From assembly GCA_947034885.2 (NCBI GenBank), contig OX344751.2, positions 9,362,001 through 9,426,000 of the forward strand: a stretch of 64,000 nucleotides of DNA. Reading direction: 5' to 3'. This document shows positions 1 to 64,000 of this stretch, piece by piece. The stretch comes from Thuidium tamariscinum. Taxonomy: Eukaryota > Streptophyta > Bryopsida > Hypnales > Thuidiaceae. Every line of letters starts with the position of its first letter. The stretch's first letter is position 1. A program made the translations under genes and the position numbers. Under the pieces are notes generated by a model, which saw only the letters and a list, made by a program, of their open reading frames with translations, did not search any database and had not been told where the DNA came from.

Positions 1-1739
1 GACTTAGCTTTCTACCTAAATCTACTATTTTTTTTGCCTAGAAATGATTCATTAACTCTTGAGCTTCAATTCTTTGTAATTAACAAAATTTTAATCAATT
101 AGACCTTAGAAGTTGATAATTAATTTCAAAAAAATTCTACTTAACATAGTGGTTTTAATTTCTTCAGATACATTAACATCAATTAATTTAAAGGACATGA
201 ATTTTGTTTTGTTAACTTCTTTTATTTTAAACTTCATTAGTGAACTTCATATGTATTGAGTATATGCTTGTGTATTTCCTATTCATTTATAAATTTTCAC
301 AAATAGCTATTTAATTATGTGACAATCAAACTCTAATCTTTAGAAACACTAATCATAATTATCCAAATATGAAATAGCTTCAAATTAGTACATTGTCTCC
401 ATGTTGTCAAACTCTTAATCCTAAAGAGTATTGGAAAGCTCATAAACTTAAGGGACCTTTAAATTCAAACATACATGACTTCTAGTACATGAATACATCT
501 CAATGTATTTTTTACTATCATTTTCATTCAATTATAACAAGAATCAAGAAATTTTACTAAAACTTTGAACTTTAAATTCATATTATTTTCTTCCCTAAAC
601 CATTCTTGGACTAAAAATGTGAATTTTTAGAAGTTCAAAGAACATTTGCAAAAGGTTTTGGATTTCTTGTAGTAACAAACTAAGTCTTTATTCTTTTCTA
701 ATCTTTATGAAAAACTAATTTTAGACCTTTTTTTACTAACAAGGTAGGTGAATTGATGAGCTTTAACAGAAAAGCGTAATTACAAAACATTGCTTTGTTT
801 ACCTTGTCTCTTCAATTGCAAAATATATCCCTTATCTTTATCCATTAAAATAGGGTGCTCTACAAGTGATCCTTTTTTAAAAGCAACCTTTAGTATAAAG
901 TTATATTTTCCTTTCTTCAATATACTAGTACAATATATTGGAAGATGTAACCACTTATAGTAACCATTGTGTTTCAACTTCAAAAAAATTGTAAATAATT
1001 CCACAAAGGTCCCCAAAACATGTATTAGATGCCAATTCTATATTTTTTTCCATATAAAGTACTTGAAAATTGTTTGAAGGATTTTATCTTTCTTAAAAAT
1101 GCAAGCGTAACTTCAAGATTACAAAACCTGCAAGCACCACAACAGATAAGCCCAAGCATGGATGGAATCTACTACTGTCTATAATAAAGAATCACTGGAA
1201 CGCTCAAAATCAATATGATTCTCCACATCAAACAATTCCAATAGTGCATGGAATTAGTACTTTTAATTCCTTCAAAAAATTTGCAAAACCTCTCTCATTG
1301 TCAATATACATGAGAATTCCTAAACCCTAAACAAGAAATCAATGGAACTGAATTGTGAACAAAAGCAAAATTGAGAATTACTCTCTATTGTTGCAATATT
1401 AAAAGTTGTCAATGATGGAATGCTGAAAGTGACCATACAATTGGTTCTCTCTTGTTTCTTTATAGCAGCAATGCAAGTACTGGTTTCCCATCCCAATTGC
1501 AAATGATGACAACTTAAACAACATGAAAAACTAAAAATCATCAAATTTTAAATACAAAATTTGGGATCATTTTATAAATGCCTCAACTTAAATATTTCTA
1601 TTTCAATTGAAGAAGGTTGAAATGAATTCCAACATTGAAAGCCAAACCTAGGAGCAAAATTATTATCTAAAAAAATGACAAGATTAAAGCTACCTGAAAT
1701 TTAATGCCAATGGTACTCTAAATCCAACTATCTCTTCAC
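1..1739. other. AT-rich intergenic DNA, no gene recognised
   Basis: No convincing coding exon is visible; short open frames here have no recognisable motif. The stretch about 940-1075 (around a run reading 'attccacaaaggtcc') resembles 40705-40865 over more than 100 bp, so part of it belongs to a dispersed repeat. The outer boundary of the Harbinger element that ends near 1.75 kb probably lies in this interval, but I could not find its terminal inverted repeat. Confidence 0.5.
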
Positions 1740-1744
1740 AAATG

Positions 1745-2340
1745 CCAAAGGTGGTCCATGACATCATTGCGCAATGTATAATGTGTATGCCTGTTCTTGA
1801 GCTCACGAGTGCCAATATTGAGGTTGTAGAACGTCAAGACCCGTTGCATGCCTCCTCTCAGAATGTCTTGTTGAAATATAGGCTCTAAGTCTTCACCTTA
1901 CTCATCTTGAATAATCATGTTGTGCAAGATGATACAACACATCATGATGTCATTGATTGTGTCCAAATCCCATTGACGGCATGGATTCTTCATAATCTCC
2001 CATTGGGCTTGCAATACTCCAAATGCATGTTCCACATCTTTACGAGCAATAGAGTGTAGTTTAGTGTAGTGCTCCCTTTTTTCACCTTGAAGTGCTTGGA
2101 TAGGTTGGATCTATCAACAAATAGTACCGTTGATACAAGTGACCATTAATCTCAAAGGTAATGCCATTTCCTTCACCTTGCAATAGATTGCTAACAAAAG
2201 GTGAGCGGTCTAGGACATTGAGGTTGTTGTTTCCCCCGGCAATCCAAAGGGATTGGTCAACTATGGCTTTTAAGATTATACTTTGAAATCCATCTTTGTC
2301 ATTGTATTGTCCTTGCCAAGCAACTAGACAATTCGTCCAA
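1745..2340 (-). pseudogene. PIF/Harbinger transposase, 3' half (split gene)
   Basis: On the - strand this encodes the C-terminal half of a plant PIF/Harbinger DDE transposase. Visible family motifs, in order, are TNCLVAWQGQYNDKDG, NNNLNVLDRSPF, the NGH-YQRYYLLID block, and ARKDVEHAFGVLQAQW followed by LHNMIIQDE. These match the second and third catalytic-region blocks of the family. A deletion removes several residues before the NNN-NVLDRSP block, one frame change follows the YPSTSR segment, and a TAA follows LHNMIIQDE, so the gene is dead. Its 5' half lies 17 kb away at 19241-19866 on the same strand. The two were separated by the CACTA insertion that begins at 2341. The last 3 bp (CAA, 2338-2340) are the left copy of the CACTA target duplication. 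Confidence 0.85.
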
Positions 2341-2361
2341 CACTCTAGAAAAAAGAGTCTG
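2341..2361 (+). repeat. Left terminal inverted repeat of the CACTA element
   Basis: CACTCTAGAAAAA, matching the right end with one central difference (CACTACTAGAAAAA). It lies immediately after the CAA duplication at 2338-2340. Confidence 0.85.
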
Positions 2362-3351
2362 TTTTCGCATAGATTGAATTGATTATTGTTGATTTCAGCA
2401 ATTATTTATGCTAAAATGGCTAATTTGTCCATTTTGTTTGGACAATCAACATAGATTGCCTAAACAACATAGATTTTTGTTGATTTATGATCAATCTTGA
2501 GTTAACCTATATTTAACTAATTATGGACAATTGCATGAATTATGGACAAATTCATAGTCGCAAGCCACCTGAGAACGTGGAAAAGACGCTTCAAATGATG
2601 GAAAAGTGTCGGCAGCCCACCCACACCTTGTTGAGAACGAGCAGTTGCATAAGAAAGGAGAGGATTGTTGACTGTTGGACCATTTTTAGTGGAGTATCAG
2701 AAGCGGTGCCTATAACCGTGCACCCATCCCGTGGCCAATGACATGTATAGGCTGGCAGCCGATAAGAGAGCAAAGTAAAGTGCGCCAGAAGAGTAAAACA
2801 GGACAACGAGCATGACATGTAGAGAATTTCCTGCACCGTTTGTACACTGAAGATAAAACAGTTGCAACATGGTCCCCATAGGAGATTCAGATAAATATGT
2901 AAAGAAAGTACATAAACTCGCAGCAAGTGCTAAATGCAAGGACCTAACAACCGAAGAGGACAAAGTATTGCCTGAGAGAGTAACGTCCTCCGACTAGCCC
3001 TGTCGGTAGCCAACCGACAAATATGTAAAATGTGAACTGCCTAGTCATAAGACTTCTAGTGCCATCCTATGAAATATAAAGGCCCACCGTAAAATAACAT
3101 AAAGTCCCACCGAAGAAGATAAGAATGCACATCCTGAAATGAGTAAACATTGAGGACCTGCACGTAATGATCTTAAAGTGAACATTCTGCTGACGAACCG
3201 CGCGACCGTGATGCAGCCAAGCTCGTCGTATCGGCTGGCAGCCGACATCTGCATGGAGAAGACGAATCCGTGTTGCAATGTGTTGTTGACATAACTGGAG
3301 ACCACAAATGGTGTATCGGTTGGCAGCCGATAAGTCCGAGTCGATGTATCC

Positions 3352-6300
3352 TTAATCGTCTCCGGCATTGTCTGCATCTTTGTCGAGAGTTGCGCCCGCG
3401 GCCTCTAGATTCGCAATAGCAGCAACAACGGATGCCTCCGGGATGACATAAGACGTGGGAGGTCCTTTCTTTGCATGCGAGGGCATTCTGTGCGAGTACA
3501 AGACAATGTTGACATGGACCATCTGCGGAAGACAGAGTTCCTTGTGCCATCTTCGAGTCCAGCACTCCCTCGCGATAAGCGCTTTGGACTCCCTTTTTGC
3601 TTTCATGGGAGTCCACCACTCGATTTTAAAGATTCCATAGGTTGGCCCCGGAGTCATGTCTACACATTCGAGTACCCGTCCCAGCCAGACAGGCAGGTGG
3701 TTGTTGTGACATGGTCGACAGAGCACAAAGTCTCCGAGCAGAACATCCCTGAATGGATTGAATCTCAATCTTGGCCTGTCCTTGGCAGGTCCGCAGTATG
3801 GAGTGGGGTCCCCTTCGTCCTCCGGAGTGGTGTCCATTGAATAATTTTCGAGCGCCCCCTTGTCTAACGATGTGGATGTGTGATCCCTTGTCCAGTCCGA
3901 GAGCGGCCATAATCCTTCTTGAAGCAATGCAGGAGTTTGTGGCAGCGGTGAATTGATCTCTGCTTGAATTCTTTCCCAGTAAGCCACACAACCTGTCATT
4001 TCCTGTGCGTATCGTCTGTCTCTGGCCATTCCAGATTTCCAGAATTCAATGAATTTAGCGATTCCGTTTTTGATGAATGTCTGTTTCTCATTGCACTCTG
4101 TGGCCCTTGCGACTTCATTTTCCGCTTTTCTCTTTCTTGGATTAATGTCTACATTCCCCCAGAGTGCCTTGAAAGGCACAAGTCGAGGTTCCCCCTGAGG
4201 AATGTTGGGTTTCCCATTTTCATCCGTTGTCCACATTTTGACGGGTGGTCCAGGAGGGAGCCATGAAGAATCCGTGGCCCTGACCTTGTACCTCATGACC
4301 GGCCATCCCCGATCGACCCCATCCTCTACGACGTAGAACTTGAATAGGTGTTTATCTCCTAGCCCTATGATTTTGTTGACCCCCTCATGATGGAATCCTC
4401 TGAAGTATGATTTGAAGTCCGCCACCTCTTGCACGAACTCCGGAATGAAGGCTACCGTTTTCTGTGAGTCCATGAACGCCTTCATGAGATCCGCGAGAAC
4501 GTAAGTGTTCTTCCTCTTGATGAGTTTAGAGAGGTAACTGAAGTGCGCGTCAATGTCCTCGTGCGTATGTCCGACAATGAGGAATCCGACTGAAACTTCC
4601 TTGAATATGCGCCTGGCAGTGAGCAGTGAGCAGAAAGCCATGAGGAATCTGTTCTTGTTGTCCTTTGCCGAATTGTCGAGTTGCAAGAAGAGTTTTTTGG
4701 GCAGTGGGACCTGAGGTCGCCCTGGCGTTGGTGCGTCTGTGACCTTGTCCGATGACTGCGGGATTGACGAGCTGCATCTGGATTTTCCATGCAGTAGAGC
4801 CTCGAAGAAGCTGTTTAGCGGTGGAGTGGAGAAGAATATCTTTGATTCCCTTACAGGAGGTAGTTCTAGGGCCCTGAGTACCCTGCAGATGGATGAAATA
4901 GTGAAATTTGAATCCCCCGGCCAGAGCGATGTTGAGTAATGCGCGTATGCGCCATCTCCATGTCCATGTGTGAGCATTCCAGTACAAGAGATTGGAATTT
5001 GTCCTAGTCCTGCGGTGGCCTTTGTGATGCGCTGCATCCTAGGAATGGCAGTCTTTGTGGTGTCCATTTTGTCATGAATAATGCAGAGGAACTCTGATGG
5101 ACTTTGCACTGACTGCACGGTCCATCCGCTGTATACATTTCTACAAGCGCGCTGGTAATTGAGATGTCTCTCTCTGTCGTCGACGAGTGCCTGCCACTCA
5201 TCACAACCTCTGGGATACTTTGCAATGAACTCTACGAGGAAGTCACACTCTGTGCATTTTGAGAAATTGCTCCCTATTGCCTTGACCTCTACATTTTTGA
5301 AATGAGCATTTCGAAGTCGGCTGATAGCAGACTGGGATACCGGCTCCATATTGCATATTCCATTGACCTGAAGAACATGACTACATGGATGAGTATCCAT
5401 GTAAGACGATAGAGTTGTATCGGCTGGCAGCTGACAGAACTGCGAGTGCCGGCCTACAGAAAGGAGAGATCTATGACTCCTCGATTCTAAGTCCAGCCTT
5501 GAATGTATCGACTGGTAGCCGACAGAGGTACATTTATACTGTAGACGAGGAGGCAGATGTTGGACTTACATAATTGACTTGTTCGCGTATGTGATCCCAA
5601 TTCATTGCAGAGGGTAGGACCTTGAGATTGTCGACGCGTTTATTTCCAACCATTCTAAACTCGTTCGGCATCTTGTCTGCATTCTCATCGATGATCGTTT
5701 TGAGTGTCGCTTGAGCTTGTATTGTTTGTGGCCGTGGCCGTCGAGCCCCTGCATTTCCATGCGACCCGTCGACGGATCCTCCGGCGGCCGCAGCCTTGTA
5801 AACGTGATAGGCCGACCTGGATCCCCCGTGAATGATATACCATGCGTTCTCGCAGACGTCTCTATTAGCAAGAGTGATGAATTTTTTTCCTGGAATAATC
5901 CCTGCATGAAGTTAACTCTGCACCGCATATGCTACCTCCCTCCTACTCTCGAATGTGCAAGCGAAGAACTTTCGTCGTATAGACCTAGTGTCCTCCCAGG
6001 GAAAGGTCTGGCAGCATCTGAGCTTACAGCACTTCTGTGAGCTGACCTTACGTACCTCTGCCTCCGAGGTCTTGATTTGCAGCCTGGAGTGGCTCTCTTG
6101 ATCCTTGGGAATGACCCTTTTGCGCACAGAGCGGTATGGATTCCTCGGTACCCCCTGCATTCCATCATCGTCTGCCTCCTTCAACAGAGCAGCCTGTGAG
6201 CAGAGCGTGACAATTTCTGATAGTAGCCTTCCCCCCTCCAATCTTGTGTGTGTGAGCTTCCAGCGCATGGTTGTCATTTGCAGTTCGTGACTGTCTGATA

Positions 6301-7501
6301 CGAACATGACCCCAACATCCGTGTCGCCCAGGACGCCATCATCGCAAGCCTCATCTGGTAGGCAAACTTGTATCATGGCTCTTCCCAGTACCGAGAAGTC
6401 GTCATTGAGAAGTTGATAGTATTGATTTCTCCAGAGTGGTCTATCTGGGATTGGAAGTCCATCTTGCACTCCAACCAGATCAGCATTGTCACCCCTCTGA
6501 GTACCATCTCTGAACGCATCCGAATGATCCATGTTGTCAGCAACACTTGCGTCGGACGCGACAGTGCCAGAGGTGTTGTAACCATGAACATTGCGCTGGT
6601 CGTGTGCAGACCCGCGGCTGTCCTCGTCTGACGAATAGAGTCTATCATCTTGCTCGTCTTCATCTGATGCAGTAGGAAGTACCCGCTGTGATCCCGGATC
6701 ACCGAGTTCTATCTGCACATTGTTCGAACTTCCACCACTCTCACAGTTCCCATCGATCTGAGGTTGCATGAAATTGGTCGAAGGTGCTCCTGTCGGCTGG
6801 TAGCCGACAGCGTTGGCCAAGGGGACAGATGTTTGGATTGGTCTGACCTTGTAACCACTCCAGAGTATTTTGTATCCTACACAACGTTTGAGTGAGATGA
6901 AATCAGGAATCTCGCAATAGGCAGTGTGATTCTTGAAGTCATCGACGACGTGTAGGAGCTTCACAACGAGGAAGAAGCTGTGTGGAATGCGGAAGCCTCC
7001 CCAGTACCCCTTCGGGGAGTACTCTACAATTGTCCCTACACCAACATAGAACAGAGTGTCGCCCAGAGTCTGGAGAAGTGAGACATCCATATTGACAGTG
7101 AGTGACAGAAATCGCTGTATGGGTTTTTCATCAGTGAGCACTTGTGTCGGCTGCCGGCCGACAGCAGCAGCAGAAGACCATTCCGCGTCTGCGTGCGGAT
7201 AAACGTTGCCTGCCTCCCACACGATTGAGCTTCCCGAGCAGTGTCTGAGGAAAACCATGTCTCCCTCCGGAAACGGAAGAGGCATATCGAGGTTGTTTGG
7301 AACATCTAGGACATGAACGCGCACGAGGTATGGATCGCGGCTGACCACCCTTTCTACGACCGCCCTTCCAGCGTAGTATAATCCTTCTAGTGTGAGAGCC
7401 ACAACAACTCCCTTCTGCAGTTTCAGTCTTCCGGACCCGCCATTTCTTGTGAACGCCTCAATAGGACTGGCACCCGAGGTCCATTCATCAGAGCCACTCA
7501 T
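3352..7501 (-). CDS. Candidate transposase with DUF7869/RNase-H-like domain, 3 exons, about 1265 aa
   Basis: The exons, in - strand order, are 7501-6052, 5901-5570 and 5367-3352; phases fit and the frame stays open to the stop at 3352-3354. ATG at 7501 begins MSGSDEWTSG. Exon 1 (483 codons) is acidic in its C-terminal part and unrecognised. Exon 2 carries a conserved block, CENAWYIIHGGSRSAYHVYK, then a stretch ending near MPNEFRMVGNKRVDNLKVL. Exon 3 has a Cys-containing segment, IIHDKMDTTKTAIPR (residues about 690-704), LFLQLDNSAKDNKN (about 820-833) and VGHTHEDIDAHF (about 859-870). These resemble the D..., QxDN and GHTHxDID blocks of DUF7869-type proteins, which look like RNase-H/DDE folds. 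I infer it is the element's own transposase; family assignment is from memory of motifs. Intron 2 and both flanks contain 19-bp palindromes, and two more are in exon 1 in frame (VGYQPT, VGRQPT). It is the only intact large gene in the element. Confidence 0.75.
6791..6809. repeat. Palindrome copy in coding frame (VGYQPT)
   Basis: TGTCGGCTGGTAGCCGACA lies within exon 1 of the large - strand gene and is read in frame as part of AVGYQPTG, without stop or frame damage. A second in-frame copy is at 7145-7163 (VGRQPT). Confidence 0.85.
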
Positions 7502-8416
7502 GATTCGAAATCGGGGTGAGAACCCAGACTGTGGGAATTTCTGCTTCCGGAAAACCCGTGATGACCTTATCGGCTGGCAGCCGATACGTTTGTGTATCAA
7601 ATGCTTGACGACCTAGCAGATACGGAAATCGGTATCGGCTGGCAGCCGATACCACTGTCCGTACGGTCTAGCACAAGGGCAAGACCGTACAATTGGAACT
7701 CCGGGGATCACGCACGAAGCTAGATTTTTCAAATCCTATGATCTACGCACTGTCCACAGATGCTTGGACCAGGCTGAATCAAGAAATGGAAGCACAAACG
7801 CAACCAAATAGGAAATCAAGAACCTATGACAGGCAACTAATTCTCGAAAATGCAATTGAAATCCTCCTGCAGTTCAAATCTGTCTCCCAGCAATTGAAAT
7901 CCTACTGCATTTCCTACGTAAGCTTGAACGCCAAATAACATCTGTCCCTCAGCGCTTCCTGAACAAGAGGACTACTGAATACCTAAGCTCTGCACTGGGC
8001 TGAGGTCTACTAAATTCCCTCTCTAACGTTGCATCCTTCCTAAACAACAAGCCACTACAATTCCCTCACGGTTCTTGGACGCTCTGAGTGTGTGTGGGGG
8101 AAATGAAAATGGAAAATGAAGTCCTCCAAGATCAAATCCTAGGTGAGCATGCTTGTGACTGAACTTGGCGCCTGAAATTTGAATCTGAAAGAGGATGAAG
8201 TTGTGGTGATTGCAAGAGAGACAAGTCCGTGCATCAGGTGATCGTGGGTGGAAACGTACGCATCTGAGCAATGAGTGTTCGTCACTTGCATGTACCTCGC
8301 TGGATGTGGAGTACACGAAAGCGGATGGAAACCGGTCGATGGATGAAATCTTTGGATGAAAAGCGGCGATGGATGAAATCCTAGGATGAACGGACTCGGT
8401 TTGTCATCATTGCGCC

Positions 8417-8435
8417 CCTCGGCTGGCAGCCGAGG
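8417..8435. repeat. Palindrome copy with compensating arm change
   Basis: CCTCGGCTGGCAGCCGAGG: the usual outer TA/TA pair has become CC/GG on both arms, so the dyad is preserved although the bases changed. Confidence 0.85.
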
Positions 8436-8489
8436 GTATACCCCCCAGGCCACTTTCATTTTCTGTCATTTGCCATTTGCGCTCCTGCT

Positions 8490-8532
8490 CTCCCTCTCCC
8501 TCTCTCCCTCTCTCCCTCCCTCTCCCTCTTGC
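8490..8532 (+). repeat. CT-rich microsatellite
   Basis: Irregular CTCTCCCTCTCCCT repeats just upstream of the proposed + strand gene start, in the position of a plant pyrimidine-rich (Y-patch-like) leader. It may be promoter-related or simply low complexity. Confidence 0.8.
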
Positions 8533-8572
8533 CTTCCAGCTTGCAGCTGACACCCCGACGCAGAGCAGAGGC

Positions 8573-8670
8573 GCAGCCGACAAGCGTTTCTGGGCAGCCG
8601 ACAAAGAAGGAGTGCGCGGCAGGCGTTTTCTTCAGCAGCCGACAAGCCATTCTGAGCAGCCGACAAGAGT
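8573..8670 (+). repeat. Cluster of four half-palindromes
   Basis: GCAGCCGACAA occurs four times with about 20-35 bp spacing (near 8574, 8592, 8636 and 8657). This is the right arm of the 19-bp palindrome without its left arm, placed just before the proposed ATG at 8684. Confidence 0.75.
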
Positions 8671-8683
8671 GAGTCCTTCGGCG

Positions 8684-11600
8684 ATGGCATCCTCCGGTTT
8701 GGCAACAGAGGGGTACTTTTTCTTTACATGTATCGGCTGCCAGCCGATACATTATTATTTGTCGATTATTTTGAGTGCAGCCATTGAGAGTCTGAGGCAC
8801 CTATGGGTTGTTGTATCGGCAGCCGACAGGCGTTTCTGGCAGCCGATATAAATCTGGGACAGTGGTCTTACGATGATCTGTAAATGACTTGGGATGGTAG
8901 GGTTTAGGGACTGTGGCTGTATCGGCTGGCAGCCGATACACTAGATGCAGAAAGTGGAGTTACATAGTGACAACTTACTGAGAATTGAAATGTATTGTTT
9001 TGTAGGAAACCGACTCTCTTGGCCCGAATGTTGGGTGAGCAAATCCCGAACTCTGGGATTTTGGGTGACGGGTTTCCACCACGAGCAACATGGCGAGGGA
9101 TCGAGGCCATCCAGGAATGGGGCCTGTGTTGGAGGCAGGCACCCGACAAAAAAGTGGACATCGCATGCTCCTTCAAGTTGAAGGGGAACATGACCCCTGG
9201 CAAGGGAAGTGTGTTGTCCGTCAGGGCTGCTGGCGAGTGCATGCATGTCATGATATGCTTGATGCCAATAGCAAGCACGGTCGGAGTCCCTAACTACTTC
9301 GCCGTGGAGTTGCCGGTGAACAAGTGCACGGAGGAGGTCTGTGGACAGAAGTCCATGTCCATGGGCATGACATTTGGCGACAACACACCGTCGACTGCAG
9401 AGGAGCTCATCCAGGGGTGGGAGTGCCTGAAGCAGGAGCGCGATGAGCACAATGCATTCGTCGCTCGAGAGCTGGAGAAGGGGAAGAAGAAGGTACCGGC
9501 CGAGAGGAAGCTGGTGGCGGCGACAGTGACTGAGGTCGCTGAAGCCGATCTTGAGGAGCCAGCGTCCCCGACCAAACCAAAGCGGAGAGGAAAGGGCAAG
9601 GATGACCCGACGAAGCCGCTGAAGCTCACATTGGACGAAGCACTCCGGCGTGGAAATCACCTCACCATGAAGACCAAGGAGAACGAGGTGAACGCGATTT
9701 ACCAGGCGCTGGAGACGGGCCTCCTGCACGCGTTTCCTTACAAGAAGCAGCGTCTTCCGGGGGTCATTCACTCGGACAAGCTCCACATTGCACCGGACGA
9801 GCTCAAGTACCGGAAGATTGCAAAGGACCGGCTGGGACAGGTAATTGGATGATCACTTGTATCTGTCGTTCATCAAAGTCATTTCATATCTTGTATCGGC
9901 TGGCAGCCGACATGTCTAACTAGTCATTAATGTTTTGGCCTTCTGTCATTTCAGGTGAAGACCATGTATAAGGGATATGGGTCCATCAGGAAGAAGCCGG
10001 AAATTCATGGGGTTCCACTGAAGCGGGCTCCAATGCCCAAGGACAAAGGGCTGGATGCAGTGATGGACAAGTGTCCCGGGCAGGACGACGTCACTGTTGT
10101 CAACGGCGTCTCAATGCCGTGGTGGAAGGCGCCGGATGTCCACTGGTACATCATTGGAGGGCAACACACGGTGACGGCCTGCCGAGAACTGGCCGAGCAG
10201 TATGCCAGTATCCCGACGGATCTGAAGCCAAAACGGACCTCCTGGAGTTCGAGGTGATTCCGGTGTTTAGCAGAGACCCGGACACACTCGTTAGAGTCTC
10301 CAATGCCCTCAATCTCAACATCGCTGAGAAGGTGGCAAAGGAGAACTTCAGATCCTACGCAGAGATGGGAAGAGCGGCGTGGGTGAAGGCGGGATGCCCA
10401 GAGCTGCATCGTGGAGGAGGCAAGCCGACACCAGCATTCGAGGTAGTACCCACATTTCCTTTCTTTCTATTCGTATTTGCTCATTACGTTATGTATCGGC
10501 GGCCAACCGATACCTTTGTGCTCTGTTCTAAGCATTGCGGTTGAACTCTCAGGCTGCGAAGCTGAAGGTGATGGCGCACTTCGTGGAGGAGAAGGTGTCC
10601 TCCAAGTTGCCACTCATCTTCATCAAGGAGGGCACCTGGGAGTTGTGGACGGAGGTGTTCGATGCGTGGGAGAACGGCGAACTCATTGGCGATGATGGAA
10701 CAGTGCCCAATCTCCTGGTCAACCGGAAGCCGCTTACGCACATCACCAAGACGGATCTCACGCCAACGCTGGGGCTTCGTGATTCAGATCTGTGCGAGTT
10801 GGGGCGGGAGATTGTGGCACTCCGCGTGAGCATCAAAAACACCGCCAAGGCAAAGTCCTCAGGGAAGATCACTCTCTTCGACTAGTGCAAGGACCAGGGT
10901 TGTTCTGCCGGACAGTGCGACATCGCGACAGACAGACGTCATACAACGTCTAGTAGAGCCCTCGTGACGTCTCATTGACTAAAAATTAAGTTGACTTAAA
11001 AATAAATCATTAGAAATTTAAAATTTTGACATATATAAGTTGGGTTTCAATTAAGTGTTTCAATTTTATGAATACATATTACATTCTTCATTTAGGTTCA
11101 TAGTAATAGTAAGATTTTCATTTTTTTGAGCTGCTGAAAATGGACTTTCGCGACGAGGTGGGACATCCTTCGTAACAAGTTGTCACCGTGACACGCGACG
11201 TTGGACGTCGTACACGACACCCAAACCCAAAAATATGTTTGACAAGACAACCCTGGCAAGGACAAGAAGCTCGACAGGATCGTCATGAACGAGATCATGT
11301 GGACCAGGAAGAAGTACCCTCTTCCTTGCAAGGACGCAGGCTGGATCCCATATACGGATGAGGTTTGGAAGGAGCTGGCTGAAAAGGAGGGGTACTCAGC
11401 GGCCATAGTCCGGAATGTCTGGAAGGACATGATGAAGTTCACGGACGCAAGCAACTGGTTGAAGGGGCGAGTCAACCCCATGAATCCAACCACGGACAAG
11501 TCCACGGATGGCAAGGCGCCGGGGGTCTTCTTCATGACTTTGGCAAGCTACGTCAAAGTCCACTTGCCTCCCACGGTAGGCAAGTCAAGCGAACTGCAAT

Positions 11601-13154
11601 AGGAATGCCATGTCGGGGACAGTATTGCAAAGGTGGTGGACTTCGTTCGCCAATCGAAGGGGACGATGAAGTTGGAACCCGAGGACAAGAAATTCCTCGT
11701 CGTTTTCGGGTACACAGAAATGGGGGAAGCTCTAGCGGTGAACAGGAACGAGCTGCTCGATCTATCGTTGGCAGTTGAAATTTCGGACGGGGCAGCTGAT
11801 GAAGACAGAGACCCTTACATCCCCTTGCCAATGCTCCTCATCGGGAACTCGCGGTTCAGGGATTCAGTCGCCTCGACCGCGAACTCATCCTCGACCGACT
11901 GGTACTACCATGCAGTGTACTACCAGCCATCTCCCCGGGGAGGCTTTCTGAAGGCAGAAATTGAGTCAAGGCCTCTGGTCACTCTCTCTTTGACCTTCCC
12001 GAAGCCCGAGGACAGGCTCAGTGTTTTCCCGGTCTTCAAGCGCTTCACTGGGATCCACAAGGCGCTCGACTTGTTCAATTTCGACGTCGAGGGGGAGGTC
12101 GACTGGAATGGCGGGATGTGCGGGGTTGGCCATAGGCTCCTCGAGAAACTCATGCTACCCACCCTCAAGGCCAAGGATGCCACAGTCATCAACATCTGGG
12201 GTGGTGGTAACATCACGGAGATCGCTCTGGTACGTTTTCTTATCCCATCCTCACACTTGCATTGTTCTCAGGAAGTCACTTTCTGTCGGCTGGCAGCCGA
12301 TACAATTGATGGCTGACTTGCACTCCATGGCTTTGCAGAGGAATGGATGGGCTGTCATGGAGTTCGTTCGGGAGGAGGAGGGATTGGAGAAGGCCAAGGA
12401 ACGTGTCAGGGGAATGAACCTCCTCTCCTCGGATGCCCTAGGACCTTCTCAGGTGACGCTGGCGGTGACAGACCACGAGGGGCAACCGGCACAGGCGTAA
12501 TCTCCTCAGCAACCGCGGCCGTTGTCCACCCTCGTTATGCCCCAGGCTCCGGGGGCCGCAGCTCAAACTCAGCAGACGCATGGTCAGTCTCAGGAGCAAC
12601 CACCAGTTGTGACGGTTGATACTGACTCAGACTCAGAGAGCTCCCCGGAAGCACCACTCATTCGAAGGGAGCGGCAACCACGTCCTTCGTCTCCGAGGCC
12701 TTCGCTCAATCCACCCCCGACTCAAGATCTGGACCACCCCGTCCTACTCCCACATAGAAACTCCTCGCACGCAATGGTCGTGGATCTGCGCGCGGAGCCA
12801 CCGTCGGAGGAGATAAGTAGGCTACCTCTGCCTCAGGTGGTTGTCGCGGCGATGGAGCCTCAGGTGGGAGTCACTGCACTTGGGCGATCGGCGACTATGG
12901 CCGACATTCGTGTCGGCGGCCAGCCGACACCCATGGACACTTCTCCGCTGGAACCAAGACGGGGAAGAAGCAAGGGGGCACCACTAGAAAAGGAGTCGGA
13001 GTCGGCGGACTCGCGCCGCTCAACTCGGGTCTTCTTCAAGCGGAAAAGATCAAACGAGAAGGACGCTGGCGCGGTGGCGCGGACGCATGACTTCCCCAAT
13101 GAAGAGATGTCTCCCGTCCGATCTCAAAAGAGGACGCAAACTGGAGGTTCGTAG
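8684..13154 (+). pseudogene. Decayed multi-exon + strand gene of the CACTA element, ParB-like GGQH motif
   Basis: Proposed exons are 8684-8712, 9006-9840, 9955-10442, 10553 to 12229 (interrupted by a hAT-like insertion at 10895-11255), 12339 and onward. Phases fit at the junctions. ATG 8684 begins MASSGLATEG. Exon 2 has a Lys/Glu-rich linker. Exon 3 contains HWYIIGGQHTVTACRELAEQ, resembling the GxH motif of ParB/sulfiredoxin-like domains, followed by EVIPVFSRDPDTLVRVSNAL. A frame change near 10225 separates these two parts. In-frame stops occur at 10883 (TAG), 11600 (TAG) and 12498 (TAA), with coding-like sequence continuing in the same frame each time. The last exon is Pro/Ser-rich and encodes RVGGQPTPMD from an in-frame palindrome at 12911. 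Each intron contains at least one 19-bp palindrome. The function is not known; a DNA-binding accessory protein is one guess. Confidence 0.6.
10895..11255. mobile_element. hAT-like non-autonomous element inside the + strand CACTA gene
   Basis: The ends CAGGGTTGTTCTG and CAAGACAACCCTG are inverted repeats. They are flanked by the 8-bp duplication GCAAGGAC (10887-10894 and 11256-11263), as hAT elements make. The inside is AT-rich in the middle, with no coding potential. Element plus duplication is 369 bp, a multiple of three, so the host frame is the same on both sides. Confidence 0.85.
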
Positions 13155-13417
13155 GCAGTAGACATGCTCCGCGATGTTTGTGGAGTATCATACATAGTTC
13201 GTTCATAAGTAGCACTGCCTGGCTCAGACTCATGCGTAGACATGTCAGTAGGAGCCGTTTTGGGGGCAGACTAGACTTCCTCTCGACTATGTTGGCTGCC
13301 AGCCGATACAGTGCAGAAATGTTTTGTCGGCTGCCAGCCGATATAGTGCACAAATGTTTTGTCATCTACCTAAGTTCATACCATCTCATGTTCTATGTAT
13401 TTCGTGTGGCAATGCAG

Positions 13418-14259
13418 ATGATGACTATCACAAGTCTGACAATTCCTCCGACACCGTATCTGAAGCTGGGAATGTCAATGTCCAACAACAAACACAAGAT
13501 AGAGCATGGACTCTCGACAGTGCTAGCCCTGCTCAGGTAGCGACTCCGAAGTTGTTTCTTTTCCTTGAAATTCAGGGAACTCTACTTTTCTATGAGCCAC
13601 TCATTGTCAAAGGGAAGAGTATGACTCAGAGGTCGACAGTCAGAGAGAGACCAGGTCTCCGGGAGTTCATCCTGTTCTGTAAGGGTCAAGACATTGTAAT
13701 TGTCTACTAGTCAATCTTAACCAAGAACACTCTCGAGCAGCGCCTCCATAACCTTAGATGGAAGGCGCCGGAGATCGGAGAGGATTACCTGGCCTTTGGA
13801 CAGGAGTTCTGTGATGAGAGTACTTATCGAGACCCTCAGAATGCATCGCGACCAATTTTTCTGAAGCGTCTCGCAAGAATTCTCGGAGCATCCTCCTTGT
13901 ACGATATGGGCGCCACGATCAACAACTCATTGATCGTGGACTTGGAGCCATATAGGAACGTCTTGAATCTGCCGTTTAATGCGATTCATCCGCCCCCCGT
14001 CACCATGTACTCGGAGAAATCACTCAAGGCAGGGAAACTGCCATTTCTCCAGGCGACACTGATCCCGTTCATTGAACGGCTCTTGTCTTCAGGACTCACG
14101 GTCGCACAGTTCTGTGAGAGGAACTCGTCCATTGGGCTTGCACGATGTATGCCGGGAACCCCGATGCATAATCAGTACGTGAATGTGACACCGCACTATC
14201 AGAAGGGATTCGAGGTGCCATATTCACAGGAGGAGCTAAAGGAATTGGGAATTGCATAG
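13418..14259 (+). pseudogene. FCP1/NIF-like (HAD-type) phosphatase-like module 1
   Basis: After an intron ending at about 13417 (it holds palindromes at 13291 and 13325) the frame reads KLFLFLEIQGTLL, then RPGLREFILFCKGQDIVIVY, and later NNSLIVDLEPYRNVLNLPFN. This is the order seen in FCP1/NLI-interacting-factor phosphatase domains: a D-x-D/N-x-T strand, RPGL-EFL, W/Y-S, then an I-DD/N block. The nucleophile Asp position reads Glu (LEIQGT), so catalysis is doubtful even if expressed. A TAG at 13708-13710 interrupts the frame exactly before SILTKNTLEQ, where relatives often have W-S. The frame then runs open to a TAG at 14257. It is probably the downstream part of the gene starting at 8684, or a separate gene of the same element. 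Confidence 0.6.
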
Positions 14260-14716
14260 CACTCGCAAACGGATGGAGGAGGCGTAGTGTATCGGCTGCC
14301 AGCCGACACACTCTTATGTACATTGTACATACTCTCTGTAGATACAACACGGATAGACCAAATCTTCTAGGGACATTTTTTTCTTCTATATGGATTAAAC
14401 ATTTTTTTGTAATGAAGACATTATAGTCAGAGTTCTTCTAAAGCGTGCGCATGGCTCACTCTCAAAGCATTCCAATGTTTCCTTTGAGAGTTTCATCATT
14501 AGGTCTTGGACTTGGGAATCGATTGATTGCAATAATGTAGGGGCAGGCACTCACTCATCTCTACTGTCTATCTAGCACATGTCTTTCTCAACAATTAATG
14601 CTTCCTGCTGTATTGGGTCAAGCTCTAGTATCGGCTGCCGGCCGATACCTAATGCATGCTCTTCTTTCATCGGATGCTTATGTTGTGGAGTCATGTGTCC
14701 ACTAACTTATCTTCTG

Positions 14717-15372
14717 TTCAGGAGTCCAACGTGGGCCATACACAGTCCTTCAAGAAATGTGTGGTTCTAGGAGTCACGGGACTACTTTGTTATCTCGACC
14801 CGAATATCAAGGTGGACAAGTCAGACCCACACAGAAACGTCATTAAAAGGCTTGGGCTAGTTCATATGTTCATCACATTGTTTCAAAAGTTTCACGTAGG
14901 AATTTGGTCAAGGTTGCCAATACTTTAGCTTAGGCCTCTGCTTGCGCACTTGCTTCCAAAACATATCAGAGACAACATAGCATTCGTTTATGGCAGAGAG
15001 TACTGTGTAGATAGCCTCAAGTTCCCGTGGTGCTACAAAATGCTCTCAATACTACATACTAAGAGACCATCCAGGATTACATGCTTCACGGACCAAGTGC
15101 TCATCATCGATGTGTGCCCGCTTGTGCTCAGGAGGACGCCGGATACGGCGTGCTATATTCCGAGACCATTCAAGGGAGATCTCAATTTCCCAAACACTAG
15201 TAGAGTTATTCCAAACATTTCAAATGATATTATTCCATTCATTTATCCAATGCACCAATATCAATCACTCTCAGAATACATCAAAGGCGCACAGAGACTG
15301 GGACAATTGCACTATGAGGTTGCACAATCTATTAAGTATGGAAAGCCGAATTGGCAGGGGATATTCTGGTGA
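14717..15372 (+). pseudogene. FCP1/NIF-like phosphatase-like module 2
   Basis: A likely splice acceptor (ttctgttcag) precedes 14722. The frame reads CVVLGVTGLLCYLD, then LGLVHMFITLFQKFHVGIWS, a TAG at 14926-14928, then LRPLLAHLLPKHIRDNIAFV and GREYC, and later DQVLIIDVCPLV. This is a second FCP1-like domain in the same order as module 1, again lacking the nucleophile Asp (LGVTG). It ends at TGA 15370. Palindromes lie on both sides (14290, 14629, 15387). Two tandem FCP1-like modules in one transposon are unusual; the family call rests on motif order only. Confidence 0.5.
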
Positions 15373-15925
15373 TTCAGCAAACATCGTGTCGGCCGCCAGC
15401 CGATACAACGGTAGTGGAATCGGGGAGGCTACAAGACCCTTTTTCAGAAATTGGAACAACTCATTTCAGAGCCAGTCCTATCGAGTCCATTGCCTCTTCA
15501 CTACAGGACCTGCTCTCTGGAGTTTTCGGGGGGGGATATCGGCTGCCTGTTGATACGCGCGATTTTATTACTTGGGTCGGATGGACTAGGGTTTAGGGTT
15601 TAAGGTCCACAATTTGTCGCGCTTCATCTTACAAATGAATGCCGTAGCACTTTACGCACTTAGGACACTTTCAGAGGTCTAGGTGCTCTAGTGTGTGATG
15701 TTAGGAATCGGCTGCCAGTATCAGGCGCCAACCGATACTTTGTCACAAATTAGGACACAACACACGTGTTTATTTAACAATAAAATTTCATAAACTATTA
15801 CCTCTCAACTCTTTTATGGGCCAGGTGTTGTGATACTTTGGTTTCTTTAGTGCTTGCAGCCATTTTGGTTCATTGCTTGTGGCACACAAAACTATGCATT
15901 CGAATATATCGGCTGACGGCCGATT

Positions 15926-16915
15926 TATTTCTGGACTATAGATTTGTCCATAATTAGTTAAATATTAGTTAGTTTAATCAACATAGATTGTCTAAAATTG
16001 TTAACTCCTATTTATTTGAAATGTATAATCATTGAAGAATAAAGACTTCAACTAAAATTAAAATAGTCTTTTAGAAAATTTTAGAATCTTTCAAAATCTT
16101 TTTGGAATCTATCAAAATCTTTTAAATCCCTCAAAAACCTTTTAGAATACTTTAGAAATCTTTCAAAATCTTTTAGGAATCTTCAAATCATCTATCTAAA
16201 TTTTATTACTAGAATCTTTTTTTAAATCTATTAAAAGTTGTTAAATATATTGGAATCTTTTCAAATTTATTTGAATCTATTCAAATTTTTTTTTTTAAAT
16301 TCCAAAATCTTTTTAAATCATTTGGAATCTTTTGGAAAATATGAATTCCGATCTTGAATTTTAATAAAAAATTTATCAAATATGATTTGAATTTAATTTT
16401 TGAATTCCAATGAAATTCAATAGTTATGATTCAGACTTAAAATTTGATCAAATTTTTTATCAAATTTAGCTCTAATTCAAATTTTGATTCAAATAACTTA
16501 ATGAAAATTCGAACTTTGATTTACTTAGTCTAATTAATTTCAGATTTGATGAGAATCCTAATTCTAATTCTAGTGCAATTTTTATCCTATACAATATATA
16601 GTTTGATTAGAGTTCAAACTTACAAGTTCATTGAATTTCTTACTTATATTTTGAAATATTTTTGTTCTAAATCTAATTTGATTTTAATTCTAAATTTTGA
16701 ATCAAAAAAGTTAAATTTTTGAGCCATTTACAATTCAATTTCAAACTTTCAATTATTTGAATATGAGCTCTTTAAGCCTTACATTGTCAACAACATTTTT
16801 CTACTAAAACATTCAATATTCAATTTTTGGTGCACTCATTCAAGAAGCCAAAAATATGTATTTTTTTAAATCAATTCATAGGATTGGGCACAATTTCACT
16901 TTTCCTAAATCATAT
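15926..16915. other. AT-rich right arm of the CACTA element with degenerate short repeats
   Basis: About 16040-16345 is built from degenerate units of the kind 'aatcttttagaatctttcaaa'. No gene is visible. The 15951-15996 stretch carries the subterminal motifs shared with 2.45-2.53 kb. Confidence 0.6.
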
Positions 16916-17637
16916 GGGTGATTGCAAGAAACACCTGCCGATTTTGTTGCGTTTGGCTGATTTTTTCGGGAGTACTTTAAAATTAGAAAATTAATTTTAA
17001 AAAAAATTTAAAAATATGAATAGTGTATATACCTCTAAGATGAAGGTTTTCACTGAAGGAAATGGATAGGAAAATTCTCTAAGTAGGAGAACTTGAAAAG
17101 TGCCAAACCTCTAGAAAATACATATCTTCATGTTTTAATTAGGGAAAAATAGTAAAAATAGATATTTTCAAAAAATAAAAAGTGAACATTTTGAACAACT
17201 TTATGTAGATGGTCATTCACAAAAAAACCCACTAAAATAATATTTTATATGTTTCAAAATACAAGCAGAAGGGAGCTCACTTTGTAGACCTCCACACCAC
17301 ATAAAATTAACTATTTTTAAAAATCCTTCCCTGGAGAGCTAGAAGTCTATTAAAAGACCATCTCATCCAAATTTCATCTTATAATCATTAAAAAAAGGTA
17401 CTCCATAGTAATAACAAACCCTAAACTACCAAGTGTGACATCCAATTGGGGTCTATTTTTGGATAGTAAAATATTTTTGAAAATTATGAAAAATTTATGG
17501 AAGATTTATAATAGTTATGAGTACCTTCCCTACAAATCTTGCGTCAATCAGAGCCAAAACACAAAAGTTATGGCCAAAAAACAGATCAACACACGTAGTG
17601 TGACACAAAATAGGACAAGTGTTTCTTGCAATCACCC
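16916..17637. mobile_element. 722-bp TIR element (GGGTGATTGCAAG family), copy 1
   Basis: It starts GGGTGATTGCAAGAAACACC and ends with the inverted copy, ...GTGTTTCTTGCAATCACCC. The flanks are a 4-bp duplication ATAT (16912-16915 and 17638-17641). It has no coding capacity. It lies in reverse orientation relative to the copy at 26087-26809, with which it is similar along its length. It is nested in the CACTA right arm, so it is younger than that insertion. Confidence 0.85.
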
Positions 17638-17641
17638 ATAT

Positions 17642-19219
17642 TCTAAAATATTCTAGGTTGTTCTAGCAAATAAATTTAACCTTGAAATAAAATTTTGATT
17701 GAAAAAGAAAATTGCATCAACAAATGAATTGTATAGATTATTTTATCACTAAATTTCTTAAATGCATATAAACTAAGAATCTTAAAAAAAATTTTAACAC
17801 AAGTACAATTAAAGTGAATCAAAACTTCACATATACATAAAACACAATGTTTGAGTGAAAAATAATCAAAAAGTTTTATTTTGACAATTTGTGAGGTTGT
17901 TTGTATTGCCTACCAAGTTTAGTTTTGAGCTTATTTTAGCAAAGCTTTTGCTCCCAAGCACTAATTGAAATAAAAATTATAATTGTAAGAATATAATAAG
18001 ATTTTTGTTATATGTCAAAGTTTCATCATAAATTGAAGTCATACAAACTTGTTTAAAATCCATTTTGTCTTTTGAAGGGATACTAGTAAATAAAAGTAAA
18101 TAATCTAAACTTTGAACTATTCAAAATGTAAATTTTCAAATATTCAAAAGTTTTGGCCAAACTACTTCTAGAAAATTGGTTGTAAAATTCTACAAAAATG
18201 TTATAAAAAATTGAAAATTTTACCAATAAAACTAGACTTCAATATCTATTAAGTCCAACAAGTTTTATAGAAATCAGACTTATGACAAAGGAGAAAATGG
18301 CTTGCAAAGTTGGCTGACTGTAAAAATATAGTGGAAATGAATGAATTAAACTATCTTTTGCCAAACAAGCTCTAGAAAAATGGTTGTCAAAGTTTCCAAA
18401 CATCTTACAAAAAATTGAAAATTTTACCATTGGAACTAGACTTTGATATCCATTGAACCTCCTATCAACGGTTATGGACAAATTTCAAAGAGGAATTAGA
18501 AAGAAAATTTTCAAAGAGGAATTAAACATCCTCTCTGAAATTTGTCTATAACTTTTGATTGGAGGATCAAAATTACAAATGGATTTTTGGAGATGAAAGT
18601 TGAATTGATTCACTACATTTTCTTCGTTCAAAGTTTTTTGAAAAAAATCATTCTACTATGCCTAAACAAGGTCTGAAATTTTACTTAAAGTATATTTTCT
18701 AGTTTTTGACTTAACTATAAGTGGTTGAGCTCCTACTCATCCAAAAACCACATCCCATATGGTTTGTCCGACTTCCTACTACATCAATTGTATAAAGAGC
18801 TTGTCTTCTTTCCATTGAAGCACCAAAGTAAGTGCCATTCAAAGATTTCTTTCTCTATCTATTGAAACACTTGGAATGTGGTGTTGTAATTTTATGCCAT
18901 TTCTTTTGAAGAACAGAATCTATATTGGGAACTTTAATAAATTATGCTTCAATTTATATAGTTATAATTTAATTTATTTAATTTTAATTAATGCAGCAGA
19001 TTTTTCCTATATGGTAGTCCACGTGGCAAATTTTTTGTTAATAAAATAAAAATAATATTTGATGACGCGGCAATTATTCAAATCTGACGTGGCACATTCA
19101 TGAGGACATTCATCCTATATGGCATAATCAACAAAAACTCTGCTGAAAAGTGTCCTAATCAAGCTGTCCAAACCAACTCTTTTTTTAGTAAAAATATACT
19201 AAAATATATGCTGAAACGG
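17642..19219. other. AT-rich CACTA right-arm sequence with a tandem duplication
   Basis: No gene seen. The stretch about 18160-18270 is repeated with changes at about 18358-18470 (both contain 'aaaattgaaaattttacca' and 'actagactt'), a period near 200 bp. Two CACGTG/GACGTGGCA motifs lie at about 19020-19095, close to the right terminus. Confidence 0.5.
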
Positions 19220-19240
19220 ACATTGATTTTTCTAGTAGTG
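19220..19240 (-). repeat. Right terminal inverted repeat of the CACTA element
   Basis: Read inward it is CACTACTAGAAAAATCAATG; it is followed by the CAA duplication at 19241-19243. Confidence 0.85.
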
Positions 19241-19866
19241 CAAGTCCAATGCATACAATCTAACCTACCAAACATACCCGGGAAGCCATGAGTGGTATTG
19301 ATGCCTATTTGCTTATGCAAATCATCCAAGGTTGGTTGCCTCAAAAATGTAGATTGAAAGCAACCATGAATAGCAACTACAAAACATTTCATGGCCTCAT
19401 TTGCAGTACTCTCTCCTATACGACAATACTCATCTGCAACATCTCCTGAAATACTGTAGGCAAGCATTCTTATAGTTGCAGTGCATTTCTGTAATGAAGA
19501 TAACTCTAATCGCCCTACCCCATCATGCTTTTGTACAAACCAAGGGTCAAAAGCACATACCTTTTGCACAATGTGTAAGAATAATTCTCTCCTCATGCGA
19601 AAATGTCTAAATTTGGATGCATCGAAAGTACAGTTTTGTGCAAAGTAATCTTGAAACAAGCGGTCATGACCAACTTCCCTCTCTCGAAGCACATACCTTC
19701 TTCCAATCATGCTACCTCCACGTCTAGGTCTTGATGAAGATGAAGCCTCTTCAAGCCCTTGGGAAAACAAATTTTGGAAAAGCTCTTGCTCATATTTGCT
19801 ATCAGAAGATGATTCTTCAAACCCTTGTACAATAGCTCTGTCAAGCTCCCTCCGCCACTGTTCCAT
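19241..19866 (-). pseudogene. PIF/Harbinger transposase, 5' half (split gene)
   Basis: ATG at 19866 begins MEQWRRELDRAIVQGFEESS. Family blocks follow in order: a Ser-rich N-terminus, GRRYVLREREVGHDRLFQDY, FRHFRMRRELFLHIV, QKCTATIRMLAYSISGD, DEYCRIGESTANEAMKCF and GFPGMFGRLDCMHW. This is the N-terminal part and first catalytic Asp region of the plant PIF/Harbinger transposase. It stops being Harbinger at the CACTA terminus (19240). The remaining half is at 1745-2340 on the same strand. Joined across the CACTA element with one copy of CAA removed, the frame continues correctly into TNCLVAWQGQ. Confidence 0.9.
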
Positions 19867-19989
19867 TAGCACCCTAAACCCTAAATCTAAGAAATCAGCC
19901 GACTAAACCCTGTACTAAGGTATATATTTTATGTTTAAAATTTCTAATCATACTGTTGTCCTGTCTTGTGCACACAAACGTAATTTTCT

Positions 19990-20100
19990 GGTCACTCTTC
20001 ACTCCTCACTCTTCAAGATTCTCTGACGCCTCCTAATCACTCCTCCAGACTCTTCAAGATTCTCTCACGCCTCCTAATCACTCCTCCAGACTCCGTCTTG
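19990..20100 (+). repeat. Imperfect tandem duplication, about 49 bp unit
   Basis: The unit containing 'cttcaagattctctgacg' and 'cctcctaatcactcctcc' occurs twice, once with a G-to-C change. It lies upstream of the Harbinger 5' half. Confidence 0.8.
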
Positions 20101-20547
20101 ACTCCCTCAAAAGTGTATGTGGAAAAACAAACCAAAACACCATCATTGCAGAGTGAAAAATCAGATCGTTTGCAACATAAAAAAATCGAAACACTACAAG
20201 GGTGCACTCTTACGCTGAAACACTTAAAGAGATTCCTCGGGAAAATCAAAAAGAAAGAATTTGCCGTACGCGTTATCTTGTTGCATTGGGGGTCAGAAAG
20301 AAGTAGGACGCTGAAAATGAGCCCGACCCAGCCCTTGCCACGGCAACAGACCCGGTGAAAGCTGGGGAAGGTACAGACAGGGAGGAGCATTGGAAGTGCT
20401 CTTATTAGACTGCAGATGGTGCTGACTCGAAACCGACGTTCCAGCCCCTAATTGCGCAGGATTTTAAGAAAATAATTTTATAACTTATTTTGCGTGGTAG
20501 CCAAGGCCGAGGCTACCGACTACAGTACTCTGCTTCGCTTCAACTTA
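20101..20547. other. Intergenic, no gene recognised; possible outer Harbinger end
   Basis: Near 20379-20399 the text GAGCATTGGAAGTGCTCTTA looks like a PIF-type terminal repeat next to TTA, which would be the outer right end of the split Harbinger element. The matching left end was not found, so this is tentative. Confidence 0.35.
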
Positions 20548-20841
20548 TTAGTATGGTACACACTCTAAGTCTGCGGTTCTGGCATTGCAGTTCTTTCCAT
20601 AGCTGGTGTCGAATAGAATGCATGTCAAGTTAGTAGCACTGAAGGTCAGACCTGCATTTGAAGTATCTTGGTGGAATTCATTTTGATAGCATCCTTGAGG
20701 ATTCCAGGGAACTGAATTACCACCAAATGACACCAGTTTGGCAACATTGCAAATAGTGGTTAACTGGGAAGCAAGCATCGATCGTGCGAAGTTCGACGCG
20801 GCAGTCTGCATTTGAGTTGATTTGGAAGGGGTGGACATCAC
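20548..20841 (-). CDS. Small Cys-containing open frame, unrecognised
   Basis: A 97-residue frame with five Cys residues (CNVAKLV..., NPQGCYQNEF, TCILFDTSYGKNCN, ECVPY), ending in a stop right after ECVPY. The local base composition is richer in GC than its surroundings. It could be the last exon of a secreted or extracellular protein gene or a fragment of one. No signal peptide is visible and no upstream exon was found. I do not recognise the family. Confidence 0.3.
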   Translation of the reverse strand: MMSTPSKSTQMQTAASNFARSMLASQLTTICNVAKLVSFGGNSVPWNPQGCYQNEFHQDTSNAGLTFSATNLTCILFDTSYGKNCNARTADLECVPY

Positions 20842-21472
20842 ACTCCTTATTAGAATCAGTCTGTTTTACTTCGTTACTGGAGGGAGAGCTGGCCATGAGC
20901 GTGTGAAGCGCATTACTTATTGTGGAGTCTCTGACGGAAGCGCATTCTGGATCGAATGAAGGTACTGCACCTTGACCCTGTCGTGGACTCCAGAGGTGAT
21001 TTCATCCTGTGTAGAGGTGATTTCGTGAAGTTTGGAAATGATTTATGGACGTTTAGAGAAAATCCAGACTTGTAGAGGTGCTTCCTGAGGAGAATCCAGA
21101 CGCTCAGAGATCTGTGATTTACAGACGCCGAGAGAGGAATCCATGCCAGACTGTTGGCGATGATTTCAGTAAGCAAGCGAGACGTTTGTTCAAGTCCTCT
21201 GGCGTGTTGGAATCATGTCTGACTCGTAGCTTTTTCCGGTTTGCTTCTAATTGTTCTGAGTGTAGTTTCGATATGAATAGACAATTGCTCTTGTAACAAT
21301 CTGAATCACGTTCCATTCCTGGTGAAGAGTGCTTATTACTACCGCGAAAGAATTTCGAACTAATTAGAGCCCGATGTTTTGGCCCAATCCCGGAGGCCAA
21401 ATATCTACAAGATGGTGCATCTAGAGAAGCACAGTTTAGATTGCTCGTATGTGTTATAAATGGGGAGCTTTG

Positions 21473-22563
21473 GGGTGATTGCATGAAACACTTGTACTGC
21501 TGTGTTGCATCATGTTTTGTGGTGACTAGTTTTTTAGCCATAACTTTTGTTTTTTAGCTCCAAATGATTCAAATTTTCTAAAATGGATACTCATAACTAT
21601 TATACATCATTCAAAATTTTTGAGGATTTAAAAAAAATATTTTACTATTTTTAAATAGCCCCCAATTTTTTGTCACATATTCCAATTTAGGGGTTTTTAG
21701 TACTATTTAGAACCCAAAAAAATGAATTTTGAGCTGAAATTTTGAGAGGATGTTTTCTTAGTAGAATTATAGCTTATCTCAAAAGGAATTTCAAAAATAG
21801 TCATTTTCATGTGGTGTAGAAGTCTACAAAGAGACTTTTTTTCTGCTTGCTTTTTGAAACGTGTAAAACATTCTTTTGGTGATTTTCTTGGTCAAGCCTT
21901 ATCACCAAAAAGTCTTCTCAAATGGACAATTTTTTTTTTAATTTTAAAAAATGTTTTTTATTTTTTATTAATTAAAACATTGAAGTATGTATTTTCTTCA
22001 CCGGAATTCTATGTGTTCTATGTCCAAAATTCTAGTGAAGAAAAATACAACTTCAACATTTTAATTTGTAAAAAATAGAAAAAACAAATTTAATGAAATC
22101 TAAAAATTGGCCATTTGAGAGGACTTTTTGGTGATAAGGCTTGACCAAGAAAATCACCAAAAAAATGTTTTATATGTTTCAAAAAACAAGTAGAAAGAAG
22201 GTTTCTTTGTGGACTTCTACACATCAAAAAAATGAATATTTTTAAAATTCCTTTGGAGATAAGCTATAAGTCTACTAATAGAATATCCACTCAAATATTC
22301 AGCTCAAAATTCGGTTTTTTGGGTTCTAAATAGTACTAAAAACCCCACAATGTCAAAGTGTGACAAATTAACAAAATTGAATTTTAAATATCAAATGATT
22401 TTTTTTAATTTGTAAAAAATAAGGATAATAATGTGAGTCAAGATATCTAGGAAGAATTTTTTTATTTTGGACACTTAGTTTTTTATTCAAAAGTTAGAGC
22501 CATCTTAAAGTGGTCAACCCAAAAAAATGCAACAAATAGTACAGGTGTTTCGTGCATTCACCC
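21473..22563. mobile_element. Foldback member of the GGGTGATTGCAAG family, 1.09 kb
   Basis: The ends GGGTGATTGCATGAAACAC and ...GTGTTTCGTGCATTCACCC are flanked by the 4-bp duplication TTTG (21469-21472 and 22564-22567). The two halves are long inverted copies of each other. For example 'aagccttatcaccaaaaagt' near 21895 pairs with 'actttttggtgataaggctt' near 22123, and the 'gtgtagaagtctacaaa' block near 21814 pairs with one near 22210. The element could form a very long hairpin. Confidence 0.85.
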
Positions 22564-22567
22564 TTTG

Positions 22568-24355
22568 AAATATTTGTCCATTACTACATCTGTGTCTAAC
22601 TTAGTTTTCAATGTTAGAGTTTCAAGATGCAGCTGGGCAACTTTGAACATGTAAAATGACTAAACTCATAGCACTTTCATGTCACTTTTTGATGCACAGA
22701 AATTTGCAAACACAATTCTCGTAATCAGGTATTTGTGTGTGGCAATATCGTGCAAGACAAGGAGGGTTGGATTTCAGATTGGGAACCCATATTTGTTGCT
22801 GTCAGTTTGCTTTGGCGGTTTCAATAGTCGCAATGATCATTGTGACTATTGAAGGTTTCTTTTGGTTATGGACTAGGTAACCTTCGAGCGGCGGGGAGGT
22901 GGCGAGAAGGTTACATGATGTAACCTGCTCTGTCTGCAGATGAAAAGTCTCGTAATTGTTGCCTTCATGGATGAATATTGTGTGATTATGATCAAATTAT
23001 CCTGCTTGTGGATGAAACATGTTCGAGGAGACTGACAAACACAAATAGAGCTAGTTATGGCGTGCCAACTCTTCTCTCCATACATGTTCAACAAATTTTA
23101 ATCACAAACTTATGAATCACTTACACATGTGCAATTAGGAGAGATATCTTATTATTAGAATAAGGGATTTAGTATGTTTTTTCTCAAAGCAAGGCTCTAC
23201 TTTCATGTTACTTTATTCAAGTTGGGGCAAAGCTATCTCCATGACCACTTCAATGTTTAGAGGGTCTTCGTCCAACATCATGTTAAAGTGATAAGCATGT
23301 TGTATCATGTCTTCATCTATGTTGTTGTATTGAAGTTGGGTTAGGAATGTTGTCAATTCTTAGCAGCTCCTGTCGATACTTCACAACTTGCAGTAGCTTG
23401 AGTTGCAGATAAGGTACTTTGAGAAACTTAATTTAAAGGTACAAAAATGAAAAAAATTCAATAATAGGATCCATGTTTATATGCTCACTTGGATGGTTTT
23501 TAAGTGTTGTCATTCTATGCTTATCAAAGGCTATGTAAATTGCTTATTATTAAGAAATATAAACTCACCAATTGTTTTTGGTTCCTAATTTTCTTTGAAA
23601 CAGGAGTCAAGCTGGAATCTATCTTTGTGAATTATTTTGCTAAAAAGAGCTAGAAAGCTCCTTGCAAGAAATCAAAACATCTGCTAAATCTTTGAAGCAT
23701 TTGATTACTTTTGCTACAAGACGACCTTCTCAATGGAAGCAACTAAAAATTGATTGGATCAAGTACATATCAGTCCAAATTTTGTGGACACTGTACGCAA
23801 TAAATATTTACTTTCATAATATAATTCAATTTCTCCATTACAAATTTGAAATTTCTACAATAAAGGCATGATGTGAGATTTCATAAATGGATAGATGCCA
23901 AATTTTGTGGACATAAGGCTTTGCAAGTGAAAATGTTTGATGGCATTGTTTGGATTGGAACATATTTTAATAATTTTGCCTTTTTTAGGATTTTGAAAAG
24001 ATACGATTAGTGAAAGTGATAAGGTTCTTAATAAGTAATTATAATATGAAACATTACATATACAAAGACTTATTACATAGGGTCTTGCTTAGTTGTAGGG
24101 CATTTTATTCGCAAACCTCCCTCATTGTGAGATGCAAAGAATCCCATGTGGGCAAGTCTTTACAATGCTTAAGACACTTGCACTAGGATCTTATACATGC
24201 ATCGTTTCCTACTTGACATATTAGTCTCCACCTTCCACCTTTTGGGCAAGTTATGGCTTACATGTTGAAGACCTTTGTGGAGGTGTCTTTCCTATACAAA
24301 AGCATATTTAGTAAAGCAAATATTGTTCACATCTTAGATTATCAATGATTCTTTA
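22568..24355. other. AT-rich intergenic DNA, no gene recognised
   Basis: Only short open frames without motifs. No repeat end was identified. Confidence 0.5.
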
Positions 24356-25077
24356 GGGTGTTTGCAAGAAGCACTTGTACTATTTTGCATCACACTTTGC
24401 ATATTGATATGTTTTTTGGCCATAAATTTTGTATTTTAGTTCTAAATGACTCAAGATTTACAAAAAAGGTACTCATGACTATCATACGCCTTCCATAATT
24501 TTTCCAAAATTTACAAAAACAGTTTACTATCCAAAAATGGATCGCAGTTGAATGTCACAATTGACAATTTGGAGGGTTTTAGTACTATTTAGTACCCCAA
24601 AAAACAAATTTTGAGGTGAAATTTGGATGAGATGGTCTTCTAGTAGACCTGTATCTAATGGAAAAAGGAATCTATAAAGAAATTGATTTTGTGTGGTGTA
24701 AAAGTTTACAAAATGAACTTCTTTTTGTTTGTATTTAGAAAGATATAAAATATTATTTTGGTGTTTTTTTTGGTGAATGGCCATCTCCATCAATTGCTAC
24801 AAGTATCTACTTTTTAATTTTTATATTGATTGATTTATACTATATTTAACTAATTTAAACATCAACTTAGTTTCTATTTTCTTGAGGTTTGACATTTTTC
24901 AAGTTTTCCTACTTAGAGAATTTTTTTGTGTATTTCCTTTGGTGGTTAATTTTGTCTTAAAAGTGTATGCGTCAGTCAAATTTTTTGAATTTAAAAAAAA
25001 TAAAATTCTACTTTTAAAGTATTCTAAAAGAACTTTGAAAACGCAATCAAATCGATAGGTGTTTCTTGCAATCATGC
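24356..25077. mobile_element. 722-bp TIR element, copy 3
   Basis: It starts GGGTGTTTGCAAGAAGCACT and ends ...GTGTTTCTTGCAATCATGC. The duplication is TTTA (24352-24355 and 25078-25081). Its length is identical to copy 1. It lies just upstream of the ankyrin-PGG reading frame. Confidence 0.82.
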
Positions 25078-25157
25078 TTTATAAGATTAAATGTATAACT
25101 TAGGATTGTATATAGTGTTTAAGATTATTAGGAATATTAATCAAGAAACTTTTTTAT

Positions 25158-27795
25158 TTGAAAGTTGTAAGGTTTTTGACGACTTCTATTGTCAATGATG
25201 ATTATATAGAAGAGATAGAGGATATCAAATCTACAACAAGTGGTGAGACTTCTACTCCGATGTCAATCAATGACCTAGTAATTCAACAAATCCGGAGTAA
25301 ATTGCAAATATCCGAGTGGAGCGTGCATATGGCAAATATACTCCCCAAATGCTTGGCATCATCACAAGTGAAAGCAAAGATGGATGTTCTAAGATCAAAG
25401 ACTAATCGAATCAAGCTTCAAGAAAAAATGTCATGTTTGGAGGGTGAAGATGAGTTTGAAATAGCCTTACAAATCTTTCAAGCAATAGAAAAAGGTAAAC
25501 TAGAAGTGTTTAAGAAATTGATGAACGAAAAGGTGAAGGATTGGAATTTTCAATTAGAAGAGTATGGAAATATGACCCCCCTTCTTTGGGTAGTATTACA
25601 TGGGCAAAGGATGATTGTGGGAGCCATCCGTGAACATGCCTTGTCCAATGGATCTACGAGAGCAATGTTTTGGATTTTTGATAAGTTTCGATTTAGAATC
25701 GTGAATGTGGCTGCTTTTACATATTTGATAGTGCCAAATACAAAGTCAAGCTATGACAATGTAAAAAAAATGCTCGAAGATCTTAATGATTGGGAACATC
25801 AATCTGGAGTTGATCTCGGATACATGGCCTTACAATTGGAGAAGAACTATACTCCTTGCAAAATTTATTATGGTATTGAAGATACACCTACTTCCTACTA
25901 TGTAGATGACCTTGGCCACCTCGGCTTTTATATGAGCCCCCTCCATCTGGCAATATGGTTTGCTCCCTATCAAGCTGCCATTCAAATAATTGCTACACGT
26001 CATAGAGATCTCAAGAGACCAACTGGTAATGGACAAACCGTATTTCACCTTTGTGCATGGAAAGGTCGACATGACATTTTAGAGTGGGGTGATTGCAAGA
26101 AACACCTGTCCTATTTTGTGTCACACGTCGCATTCTGATTTGTTTTTTGGCCATAACTTTTTTGTTTTAGCTCTGATTGACTCAAGATTTGGATGGAAGG
26201 TGCTCATAACTATCACAAACCTTCCATAATTTTTTCATAATTTTAAAAAATATTTTACTATCCATAAATAGACCCCGATTGGATGTCACACTTGGCAGTT
26301 TAGGGGTTTTCTATACCTGAGCTATACCTTTTTTTAATGATTTTGACACGAAATTTGGATGAGATGGTCTTCTAATATACTTCTAGCTTTCTAGGGAAGG
26401 ATTTTTAAAAAAATTTAATTTTGTGAGGTGTGGAGGTCTACAAAGTGAGCTCCCTTCTGCTTGTATTTTGAAACATATAAAATATTATTTTGGTGATTTT
26501 TTTGGTGAATGACCATCTCTATAAAGTTGTCGCAAATGGCCACTTTTTAATTTTTGAAAATATCTATTTTTACTATTTTTCCCTAATTAAAACATGAAGG
26601 TATGTATTTTCTGGAGGTTTGGCACTTTTCAAGTTCTCCTACTTAGAGAATTTTTCTATCCATTTCCTTCGGTCAAAACCTTCATCTTAGAGGTATATAC
26701 ACTATTTATATTTTTCAAATTTTTTTAAAATTAATTTTCTAATTTTAAAGTACTCCCGAAAAAATCAGCGAAACGCAACAAATAGGACAGGTGTTTCTTG
26801 CAATCACCCAGTGGTTAATACATTTCATAAAACGTGATAGCCCTGATATTCCCTCGGATGCAGGGAATATTTGTGATAATGATAGACAATCTGCACTTCA
26901 CCTTGCTATACTGTCCCAAGACAAAAAGACTGTTGAGGTCCTTCTTCGAACAGAGGCCATCAAGGTGACAATTAGGAATTGGAAGGGGTATACACCAATG
27001 GAAATTGCAATTGTCCTTCATTCTACGAGCCCATCAACAATCACTATAAAGGATTTGAAGCGCTTTGGTGTCACAAGCTTCAACATTGAAAGCTTGGGCT
27101 TGACCTATGATGTTGGAAACGTCAATGTTCAAAATTTCACAATGTATAGGATACATTCAATTGAATGTAAAAAGGACATGAAAGCACTAAATGAAATTAT
27201 CTCATTGTTTGATGGTTTGGATCCTGAAGCTTTGCAAAGGGATAGACAAGTATATGTAGATGCAGCAAACGCCATCCTTATTGGTGCGGCACTTATTGCA
27301 AGTGCTTCATTTGGTGCTTGGCTTCAACCTCCTTTGGGTTACATGGAATACTATTCCAATGAATTTTTGGTCAAGCAACCAGCTGCTCCACCACAAACCT
27401 ATGAATCATTTGTTGCTATTAAGCAATACTGGATAATCCAATTGTTTTGGATATTCAACAGCTTATCATTCTTTTTTTCCATTGCAACTGTGATTGCAGG
27501 AGCTGATGCAGCATTGCCTGAAAAGCATTTGAAATTGATAGAAGCTGTGACAAGTGTTCGCCATGGAGTAATTTGGGCCTCTTATTTGTTGTTTCTATCA
27601 GTGCTTTGTGTCATTGGAACCTTTACTACCATTGGTTTTGCAATATTGCCACCAATTCCCAAATATAGGGTGAACATGTATTGTACTATGGCTATTGGAC
27701 TTGCAACTTGTGGGGTTGTGTTGATAAGATTCTTACAAAAACTTGAGAGTCTATCATTGTTGAGGTCTTGGTATACTAAGAATTATAATCCTTGA
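25158..27795 (+). CDS. Ankyrin-repeat protein with C-terminal PGG-type membrane domain, interrupted by a 723-bp element
   Basis: The coding parts are 25158-26086 and 26814-27795; the frame is continuous if the element and one AGTG copy are removed (637 codons from 25158). The first ATG in frame is 25260; an upstream exon may be missing. The N-terminal half is unrecognised. Ankyrin-like blocks read MSPLHLAIWFAPYQAAIQII, GNGQTVFHLCAWKGRHDILE and DRQSALHLAILSQDKKTVEV. The C-terminus has the PGG-domain layout: ANAILIGAALIASASFGAWL with PPLGY in place of PPGGY, then three more hydrophobic segments (about 27430-27510, 27565-27650 and 27680-27735). Plant relatives (ACD6/ITN1 group) are plasma-membrane proteins linked to stress and defence signalling. 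Whether this copy still works depends on splicing of the insertion. Confidence 0.8.
26087..26809. mobile_element. 723-bp TIR element inside a coding exon, copy 4
   Basis: The ends are GGGTGATTGCAAGAAACACC and ...GTGTTTCTTGCAATCACCC, and the duplication is AGTG (26083-26086 and 26810-26813). It is similar in reverse orientation to 16916-17637. It splits the codon stretch DILEW|LIHF of the ankyrin-PGG gene. A GT at 26089 (TGGG|GTGATT) and an AG ending the 'aacaaatag' near 26785 would splice in frame, leaving a few extra residues. Confidence 0.88.
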
Positions 27796-30700
27796 TCTTA
27801 GTTTTGGTATAGTAACTTAATGCTTGGACAACAATGTGGACCTTTTGTGTCTGATGAATGACAAAGAATCCTCCTTTGTAGGATAGAAGTGCAACTATTC
27901 ATCTTTGGAATTATGGGTAGAAAGGAAAGATTTTACAGAGGACTTTAACTTCCAATGAGTATATTTGGCTAATTCAAAATAGATATGTCACTTAATATCA
28001 AAATGCATCATTTTCATGACCACTAGTCATCCAAGGGCTAATTAGGACAAGTATTTTCATACAAATGCATCAGTTGACATATGAATGTATCATTTTAAAC
28101 AAGTTTGTGCATACAACAAATGGCAATGTACTTTGATGGCATTGACTTGGTAGAATTCTAATAGAGAAAACTAAGACACTTGTACATTGAGGTATTGAGT
28201 AGTACTAATGTATTATTTATGGAGCAATTGACAAGATTTTACTAGTTGCATTCTATATATCTAGTCATCAAACATGTGGATTTGTTTATTTTATTTAGTC
28301 AAAATATATTTATTTCATTTGTCATGATGCAAGAGCCTTTGCATGCCAAAGTTTGAAGACATTGAAAATTGGAGTTTCTTGTTGAGACACTTTAATTATT
28401 TTTGAATTACTAGTTTAACCCCAAAAGGGCCAAGGTTTTTTTTTGGCAACATAGTGATTTTGGGCAGCTCACTATGAATGGAGTTTGTTTGTTTTTCTTT
28501 GAAATTTTCACACAACATACATCCAAGGAGTAGCTTTGAAAACCATACCAACCCATAATCTAAAACTCCTCATAACTTTCACTTTATTAATCCAAATGGA
28601 ATGGTTCAAAGCTTCCCATATGCATATAATTCTAAAGAATCAATTTCAAGTTTTTATTTTTTCAAAAAGTCAATTTTAAAGAAGTTTTCTGAGCTGCCTA
28701 AAGATAAAAGAAAATCATATATCATACAATAACTTTGGGTAGATGCACGGTTGAGTGGCTCAATTTCTTGTCACACTTTTGAAAATTGCAAACAATTCAT
28801 CTTCAAATTGATTTATAGGGCACTTAAATTAATTTTTTTCTGTGAAACAACTTCATTTAGATAAATTAACTTGATGTCTAATAGTCCTATGTTTTTTTAA
28901 TTTTTTTTGTATATAGTAAGTGAGTGCTAGGTACTTTTGAATAAAAGTAGGTGTGACAAATCTGATGTCAACAAAATTGTAAAGGACTTTTTAAACTCCC
29001 TTGCATTAACCACATGAATAAAAGGCACTATGTTTCTAATAGAGTTTGAACTAATGTTTCTACAAATCAATGGCTTGTAACATAGATATTCTTAAGGGAC
29101 TTTTTAATGACTTTTCAAACACTGAATTTTAGAAAGTCCTTTTCTTGTAGCTTATATTTTTTTTTTCAAATTCTTTTTGTTGTAAAGTATGCTAATTTTC
29201 AAAGTCTAGAAGTGCTCAAAAGCTAGGTTCTTTTAGAATTTGTTTAGAATTTGTTTCTTATAGAATTCACTTCCAAGCATTTTACTCTCAAAGATTTTAC
29301 TCACAAAAAAAGACTTTTGAGACTTGGACTTTTGCCAAAAATGAGCCACCTAAACATGCATTCACCCCTTTTTAACCATGTAGTCAAATGTTATGAAAAT
29401 TGTTGGGCCTTGAAGCTATTGTTTGGATGCATGTTGTGTGAAAATTCCAAAGAAAAAAATAAAAACTCCATTTGTAGTGAGTTGCCCAAAATTGTTATGC
29501 CAAGAAATGCAGCTTGGGTTAAATTTGAAAAGTTTAATCACATCTACTTTTGAGATAGTCTTGAATGAGTAATAAAGAAATTCAAATTTTAGATCTTTTA
29601 CTTTGTAAGTTCTATTTATAAGTCTATATGAATGATTTTTGTTTTTTTTAAATTTTTGTTCTATTTTCACCCTTCTTTTATAAATTATAAAATTTTCGTG
29701 TATTTTTTTCAAAATTTGAAATAATACAAAAATTGTATATAGTATCATTGTCACCAATCATTATGTGTTGTAAATGTAAATGTCAAATATTTTGTCAAGT
29801 TTTGTAATAGATTTAGTTTGATTGATTTTTATCACTATTTTAAATATTTCCAATAATATATGAATATAATTTAAAGTTATTTACGAATACTATCACTTTT
29901 CAAGTTATCAACATGAAACCATGATATATAAATATATGTTGGCACTAAGTTTTGATTCCAACTTTTGAAAGTAAAGAAAATTTGTATTCTGTGAAAAATA
30001 CAATATTAATTGTAGCTTTAGATCTTATAAAGGGTATATAATGGATGGTAATCCAATCTATCTTTCAAAATAGTTGATTTCTTATATGTCTCTGAATAAA
30101 AAAAGATGTATTGTATCTTTGCTGTTACATGATTTCTAAGATTTCCAAATATTGAACTTCCTTAGTTCATGGCATTTAAGTGTTTTGTTATATAGAAATA
30201 TAAATAATACCTCAATGAACAACTTTCTAACCTTTGATAAATGTCACCTCTACTTAAAAAACTTGCAAAAAAAATTCAACTTCAAATTCTTTTATCACCT
30301 ATAAGACTAAAAATCTTCAATTGAAAGTTATAAATTTCAATGTCTTTGAACTTCAAAATTCTTAAAAATCATAGAAGGCAAAATTTGGTTTGAAAATTTT
30401 AATAATGTTTTCGCATTTGATTTAAAAAATAATACACCTAAAATATAAACTTCAATTTTACCTTGAATTAAATAATGCACCTTGTATAGTCCTTTGTTCC
30501 CTTGATAATTAGAGAGTAAAACTTCAAGAAATATGACTTCAAGTTATCAATGTTTTGAAGATGGCTTATACTAAAATCCAAAAATTCCAAATTCTTTTGA
30601 CTACATTAGAGCAATAAAGCAAGAAGAGGAGAAAAAATTAAAAAAGATTAAAAAGAAACTAAACAAGAGTAACTTTTGGCATACAAGCCTTTTTCCACCA

Positions 30701-33360
30701 TAACACCCTTGAGAGACATCAAATTCCTTCAATCACTTCATCTTGTTAATAAACATTAAAAAAAATTTATAAAAGAATTGCATACCATATCTAGTAGTTA
30801 GTTTCAACATTCTATTCGAAAAAAACTAGCTATAATTGGCAAAGGTGATTGAAGTGATGCTAAGAGATGTATGGAAAGATTCATTATTCTCTTACTCATC
30901 TTTTTTTTAATTTTGAAAAAATACTATTCCCAAAATTTGGCAGCTATTTTGAAAATAATATTTTTAAAACTAAAATCTCCACATGTACTATTATAATAGT
31001 GAAAAAATTCTACATGATACAAATGTTTTGGAGAAGTTACAATTAATTTATAAAGAAGTTTTAAAAGTGATCTAAGTACTGTCTTCAATTTGAACATTTA
31101 AAGATTTTGAAAATAAGGTAAAAACACCCAATTGCAACACCTTTAGTTTTAAAACATCCAAAAAAAGGCCTTGAATAAAGACTTCCAGCCATGTCTCAAT
31201 ACCATATCAACTTCTCCAAAGCAACCAATGAGAGATGAGATATTTTTTGATTCAAGAGTGTTTATTCAAGATGAGTTAGTATTACGTGCAAGCTCTTTAT
31301 GTTCTTAATTTTAAGAATTTGTAAAATATTATAGAGCATCAATAAATTTCAAAAATTAAACTACTTGGATAAGTTGTAATTTTTCTTAGGTTTGCTAGTA
31401 ATATCATCAAAAAATTTTGGTCATTCAACCTTCAAGGTAGCGGCACTAGAAGAAGTGTTACTTTAGAGTATTTTTACCTTATTGGAGAAGAAAAGGCAAT
31501 TCAAATTGGTAAAGAGACAAGGGTGGATCATACAATTCACAAGCAAATTCAATCTTTTTGCATTGGTGGCTTAGCTAGCACTACAAATCAATAAGTAATG
31601 TATCACCACTTCACCCATTTCTAGCAAATATTCACCAAGCATGCATTGCTAGTAATCAAGTTAAAGTAAAATATATCAATTTAGCATTCATTGAGCTAGA
31701 CACAACTTTAGTATGCCATAATCACTTCCTAATGCATATTTGAAGAATTGGTAGAACACAAGGAAATTTAATATTAAATTTGTTGAAGTGACTAGATTTC
31801 AATGCCAAAAATTTTAACATGTGCACTTAATGGCCCAAAATTTGTATTAGTTGAATGTAGGGAAGTTTAATGTCAAATTTAATGATGATTTGAGTGCAAA
31901 AAATTCTAATGTATATGTACTAATCTAAGAATTTAAATCAAACCACAGTTACCACACTGGTAAGTTCTGTTTCATTATTACAATGATCAATTCTTCAAAC
32001 TCTCTTCTAGGATATCTAACCAAGAAAGATCTACAAGGAATAATAACAACGTGAGAACACTCCATTTTCTGCATTATGGTGTTCACCAATTTTTTGCAAA
32101 AACTAAAGGCAATTTGATTCAATGTACAAATTAAATGCTATGGGCCAAATCTGATATTGCGGAAACAATGTATGTGCTAATAAAAAACAAAAAAATTGAA
32201 AAACAACAACATTTAGCTCCCATTCACAAGGCTCAATTGGACCTACAACTCTACATGCTACACCTGTAGAGATTACAATTTGCAATTTTATATTTCATAG
32301 GTTGATGCATTTGAACATACAAGTTGTATCAAATTCCACAAGTTGTCTTAAGAATCTAAGAAATATTACCATTTCACCATTTGCAATACTCAATGTCAAA
32401 TTTCATCAATATCGTCATCAATATTTGGTCATATTTGGCCATAGATTTCCTTCATCGATTTGTTGTGATGTTTTGCAACCTGCAAGCTAACAATTGAAAA
32501 TTCTACAAAAAAATGAAAACCGATTGGAAAATTTGAAACCTATCCGTGAAATTGAGTTTTAGGATTTTCACCAAGTTTTCTTGAATCTATTTTAGCCAAC
32601 TTCATCACATACATTGTAGCTAGGGCTATTTTGAATAATTCTACCAAAGAGAGGTACTATTTGGATTTTGGTGGTTTTTAATCTATTTACAAGTGGGATT
32701 TCAATTTAACTAAATAAAAACACCCCAAATATGACCAAATATTATATTGGCATGTAGTATATCTATTTTGGTTTCACACTCTTTCAAGGAGATTTTTACA
32801 CTATATTTTAGACTATATTTTGCAAAAAAAAAAACTCAACTCTAGTGAGCTTTAAGTAACAAATTGGAAGCTTACAACTGATTACAACTCCATTGGCCAT
32901 GTTGAGTATTAATAGTAGGCTAGGCCATCTGGGTACTAACAACAAGGCAACAATAGACTAAGTCGTAGTAAGTAGTAACACGCATTTTGGACACCCCACC
33001 TCCCACCCCACCCTCAAGAAAAAACAACGGTGCGAGCCAAAAACTAGTGTAGGTGTGGGTTAGCCAAAACTTAGTGTAGGATTGGAAAATTTAGTCAAAA
33101 CTTCTTGTAGAAAGCAGATAGTAATTTTGGAAATGTAGTAATAGAACTATTAGAGGTGAGAGAAGTGATAGCATCGCATACGACCATACATAGTGGAAGT
33201 TACACAAAGGAGACTAAGGTTGGAAATCAAGTAGCTACAACAACCTGTGAAGTTCCAACAATGGTATGGGAAGAAGTTGGCAAGGGAGCTTCAACCAATG
33301 GCATTAAGGAGATAGGCCCATAGGACCTCACACTTCCTTCTATTGCCTTTTGGCAATTTT
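27796..33360. other. AT-rich intergenic DNA with dispersed repeats, no gene recognised
   Basis: The stretch 27832-28060 matches 58383-58600 in the same orientation ('gagtatatttggctaattca' against 'gagtatatttggcttattca'). The stretch about 28540-28740 resembles 59850-60060 and 60930-61150 (all with 'ctcataactttcactttatt'-like text and 'ccaaatggaatggttcaaa'). About 31755-31915 holds two related copies of a 'ttaatgtcaaatttaatg' unit. Short frames here show no protein motif. Confidence 0.5.
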
Positions 33361-33393
33361 TTGAACTAGTGACCCAAAATAAAGTAGGATTAG

Positions 33394-33860
33394 TAAGTCA
33401 AATTCAAATAAAAAAATAAACTCTGATAGGTTTATCTAGTTAAAATAGAATTAATAAGTCAAATTCAATTAACAAAGTGAATTAGGATAGATTTATCAAG
33501 TTATAATAGAATTTGTAAGTCAAATTCAATTAGCAAAATGAATTAGAATAGGCTTATCAAGTTATAATAGAATTAATAAGTCAAATTCAATTAGCAAAGT
33601 GAATTAGAATAGGTATATTAAATTAAAATAGGATTGAAAAAAAAATTTGATCAATCAATTAAATTAGAATAGATTTATCAAATAAAATAAGATTAACATG
33701 TCAAATTTGATTAGCAAACTAAATTAGATTAGATTTATTATATTAAAATAGTGTTAGAAAGTCAAATTTGATTAGCAAAGCAAATTAGGTTAGGTTTATC
33801 AAACCAAATTAAAAAAAATAAGTCAAAGTGAATTAGCTAAGCCAAGTTAGAGAGAGGTTT
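33394..33860 (+). repeat. Minisatellite, about 61-bp unit, about 8 copies
   Basis: The phrase TAAGTCAAATTCAA recurs at 33394, 33455, 33516 and 33577, then in degenerate form near 33637, 33697, 33758 and 33818. The spacing is 60-61 bp. The array degenerates toward the right and ends about 130 bp before the Harbinger element. Confidence 0.85.
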
Positions 33861-34422
33861 ATTCAACTAGCAAGTTAAATTGGATCAAGCTAGGGTAGAC
33901 AAATCAACCTAGCATTAGCAAACCACAACTTAGCCCAAGGTAGAAAATCTAGCAAAGTCAAAGAGAATTAGTATGATCACTAGGCAAGCAAGTTAGGGCT
34001 GCTTCACACTATGGCCAAAGATCGAGAGTCTGTCGATTTCCACCAATCAGATTTCAAAAAACCATGGTTTCGGCTTCTTGACCCTTCACACTAGGCGGCA
34101 CAGTCTAAAGTCCGTCGCTCTGAAAACTGCCTTTATAGCAACCAAATGCTGACATGGCGATGGACTCTCGACTAGAGTTTGAGTCGCCATTTTTGGCCGA
34201 CCCAAACTCTAGTTGAGAGTCCGTCGAATTACGAAAACAAAAAAATCAAAAAAATTAAAAACTAACAAGAACATGACCGTTAGATTTAGATGATTGTTTA
34301 TTGCAAGGCAGAAGTGCAAGAAGTGCCTTCTTCTCTCATGCACACATCTTTGTAGGAAACGTTCTTTTTTTTGCATCTCTTTGTTGTGGTTAGGTCTCTC
34401 AATTTTTTTGCAAGTAGAAAAG

Positions 34423-35667
34423 ATGGACAATTTCTCTCAAAACCCTTTCTTTTGTAGCCAACAGCCTTTGGTAGGGGCGGAGAATTTTTTGACTCCGAAT
34501 TCTTATGAAGCATTTCAACCCTTTTCAGCTGAAGTTACAAAAAAAATAGTAGAAGAGAGGCAAGAGGTAGATGTAGAAAGGGTAGACGAGAGGGTTATTG
34601 ATGGAGGAAATTATGAGTTTATAGGATCCTCCAAAAAGAGAGATATTCCTAAGTAAAAGGGCTATTCTGAAGAAAAAGAAAGTTCGCAAAAAAAAACAGT
34701 AGTGAAAATTGAAGGAGAAGCAGAAGGAGAGGATGCAAATTGAATGTGGGAGGACTCGGAGGTGCTTCAATTGATTGTATTGAAGGGGAAGATGGAGCCT
34801 GAATTTGTCAGGAATGGCAAAAAACAAGGTATGAATTTTTTTTATCTTGATTTTGAATTTCTACAAAAGTAATTTGGATTTTGGATTGGGAATTTGGGCC
34901 TAAAAGTCCTTGCCTTTGTGCCCATGCCCATCCCCTAGGCCCCCCTTTTCCCCCATTGCATATCGAAATGGGATGTCGCCATTGAGGTTTGAGCCCTAGT
35001 CTCTACCACCACAATGAAGAGACTTTGGATTATGTGGGCAAACCCTCCACCTACTTCTTTTTGATGATGAATGCTAACTACTTCTATATATACCATACAT
35101 AGTCCAAGTTCCACAATGAGAGCATGTACTGTGATAGTTTTTTCAGTGCCATTTTTTACTCCTTCGCTATGTTTTTTGAATCTTTTGCTTGCAGGAATTG
35201 ACTCTTGGGTGAGGCTTCATGCTAGAATGGTTGTCATGCTACCAAAATTCAACCGCACTACTGTGGCATGTTGTAAGAAATTCAAGACTATTTTTGATGC
35301 TTACAAGGAGGACAAAATGGCCAATGGTATTTCTGGCAATAACCATCAAGAGAGCAAATTCTATGATGCTCTAGATGAGTGGTATCACCAAGCCGGGCAA
35401 GTCATGAAGCATGTTTCAGCTACAACCACAAATAATGTTCAAATTCAATCCAATTCGACTCCGGAGGTAGAGAGTGCACCAACATCAACTACCGTTTCTA
35501 CACCACCACCAACTACTTCTACATCAACATCTAAAGGTAAACAAAACTTTTATAATAGAGCCATAGAAATTTTTGAGAAAATGGCAGAAACTAGTACAGG
35601 TTTGATGAAAAAATTTGAAAGAACAAATGAGCTACTAGAAAGAGTAGATTATCAATTGATCGTTTAA
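34423..35667 (+). pseudogene. Harbinger accessory protein, Myb/trihelix-like
   Basis: ATG 34423 begins MDNFSQNPFF. After a charged N-terminal stretch with stops at 34654 and in the Lys-rich part, the text reads WEDSEVLQLIVLKGKMEPEF (about 34748-34807), a trihelix/SANT-like first helix. A second exon from about 35195 (acceptor 'ttgcttgcag') continues RTTVACCKKFKTIFDAYKED and ESKFYDALDEW, a trihelix second part. It then has a Ser/Thr/Pro linker and a C-terminal coiled-coil-like tail ending at 35667. In this superfamily the protein binds the element's subterminal DNA and helps import the transposase. The first exon is broken. Confidence 0.65.
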
Positions 35668-35693
35668 TCAATAAGTTGTAGAGTATTTTTATG

Positions 35694-36896
35694 CTACTCT
35701 TTGTCTAAGCTACAATCATCATCATCGTAGCTATAGTTTTTCCATTGAATGGTTGAATTTGTAGCCAAATGATTTTTGTAAAAAGTCTCGGCTAGTAATA
35801 GATGAAGACGAGTTGAATCAGCCAACATAATCTTCATTTTCTCTTGCTGCTCTCTCTTTGTTTCTTCACATGTTGGATTTTCTTCATTCTCAATTTCTTC
35901 TTCTTCTCTTGGTTCTATGAATGGAGTCTCTTTGCCTTGTGAATTTACCTTCTGTAGTTCCTTCATTTTCTTCAATGATGATACGAGAGAGTGAAACATG
36001 TCCATTTCTTTCATCCTCCCTAGAGCCATATTTGCTGCAGTTTGTAGCTCCTTTTCTGCTTCTTTTGCCCATTCTATAGAAAATTCATCATTCTCTAGAA
36101 TGCACAAATTGTGGAGACACAAAGTTGCTGTAACAATATCAAGTACATTCCGGAGTGGCATGTCAATCCTCTTCAATAGTATGCGCCACCTTCCTTTTAG
36201 AATTCCAAATGCTCTCTCCATAGCCATACGAGTGCTTGATTGAATAAAATTCCAATGTGCTTTTTTTCTTAGCAATCCTTCTTTTTCACCCTTGAATGGT
36301 GAGTAAAACTAAGGTGTCATTGGATAGGCAGCATCAGCAATGAATTTGAAAGGTAGAAATGCCCCTCTCATAGTCTTCTTTCCAATTTTTGATTTCTAAA
36401 TAAGGCCCAATCATGAATTCTGTCTAATCCATCCAAAATCATAATCCCAGAATTTACAATTGGAATCTACAACTCTTTGTAGTAAACATGAATACTATCT
36501 TTTTCGGCAATATTATGCTATTGGATCATGAGATGGTGCTATAATAAGAATGTGGCTACCATCTATAGCTCCTAGAATGAGAGGAATACTATGTAGTGCT
36601 TCAAAACCGTTTGCTATTTCTTTCATCTAAGCAAAAGTTGGTTTCTTAAAAACCAATGGTCTCAAATGAATCCTAATAGCCTTACAACACTCCCTTATAA
36701 TATTAGAAGTTGTACTCAATCCAACACCAAATAAATCACCAACCATTTGCAATGAATTATCCGTTGCTAATTGAGAAAGAGTTATTGCAATCCTTTTCTC
36801 CACACCAATACTCTCTCTAAAACATGTATGATTCTTCTTCAAAGCAGGCCCTAAAAGAGTACATAGATACTGAAATGTAGATCTACTCACCCTCAT
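35694..36896 (-). pseudogene. Harbinger transposase (decayed)
   Basis: Read on the - strand: STFQYLCTLLGPALKKNHTC and LSTTSNIIRECCKAI (helix-turn-helix region), then IPLILGAIDGSHILI (first catalytic Asp in AIDGSH), FKFIADAAYPM (second Asp), and ERAFGILKGRWRILLKRIDM (E in the RAFG-LK-RW block) with LHNLCI. This is the DDE layout of the nuclease family to which Harbinger and HARBI1 belong. At least five in-frame stops lie between 36300 and 36630, so the protein cannot be made whole. It is convergent with the accessory gene. Confidence 0.8.
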
Positions 36897-37493
36897 TCAC
36901 TTCTGAAAATCACGATCTGAAAATGACCCCAAAAGTGTATGCTCCAAAAATCCTCCATATCAGTGAAATTGCCAACATTGCCTTTGTGAATTCACCCTCC
37001 GTCTTTGGACAATAAAAACTGCCATCATCATCATTTGGCTATTTTGTTCAAAAATTGCAATTTTTTTCATAGCCAAAATGCCCACAATGACATATTTTAT
37101 GGCCATGGAAAATGAAAGTAGAACAAGAATGCATTCCTTTCAAGAATCCATGGTTAGAGGAGGCAAGAGGAAAATTTCAGAAATTCAAAAGATTATTCAT
37201 GTGAAAAGAGTCAGAAACAAGCTAAACAAATGTTATGGGTTTGGCCTTCGGGCTTGGCCTTTGGAGACTTCACACTATGGCCATCCAACTTGAGAGGCCA
37301 TGGGAGTTAATTGCCAAGAATTTGTACTTTGTACTTTGGCCTTTGGGGCCTTCACACTATAGTTGGCCAAAGGATTTAAATCCTATTTTTTATTGCCTTT
37401 TAATAGCCCATTTCTTTGGACTCTAGCCAAAGTTTGGGTCACTCACTCCCACGGCCTCTCGACTTGGTCAGCCATAGTGTGAAGCAGCCCTTA

Positions 37494-39150
37494 GAACTAC
37501 CAATCTAAGCTACCAACGAAAAATTGCAAAGGGAAAAAATAGAATTTGATAAATATTAATGAAGCCATAGTAGGTAGAAAGGATCCATCATTTGGAAGGT
37601 ACAATGGATTGATGCTTAGACACCGATAGGATTTAGAATTGTGTAGAGCCCACACTCCACTGACCAAAGAATTGTAGAACATGAGCACAGACCTAGTTAG
37701 GAATGCTCCATTTCCTTGTATATAAGTGGTCTTTTTCAAAACCATTATTGGGGTGAGTGACAGTGTTGTTTTGTCACAGTTGTTGTCGTATGAATAGTGG
37801 AATAGTGTGTGTTACATAAAGTATGTAGTTTTTTTATAAGTATATGGAATGTCAGAGACAAGGCAAACTCGAATATCTTCAATGTTTGGAGCTATGATAG
37901 TATATAGTGTATAAAATTGTAGTTCCATATCAAAACTAGAAGCAAGTTCTTTTCTCAAGATGCATAAAGCCATACTGGCTCCATCAGTCCTATTGCCTTC
38001 TTCTACATTGCAAGTTTCTCAAGCAATCTAAACATCTTTCTTAATTCAATTTTCACAATTTAAATGAAACACTATCAACAAGGTTTAGATTGCTTGTAGG
38101 AATAATCTCATCAAAGTTGAGATTATTGTGTTTCAATTCCATCTTGAAAATAGAAGTTGCCAATAAATTGTTCCATTCTGATATTTTTTTTACTCATAGA
38201 TGTGCTTGAGAATTTTAATTTTAATTGTACAAAGGTAAAGACTACCTTTGTGTAATATGTAATTATGCATGGAATAAATTGTGGAAAATGTTTACCATTG
38301 GATTTTTAGATTATAACAACTTTCGAGGAACAATTTGTAGGCAAAAAATGCAACCTTTAGGGAAGAAAAACTATAAGATAAAGTTTTTTTTAATCTTTCC
38401 TCTAAAAGAAACTTGACCAAAATCTAAAGTAGATGAAGATCATGCAGTATTTTTTTGAATTAAAAAAATTCTCAAATTTTTACACACTTTTAAAAAGAAG
38501 TTGGTGTAAAAGTCAAAATTGACCAAATTGGATCCTATAAAAGTATAAATATGTACATATATATATATGCATCTATATATACATCTTTTTTTTCTCTCTT
38601 AAAATTCAATTGTTGGTATTATCATTATATCTTTTGAAACATCTTCAAAGAAATTTCAACTATTCATTTCACTTGAATCCTATCCAAAATATGAAATTAT
38701 TTTGAATTTTTTAAAAGAAATGAAGAAATTCATATCAAATATAAAATGTATTTCTAAAACTTTGAAATTTACACCATTGATGTATATTATAGTGTATAAC
38801 ATCATCATATAAAATTATAAACCAAATTACCATCTCATTCTAAAATTGAAGAAATAAAAGAACTATGGTTTTAGGCCCACAATTTATATTGCTATAAAAT
38901 ATTGAAATTTGTGAAGTTTTCGAAATTTCCAATTGGATTAAAAACTTGATAATCTTTGTTTCATTATTTAAACTAAAATCCAAAAGTAAAAGTAGCAAAA
39001 AAATAGCCAAAATGCACTTCAAGGGTGATTTGTGGATATCTTTAGAAAATTCAATGATACCATATTAATGAAGAAAACCAAACCTTTAAATTTCCAACAC
39101 TGTTCCTTGAACATTTACTTAAATAATTTCCAAAAAAAATGGATGGAAAT
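37494..39150. other. AT-rich intergenic DNA, no gene recognised
   Basis: Nothing coding is evident. A short (AT)n stretch lies at about 38555-38570. Confidence 0.5.
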
Positions 39151-40640
39151 GGATGATTGCAAGAAACGCCAGTCCTATTCTCCATCACAATTGGAGTGAT
39201 ATTATTCTTTTCTACTATAACTTTTGAATTTAAAAGATCTAACGATATGAAATAATTAGTGGACCTCTCTAACTTGATGGTTTTCGCATCCCTTATTTTT
39301 CAGAAATTAAAAAAAATCATTTTATATTTAAAAATCATTTTTCTTAATTTGTCACAAACTGAGGTTTAGGGTTTTTTACTACATTAGGAGTCCCCAAATT
39401 TAATAATCTAAAGCTGAAATTTTCATGGTGCATTTGCATAGTAGGAAAGCATATTCATATCAAAGAAAATCTAAAAATACATTATTTTATGTCCTCCACA
39501 TGTGTGCAAATAGCACTTCCATTTGATGCAATTTTTGAACATTGATGATGGTACTAAGATAATCTTTTTGTTAATATCTCATCACCATCAATTCTACCCA
39601 AATGGCCAATTTTTAGATTTAAGAAAAATAACTTTTTTTATTTTTTACAAATTAAAATCTAAATATGCCCATTTTCATGAGATTTTGCACTTTTCTAATT
39701 TTCCTACTTAAAGAATTTTCTGAAGCTTTTCCTTCATAGGGTACCTTCTTCTTTAAAGTATATGCATTTTACATATTTGGATCATTGCAAGAAATACTTC
39801 ACGTTTTTGTCTGAAAAACATAGTTTTGGGGTGTAGGACTAGCACTCCTACGTGATCCTACCAATACTGTGCGTTTGCATTGTGCCTGTCAATGTCAGTC
39901 GTTGATTTTGAGCGCTTGTAAATCTTGGCTATCGATTTAGTACTATGTAGTACTATGCAGTACTATAGAATGCTGTGAAGTACTACTCAAGCCACTGGGA
40001 GTAGAAAATAGTAGAAAAGGGTCATGTGGACCTTTTCATTTTTGGTAATTCAAAAAAAATTCAAAAAATTATTTAAAAAAAAATCATTTTTCTAAACAAA
40101 ATTGTGCTTACATTTCATTAAAAAACTCCTCTAGGAAATTTTTTCCCTCTTTATAGCCTTTGTACCTAGGAAGGTTACTTTGACCTCATGTGTGCAATAG
40201 ACATGTTGCTAATTTTATTAAAACTCATTGTCACCCCTTATAATGTTTGAAGACCTCCAACTTATCCAATTTGTGGCTTAAAATTTGGATTTTTGGGTCA
40301 AAAATAGGACTAATAACCTCCAAAATGGCCAAAGTAGACACCCAATTGGAGGCAATTTAAAATAGTAAACTAATTTTTTTTAAATTGAAAAAATTACTCA
40401 ACATCCAAAACTTTTGTGTGCACCTTCGTTCCAAATTCAAGCCCATAGGATAAAAGATGCAAAAGTTATGAGCAAAAAACTACATGTTGGAGGTCAAGGG
40501 GAAAAAAAAAAAGACAAGTGTTTCTTGCAATCACCCATTTTTCATGTTTTAAAAAAAGAATTCTAATTAAATAGTACTCCTGAAAAAAAAGTGTCCAAAT
40601 CCAAAATGCTATAGAAATGAACAACGTTTCTTGCATGTTC
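39151..40640. mobile_element. Degenerate GGGTGATTGCAAG-family element containing a younger copy
   Basis: The left end is GGATGATTGCAAGAAACGCC. The right end is worn: 'gtttcttgca' near 40625 is all that remains of the inverted end, and no target duplication could be confirmed. The younger copy 39779-40536 sits near its right end. Confidence 0.6.
39779..40536. mobile_element. 758-bp TIR element nested in an older relative
   Basis: The ends GGATCATTGCAAGAAATACT and ...AAGTGTTTCTTGCAATCACCC are flanked by the 4-bp duplication ATTT (39775-39778 and 40537-40540). The same family as 16916, 21473, 24356 and 26087. Confidence 0.8.
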
Positions 40641-42625
40641 TAAAAGTGATTATGACATGGAGGCTCATTTTACTTTCTTCAATGTACCAACATTGTACAT
40701 TTTAGGAGGTGGTCATTTTTAGTGCCTATTGCATTTCAACTCCAAAAACTTGTAACAAATTCCATAAAGGTCCAAAAAATATGAAAGGACTTGGGATAGA
40801 TGCCAAATTGCCAAATCCTATTTTTCTTCTTCCTAAAATTTACCAAAAATTGTTTTCAAGAGTTAAACTTCTTTGAAAAGGCAATTGGCTCTTACTTGGT
40901 TGCTTTGAGAACAACTACCTTAGGTGGTGAAGTCATCCAAAGGATAAAAAAATATTTGTAATATCTTGCAAGGGGCAAGAGTAAGGTAGAAGTACCTATT
41001 TTGGACAACCCCCTTTTACACAAGGAGATTATTTGAGTTTACCACGTCGTGAATACACTACCATTGCCACCTCCAAAATAGTAATATTAGTACCATTACT
41101 ACTTCAAAAGTGATAATGGTTAGTAGTGAATTTACCACCTAATAAATCCAAATAATCTCCTTGTATTAATGGCTTCATGGCTGGCCTATTGAAGACAACA
41201 CTTAGATACACTATTTATTGAAAAATATTCTTTGTTTGTACCTTCCCATTCAATCATCTCTCTTCATTTATTACTAAGGGCAAAGTGTCAAAGCTAACCA
41301 TAATAGGTGAGTCTATGAAATTGGAATGCATTGTAATGAAAAATCTACATTATATTGAATAAATATTCATTATTGAAAAGGAAGAACTTTTTCTTTTAAC
41401 AAATGGGAGAACCCACTGCATTAAGAAAAAAAATTGGGAAATGAAACCGGAGTTACAACTGCCAAGCCCAGAGGCTGGTCAATGAAGGGAGAAAGAGCGT
41501 GGAAGTAGAAACAAAACCTGAAAGCTAAACAAATTGACACATTGGCAGACCTTGTCTATTCCACCTAATGAGATCGTTTCGTTTAAATGCCAGCAAAGGG
41601 GGATGGAGCCAAATTTTGTCGAAAAGGTTCCAAGTTGCATTGGCTTTGTGCGGGCAACGAGAAGCTCCATCTTGGGCTTTTAATTGGGCATCATGTCCTG
41701 AGTCTACCAAAGCATCCCACAAGAGCTAATGAAGCATACCTAGGGGCCACAGAACTTGGGAGAAGACTTTCTGGTTCCGAGCGATCCAGATTAGTCACAA
41801 CGAGGAACCACGAAGGAGCGACCAAATAGCTCTGAATTCGTGGAGGCGCCATGGCAAGGATCCACAAAAAATACACAAAGTAGAGTCGAAATGAGTGTAA
41901 GGGTTTAGAATTGGTTGCTAACCCCAAAGGTGGTGGAGGATTGACTGAGCATAACCCCACACCTGAGTGGCTTGTGGGTAGAGGAAAAAATGATGAATTG
42001 GATTCTCTTCTACGTCGAGTGAGAAGCAATTGCATCTAGTGTCAATTCCTCGGTTAATTTTTGTACGCCATGAATGGACCGCCATTGCATTGTGCCATAC
42101 TAACCACATAAAAGCCGCCTCTTTTTGAAATCTAGCCTTAGACCACACACCTTTCCAGTTAAGAGAGAATGTTAGAGTCAAATGGCCGTTCCACTTCGTT
42201 GGGATGGATCGTTTGGGGCGGTTATATTGGGTAAGGAGATGACGACCGCAAACTATGGAGAATTGCATCAGTGACAGTCCATTGTTCCATCTCCATCGTC
42301 CTATGTTGAAGCTAAGGTTTGAAAGGGTTCTAGCAAAGAAGAGGTCTGATGAGCTAGCTTGACACTTTCTCATCTCAAGGACTCTAATTCTTCGTACAAA
42401 ACCAGTCTTTGATCTCACCTCTTTAGAAGGGGGGAGTAGTGAGAGTTGCTTGGTCAAGTCCCCAACGATAGTTAGCGGTAGTTGTTGGGGTAGAGAAATG
42501 ACTTGAGAAGTTGGGCGGAGTATATCTACATCAGTGGTTGGGGCCCTCCACACAAGCTTGGGGACTAAGTCTTCATGTTCAACAAACAAACCCAGCCATT
42601 CGCCCGCTGAAGCAAATGAAGCTAG

Positions 42626-42922
42626 CTAGGGGAGGACACTTCCCGTTTTTAATAACCTATGTGCGGCGGAATATAGGGTACATTTAAATAATCTTAGGTA
42701 AAATTTATAAAAAATTTACATATAAAATAGGGGACATTAAAAAGGCAAAGTGTTTTAAAAATAAAATAGGGATGATAATATGGCTGATTTTTCCGCTTTA
42801 TGGTAAAATAGGGGCTCTTTTAATGTTGCCAAGTAATGATTACAAGTAATTGATAGCCCCCCTAAAAATACCCCACCGCCGCACGTGGGTCCCCCAAATA
42901 TACAAGAAGTGTCCTCCCCGGG
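42626..42922. mobile_element. 297-bp hAT-like mini-element inserted in the LINE
   Basis: The inverted ends share GGGGAGGACACTTC / GAAGTGTCCTCCCC. The 8-bp duplication GAAGCTAG flanks it (42618-42625 and 42923-42930), which favours hAT. It has no coding capacity. Confidence 0.82.
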
Positions 42923-45400
42923 GAAGCTAGATTGGTGAGCATAATTCGCTAGTCATTTGGGATACTTGCTATTAAGTAAAACCAATAGAAACCTTCATGT
43001 GGGAGAAGCTGGAATCTAGAAGAGACATCTATCCATGGTCTAAAATCCCGAGTTTTGCTATCCCAAATATCTACAATGGTTCTCATGCCATTCTTGACTA
43101 ATATCCTAGCTCGATTCATGTTAAAACGAAAGTTAGAGCCAATGTAAGAAGTTGACCACCATAGGCTCGTGGAGAGTACTTCATCGATATTAGCTCGAGG
43201 GATCGATTTGATAAATGGAGCAAACTGCCGCCGAGCAGCTGTAATTCGGGTTTAGACATAGGACCCTCTAGTAACAGAGTGATTGGGGAGCATTAACCAA
43301 GACTGGGATGGAAATCTGTAACCTTGTGAAGGATGGGGTTTCGTCTTGAAAATACGATGTCGAAGTAAAATTTTTAGATTAGATATACCTGGCTCTATCG
43401 CAAAGAGAATCCATTTGGTGAGGGGAACCGCCAATGAAACCTCAAGATCGAGTAGCTTTAGACCACCAATTGTTTTGAGGAGGCATCATTCTTTCCAGCT
43501 AACCCTCATACGTGTCATATGCTCAGACCCACTTTAGAAATAGTTTCGAAGGCACTCACAAATAGATTGGATTGCGTGGATGGAGCCAGTCCAAATTGCT
43601 ATAAAATAATGTAATGTCGATAAAGTACCACATTCACGACGATCACACGACCAGCAAGGGATAAACGCTGTGTGGTCCAGTACAAGAGTTTCTTCGAAAC
43701 CTTTTGAAGCAAGAAGTCATTGATATCTTCAGTTTCAATCGTGATGCTAAAAGGGGCGCCCAAAAGCTTGGTAATTGAGCCAGCAGGGGCCCATGTAAGC
43801 CCGAATTGAGTCACCCAGTCAAGTAGAGGGAGCTGTGAAAACCAATAAATAATACACGCTCTTTGTCCAATTGATAATGAGGCCAGTTGCTAATCCGAAC
43901 CTCTGGAGAAGTGAAATGATGTTGCGCAAAACCTCTTCCCTCCCTAAGATTGAAAGCCCCGTGTCATTTGCATACTGGGAAGTTAATTGTTGATTGCTGC
44001 CACCCGGAAGAGTAATACAGTGGACTTTGCCTTGACGGTGTTCCTCTATTGCAGCCATGTTTAAGGTTTCTCCAATAAGGAGGAAGAAATAGGGGGCCAG
44101 AGGGCACCCTTGTTTCACACCATGTTGTATGGAAAAAGAGGGTGTAGCTGTACCATTTAACAAAACGGTGGCAGAGGCATCACGAAGTAGCATAAGAACA
44201 AGATTTGAGAATGAATCAGGAATATCTAGTTCCTGCATCACCTGAGATAGAAAGTCCCATGAAACTACGTCGTAGGCTTTTGTGAAATCTAATTTCAGAA
44301 ATATCAAATCCTGTTGTGACTCACGTGCCCATTACACTATTTCATATTGTAATAAAATATTACTAAGAATATGTCGAGAGGGGAGAAACACTGACTGTTC
44401 AGGGATGATAACTTCTCTCAAGAGGTTTTGAAGGCGAAGTTGAAGAGCTTTAGCAACTATCTTATATGAAATGTTCAAAAGAGTAATAGGCCTCCAATTG
44501 GAGAGGTCAACTAAATCTCTTGTTTTGGGAATTAAAGTAATGGTACCAGAAATCATACCCTGTGGAAAATGTCCTTGTTCTATTGATGTGAGGACCATTG
44601 AGGTGAATTCGTCTGCAATCAAGTCCCAAAATCAACAATAAAATTTAGAGTTGACTCCGTCAGGGCCAGGGCTTCTCCTGTTAGCCATCTGTGAATCTGT
44701 GATAGAACCTAAAATAGCTCTTCCTTGGTAAGCGGACATTCTAAAGTCTATGCCATATCATCGAAGAATTTTCGAAGCATTGTTGCCAAGATCAACTCAG
44801 TATCATCTATACACGTGGGACTCCTGATTTCCTATATATATATAGCTTGGAGTAGAAGTTAGTACAAATTTGCTCTAATTCGTCTCTATTGTGTCTAATG
44901 TCATCTTGATCATTTCTTAATTCCGAAATTGAAAAGGCTGTAGGAGTTTCACGAACTACCTTGAAGAATTCGGGGGACAGCTTATCACCATAGAGATGCC
45001 AACGGGCCCGTCAACGTACCTTGCGTCCCTCGATCTTCCGTAATTCGAAATCAGTCAGGTTAGACCGGAGGGTGCTAACTTCTTCTTGTAACAACAAGGA
45101 GAGGGGTAGGTCTTAAAGCTCGCGGGTCTTCCTCTCCAAAGAATTACTGAGGATATTTTTGAGCTCCTTGTAGTTTTTAAATCAGGTGATGCAATAGCCC
45201 CTATAGAATCGTGTAACCCTCTTCAACTTGTTGAAAAATGATGCAGCCTTTGGAGCCGAGTTCCATGTTCCACGGATGAGGTGGTTGGCATCTCCTAGAT
45301 ACAAAGAAGACATAATCCATCGACTTGGGCGAGATGAGGGAGACGCCAATTCTATGATTAGTGAGATTGGAGCATGGTCAGAGCGGGTGTGATCTCCATG

Positions 45401-45437
45401 AATCCTATATTCAAGGATTTTCCTTGAATATAGGATT
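45401..45437. repeat. Perfect 17-bp inverted repeat with 3-bp loop
   Basis: AATCCTATATTCAAGGA, then TTT, then its exact reverse complement. It lies inside the LINE endonuclease/RT spacer. It looks like a local foldback duplication rather than a terminator. Confidence 0.85.
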
Positions 45438-46020
45438 TAGGAAAAACATAAACTCTATCGAGACGAGCCATGACCTTGGAAGAGTCACTTCTAGAGTTAT
45501 CCCAAGAATATGAAAGTGAAGGAGAAGTAAGAGGTGGTTCCACAACTTGAAGAGATGTTTTCAGGTTATTAAATAGAAGTCTTTTGTTTGCAGGCATGGT
45601 TTTGCCACAAGCGAGAGATTTATCACACTTATGTTCAACCATGTTGAAATCACCAAGCATGATCCATCTGCATGTTTTTGGTAATTCACGCGTTATGGTT
45701 TCCCAAAGAATTCGGTGAGGTTGAGGCTCGTGAGGAGTGTATACGTTTACAAAGCCAAGACTCCCTCCTAGGATGCGATTAAGGATAAACCAGAAGGCTT
45801 TCCCCCCCAAAGCGATCCAGACTGAGAAATGGATTTGGCTCATTCTCAGGTACAAGGGAAGAAGGAGAACTTTTTTTTGGCATTGCCCCTCATCCTTATG
45901 TTTGCACACTCTGGTCTCAATTTTAAAGTGAATTTTCCACATTTTACATGCTGAAATGCTTAAGTTATCCATTACACTGATTACAGGTACCTCTACCTGA
46001 ATTCCCTTGCTTTGAACCAA

Positions 46021-47279
46021 TATTCTTGGGCTTTCTCAAATATTTAAGAGATCACATGCCATGTGTAACAACGTCATGGAGACACGTGTTTGTACCGTAT
46101 CCATACTGTCTCCAGTCACAACCTGACAATAGACATAACTGAACTAGCCCCACGGACTCTTTATTCACGATATAAAAATACTGTAAATTAGATTTAAGTT
46201 ACTGTATGATCACCATCCCAATTCTTTGTTTATTCACAACTGCAGCCTTCACAAGCACAAGCTCAATTGCTTTCGATCAAGGTGAGTATCATCACACCCC
46301 GGAGTTGAGGAACAAGGCATGGATATTCTCGAATATTCTCTGGCTCCTCTCGAATGAAAGAAAAGTCATTTACAAGAAGCACTACGTACAAGTGAATCAA
46401 AGGTCTCTTTCGACGAGCTGCACAAGTTTTCCAACGTCCTGGATTTCAGTTCAATTGCAAGCTGCCACGGGGTTGCGGTGACTAATGAGTTCGGTAACAC
46501 CATCTAAGTTAGCTGTGGAACTAAATAACTAAGTAAAGCATAGCCTCGATCTGCTAATCAATCAAATGAGGTTCATGCAACATCCAACAAGCAGGGAATT
46601 ACACGATGTTGCACGAACAGTACATTTGAGGTAACTAGCTTCAATTGTTTTGCCGAACTACTAACGCAATATTTATCAAGTTTTCAAACTTCTGTTTTCG
46701 ATGTGATGCAGTTGCGGGAGGTTTTAAATACTCGTTGTTAATGTACGTTGTCAAATCATGTCTAATGTTTGTTTCAACACGGGGTTTAATTTGCACAGAC
46801 TGCAGTAGTGGATCTCCTGAAAGCAACTAGAATTGAGACATGTGGCTGTTTCGGCTGCATCCGCAGCTCATGTGTTTGACCTTGCAACTCCAAAATGATC
46901 TCCCATGATGAAGTGAGTGCGAACGACAGAATGCGCACCACTAGCAATCAGTCAAGTACTCTTGCAAATTAAACGAAGGTATATATAATTCTGTGGAACT
47001 ATTTAATTCACCCACATGACATTGCAAATTCCAGTCCAATTCTTCTTGCATCTGCTGTGAACTGTACTAGGAGGTCACGGATTATTCCATTTCAAGGCTC
47101 AAATTTCGACGAGGATCATTCATTCCAGGTCAGTGTGACGCAATTTCTGCAAGATTGCAAAACTCGTGCAAAGTAAGCGAAGGTTTGTGTATTGGGAAAT
47201 ACATGAAATTGATTGATTTTTAGAAGCTAGCGACTACTCATTGCTTGAATGGGGATCAGAGATAGAAATTGATCAACTC
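46021..47279 (+). other. Upstream region of the GRDP gene
   Basis: No coding exon recognised. A possible leader intron donor (AAG|GTGAGT) is at about 46281. The LINE lies directly upstream, in the opposite direction. Confidence 0.4.
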
Positions 47280-50200
47280 ATGGGGTCGAAGGGGAAAGGA
47301 GAAGGAGGTCTGGGATTCTACAGCTCAAGCAGTGTAAGTGTTGAAGAAAGCATTGATGTTGCGAGGGAGTGGAGAAATGCGCAAGCCATCCCACTGACAA
47401 TGAACCCTGACATGGTGAGTGCTGCCAAGCGGGAGCTTCAGTTCCTGGCGGAGATCAACTCGGCGCCGGCTCTTTTGCCAGCAGGCCCTACTCTGGATTG
47501 CGCCATTCAAAGGTATGACGGTGAGAGCCTTGATCGTATGTACAAAATGAGCTCACAAATCTGGAAACTAAACTAGGAATCTGGAAACTAAACTAGGAAT
47601 AGAAACATTCGCGTTAATACTTGACTGGTTTTCCTTATTAGAATGGAAAATCTGAGTGTGTATTGTCGACTGTTTTGAGAGGAAATCCAGTGCTGGACGA
47701 GCGCTGGCAATTGGGACTTGTTGCAATTGGCGTTTGCTTGTCTTCATTTGTGTTTCTATGGTCATACTATGATTTGGAATGGCGGATTTCCGAGTTTCAA
47801 TTCAAGTCTGAAAACTTAGAAAACTAATCAATTTCAATTGGGTTGACGTGAAATTGTTCCAGTTTCTCAGAATTTAGTCTTTACCATGCCTGCCAATTTC
47901 GTGACAAACCACCATTTTTCTGTTCCGTGCATCTGTTTCTAGTTCTCAATTCATGCAATTCTGTGGTCAATGCTATCATTGGGATATATCCTGTTTTTGC
48001 CATCATCAAATAAATACTCTCTTTTGTCATGTGTTTTACTGATCTACAAACGAACTTTTTATGGATTCAATACGCAGATATCAAGTTACAAATATTTCAT
48101 GAACCTTCAATTACTCAAATTTTGCTTCAAACAACTTCACAAATGTTGAACTATATGCATACTTTGACAAAAATCACGACTTGATAATTTGATCGCTAGT
48201 TGCTTAGAGAGGGTGGTATATTTCTAATGGTTGGCAGATATGAGCACTGTTGGCTTCCATTGCTGGCTAGTGAAGGGAGTAAAGACGGTGTTTCTCCTCT
48301 GGTGCCTCCCTTGGACTGTGCCTGGGTGTGGCACTGTCACCGACTCAACCCCGTAAGTAGAACAAACCTCCCACGTGTGACTGAATGTTGAAGCAATTCG
48401 GTGTTACCCACATAACATAAATCCCATTGAGGATATCTTATCTCACCACGTGCTCACGATAATCATTATATTAGCATAGCCACCTTACGTTTTTCTTGAG
48501 TCCCATACAGTGAATAGGCGACATGTGACTGTTTAAAATTCATAGATTTGATCGTTTTCTGATGAATCTGAGAGCATTATACAGTATCCTGATGTGCGTG
48601 GAGTACTTTCTCCTCATCCACGGGAAATGAAACAAAGCCACAGTATGTCTTTTAATTCCATGTTTATACGTCGCATTACGAGCCTTCGAATTTTCGGAAA
48701 CTCGTAAGCCTGATGCGTGGATTATTTTAATTCATCTGTTTCACAGATTCAGTATGCCGAAGACTGCGAGCGTTTGTATGGGCGACTGTTGGGTGTCTGT
48801 CACATTGAACGAGACGCAACACTAGTTGAGACCACCATCGAGAAGATCAAGGAGCTTTGGATGAAACATTATCCCAACGAGGAGTACTGTCTCCAGCTTA
48901 CACAAACTGGAGCTTCAGAGTTTGAAAAAGGAGACAGGGGGATTGAATATGACCTCGTCAGAGCTGTCACAAGGCAGAGTTCCTTCTATTATCAGGTACG
49001 TCTGTTTAACACCATCGATCTTCCTGCAATTTTCTTGGAGAATTGTTTCGACCTGGCCGAAAAAATATGCAATATAGCCAGGGTGGTGTGGTGGACACTC
49101 TTTCTGTCACTTCAAGCATTTTTTAACCAATATGTAAGAGTGCTTTCATCGAAAGATCACTCAGTAGAACTCACGGGAGTGACCATGCTGAGTAAGGCAT
49201 GTACGCCCCTAATCAACACTGCTCAAAGAGTGACAATTGCATTTGGACCAAAAAAAGTGTCACCAAAACTAAGATACTAATTACACAAAATGTAAACTAT
49301 CAACATATGAGAGACTGTGAGAATCCAGTGTAAGATTTGGTAAGCTTAGAGAGAATGCTTTGAAAATTCATAACTATTTCATATGGTGTTCAAATAATGC
49401 TTGCTATAAAAAGTGTGTTGGAATTCATCCCTTTTTAGTTGCCAACAAGATCTAATAAAAAAATTATGTTGAATAATAGTAACAATGATCAGTTAGTGGT
49501 CTGCGATTATAGGTGCACATTACTAAAAGAGTCAACTCTCTTAAGATCAATTTTTTCTCACACTCCTCATTCAGTTATGCATTTAGCAGCTTAACCACGT
49601 CATGCTCGAAGACCAACCAAGAGTTCATTGGAAGCCATGAGTTGTTGTTGGTAACGTGGGTCAATCAATAGGAGATAGGATCAGCTCCCTCTACTATAAG
49701 AAACTCATGTTTTAGATGACAGATTTTAGATGACATCTAATATAGCAACTTGTGTTTTTATGTCAAGAATGATGTCCGCCATAACATCTTGATGTTATGG
49801 CGGACATCATTCTTGACATAAAAACACAAGTTGCTATATTAGATGTCATCTAAAATCTGTCATCTAAAACATGAGTTTCTTATAATGCTCAATCGTGGTT
49901 TGAGGACATAATTATCCATTGCCTTTCAAGGAGATGCATTAATTGTTTGTTTAGGAAGAAAATCACATGGCAAGTGAGCATCCACAATAAAACTACTCAT
50001 CAGTCTCACTAACGAACTACATCATTTCACATGCTTGCCTCGAAGGTTTCGCAACTCTACGTGAAGGAAGACAGCTACTTGCACTCTGCCGAGCAAAGAT
50101 ACAAGGGCTTTCTCCACCTCTTTGCCCATTCCGGGGGAAAACGAGGGACCTTCTTGGTGCCCACCTACGACATTGACCTGATGTGGCATACCCACCAACT

Positions 50201-53200
50201 CGACACTGCAGCCTACAACAGAGACCTCCTGCTACTTTCGGGTCGGCTTTTGGCCCACGACGACACCGACAATAACCGAGAGGAGGGCGCCAAACTGCAG
50301 ACTGCATTTCAAGACACCAAGCGGCTGTGGGAGGAGACATTCAAGAGCCAGTATGAGAAAGCGGGGGCCATGTATCGAGGCCTAGCTCCATCGCTTGTTG
50401 CTGCGTCACCTGGCTTGCCTGAGAATGCAACGTTTGGAGCCACTTACTTGAAGCTCCAAGAAGCTCAACGGCATTACTTGGTTGCGCGAGAATCTGTTCA
50501 GGTAGAACCGTGCTTTCAAAATATCCAATTCATGGTTGCCTTCCCAACAGATATGGGGTCCAATTCAATATGGTTCTATCAGCACATCAATCTCATCTTT
50601 AAGGACTTGAAGCTTATATTAACAAAAATTTGAAAGATTAACCGCGTCTATTGAAGATTATCCAGAACTTCCATTCATGATTTCCATGTTTGGAAATTGG
50701 GAGTATGCCGCATTAACACCTGCGCCGCCTGCAGCTTTGTGTGAGTGTTTTGGGAGTGAGGAACTTGCACCCGCACAAAACCGGCACCCAGGTGTTCGTC
50801 AGCGTGAAAGGCATTCACAACGCGGGTGATTTCCATGTGGCCACATCGGAAGCGGACATGCTGACGAGCCCGAGATGGCACGAGAGCCCCTGGATGATGC
50901 ACTGCGCGACGTCAATGGAGGGAGTGGTATTTGAGCTTAGAGCCCATCCGACGACGGGCCTTTTCAAGAGTTTGTCAGGAAGCAAGCTCCTGGGAGAGGT
51001 TCGGATTCCGTTCAGCACTCTTCTGGCATCCCCCACCTTGGCCATCCAAGGGTAGTACGCAATGTGCCAGAAATCAGGTGTCGACCAAGTCTATGATACG
51101 GACCATAAACCTTCGGCTGTGTTGTTGGCGGCCTCTATCACTCCGCTAGTTTCGTCCCCATACCTCATGCGAGCTGTTAATGGGAAGGTGCAAATCGACA
51201 TTTTCGACAGCGTCAGCAAAGAGTCTCAAAGAGGTTGGCATGCCGGCCACTGGTTGACGAGGATCGTCTTGGACCAGAATTCGGAAGAAGTTTACCTTGT
51301 GCGCGTGCGGTAAGAAATATCACTCTGGTTCCTTCAAATGCAAGTGCCCACATGTATATGCATTCGTGTTTACAAAGTCGAAAACCAATTGGGTTATATT
51401 ACATGATCAAAATTGTTTCCCTCCCTCTTTCAATTTTGAATCTAAACTAGATTTCAATCGAATTGGAGGCTTACCCAAGAATTATGAAGGAGACCGGCGA
51501 CCCTCTGTACCTGTAACCTACATGTCCTTAGGATCATATTGGTATGCCTTGGAATGGGGAAAGGATGACCCTATTCGGCAGAAATCTCATTTTCGTCTCC
51601 TGGACTTGCCGATGTCCAATTGTAGGAAAATGAAAGGACAAATGAGGGACTTAATTCCAGTGGAGGAACATGAAAAGCAAGTGCAAGTTTGCCAACGGGA
51701 TCTGAATAGGATGAAGACTAAGCCGTGGTCATTGAAATCAGGTCCGCTACTCGGTCACATGCCTGCCTAATCCTTTCTGCTCCCTATAGCTAGTAAGGTT
51801 TCTTTGAGGTATTGATCTCCTCAAGTTCTTGTGAATTTCTGATTTCTAGACTTTGCACAAATTAGTTGAAACAAAATCAGTAGCTGCAAGATGATCGGTG
51901 CACAACGACTTCTAATTTCTTGTCGTCCTACTTACACTGTCTGGTGGAATACATGTATCAGTGGAATTTGCAGTAGCAACTCAACAAATAATGAACACAC
52001 AAGCACAAAAAGATAATGCAAATGTGCAGCGGGAGTGGTGCCTACTAGACAAAGCCACCACTGTCACTGTGAGGAAAGTCACAGATGATCCGCATTGGGA
52101 GGACCACCCCGAATTGGAGCTCTTCGGAGACGTTGGATATCCAGTAAGATACCTTCACTCTTGCTTTTTCATTGTGAATTTGCGACGTGGCAAATTGAAA
52201 ATCATTTACAAATCGAATCATTCATTACTAAGGTCGACGTTAACAACGCCTCACTATTGAATGGTTTCCAAGACAATATGCAAGCAGTGACGCAAGGAAC
52301 ATGTAGATGAACTACTAATTAATATGGTTAAATGGGTCTACTTCAATATCTTCAGGAGTTGATGTAAATCATTTACAAAACTTCAACGTATCATAATGTA
52401 CTTGAAGAAAGAAGAAATCAAATCCTACATTTTGGAACTACAGCCAAACTAGGCTTTGAAACTAAGTTTCTGTAATTGACTATTGCCACTAACCTGGAAT
52501 TTTGTTTTTTACTTCAAGGACACATAAGGTTTTAAGTTCAATAGAAAACAAAATCCCGTATTTAATGTTGTAAATTGGACAAACCCATAATTTGTTTGGG
52601 CAAGCTTTCAGTTGTTTTCTTCAGTGGGCACAAATGAGGTGGTTGTTGTAAGAAGGAATTGGGAGATTGTTCAGAAAATCGTTAATCGTTTGAGCATGTC
52701 CCTATTGTGGTTGTGTAGGTGAAGCTGCTCCCAGGAAGGTGGCTGCAATATCAAGTGCATGGAGCCAAGTCCGAGGATGAAAGTGGATTTGTGACTCTCA
52801 TCAGATACACTCCAGAGTGCCCCACGGGCAAGGCAATTGCGCTCTTCAATTGGAAAGCTGCGGTCATGGAGGTAACTAACCTTGTTGCACAATTTTTTTT
52901 ATTTTTTCAATTTGACTGGTGGAAATCAATGGCCTCTCAACTTTTAGCCATAGTGTAAAGTGTCTCTTAGAAAGCTTCAGCTACATCCACTCAAGCATCT
53001 AAATCCATCATTTTGATTCCATATCAAATTGTTGATATGAAGCTTGTTGGTTTGTTTCATATCTTGCCATTTACAGCATGGCAAATGGTTGTATGAGAGT
53101 TGAGGATTGCCAAATAGGATTTTATTTTAGAGAGACAATCAACTATTGACTTGTCATGTCAAAACACCATAAAGCTTTTGATCTTTAGAGGTAAATGGTG

Positions 53201-54552
53201 TGGGCATACAAAAGCTAAAGAATGATGTGGTATTTTTCTCTTGAAACTTTATTTATGCATGCTAAGTTTTTTATTACGTTTGTTCAAAGAATTGTGATAA
53301 TGAAGGTATTTGAACAAATATTTCATGGTATTTGCAAATTTTTGTAGGTGAGTGCTGGAGAGAATGTGATGTTGGTGATCTTACTATCCACCATCACAGC
53401 TACAGTTGTCAATGATTTGTTAGGAGCACCAAGCAAAAAGATTTTCAGAGCAACAAAAAGGAAGCAATTTCCAGAGCATGCTCAATGGGGTAAGTATGTG
53501 ATTTTCTATGTTTTCTTCAAGAAACTAAAGTCTACTCATTTCTACTAAGTTCTTATAAAATAATAGAAAGTTGAAACTAATAGATTATTGAGACTAATGG
53601 AGACTAATAGATTATTTTAGGTACTTGTATTAAAACACATTGTTATTGTTCTAAAATGTAGGATATAGTTTCTTCTTTCTATTGGTATCTTCTTTAAAAT
53701 CTTCCTAAATGGTATATCACAACTTTCTATACATCTAGAAGAGGCCACTTTTGGGTAATTACAAGTTAACCAATCAATGCCCAAATGATTGAAAATGTCT
53801 TCTTCTCACATTTAAAATTTGAAATAAATCACTTACAAAGGTTCAATTAAAGTAATACATTCTACCAATTGAAAGAAGAAACTACATCCTACAATCTGAA
53901 ATAATAGAAATAAGTCTTGGAAGTCACCATAAATTAACTATTTGGCTTCCAAAAGTGCACATTTTTCTTTCATACCTTAAGAAAAAAAGGGGGTTGGATG
54001 TTTGTATTTATATTGTCACTACAAATGCTAATAATTCATGTTGCAATGGTTCACAATTCATAGGTGAGCTTGCATTCAAGATTTTGTACAGTAAATGCTA
54101 ATAATTCATGTTGCAATGGTCCACAATTAATAGATGAGCTTGCATTCAAGATTTTGTATAGTGAAAAGAGCCTCTAATTCATGAGGAGCAAAAGAATACC
54201 ATACCTTTGTGTATGTGATACACATGCAATACTCATTTTTCTACATGAAATTGCTTGGTTGTGTGTAGGAGCGGTGATCATGGATAGGCGATATGATAGC
54301 CATGTCAATATGGCTTCCAAAGTGATCTACCATGATTGGTGGGTGGATCCCAAGTCATGGGCACAAGAGATGTATGCGACCAAGGACGGAGGTTATCAAG
54401 GTGGTAGTGGGTGTGGAGGGGGCGGATGTGGAGGAGCTGCGTGTGCAGGTGGATCAATGGGGGTGGTCCTTACAAAGACAGGCTCTCCTTTGCAGCGGAT
54501 CTCAAGTAAAAGTTATGACTCACCGGAGCTAATTCAACAACACTTTGAATGA
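47280..54552 (+). CDS. GRDP: Glycine-rich domain protein (GRDP, DUF1399 type), with premature TAG
   Basis: Exons: 47280-47512, 48238-48352, 48747-48995, 50046-50501, 50735 to about 51309, 52030-52143, 52719-52871, 53348-53489, 54269-54552. The phases fit, except that the 51.3/52.0 kb junction is unresolved. The ATG at 47280 is the first in frame. DUF1399 blocks read SAAKRELQFLAEINSA, RYEHCWLPLLA, PPLDCAWVWHCHRLNP, RYKGFLHLF, and VPTYDIDLMWHTHQL. A C2-like part (SVLGVRNLHPHKTGTQVFVS) follows, then a conserved tail block (GFVTLIRYTPECPTGKAIAL) and a short Gly/Cys-rich C-terminus (GGSGCGGGGCGGAACAGG). Family members are plant proteins linked to stress and auxin responses. The TAG at 51053-51055 sits where relatives have Trp (IQG-stop-YAM). 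If it is real, the protein ends at about 457 residues and the gene is probably non-functional. Confidence 0.82.
47560..47600 (+). repeat. 20-bp tandem duplication in GRDP intron 1
   Basis: AATCTGGAAACTAAACTAGG occurs twice in direct succession. Confidence 0.85.
49692..49887. mobile_element. Foldback CACTA mini-element in GRDP intron 3
   Basis: A perfect palindrome covers 49695-49884 (94-bp arms, 2-bp TT centre). The ends read TACTATAAGAAACTC and, from the other side, CATTATAAGAAACTC, each one base from a CACTATAAGAAA CACTA-type terminus. The 3-bp duplication CTC flanks it (49689-49691 and 49888-49890). Confidence 0.85.
51297..51770 (+). other. Open frame of 157 codons in the GRDP intron, unrecognised
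   Basis: The frame opens as the GRDP exon ends and stays open to TAA at about 51768. It has a Cys/Lys-rich start (CACGKKYHSGSFKCKC) and blocks such as YMSLGSYWYALEWGKDDP. It is in a different frame from the GRDP exon. It may be a fragment of an inserted gene or transposon or a chance frame. No family recognised. Confidence 0.3.
52872..53347 (+). other. GRDP intron between the conserved tail block and the hydrophobic exon
   Basis: AT-rich, no feature apart from clean splice sites (GAG|GTAACT and TTTTGTAG|GTG). Confidence 0.6.
54027..54172 (+). repeat. 72-bp tandem duplication in the last GRDP intron
   Basis: Two copies of a unit starting GCTAATAATTCATGTTGCAA and ending near 'ttcaagattttgta', with a few differences. 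Confidence 0.85.
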
Positions 54553-55386
54553 TGTCAATGTTGATAAGAAACCTGATTTTGAAATGTATAACTTTTCATT
54601 TGTTAGCATGACTTTGATACTTGAGAGTTGGCTAGCAACTTCGTGATTTCGGTATATCAAAATATATACCGTATTCTTGTTGAGTTTTCAACCAGAGTTG
54701 TGCTGGTATCGCACTTTTAGTTCGAATACACGTATTGAGTGGTATTGAAGAAGAGGGGGAAAAAATTTCCAATAGGCATAGTCAAACAGATATTGACTAA
54801 TTTGGGGAGCTACAAAACTCCCTTCGAAATTCATCACATGTTTGTGGTTTGACCCTCAGTTTTCTTTTTTGTAAATTCGTACCCTGCTTGTGCCTTATTT
54901 CTGTTGATTTATGGATATTTTTATTCTATCAACTGAGATGAATGAGGACATCTCCTCAGGTGGTCAGAGTGCAGTCTCTCATTTATAAGAAATCATGAGA
55001 CACTTTTACTGTAAATAGATGGATGACTTTTCAATCCACGAGAAAGGGAACTAAGTTAAACCCATGGTCCGCTAACTTGTTGCGTACAGGGAAACAACCT
55101 AAAATGATAGGCTCAATACAGAGAGACGATGTAAAGTAAAATAAATGGACCTTCAAGCCAGATTTTTCTAGAACAGAAATTCTTCTAAGTTTTCTAGAAC
55201 CCTCCACACGGGCTTGAAGTTAAAATTTGCCAGGACCGCTAGGCGTATCAGCAGAACTCTGGCAACAAGAAGGGTTCGTCAAGCAATCACTTGACAAACT
55301 AATTGCTAAGAAGTTTATTTACATCGACTTCCTCAAATATAAACTGCCAGAAGGCTATGATCTCCAGATCATGTCAGCTACAAAAA

Positions 55387-57811
55387 CTACCCATTGAACC
55401 AATCCAAGAAGAGAAGAGTCGATATGAGTACAGAAAAGATAAGAATAATGTAAAGGCGGCTACTACTGTTTCGTTGTTGCGTTTTAGTCAGTTCTTTGTT
55501 GCCTTTCTCCATGTAGCTTGTGGCCTCCATTGCCTGTGCATGCAGATTGTAGTATAGATTAGCTATGAAAGGCCTCTAGTTTCCCTGATACATTTTGTAT
55601 TAAGCAGGAATAATCCAGCACAAATTCCCAAATCTCCAAAAAACATATACCAGGTTGGCCTTGACAAATTGAAAAGGCTACGGCTTGAAGAGCTCTGAAA
55701 GTGAACAGAGAAAGAGTGCCATCAATTATCAAAGCACCGCAAGAAGTCTCTAATACAGGATAATGTTGTCGAGATTTCACAAGAAGGGGATAATACTTAT
55801 TACGTAGCAACCTCAGGTGCATACATGAAGTTTCAGTTGATTGACAACAAAGCACCAAGCATGGAGAAAAGAATTACCCTCATGTAAAGCGTTTCTATTT
55901 GCTGCGCTTGACGAAGGACATGCGTGGAGAAGAGATAGTTCAGTGCAGAGATCTCTATCATCTTCCTCTCTGTCTCTTGAGTCATTGCCATCGTCTCCGT
56001 AAGCTCTTGCTGTTCCGTGTGCCCAATGTTAGAGCTCCAACTTAAACTACATCTCATAAGGAGTGAACAGCAACTAGATGACTTGGAGGCTGCAGATATT
56101 CCACGCATACCAGGAAAGGAAAAAAATCTAGAGTTTCTTGATAAGCTTGTACTCAACCCTGACAAGTTATCCACCACTGGCCAATGCCTGACGTGATCCA
56201 GAAAACTAAAACCACATCAAGAGTTCGGGACAGATAATTTGGTACAAATTTGAATGTTAATGTACCTGCAAAGCAGTCGTTTCTTGATCCATTTGCTGTT
56301 GCCTACTCTCCAGTAGTCGTGGTTCCTCTTCTTTGAGCCAGTCTCTGGAATAACCATCGTTATCAGGTACCGAGGCCTGAACATTTTCAGGAGGCGGCAA
56401 ATTTTCGAGGCCCTTTCGACGCTTGTGCATTTTCTTATTGACGGTTTCCTCAAAGCGTACACTCCTTAGTTGATCAAAAACTTCTGTGATCGCATGGAGT
56501 CGTTCACTCAGGATTAACACCTACGGTCCAACAATTCAATTTAACTTATTAATCGACTCTCCGAGAACAAGTTCAATTCACGTTTTTAGCAGCCTATCCG
56601 AACTATAAGCATGTTGAGACAGCAAGCGACAATTTCGGAGGTACAACAGTTAGAAGGGTTTGCCATCACGCCATCATTGACCCCCTTTTCGCCTGAGCGT
56701 CAAAAAGGTGGATTTTTATACCTACCACACCGTGTTGATGAGCGATACAATCTGTGTTTGGGGATCCTCTTCCCAAAGCTTGAAGCCAATTGGCACCATA
56801 GGTTTGCTTTTCCTCCCTCCCTATACTATTCTTTAGAGCTTCAATGCTATCTCGGCACGCTTTCACGAACAAACCTACCTGCACAGCAAACCGAAGAGTT
56901 CAATTCGAAGGCATTAGAAACTATCCGAGATCTGAAATGAGAAGCATGACACAATCGCGCTTCATGATAAAATTGTGACAAGATCCACATTGGAAAAAAC
57001 CATCTGACCTCGTTCTCAATGCTATCACGATCTTGCTCCGTGCTCCGATGTTTCTCTGCATAATCCCTCCCATGGCTAGCCACAAAGTTTTGCAAGTCTC
57101 GAATGCTCGCTGCCTATCCATCATCCCACTAGGGTTAGAAGCATAGTCCAGGCTAGCCAACTCTTGCAAATCGATACCTGTTCCTTCCCAGATACACGAA
57201 CAGATATTGCGTAACTATGATCGCGTTTCAGGAATCACCAGAATGAAAATTTCAGAAAAAAACTCCAATCCACTTGCAAGAGTAATAAAATTCCTCACAA
57301 TGTTTGTGGCCGTCAGGTAAAACGTCGAACGGGGAGGGGTCGTATGCAGCATAAGAGATGACATAACCTTAGCCAGCCTCGCCTGGCAGCAAGCACATAG
57401 ACAAGAGAAAATTCAAAACCCGATAAACATCAAGAATCAATAGAACAAGAACCATTCAAATTTCTCATAATCACAAAAACGTAGTGCAGAAAAAGAGAAA
57501 AACAAGCTTACAAAAAATCTCAACAAGATTTACAATGAACCCCTGGCAACCCTACACTTACATGCTCCCTGTCACAAATCAAGGTTATGACAATCGCTTA
57601 CAATCAGAAGAAGTCATCGGTGCCCATACCATAGCTCGGGAATTAGGTCAAAGAAGCCAATTTTCATTTTACCAGGATAAGCAACAAATAATCACACAAC
57701 TCTTCGACTAGCCTCTTCAATTACCTCATCGTAAGCATTTGCCACAGCAGCCGCTCGCACAGCCTCCCGGAACTTCGGCGTCAAGTCACGGACCATTGCC
57801 GTTCTTTCCAT
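55387..57811 (-). CDS. SYP81: Qa-SNARE of the SYP81/syntaxin-18 (Ufe1) group, 7 exons, 320 aa
   Basis: Exons in - strand order: 57811-57725, 57382-57299, 57113-57009, 56878-56726, 56520-56266, 56009-55878, 55533-55387. Every intron is phase 0 with GT...AG ends, and the total is 320 residues against 310 in Arabidopsis SYP81. The N-terminus MERTAMVRDLTPKFREAVRA matches the family's RDRT-FK-AVR start. RSTEQDRDSIENE, VGLFVKACRDSIEAL, CIAHQHGVLILSERLHAI-type text and FDQLRSVRFEETVN follow. The SNARE segment includes ISALNYLFSTHVLRQAQQIE and LYMRAMEATSYMEKGNKEL. A C-terminal membrane anchor (about 17 hydrophobic residues, RLYIILIFSVLISTLLFL) ends in DWFNG. The family sits on the ER and mediates Golgi-to-ER retrograde vesicle fusion. 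The gene is convergent with GRDP (835 bp between stops) and looks intact. Confidence 0.93.
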
Positions 57812-58382
57812 GAAAACCGTGACAAAAGCAGCTAATAACCTTGACAAATCCTAGGAGTGATGGAATCCTCAACCAAATTTCAAAATCGAAAAAGATGCTT
57901 TACAAACGAAAGTAAAGAAAAGATTGAGGAGAGTAATCGCTGATCAGAATCGAAGCTCCAGAAGGAAAAGTAAAACTATGAAACCTTGGAAGGAGAAGCG
58001 ATCCTTCGTGAGAGAATCTGTAACGTTGTTTCAAACCATAAACTGAAAATTTTCCGGTAGACAGAAGGGATAGCTTGGACTGAGCACAACCCAGCTCCCC
58101 AATTCCACGGATCGAGTGAGCTCAGTCCACCGGGTGGATCCTTCGAAGCCGGGTCTCACTGGGTCCGACTCTGAAGTCCGGCTCCGACGTCCGAACTCTC
58201 GACAAACCCGACCACTTTTTTCATACTTTTTCTTTTTCATTTCACTTTTTCAATTCGATGTGACATCTGTGATGCGTAGGTTTAATTCTGTAATGCTGCT
58301 CCGGTGTCTTTTGGACGTCACCAAAGACTATAGGATGGAAAAAAATGATTTTTTCAGTTAACCTTTAAACGTCAATTAGGAC
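57812..58382. promoter_or_regulatory. SYP81 upstream region
   Basis: Contains the likely SYP81 leader (57.8-58.0 kb) and a GC-richer stretch at 58080-58215 with several CCGGGT/CCGACGTCC-like words. No defined element can be called. Confidence 0.4.
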
Positions 58383-58700
58383 GTTTTGTGTCCGATGAAT
58401 GCCAAAGAATCTTCTCTTGTAAGACAAAAGTGTAATCATTCATTCTTGATATTAGGGTTGGAAAGGGGAGATCTTCTACAGGTCTTTGGCTTCCGACGAG
58501 TATATTTGGCTTATTCAAAGTAGATGATGTCAAATAGTATCAAAATGCATAATTTTCACAACCACTAGTCCGTCTTTCAAGGGTTACCTTGTAAGGAGAA
58601 GCTAGTCTCTGTGCAAATCATCCTTTTTGAAACAATGCAAATCATCTACTTTTAACCCCTAAAGGTTTTTGACTATGTTTTCACCAAAATTGCTCCAAAA
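58383..58700. repeat. Dispersed repeat shared with 27832-28060
   Basis: Similar over more than 200 bp in the same orientation ('tttgtgtccgatgaatgcca' against 'tttgtgtctgatgaatgaca'). No coding content. Confidence 0.75.
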
Positions 58701-59130
58701 CTGTCATTTTTAGGACAACTATCAAATTTTAGAAAAAAAACATTTTTAGAATAATGTAACCGTAAGATCTTAGAGTACATTAGTTTGAGAGCATGTACCA
58801 AAAATTTCAGAAAATTCCGCCATGTAGATTGTAAGATAATAGTGTTTGAAGATACAAAAATCCCTTTATTATCACTGCGGAAATCCGGGCAGCTACACTG
58901 CAGAAGGCCACATTTGTATGAAAAAATATTCAAAATGGTTGTTACTCATTGGATTCATTCTTCAATTCAAGTTGGCTACATGCTCAAAAAATTTCAAATC
59001 ATTTTGAATTGTACAACATGTACAAAAAAAATAGAAGGAAAAGAGAGAAGTAGAGAATGATTCAAAACACTAAATGTTTAACAATTTCTCCCTATGAAGA
59101 TACAATGTTTGTTTGTTTGTTTGGATGTTT

Positions 59131-59660
59131 GTTACGTTGAGATCTCCCAGACTATGAGTCCTCCAAGTGCATGTTTGGTACCATTGGAAAGCCCTCGGCA
59201 AGGAGGGGTGTATGGGCTTCGATTCATGGTGTTCCAACCTATGGCATGAAAGTTATTGAATTTTGAAGTTTCTATACATTAAAAAAATTAGAAAATTATG
59301 TTTGTTTGTTTGTTACGTTGAAATCTCCCGGCTCGTGAGTTCCCCAGGTGCGTGTTTGGTACCATCGGAAAGCCCTCGACAAGGAGGGGTGCACGGGCTT
59401 TGATTCATGGTGTTCCAACCTACAGCATGAAAGTTATTGAATTTTGAAGTTTCTATACATTAAAAAATTAGAAAATTATATTTGTTTGTTACGTTGAGAT
59501 CTCCCGGACCATGAGTCCCCTAGGGGTGTGTTTGGTACCATCGGAAAGCCCTCGGCAAGGAGGGGTGCACAGGCTTTGATTCATGGTGTTCCAACCTACG
59601 ACATGAAAGTTATTGAATTTTGAAGTTTCTATACATTAAAAAAATTAGAAAATTATTTAT
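59131..59660 (+). repeat. Three-copy tandem array, 176-181 bp unit
   Basis: Units start GTTACGTTGAGATCTCC (with minor changes) at 59131, 59312 and 59488. All contain TTTGGTACCAT, GAAAGCCCTCGRCAAGGA and 'ttattgaattttgaagtttc'. (GTTT)n runs mark the joints between units. Confidence 0.9.
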
Positions 59661-59849
59661 TCTGTTGTTTTTCTTTTCTTTTAGATCGTGGCAACGGCAC
59701 GGGCCACCCTAGTATTTATTGAATTGAAAAATGCCAATCTCAATGGTTCAAATGTTGTAATAAACATTCTACACCCAATGTTTTTTGTTTTTTTCAAAAA
59801 TATTGAAACTTGAGTAAAATAAAGGACTTCAAAGTTTATTTTAGAGTAG

Positions 59850-61150
59850 AGAATCCATAACTACCCGCAAACTAAAATTCTTCATAACTTTTGACTCATT
59901 AATCCAAATGGAATGATTCAAATATTTCCACATATATATAAATCTATAAAACCAGTTTCAAATTTTGGTTTCCAAAAAAAGTTATTTTTTTTTATCTGCC
60001 CGAATTGCCCGAGTTGAGAAACAAACAACATATTATGCAATAACTTTTCAACCATGTAGCCAAAAGTCATGAAAATTGTTGGGCTTGAAAGATACTCCTT
60101 GTCCACACCTTCTATTAAATTCTGGTTCCAAAATATAGAAATCTCTAGTCACACGTACCTGCCTAAAATTGCTATGTTGCCAAAAAAGCACTTTGGTCCT
60201 TTCGGGGTTAATAATTCAAAAGTATTAATTGGAGATTAAACTATTGTTCATGACCTCCCTATTTTGTACAAAATTTTGAGGATGGACAATTGCACTTGTT
60301 TTAGATGAAAAAATTCTCTATCATCCTTCAAGAACACTCATAGTTTGGAGTAGTCTTACAAGGTTAACCCCTAGAGGTTTTTGACTATCAGTTTTCATCA
60401 AAAGTACTCCAAAACTGCATTTTCTATTACAAGTGCAAAATTTTAGAAAAGAAAAGATTTTCTCACATATATAATTGTAGGATCTTGCAGAAAGGTGGTT
60501 TGAAAAGATGTGAAAAAAATTTCAAAATTTTCCAACCCATAGATTGCATGATATTAACATTTGAATTAACAAAATTTGTTTTTCTATCTCTCTAAAAATT
60601 CAGCCAACTGTACTTTACAAGGTCACATTTGTATGGAAAAATGTGTAAAATGATAGTTACTCTATGAATTCATTTTGCAATGCAAGTTGGCTACATGGTC
60701 AAAAAAATTCAAATCATTTGGAATGGTACAACAAATAGGAAAAAAATAGTAAGTAGAAAGAAATAGAAAATGATTCAAAATACCAAATTGTGAACAATTT
60801 ATTTATAGAAATGAAAATTTCCAATTGATATGATTGTAATATTTTAATAAATAATTTCACCCAATCTTTGAATTTTTTTTCAAAAATATTCAAAATTGAA
60901 TTAAATAAAGGATTTCAAACTTCTTTTTTAGAGTAGATTCCATAACTACCCTTAGACTACCCCAAACTAAAACTCCTCATAACTTTCATCTCATTAATCA
61001 AAATGGAATGATTCAAATCTTTTCACATAGATTTAAATATAATAATTTGATTTTTTTTTTAAATTTCAAATAGTGATTTTTAAAGAAGTTTTTTGAGCTA
61101 CCTGAACTGCCTAAAGATCAGAGAAAATCACTTATTATGCAATAATTTTT
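59850..61150. repeat. Two copies of an AT-rich dispersed repeat also found at about 28.5 kb
   Basis: About 59850-60060 and 60930-61150 both contain 'ccataactaccc', 'cattaatccaaatggaatga' type text and a 'gcaataactttt' end. Between them the 'aacccctaaaggtttttgac' phrase of 58650 recurs near 60370. No gene seen. Confidence 0.65.
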
Positions 61151-63600
61151 TAACCATCTAGTCAAAAGTTATGAAAATTAAAGCTACTTAATCTTGTAAG
61201 GGTAGGTTGGTCTATATGGAAATCATACTTTTTGAAATAGAAAAAATCATCTACATTAAAAAAAATCAAAAGTTTTTATTGGAGGCTAAATTATCCTTCA
61301 TGACCTTTCTTTTTTGTACAAAATTCGAAGGATGAACAATTGCACATCTACATTAAAAGAGATTGGAGGCCTCTAAGAGACTGAGTTTTTGTAGTCCGGG
61401 AATGCAGAAACTGATAGAATTGCAAGAATTTGGCATGATTGTATCTATGCCACATTATTATTATATTTTTTGAAATTTTCTTTGAACTTCCTTTTGCATT
61501 TCATGATCCAAAAATTTATTTTTGAAATTTTATTTGGTAAATGCCAACTTGACAGCAACCAACCATTTTGAAGACTATTTTGGAAACAAACCTAAAATGG
61601 CCCTTTGGAGGCTTCAAATTTCATCTAATGTCTTACATGTAAGGACTTTCTATCTTTCAACGAACACTTAGTACTTGCAACATCATTACAAGAATAATCT
61701 TAGTAGTGTGTTTTGGCCATTTCTTGCTAATTATCCTTGATTTGAATTTGAGCCATAAAAATGATATTTTTTCAATTTGAGTTCTACTATTGAAATGAAG
61801 CTTATCAGGTGCAAGTTTTACTTTGATTGAAATTTTTTTTAAATTCATAAATTTCAATATTTTATAGCAATTTTAACTTTGAGCCTATAACCATGATTTG
61901 TTGAATTTCTAATTTTAGAACAATACAGTGACTTTGATTATACTAAAATGTTGTACAATACAAAATATATCAGTGATGAAGATATTAGTTTTATCGAGTA
62001 TAATTCACTTTTTTTTGAATTTTTTACTTAAAAATTTCACAATCATTTCAAATTTTTTTCTAAAATTGAAAATTTGATAATTGGTTGTGTCATTTGACCA
62101 TTTTTGAAAAATAAAGTAAATTTTTTTTCTTTCATATTCAGATGTAAAATGGAAACAAAAATAATGATAGCATTAAATAAAATTTGAGGCCTCAGAAGAT
62201 TGCAAGTTCTCAGACTGCAGGAATGCAAAAATGCAAGAATCTAATGTTGTCAAGAGAGTGCCACATTATTATTATTATTATTATTTTGAACTATTTTTTG
62301 GATTTTTTTTCACATTTGAAGACCTAATCTTTTTTTATAAATGTTGGCCTAACAGTAGCTAGCAATATTGAGAACATACGTATAAAACTTTCTCTAAAAT
62401 CTATCCAAATGGCATTCAATGAACATACAGAATTTAGAAAGTAGAAGGATGACCCAAACTTTTTTAAAAAGTAAAGATGTATTATAAAAAACTATTCATC
62501 CACATTTAAGTACCTAAAACCTCTAAAAAAATTGGTGAGTACCAAGCCTTAACAAAACATTTGAAGAAAAATTAGATGATGTTGCTAATTTTTTTAAATA
62601 TTGTAGATGAAGTAGCCAATTTTTAATGAAATTCATAAAAAAAATATGGATGAAAAGATACTTAGACAATCCAAAATAAAGATGAATACAAAAATATTTG
62701 GCTACATTATTTTTTTTATGTAACCACTTCAACATTGTTTCTAGATCAAATAATTAAAACTATCATTGCATGAAACAATATGGAATATTAACCAACCCTT
62801 TTTATTAGACCCCATGGTGCTAGATTGCACCATTTCAAAATAAATTTCTACTTATTTCAAAAAAATAAAAATATTTTTTTGATAGAAATTTTTCATCTCT
62901 ATTCAAAATATAGATGATATTGTCAAATTGGATGAAAAAGTATATGAATATGATTGAAAAATGTTTTTTTGGTCCAAAAGATGGATGAATGTAGAAATAC
63001 AATGCTTCATCAAATTTCAAGTGATTGCCATCTTGGCACTTTCTCAAAAATTAAAAAAAAGGGGTTAGCATTAACCCTTAATCACCTAGAAGAAAGGATT
63101 GGTCTATGAAGAAATCATTATTTAAAAAAAAATCACAAATCATCTACCTTAAAAAATTCAAAAGTATTTAGTGGAGACCAAACTATTGTTCATGAATTCC
63201 CCCTTTTGTACAAAATTCCAAGGATGAACAATAGTATGTCTATCTTATGTGCACGAATTCTTTGTCATCCATCAAGCACTTAGTGTCCTCAATAGCATTA
63301 TAAAGTTAAAGGACAAACTAGCCAAGGACTATGAAAAACATCCATTTTGGTATTGTGTGAATCATTGATTTAAAACAATCCAAAAGCACTCATTAGAAGT
63401 TTAACTATTCCAAGATGACCTTATCTTTTCATACAAAATTATGATGATAAATACTTGCACGTCGTATGGTTTTCACCCTCGTATGGGTTTCATCATGATG
63501 ATAAGTACTTGCAGGTCGGCATGTCATCGTAGAAAGATTCTTCATCATTCATCTGTCTAATGGCCGCAGCGTCTTTTCACGGTTAAACTATAAATTTAGA
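61151..63600. other. AT-rich repeat-derived DNA, no gene recognised
   Basis: Contains a (TTA)n microsatellite at about 62265-62285 and another diverged piece of the 60.2 kb repeat at about 63060-63250 ('ttttgtacaaaattccaagg'). Confidence 0.5.
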
Positions 63601-64000
63601 AACCAACAATCCCAAATTCTTTTAATTTTGACGGAACTTTGACCCCCTCATAATGAGGGCTGAGCGCAAGTGCTTGGATGCCATTTGGCACCTTATAGAC
63701 TTCTCAACCACCCCTGCCACACCACCTGTCCAAAACATCTCTTTCCGACAGTAACTTCGGAACCTTGTCTCTCTCAAGCGGGCTTTTAGTTGCAGGACGT
63801 TAGAGCGGCCCCACAGGCACACGGCCAAACAACACTGTAAGAGTTGTGGGCCATTGATCTTCTTTTGACAAAAAAAATTAGTGGCCCACAACACTTAGGG
63901 GTTGTTCCCATGGGGGACCCGACCCCGACCTTGAGGTCGGGTCAAGCTGATCCAAGGGTCGGGTCCGCCCTTCATCCTACCTCCGCATGCAGCCGGAACT
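63601..64000. other. GC-richer end of window, unassigned
   Basis: A 90-codon - strand frame (63894-63622) has no recognisable motif. Near 63916-63950 GACCCGACCCCGACC and GGTCGGGTC form a short inverted repeat, possibly the edge of another element cut by the window end. Confidence 0.3.

Follow-up and report, generated by a model that had tools for sequence, protein, structure and literature searches.

A private palindrome dispersed through a moss DUF7869 transposon, and different words in related families of the same genome

A 19-bp palindrome, TATCGGCTGSCAGCCGATA, is spread over the whole body of a single DNA transposon, here called F1, in the genome of Thuidium tamariscinum. The palindrome is real and private to this element, and related families of the same genome (F1, F2 and F3) bear different words. 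We slightly favour the explanation that the palindromes are element-wide sites for a self-encoded dimeric factor that coevolves with the word, which would amount to an anti-silencing system like that of VANC, carried out by unrelated proteins.

The element and its proteins

The window analysed is a stretch of 64,000 nt (GCA_947034885.2, contig OX344751.2, 9,362,001-9,426,000, forward strand). F1 occupies positions 2504-15970 of it, that is 13,467 bp in the window copy, of which 358 bp (10898-11255) are a later insertion found in this copy and absent from the nine covering copies (a-h and j). Homology by blastn starts at 2500-2504 in copies a-i and stops at 15970-15999 in copies a-g, the exact ends having been set by reading. 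Comparison of the genomic copies showed a separate transposon with 27-bp inverted ends, AACCTATATTTAACTAATTATGGACAA on the plus strand at 2504-2530 and its counterpart on the minus strand at 15944-15970, which are identical at 25 of 27 positions. Target duplications of 4 bp are present in seven of the eight copies having both ends, and in the window they are AGTT at 2500-2503 and 15971-15974. A different repeat, ATTATGGACAA, lies at the ends (2520, 2539 and 15944). The initial annotation had placed the palindromes inside the core of a CACTA element, a label that proved wrong: with ends that begin AAC and 4-bp duplications F1 is not a CACTA (EnSpm) element, whereas the surrounding element at 2341-19240, with CACTA termini and a 3-bp duplication (CAA), is one. 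It received the F1 insertion and stands outside the palindrome system.

On the minus strand F1 encodes a DDE-like transposase protein, with a DUF7869 exon of RNase H/DDE-like fold at 3355-5370 and an N-terminal part at 5568-7501 that shows Tudor/SH3-like barrels in model P0010; the window copy has an in-frame TAA at 5912-5914. Both the DUF7869 domain and the RNase H-like fold, by which we recognised a DDE transposon, were found, and our literature search returned no paper naming the domain. The plus strand carries a fast-diverging right-hand gene, whose first exons (9003-12230) matched no family in a family search and contain, in the window copy, a frameshift near 10235 (placed by inspection) and stops at 10883-10885 and 11600-11602. 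Further right-hand ORFs follow at 12341-15372 on the same strand, again with no family in the profile search. Profile searches with the right-hand protein gave no recognised DNA-binding domain and no ParB or methyltransferase match, and its structural model (pLDDT 41, from five sequences) was too poor for a fold search; by eye only, a GGQHT stretch resembling ParB/Srx is followed by a GGGN stretch. DUF1985 did not turn up when the window ORFs were scanned against Pfam.

The transposase core is 60% identical between F1 and F3 and 46-53% between F1 and F2. Exon 1 of the right-hand gene is 38-52% identical beside F3 and found no match at ten of ten F2 loci: the right-hand protein has diverged more quickly than the transposase core. 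Rapid divergence is seen too in the N-terminal half of the DUF7869 protein, which is 32-62% identical at F2 and F3, in partial matches only. The binder would most likely be the right-hand protein, or else this N-terminal half; neither is singled out, because F2, where the right-hand protein found no match, might rely on a different one and because the N-terminal half diverges fast as well. Of the earlier proposal of a self-encoded dimeric factor, either ParB-like or DUF7869-like, the DUF7869 protein stands as one of two candidate binders; the ParB-like part found no profile match but has a reported parallel in a giant Sola1 element of Ectocarpus, and may yet apply.

Palindromic sites in the window and among copies

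With up to three mismatches the palindrome has 22 matches in the 64-kb window, all within 2746-15925, and 100 dinucleotide shuffles gave none. A relaxed word, with R/Y at positions 2/18, gave 23 matches at up to three mismatches and 27 at up to four; two of the latter (2607 and 9130) are held doubtful, which leaves 25 sites. Simulated sequences of the element's composition yielded means of 0, 0.03 and 1.7 (Markov orders 1, 3 and 5; 60 runs each) against the 23 observed. The window beyond 2.6-15.93 kb holds no match at up to five mismatches, the nearest being two strings with six, at 43991 and 57377. The initial observation of about 27 copies was confirmed, the accompanying statement that none was seen in the other 50 kb was borne out, and so was the spread over introns, flanks and in-frame exons.

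The density is 0.35 sites per kb in coding and 4.6 per kb in non-coding DNA, with 3 of the 25 sites in coding sequence. All sites are given on the plus strand. The element's left part has palindromes at 2746-2764, 3229-3247 and 3314-3332, and one at 3001-3019 that is degenerate in the window copy and has no mismatch to the relaxed word in seven of eight other copies. All five introns placed by eye, with limits good to a few bases, hold sites: the intron at about 5371-5567 (5418-5436 and 5506-5524), that at about 9841-9955 (9894-9912), that at about 10442-10553 (10494-10512), that at about 12231-12340 (12284-12302) and that at about 13149-13414, where 13290-13308 and 13325-13343 belong to the first and second of two 35-bp tandem units (alike at 32 of 35 positions). 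Two sites lie in the leader of the left gene (7568-7586 and 7633-7651) and one in that of the right gene (8731-8749). The three exonic sites are each translated VGxQPT, as VGYQPT (site B, 6791-6809) and VGRQPT (site A, 7145-7163) on the minus strand and as VGGQPT at 12911-12929. Between the genes, both outer ends of the palindrome at 8417-8435 have changed together (CC...GG), and the one at 8920-8938 has no mismatch to the relaxed word in nine of nine aligned copies; at 8814-8848 the window copy retains the remnants of two palindromes fused by a deletion, both present in the eight other aligned copies. Towards the right end follow 14290-14308, 14629-14647 and 15387-15405, and the degenerate sites 15537-15555, 15719-15737 and 15907-15925. 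A block of four same-strand half-sites, CAGCCGACA, at 8574-8665 (starting at 8574, 8595, 8636 and 8657; spacing 21, 41 and 21 bp, plus strand) is visible in nine aligned copies, with single members decayed or missing.

Variation at position 2 is independent of that at position 18 (Fisher p 0.66), with no covariation of the arms, and the variable pair is an A-C mismatch in 5 of 23 sites. The central base is C on the sense strand in 19 of 24 sites, a bias that a plain homodimer does not predict; it also divides along the element (Mann-Whitney p 0.0035), a division confounded with gene sense.

A comparison among copies of introns with and without the motif had been proposed, and in nine aligned F1 copies the sites stand at the same places, the exceptions being 13290, which is missing in two, and two sites past the end of one stretch. 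Compared with other non-coding DNA of the nine copies, and bearing in mind that one of the compared copies had served to choose the sites, site letters are more variable at non-CpG C/G positions (68/1466 against 525/13919) and less variable at CpG (31/810 against 140/2642) and A/T positions (5/1410 against 323/19441). The exact 19-mer occurs 130 times genome-wide and its reversed control not at all. This count, likewise proposed at the outset as the measure of privacy, placed the word with F1: among the 100 places listed of the 130, 98 are within 12 kb of an F1 gene, two are in F1 fragments (90% and 95% identity), and none is outside F1 surroundings.

Different words in related families

F2 is a second DUF7869 family, 46-53% identical to F1. 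The F1 word is absent from the three F2 stretches read, and F2 has a dispersed palindrome of its own, YATCSGGAGATCTCCSGATR, with 146 forward and 131 reverse matches genome-wide and none for the reversed control. Among 75 listed F2 places, 65 have an F2 gene within 25 kb, the ten others being unassigned, and none has a DUF7869 gene of F1 within 60 kb; conversely, no F2 gene stands within 60 kb of any of 50 F1 places in a first listing, or within 20 kb of any of 100. For the 75 F2 and 50 F1 places these distances refer to 55 of 69 gene matches, 14 second pieces being left out, and for the 100 F1 places to 41 of those 55 matches together with 40 of 55 right-hand matches. F3, at locus L030, has 14 sites with the core YA-N-YR and A at position 9 in 13 of them. 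A scan of the F3 type found nothing in L027, L028 or the window at 20-64 kb and also caught F1 sites, from which the core alone separates them; neither TATCGGCGGNCCGCCGATA nor TATCGGCCANTGGCCGATA, the latter a guess for F3, has an exact match genome-wide.

In relatives from other species, including Physcomitrium and Ceratodon, the peptides imply other cores in the corresponding introns and exons. We grouped them as window-like (CTG/CAG), Physcomitrium-like (CGG/CCG, 25 of 28 jointly readable) and Ceratodon-like (CTG/CCG, 6 of 7), the Ceratodon-type half-sites being unlike each other. Both halves would have changed together in other species, a reading taken from peptides only, in a scan that covered 120 listed of 202 homologues. 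In a first control with 1000 permuted palindromes, 3 reached the protein count and 2 the match count, the two highest permutations having one match per protein in 113-114 proteins. Since this control was weak, independent peptide contexts were counted; there were 18, whereas none of 1000 permutations exceeded its maximum of 10, and 4 of the 1000 matched in all three frames. Scans of viral contigs for the word, the Physcomitrium-type form and DUF7869 relatives found nothing, and Rfam and tRNA scans were empty. A scan of prokaryote genomes returned distant relatives on two MAG contigs; these are probably of eukaryotic origin, lack word-like sites and were dropped.

What the palindromes may do

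An alternative that we regard as a minor but serious possibility is that the palindromes serve transposition or self-repression, with a TnpA-like accessory protein or the transposase folding or synapsing the 13-kb element or limiting its copy number. Family-specific binding by an element-encoded protein would be equally expected, and the available text of PMC2613891 describes CACTA TNPA as binding family-specific, diverging repeats; those repeats, however, are subterminal in the same account, whereas the F1 words cover body, introns and exons, and the ends of F1 carry another repeat. It is unlikely, in our view, that the right-hand protein is a ParB-like DNA methyltransferase that binds the palindromes and marks its own transposon. 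In the accessible part of PMC12477816 the authors suggest that such proteins bind the transposon that encodes them and modify it epigenetically, F1 shares the layout and the 4-bp duplications, and the GGQHT and GGGN stretches, seen by eye only, would fit; against this, neither domain gave a profile match and the model is poor (pLDDT 41).

Recognition of the word by a host factor, for transcription or silencing, would agree with the dense sites in leaders and introns and with a word kept over many copies, and yet is quite improbable: the words of two related families in the genome differ, neither was found close to genes of the other family, and no exact place among the 100 listed lies away from F1. 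A role at the RNA level, either as a hairpin or in splicing, might account for the word in all five placed introns and for the sense-strand C at the centre, but sites also occur in flanks and leaders, and A-C mismatches in F1, a variable pair that is G-G in 15 of 41 cases in F2 and the lack of covariation make such a role very improbable. Least probable of all is that the palindromes are tiny mobile hairpins inserted at safe places, an option raised at the outset. Intron bias, near-identical units and the absence of 13290 from two of nine copies speak for insertion; this absence is explained by the site being in one of two 35-bp tandem units (unit loss), and target duplications of at least 3 bp accompany 0-1 of 25 sites (random mean 0.6-0.8), the arms do not covary and the places are otherwise the same in all nine copies.

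Under the explanation we favour, the transposon family would encode a dimeric factor with one subunit per half-site; reading by half-sites would accord with the independence of positions 2 and 18 and with the isolated half-sites. Protein and word would change together, giving each family a private word that largely retains the outer TATCGG/CCGATA and is distinguished by its inner core. The factor would coat its own leaders, introns, flanks and few exonic sites, so that its own family would most likely stay unsilenced and expressed while other elements remained untouched. We infer binding and the anti-silencing effect from this pattern. More tentatively, several DUF7869 families of mosses may each combine a self-encoded dimer with a modular palindromic code into an exclusive address per family, used for staying unsilenced or for marking their own DNA.

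Dispersed palindromes read by a dimer are familiar from parS/ParB, although F1 is a eukaryotic transposon without a ParB profile match. Sequence-specific anti-silencing by transposons is, to our knowledge, known from one plant group of elements. The words of F1 and F2 suggest that families mark their own DNA for a self-made protein. For giant transposons, accessory proteins that mark the element itself have been proposed, with no target words as far as the accessible text of PMC12477816 goes, and the palindromes could supply the first candidates for such words. The Ectocarpus giant Sola1-1_Ec32 is reported there to have a ParB-like and DNA methyltransferase protein opposite its transposase; F1 resembles it in its large size, in the accessory gene set opposite that of the transposase and in the 4-bp duplications that are a Sola feature, and differs in that profile searches found neither domain, the source's accessible part naming no target word. 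A 4-bp target duplication is given for Sola in the portion available of PMC3627910 (on Sola2), and a Physcomitrella Sola1 is tabulated in that of PMC9033089; F1 may be likened to Sola by its duplication and by the listed moss example. With the TNPA repeats of Spm/CACTA, per the same partial source as above, the F1 words share element specificity and divergence, the repeats being read by an element protein there.

The related families, several of them in one genome, have readably different words, none of which was found close to the genes of another family, and close relatives occur in mosses with easy genetics. Two questions thereby become open to test: how the protein of a transposon evolves along with its scattered targets, and whether a private address allows a transposon to evade silencing while neighbouring elements stay silent. 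The nearest parallel, VANC/VANDAL of Arabidopsis, has short family-specific non-coding words, some in tandem, beside a slower-diverging transposase (PMC5735166, PMC10398659, both available in part). The analogy drawn in the initial annotation has gained from the finding that related families within the genome differ in their words and from the dispersion, mostly non-coding placement and privacy of the F1 word; the differences are that F1 words are palindromic and lie also in introns and exons along the whole body, that DUF1985 has no match, and that binding and hypomethylation are, for F1, predictions. Tandem arrays, another point of likeness, take the form of a 48-bp array in F2 (L031), a 25/58-bp array in L029 and, in F1, just the four half-sites and one 35-bp pair.

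A transposon nested within the CACTA element

The initial annotation had placed the palindromes in the core of the CACTA element (2341-19240, target duplication CAA) that sits inside a Harbinger transposase gene (Plant_tran; 2082-2405 and 19159-19902), splitting a reading frame that is open once the CACTA flanks are joined. This location was not borne out: copies fetched from the same 363-Mb genome align to the window only from about 2504 to 15970 and have unrelated flanks, so the palindrome-bearing element is a separate transposon, F1, distinct from the CACTA element in which it is nested. The left end is present in nine of the ten fetched copies (a-i) and the right end in seven (a-g); j is partial. 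The ends of F1 are AACCTATATTTAACTAATTATGGACAA and an inverted near-copy (25/27 positions alike), and 4-bp target duplications were found in seven of the eight copies with both ends, the window copy counted, copy b differing. The nesting order is Harbinger, CACTA, F1 and then a 358-bp insertion (10898-11255), which is absent from the nine fetched copies covering the place. The CACTA element also holds a stretch of ~730 bp with 26-bp terminal inverted repeats (16912-17641), perhaps a MITE. Elsewhere lie ankyrin-repeat and PGG-domain ORFs (25116-27792) and a zf-RVT match (41921-42625), perhaps the remains of a non-LTR retrotransposon.

A dispersed palindrome private to F1

The dispersed palindrome itself proved to be real: in the 64-kb window, TRTCGGCTGSCAGCCGAYA has 23 matches at up to three mismatches, all within 2746-15925, and none outside that interval at up to five. 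The fixed 19-bp consensus of the initial annotation gave 22 matches at up to three mismatches, against 0 in window shuffles. For the 23 matches of TRTCGGCTGSCAGCCGAYA, the corresponding means under Markov-type models trained on the F1 element itself were 0, 0.03 and 1.7. Its own other registers aside, TRTCGGCTGSCAGCCGAYA is the sole recurring palindrome with 6-base arms that contains G or C (at least three occurrences for odd spacings, at least four for others). The exact 19-mer, whose genome-wide count had been suggested as a check, occurs 130 times (reversed control, 0); an F1 gene lies within 12 kb of 98 of the 100 places listed (within 6 kb for 96), and the other two are within F1 fragments of 90% and 95% identity.

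Coding DNA holds 3 of 25 sites (0.35 per kb) and non-coding DNA 22 (4.6 per kb), densities that rest on approximate exon limits. As had been proposed, introns of both genes carry sites, one or two in each of the five introns placed by eye, and the leader of the right-hand gene has four same-strand half-sites spaced 21, 41 and 21 bp apart. Copies a-h contain 26-28 sites each and the partial copies i and j 16 and 20 (relaxed word, up to three mismatches). Site positions are kept across nine aligned copies, apart from 13290, missing in two; two further sites fall beyond the end of one stretch. At the central base (2746-15737), G predominates in the left part of the element and C in the right part. 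CCGACACACTCTTA follows the site at 14290 (14290-14316) and resembles the maize TnpA motif, probably by chance.

Different words in related families

Searching the genome for DUF7869 yielded 69 matches, among them 41 F1-like loci at 86% or more (second pieces left out) and ten at 48-53%, which form family F2. Three F2 stretches (L027, L028 and L031) lack the F1 word at up to four mismatches and have their own dispersed palindrome, YATCSGGAGATCTCCSGATR, part of whose copies sit in a 48-bp array. Exact matches to its 18-bp core number 146 forward and 131 reverse genome-wide (reversed control, 0); an F2 gene lies within 25 kb of 65 of the 75 listed places, the other ten not being so placed, and an F1 DUF7869 gene within 60 kb of none. 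Likewise, an F2 gene was found near none of the listed F1 word places (0/50 at 60 kb, 0/100 at 20 kb), and neither the window nor any of six F1 loci tested contains the F2 word. F3 (L030, 60%) is a third family, whose 14 sites are decayed and have the core YA-N-YR; an intact word guessed for it is not matched exactly anywhere in the genome. L029, a closer relative, carries F1-type words in an array. By eye, the F1 (e.g. 12911), F2 (AGATCT) and F3 cores have symmetric adenines, like adenine-methylation sites, unlike the Physcomitrium-type core. Tandem arrays of ~176-bp units (L027, 95-1205; L028, 7846-9919) lie ~5 kb upstream of the F2 DUF7869 gene and may belong to the F2 element.

Protein searches listed 151 proteins from the mosses Ceratodon purpureus and Physcomitrium patens, the liverwort Riccia and further contigs, and the words of these relatives were read from translated peptides. 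The left intron appears as translation in P0001 (CRLPAD, AGCQPI) and, as YRRSAD or variants, in P0011, P0012, P0014, P0016, P0017, P0019 and P0020; right-hand introns and leader do so in P0121 and P0122 (CRLPAD, SAGSRY, YRLPAD, IGCQPI). Exonic site A of the DUF7869 gene (7145) lines up in the protein alignment (IGGPPI, VGCPPT, VGRQPT; IGCRPT-like in one group), and site B (6791) falls in the same unalignable linker at different columns. Since these peptides occur in three reading frames, a DNA word rather than one peptide seems to be kept. Against 18 contexts seen, permuted palindromes (n=1000) gave a mean of 0.26 and a maximum of 10, none reaching 18. In core groups that we set ourselves, window-like proteins imply a CTG/CAG core, Physcomitrium-like ones CGG/CCG (25/28) and Ceratodon-like ones CTG/CCG (6/7), and seven jgi proteins pair CCG or CAG with CAG (7/8). 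No exact copy of the Physcomitrium-type word occurs in the window's genome, and the listed Riccia proteins contain no palindrome peptides.

Candidate binders and rival readings

With little more than even confidence, we favour a dimeric factor encoded by the transposon family itself, which would read one half-site with each of two subunits, change together with its word and keep its own family active. Two subunits are suggested because positions 2 and 18 vary independently, half-sites exist and the variable pair of the F2 palindrome is non-complementary. The same three observations speak against hairpins, and the lack of target duplications around the palindromes speaks against insertions; we regard small hairpin insertions, an option raised in the initial annotation, as very improbable. 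A single host factor reading the words is also improbable, if slightly less so, because two families in one host have different words.

The right-hand protein is a candidate for the self-encoded factor. It is 38-52% identical between F1 and F3, against 60% for the transposase core, and has no match at F2 loci; by these comparisons it diverges faster than the core, much as VANC is reported to outpace VANA (PMC5735166). Within the DUF7869 protein, the N-terminal half diverges fast as well. Alternatively, the right-hand protein might be of the ParB-methyltransferase type, since the F1 layout recalls accessory proteins of giant algal transposons, for which binding and marking of their own element has been suggested (PMC12477816); profile searches of F1 proteins give no support, so this stays a rival that we consider unlikely.

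Several points count against the proposed dimeric factor: no known DNA-binding domain was found in the right-hand protein, the central base is C on the sense strand in 19 of 24 sites, non-CpG C/G positions of sites are no less variable among copies than other DNA, and C-to-T plus G-to-A make up 13 of the 30 departures from the word in the window. The peptide-only basis of the relatives' words weighs in the same direction.

In the predicted structure of the DUF7869 relative P0010, sites A and B both fall in parts with a mean pLDDT of ~30, although site A coincides with the terminus of a truncated protein. Residues 31-113 and 186-252 form tandem Tudor/Agenet-like barrels ahead of the transposase core, which have weak fold matches including Spindlin, ADCP1 and 53BP1 and may read chromatin marks.
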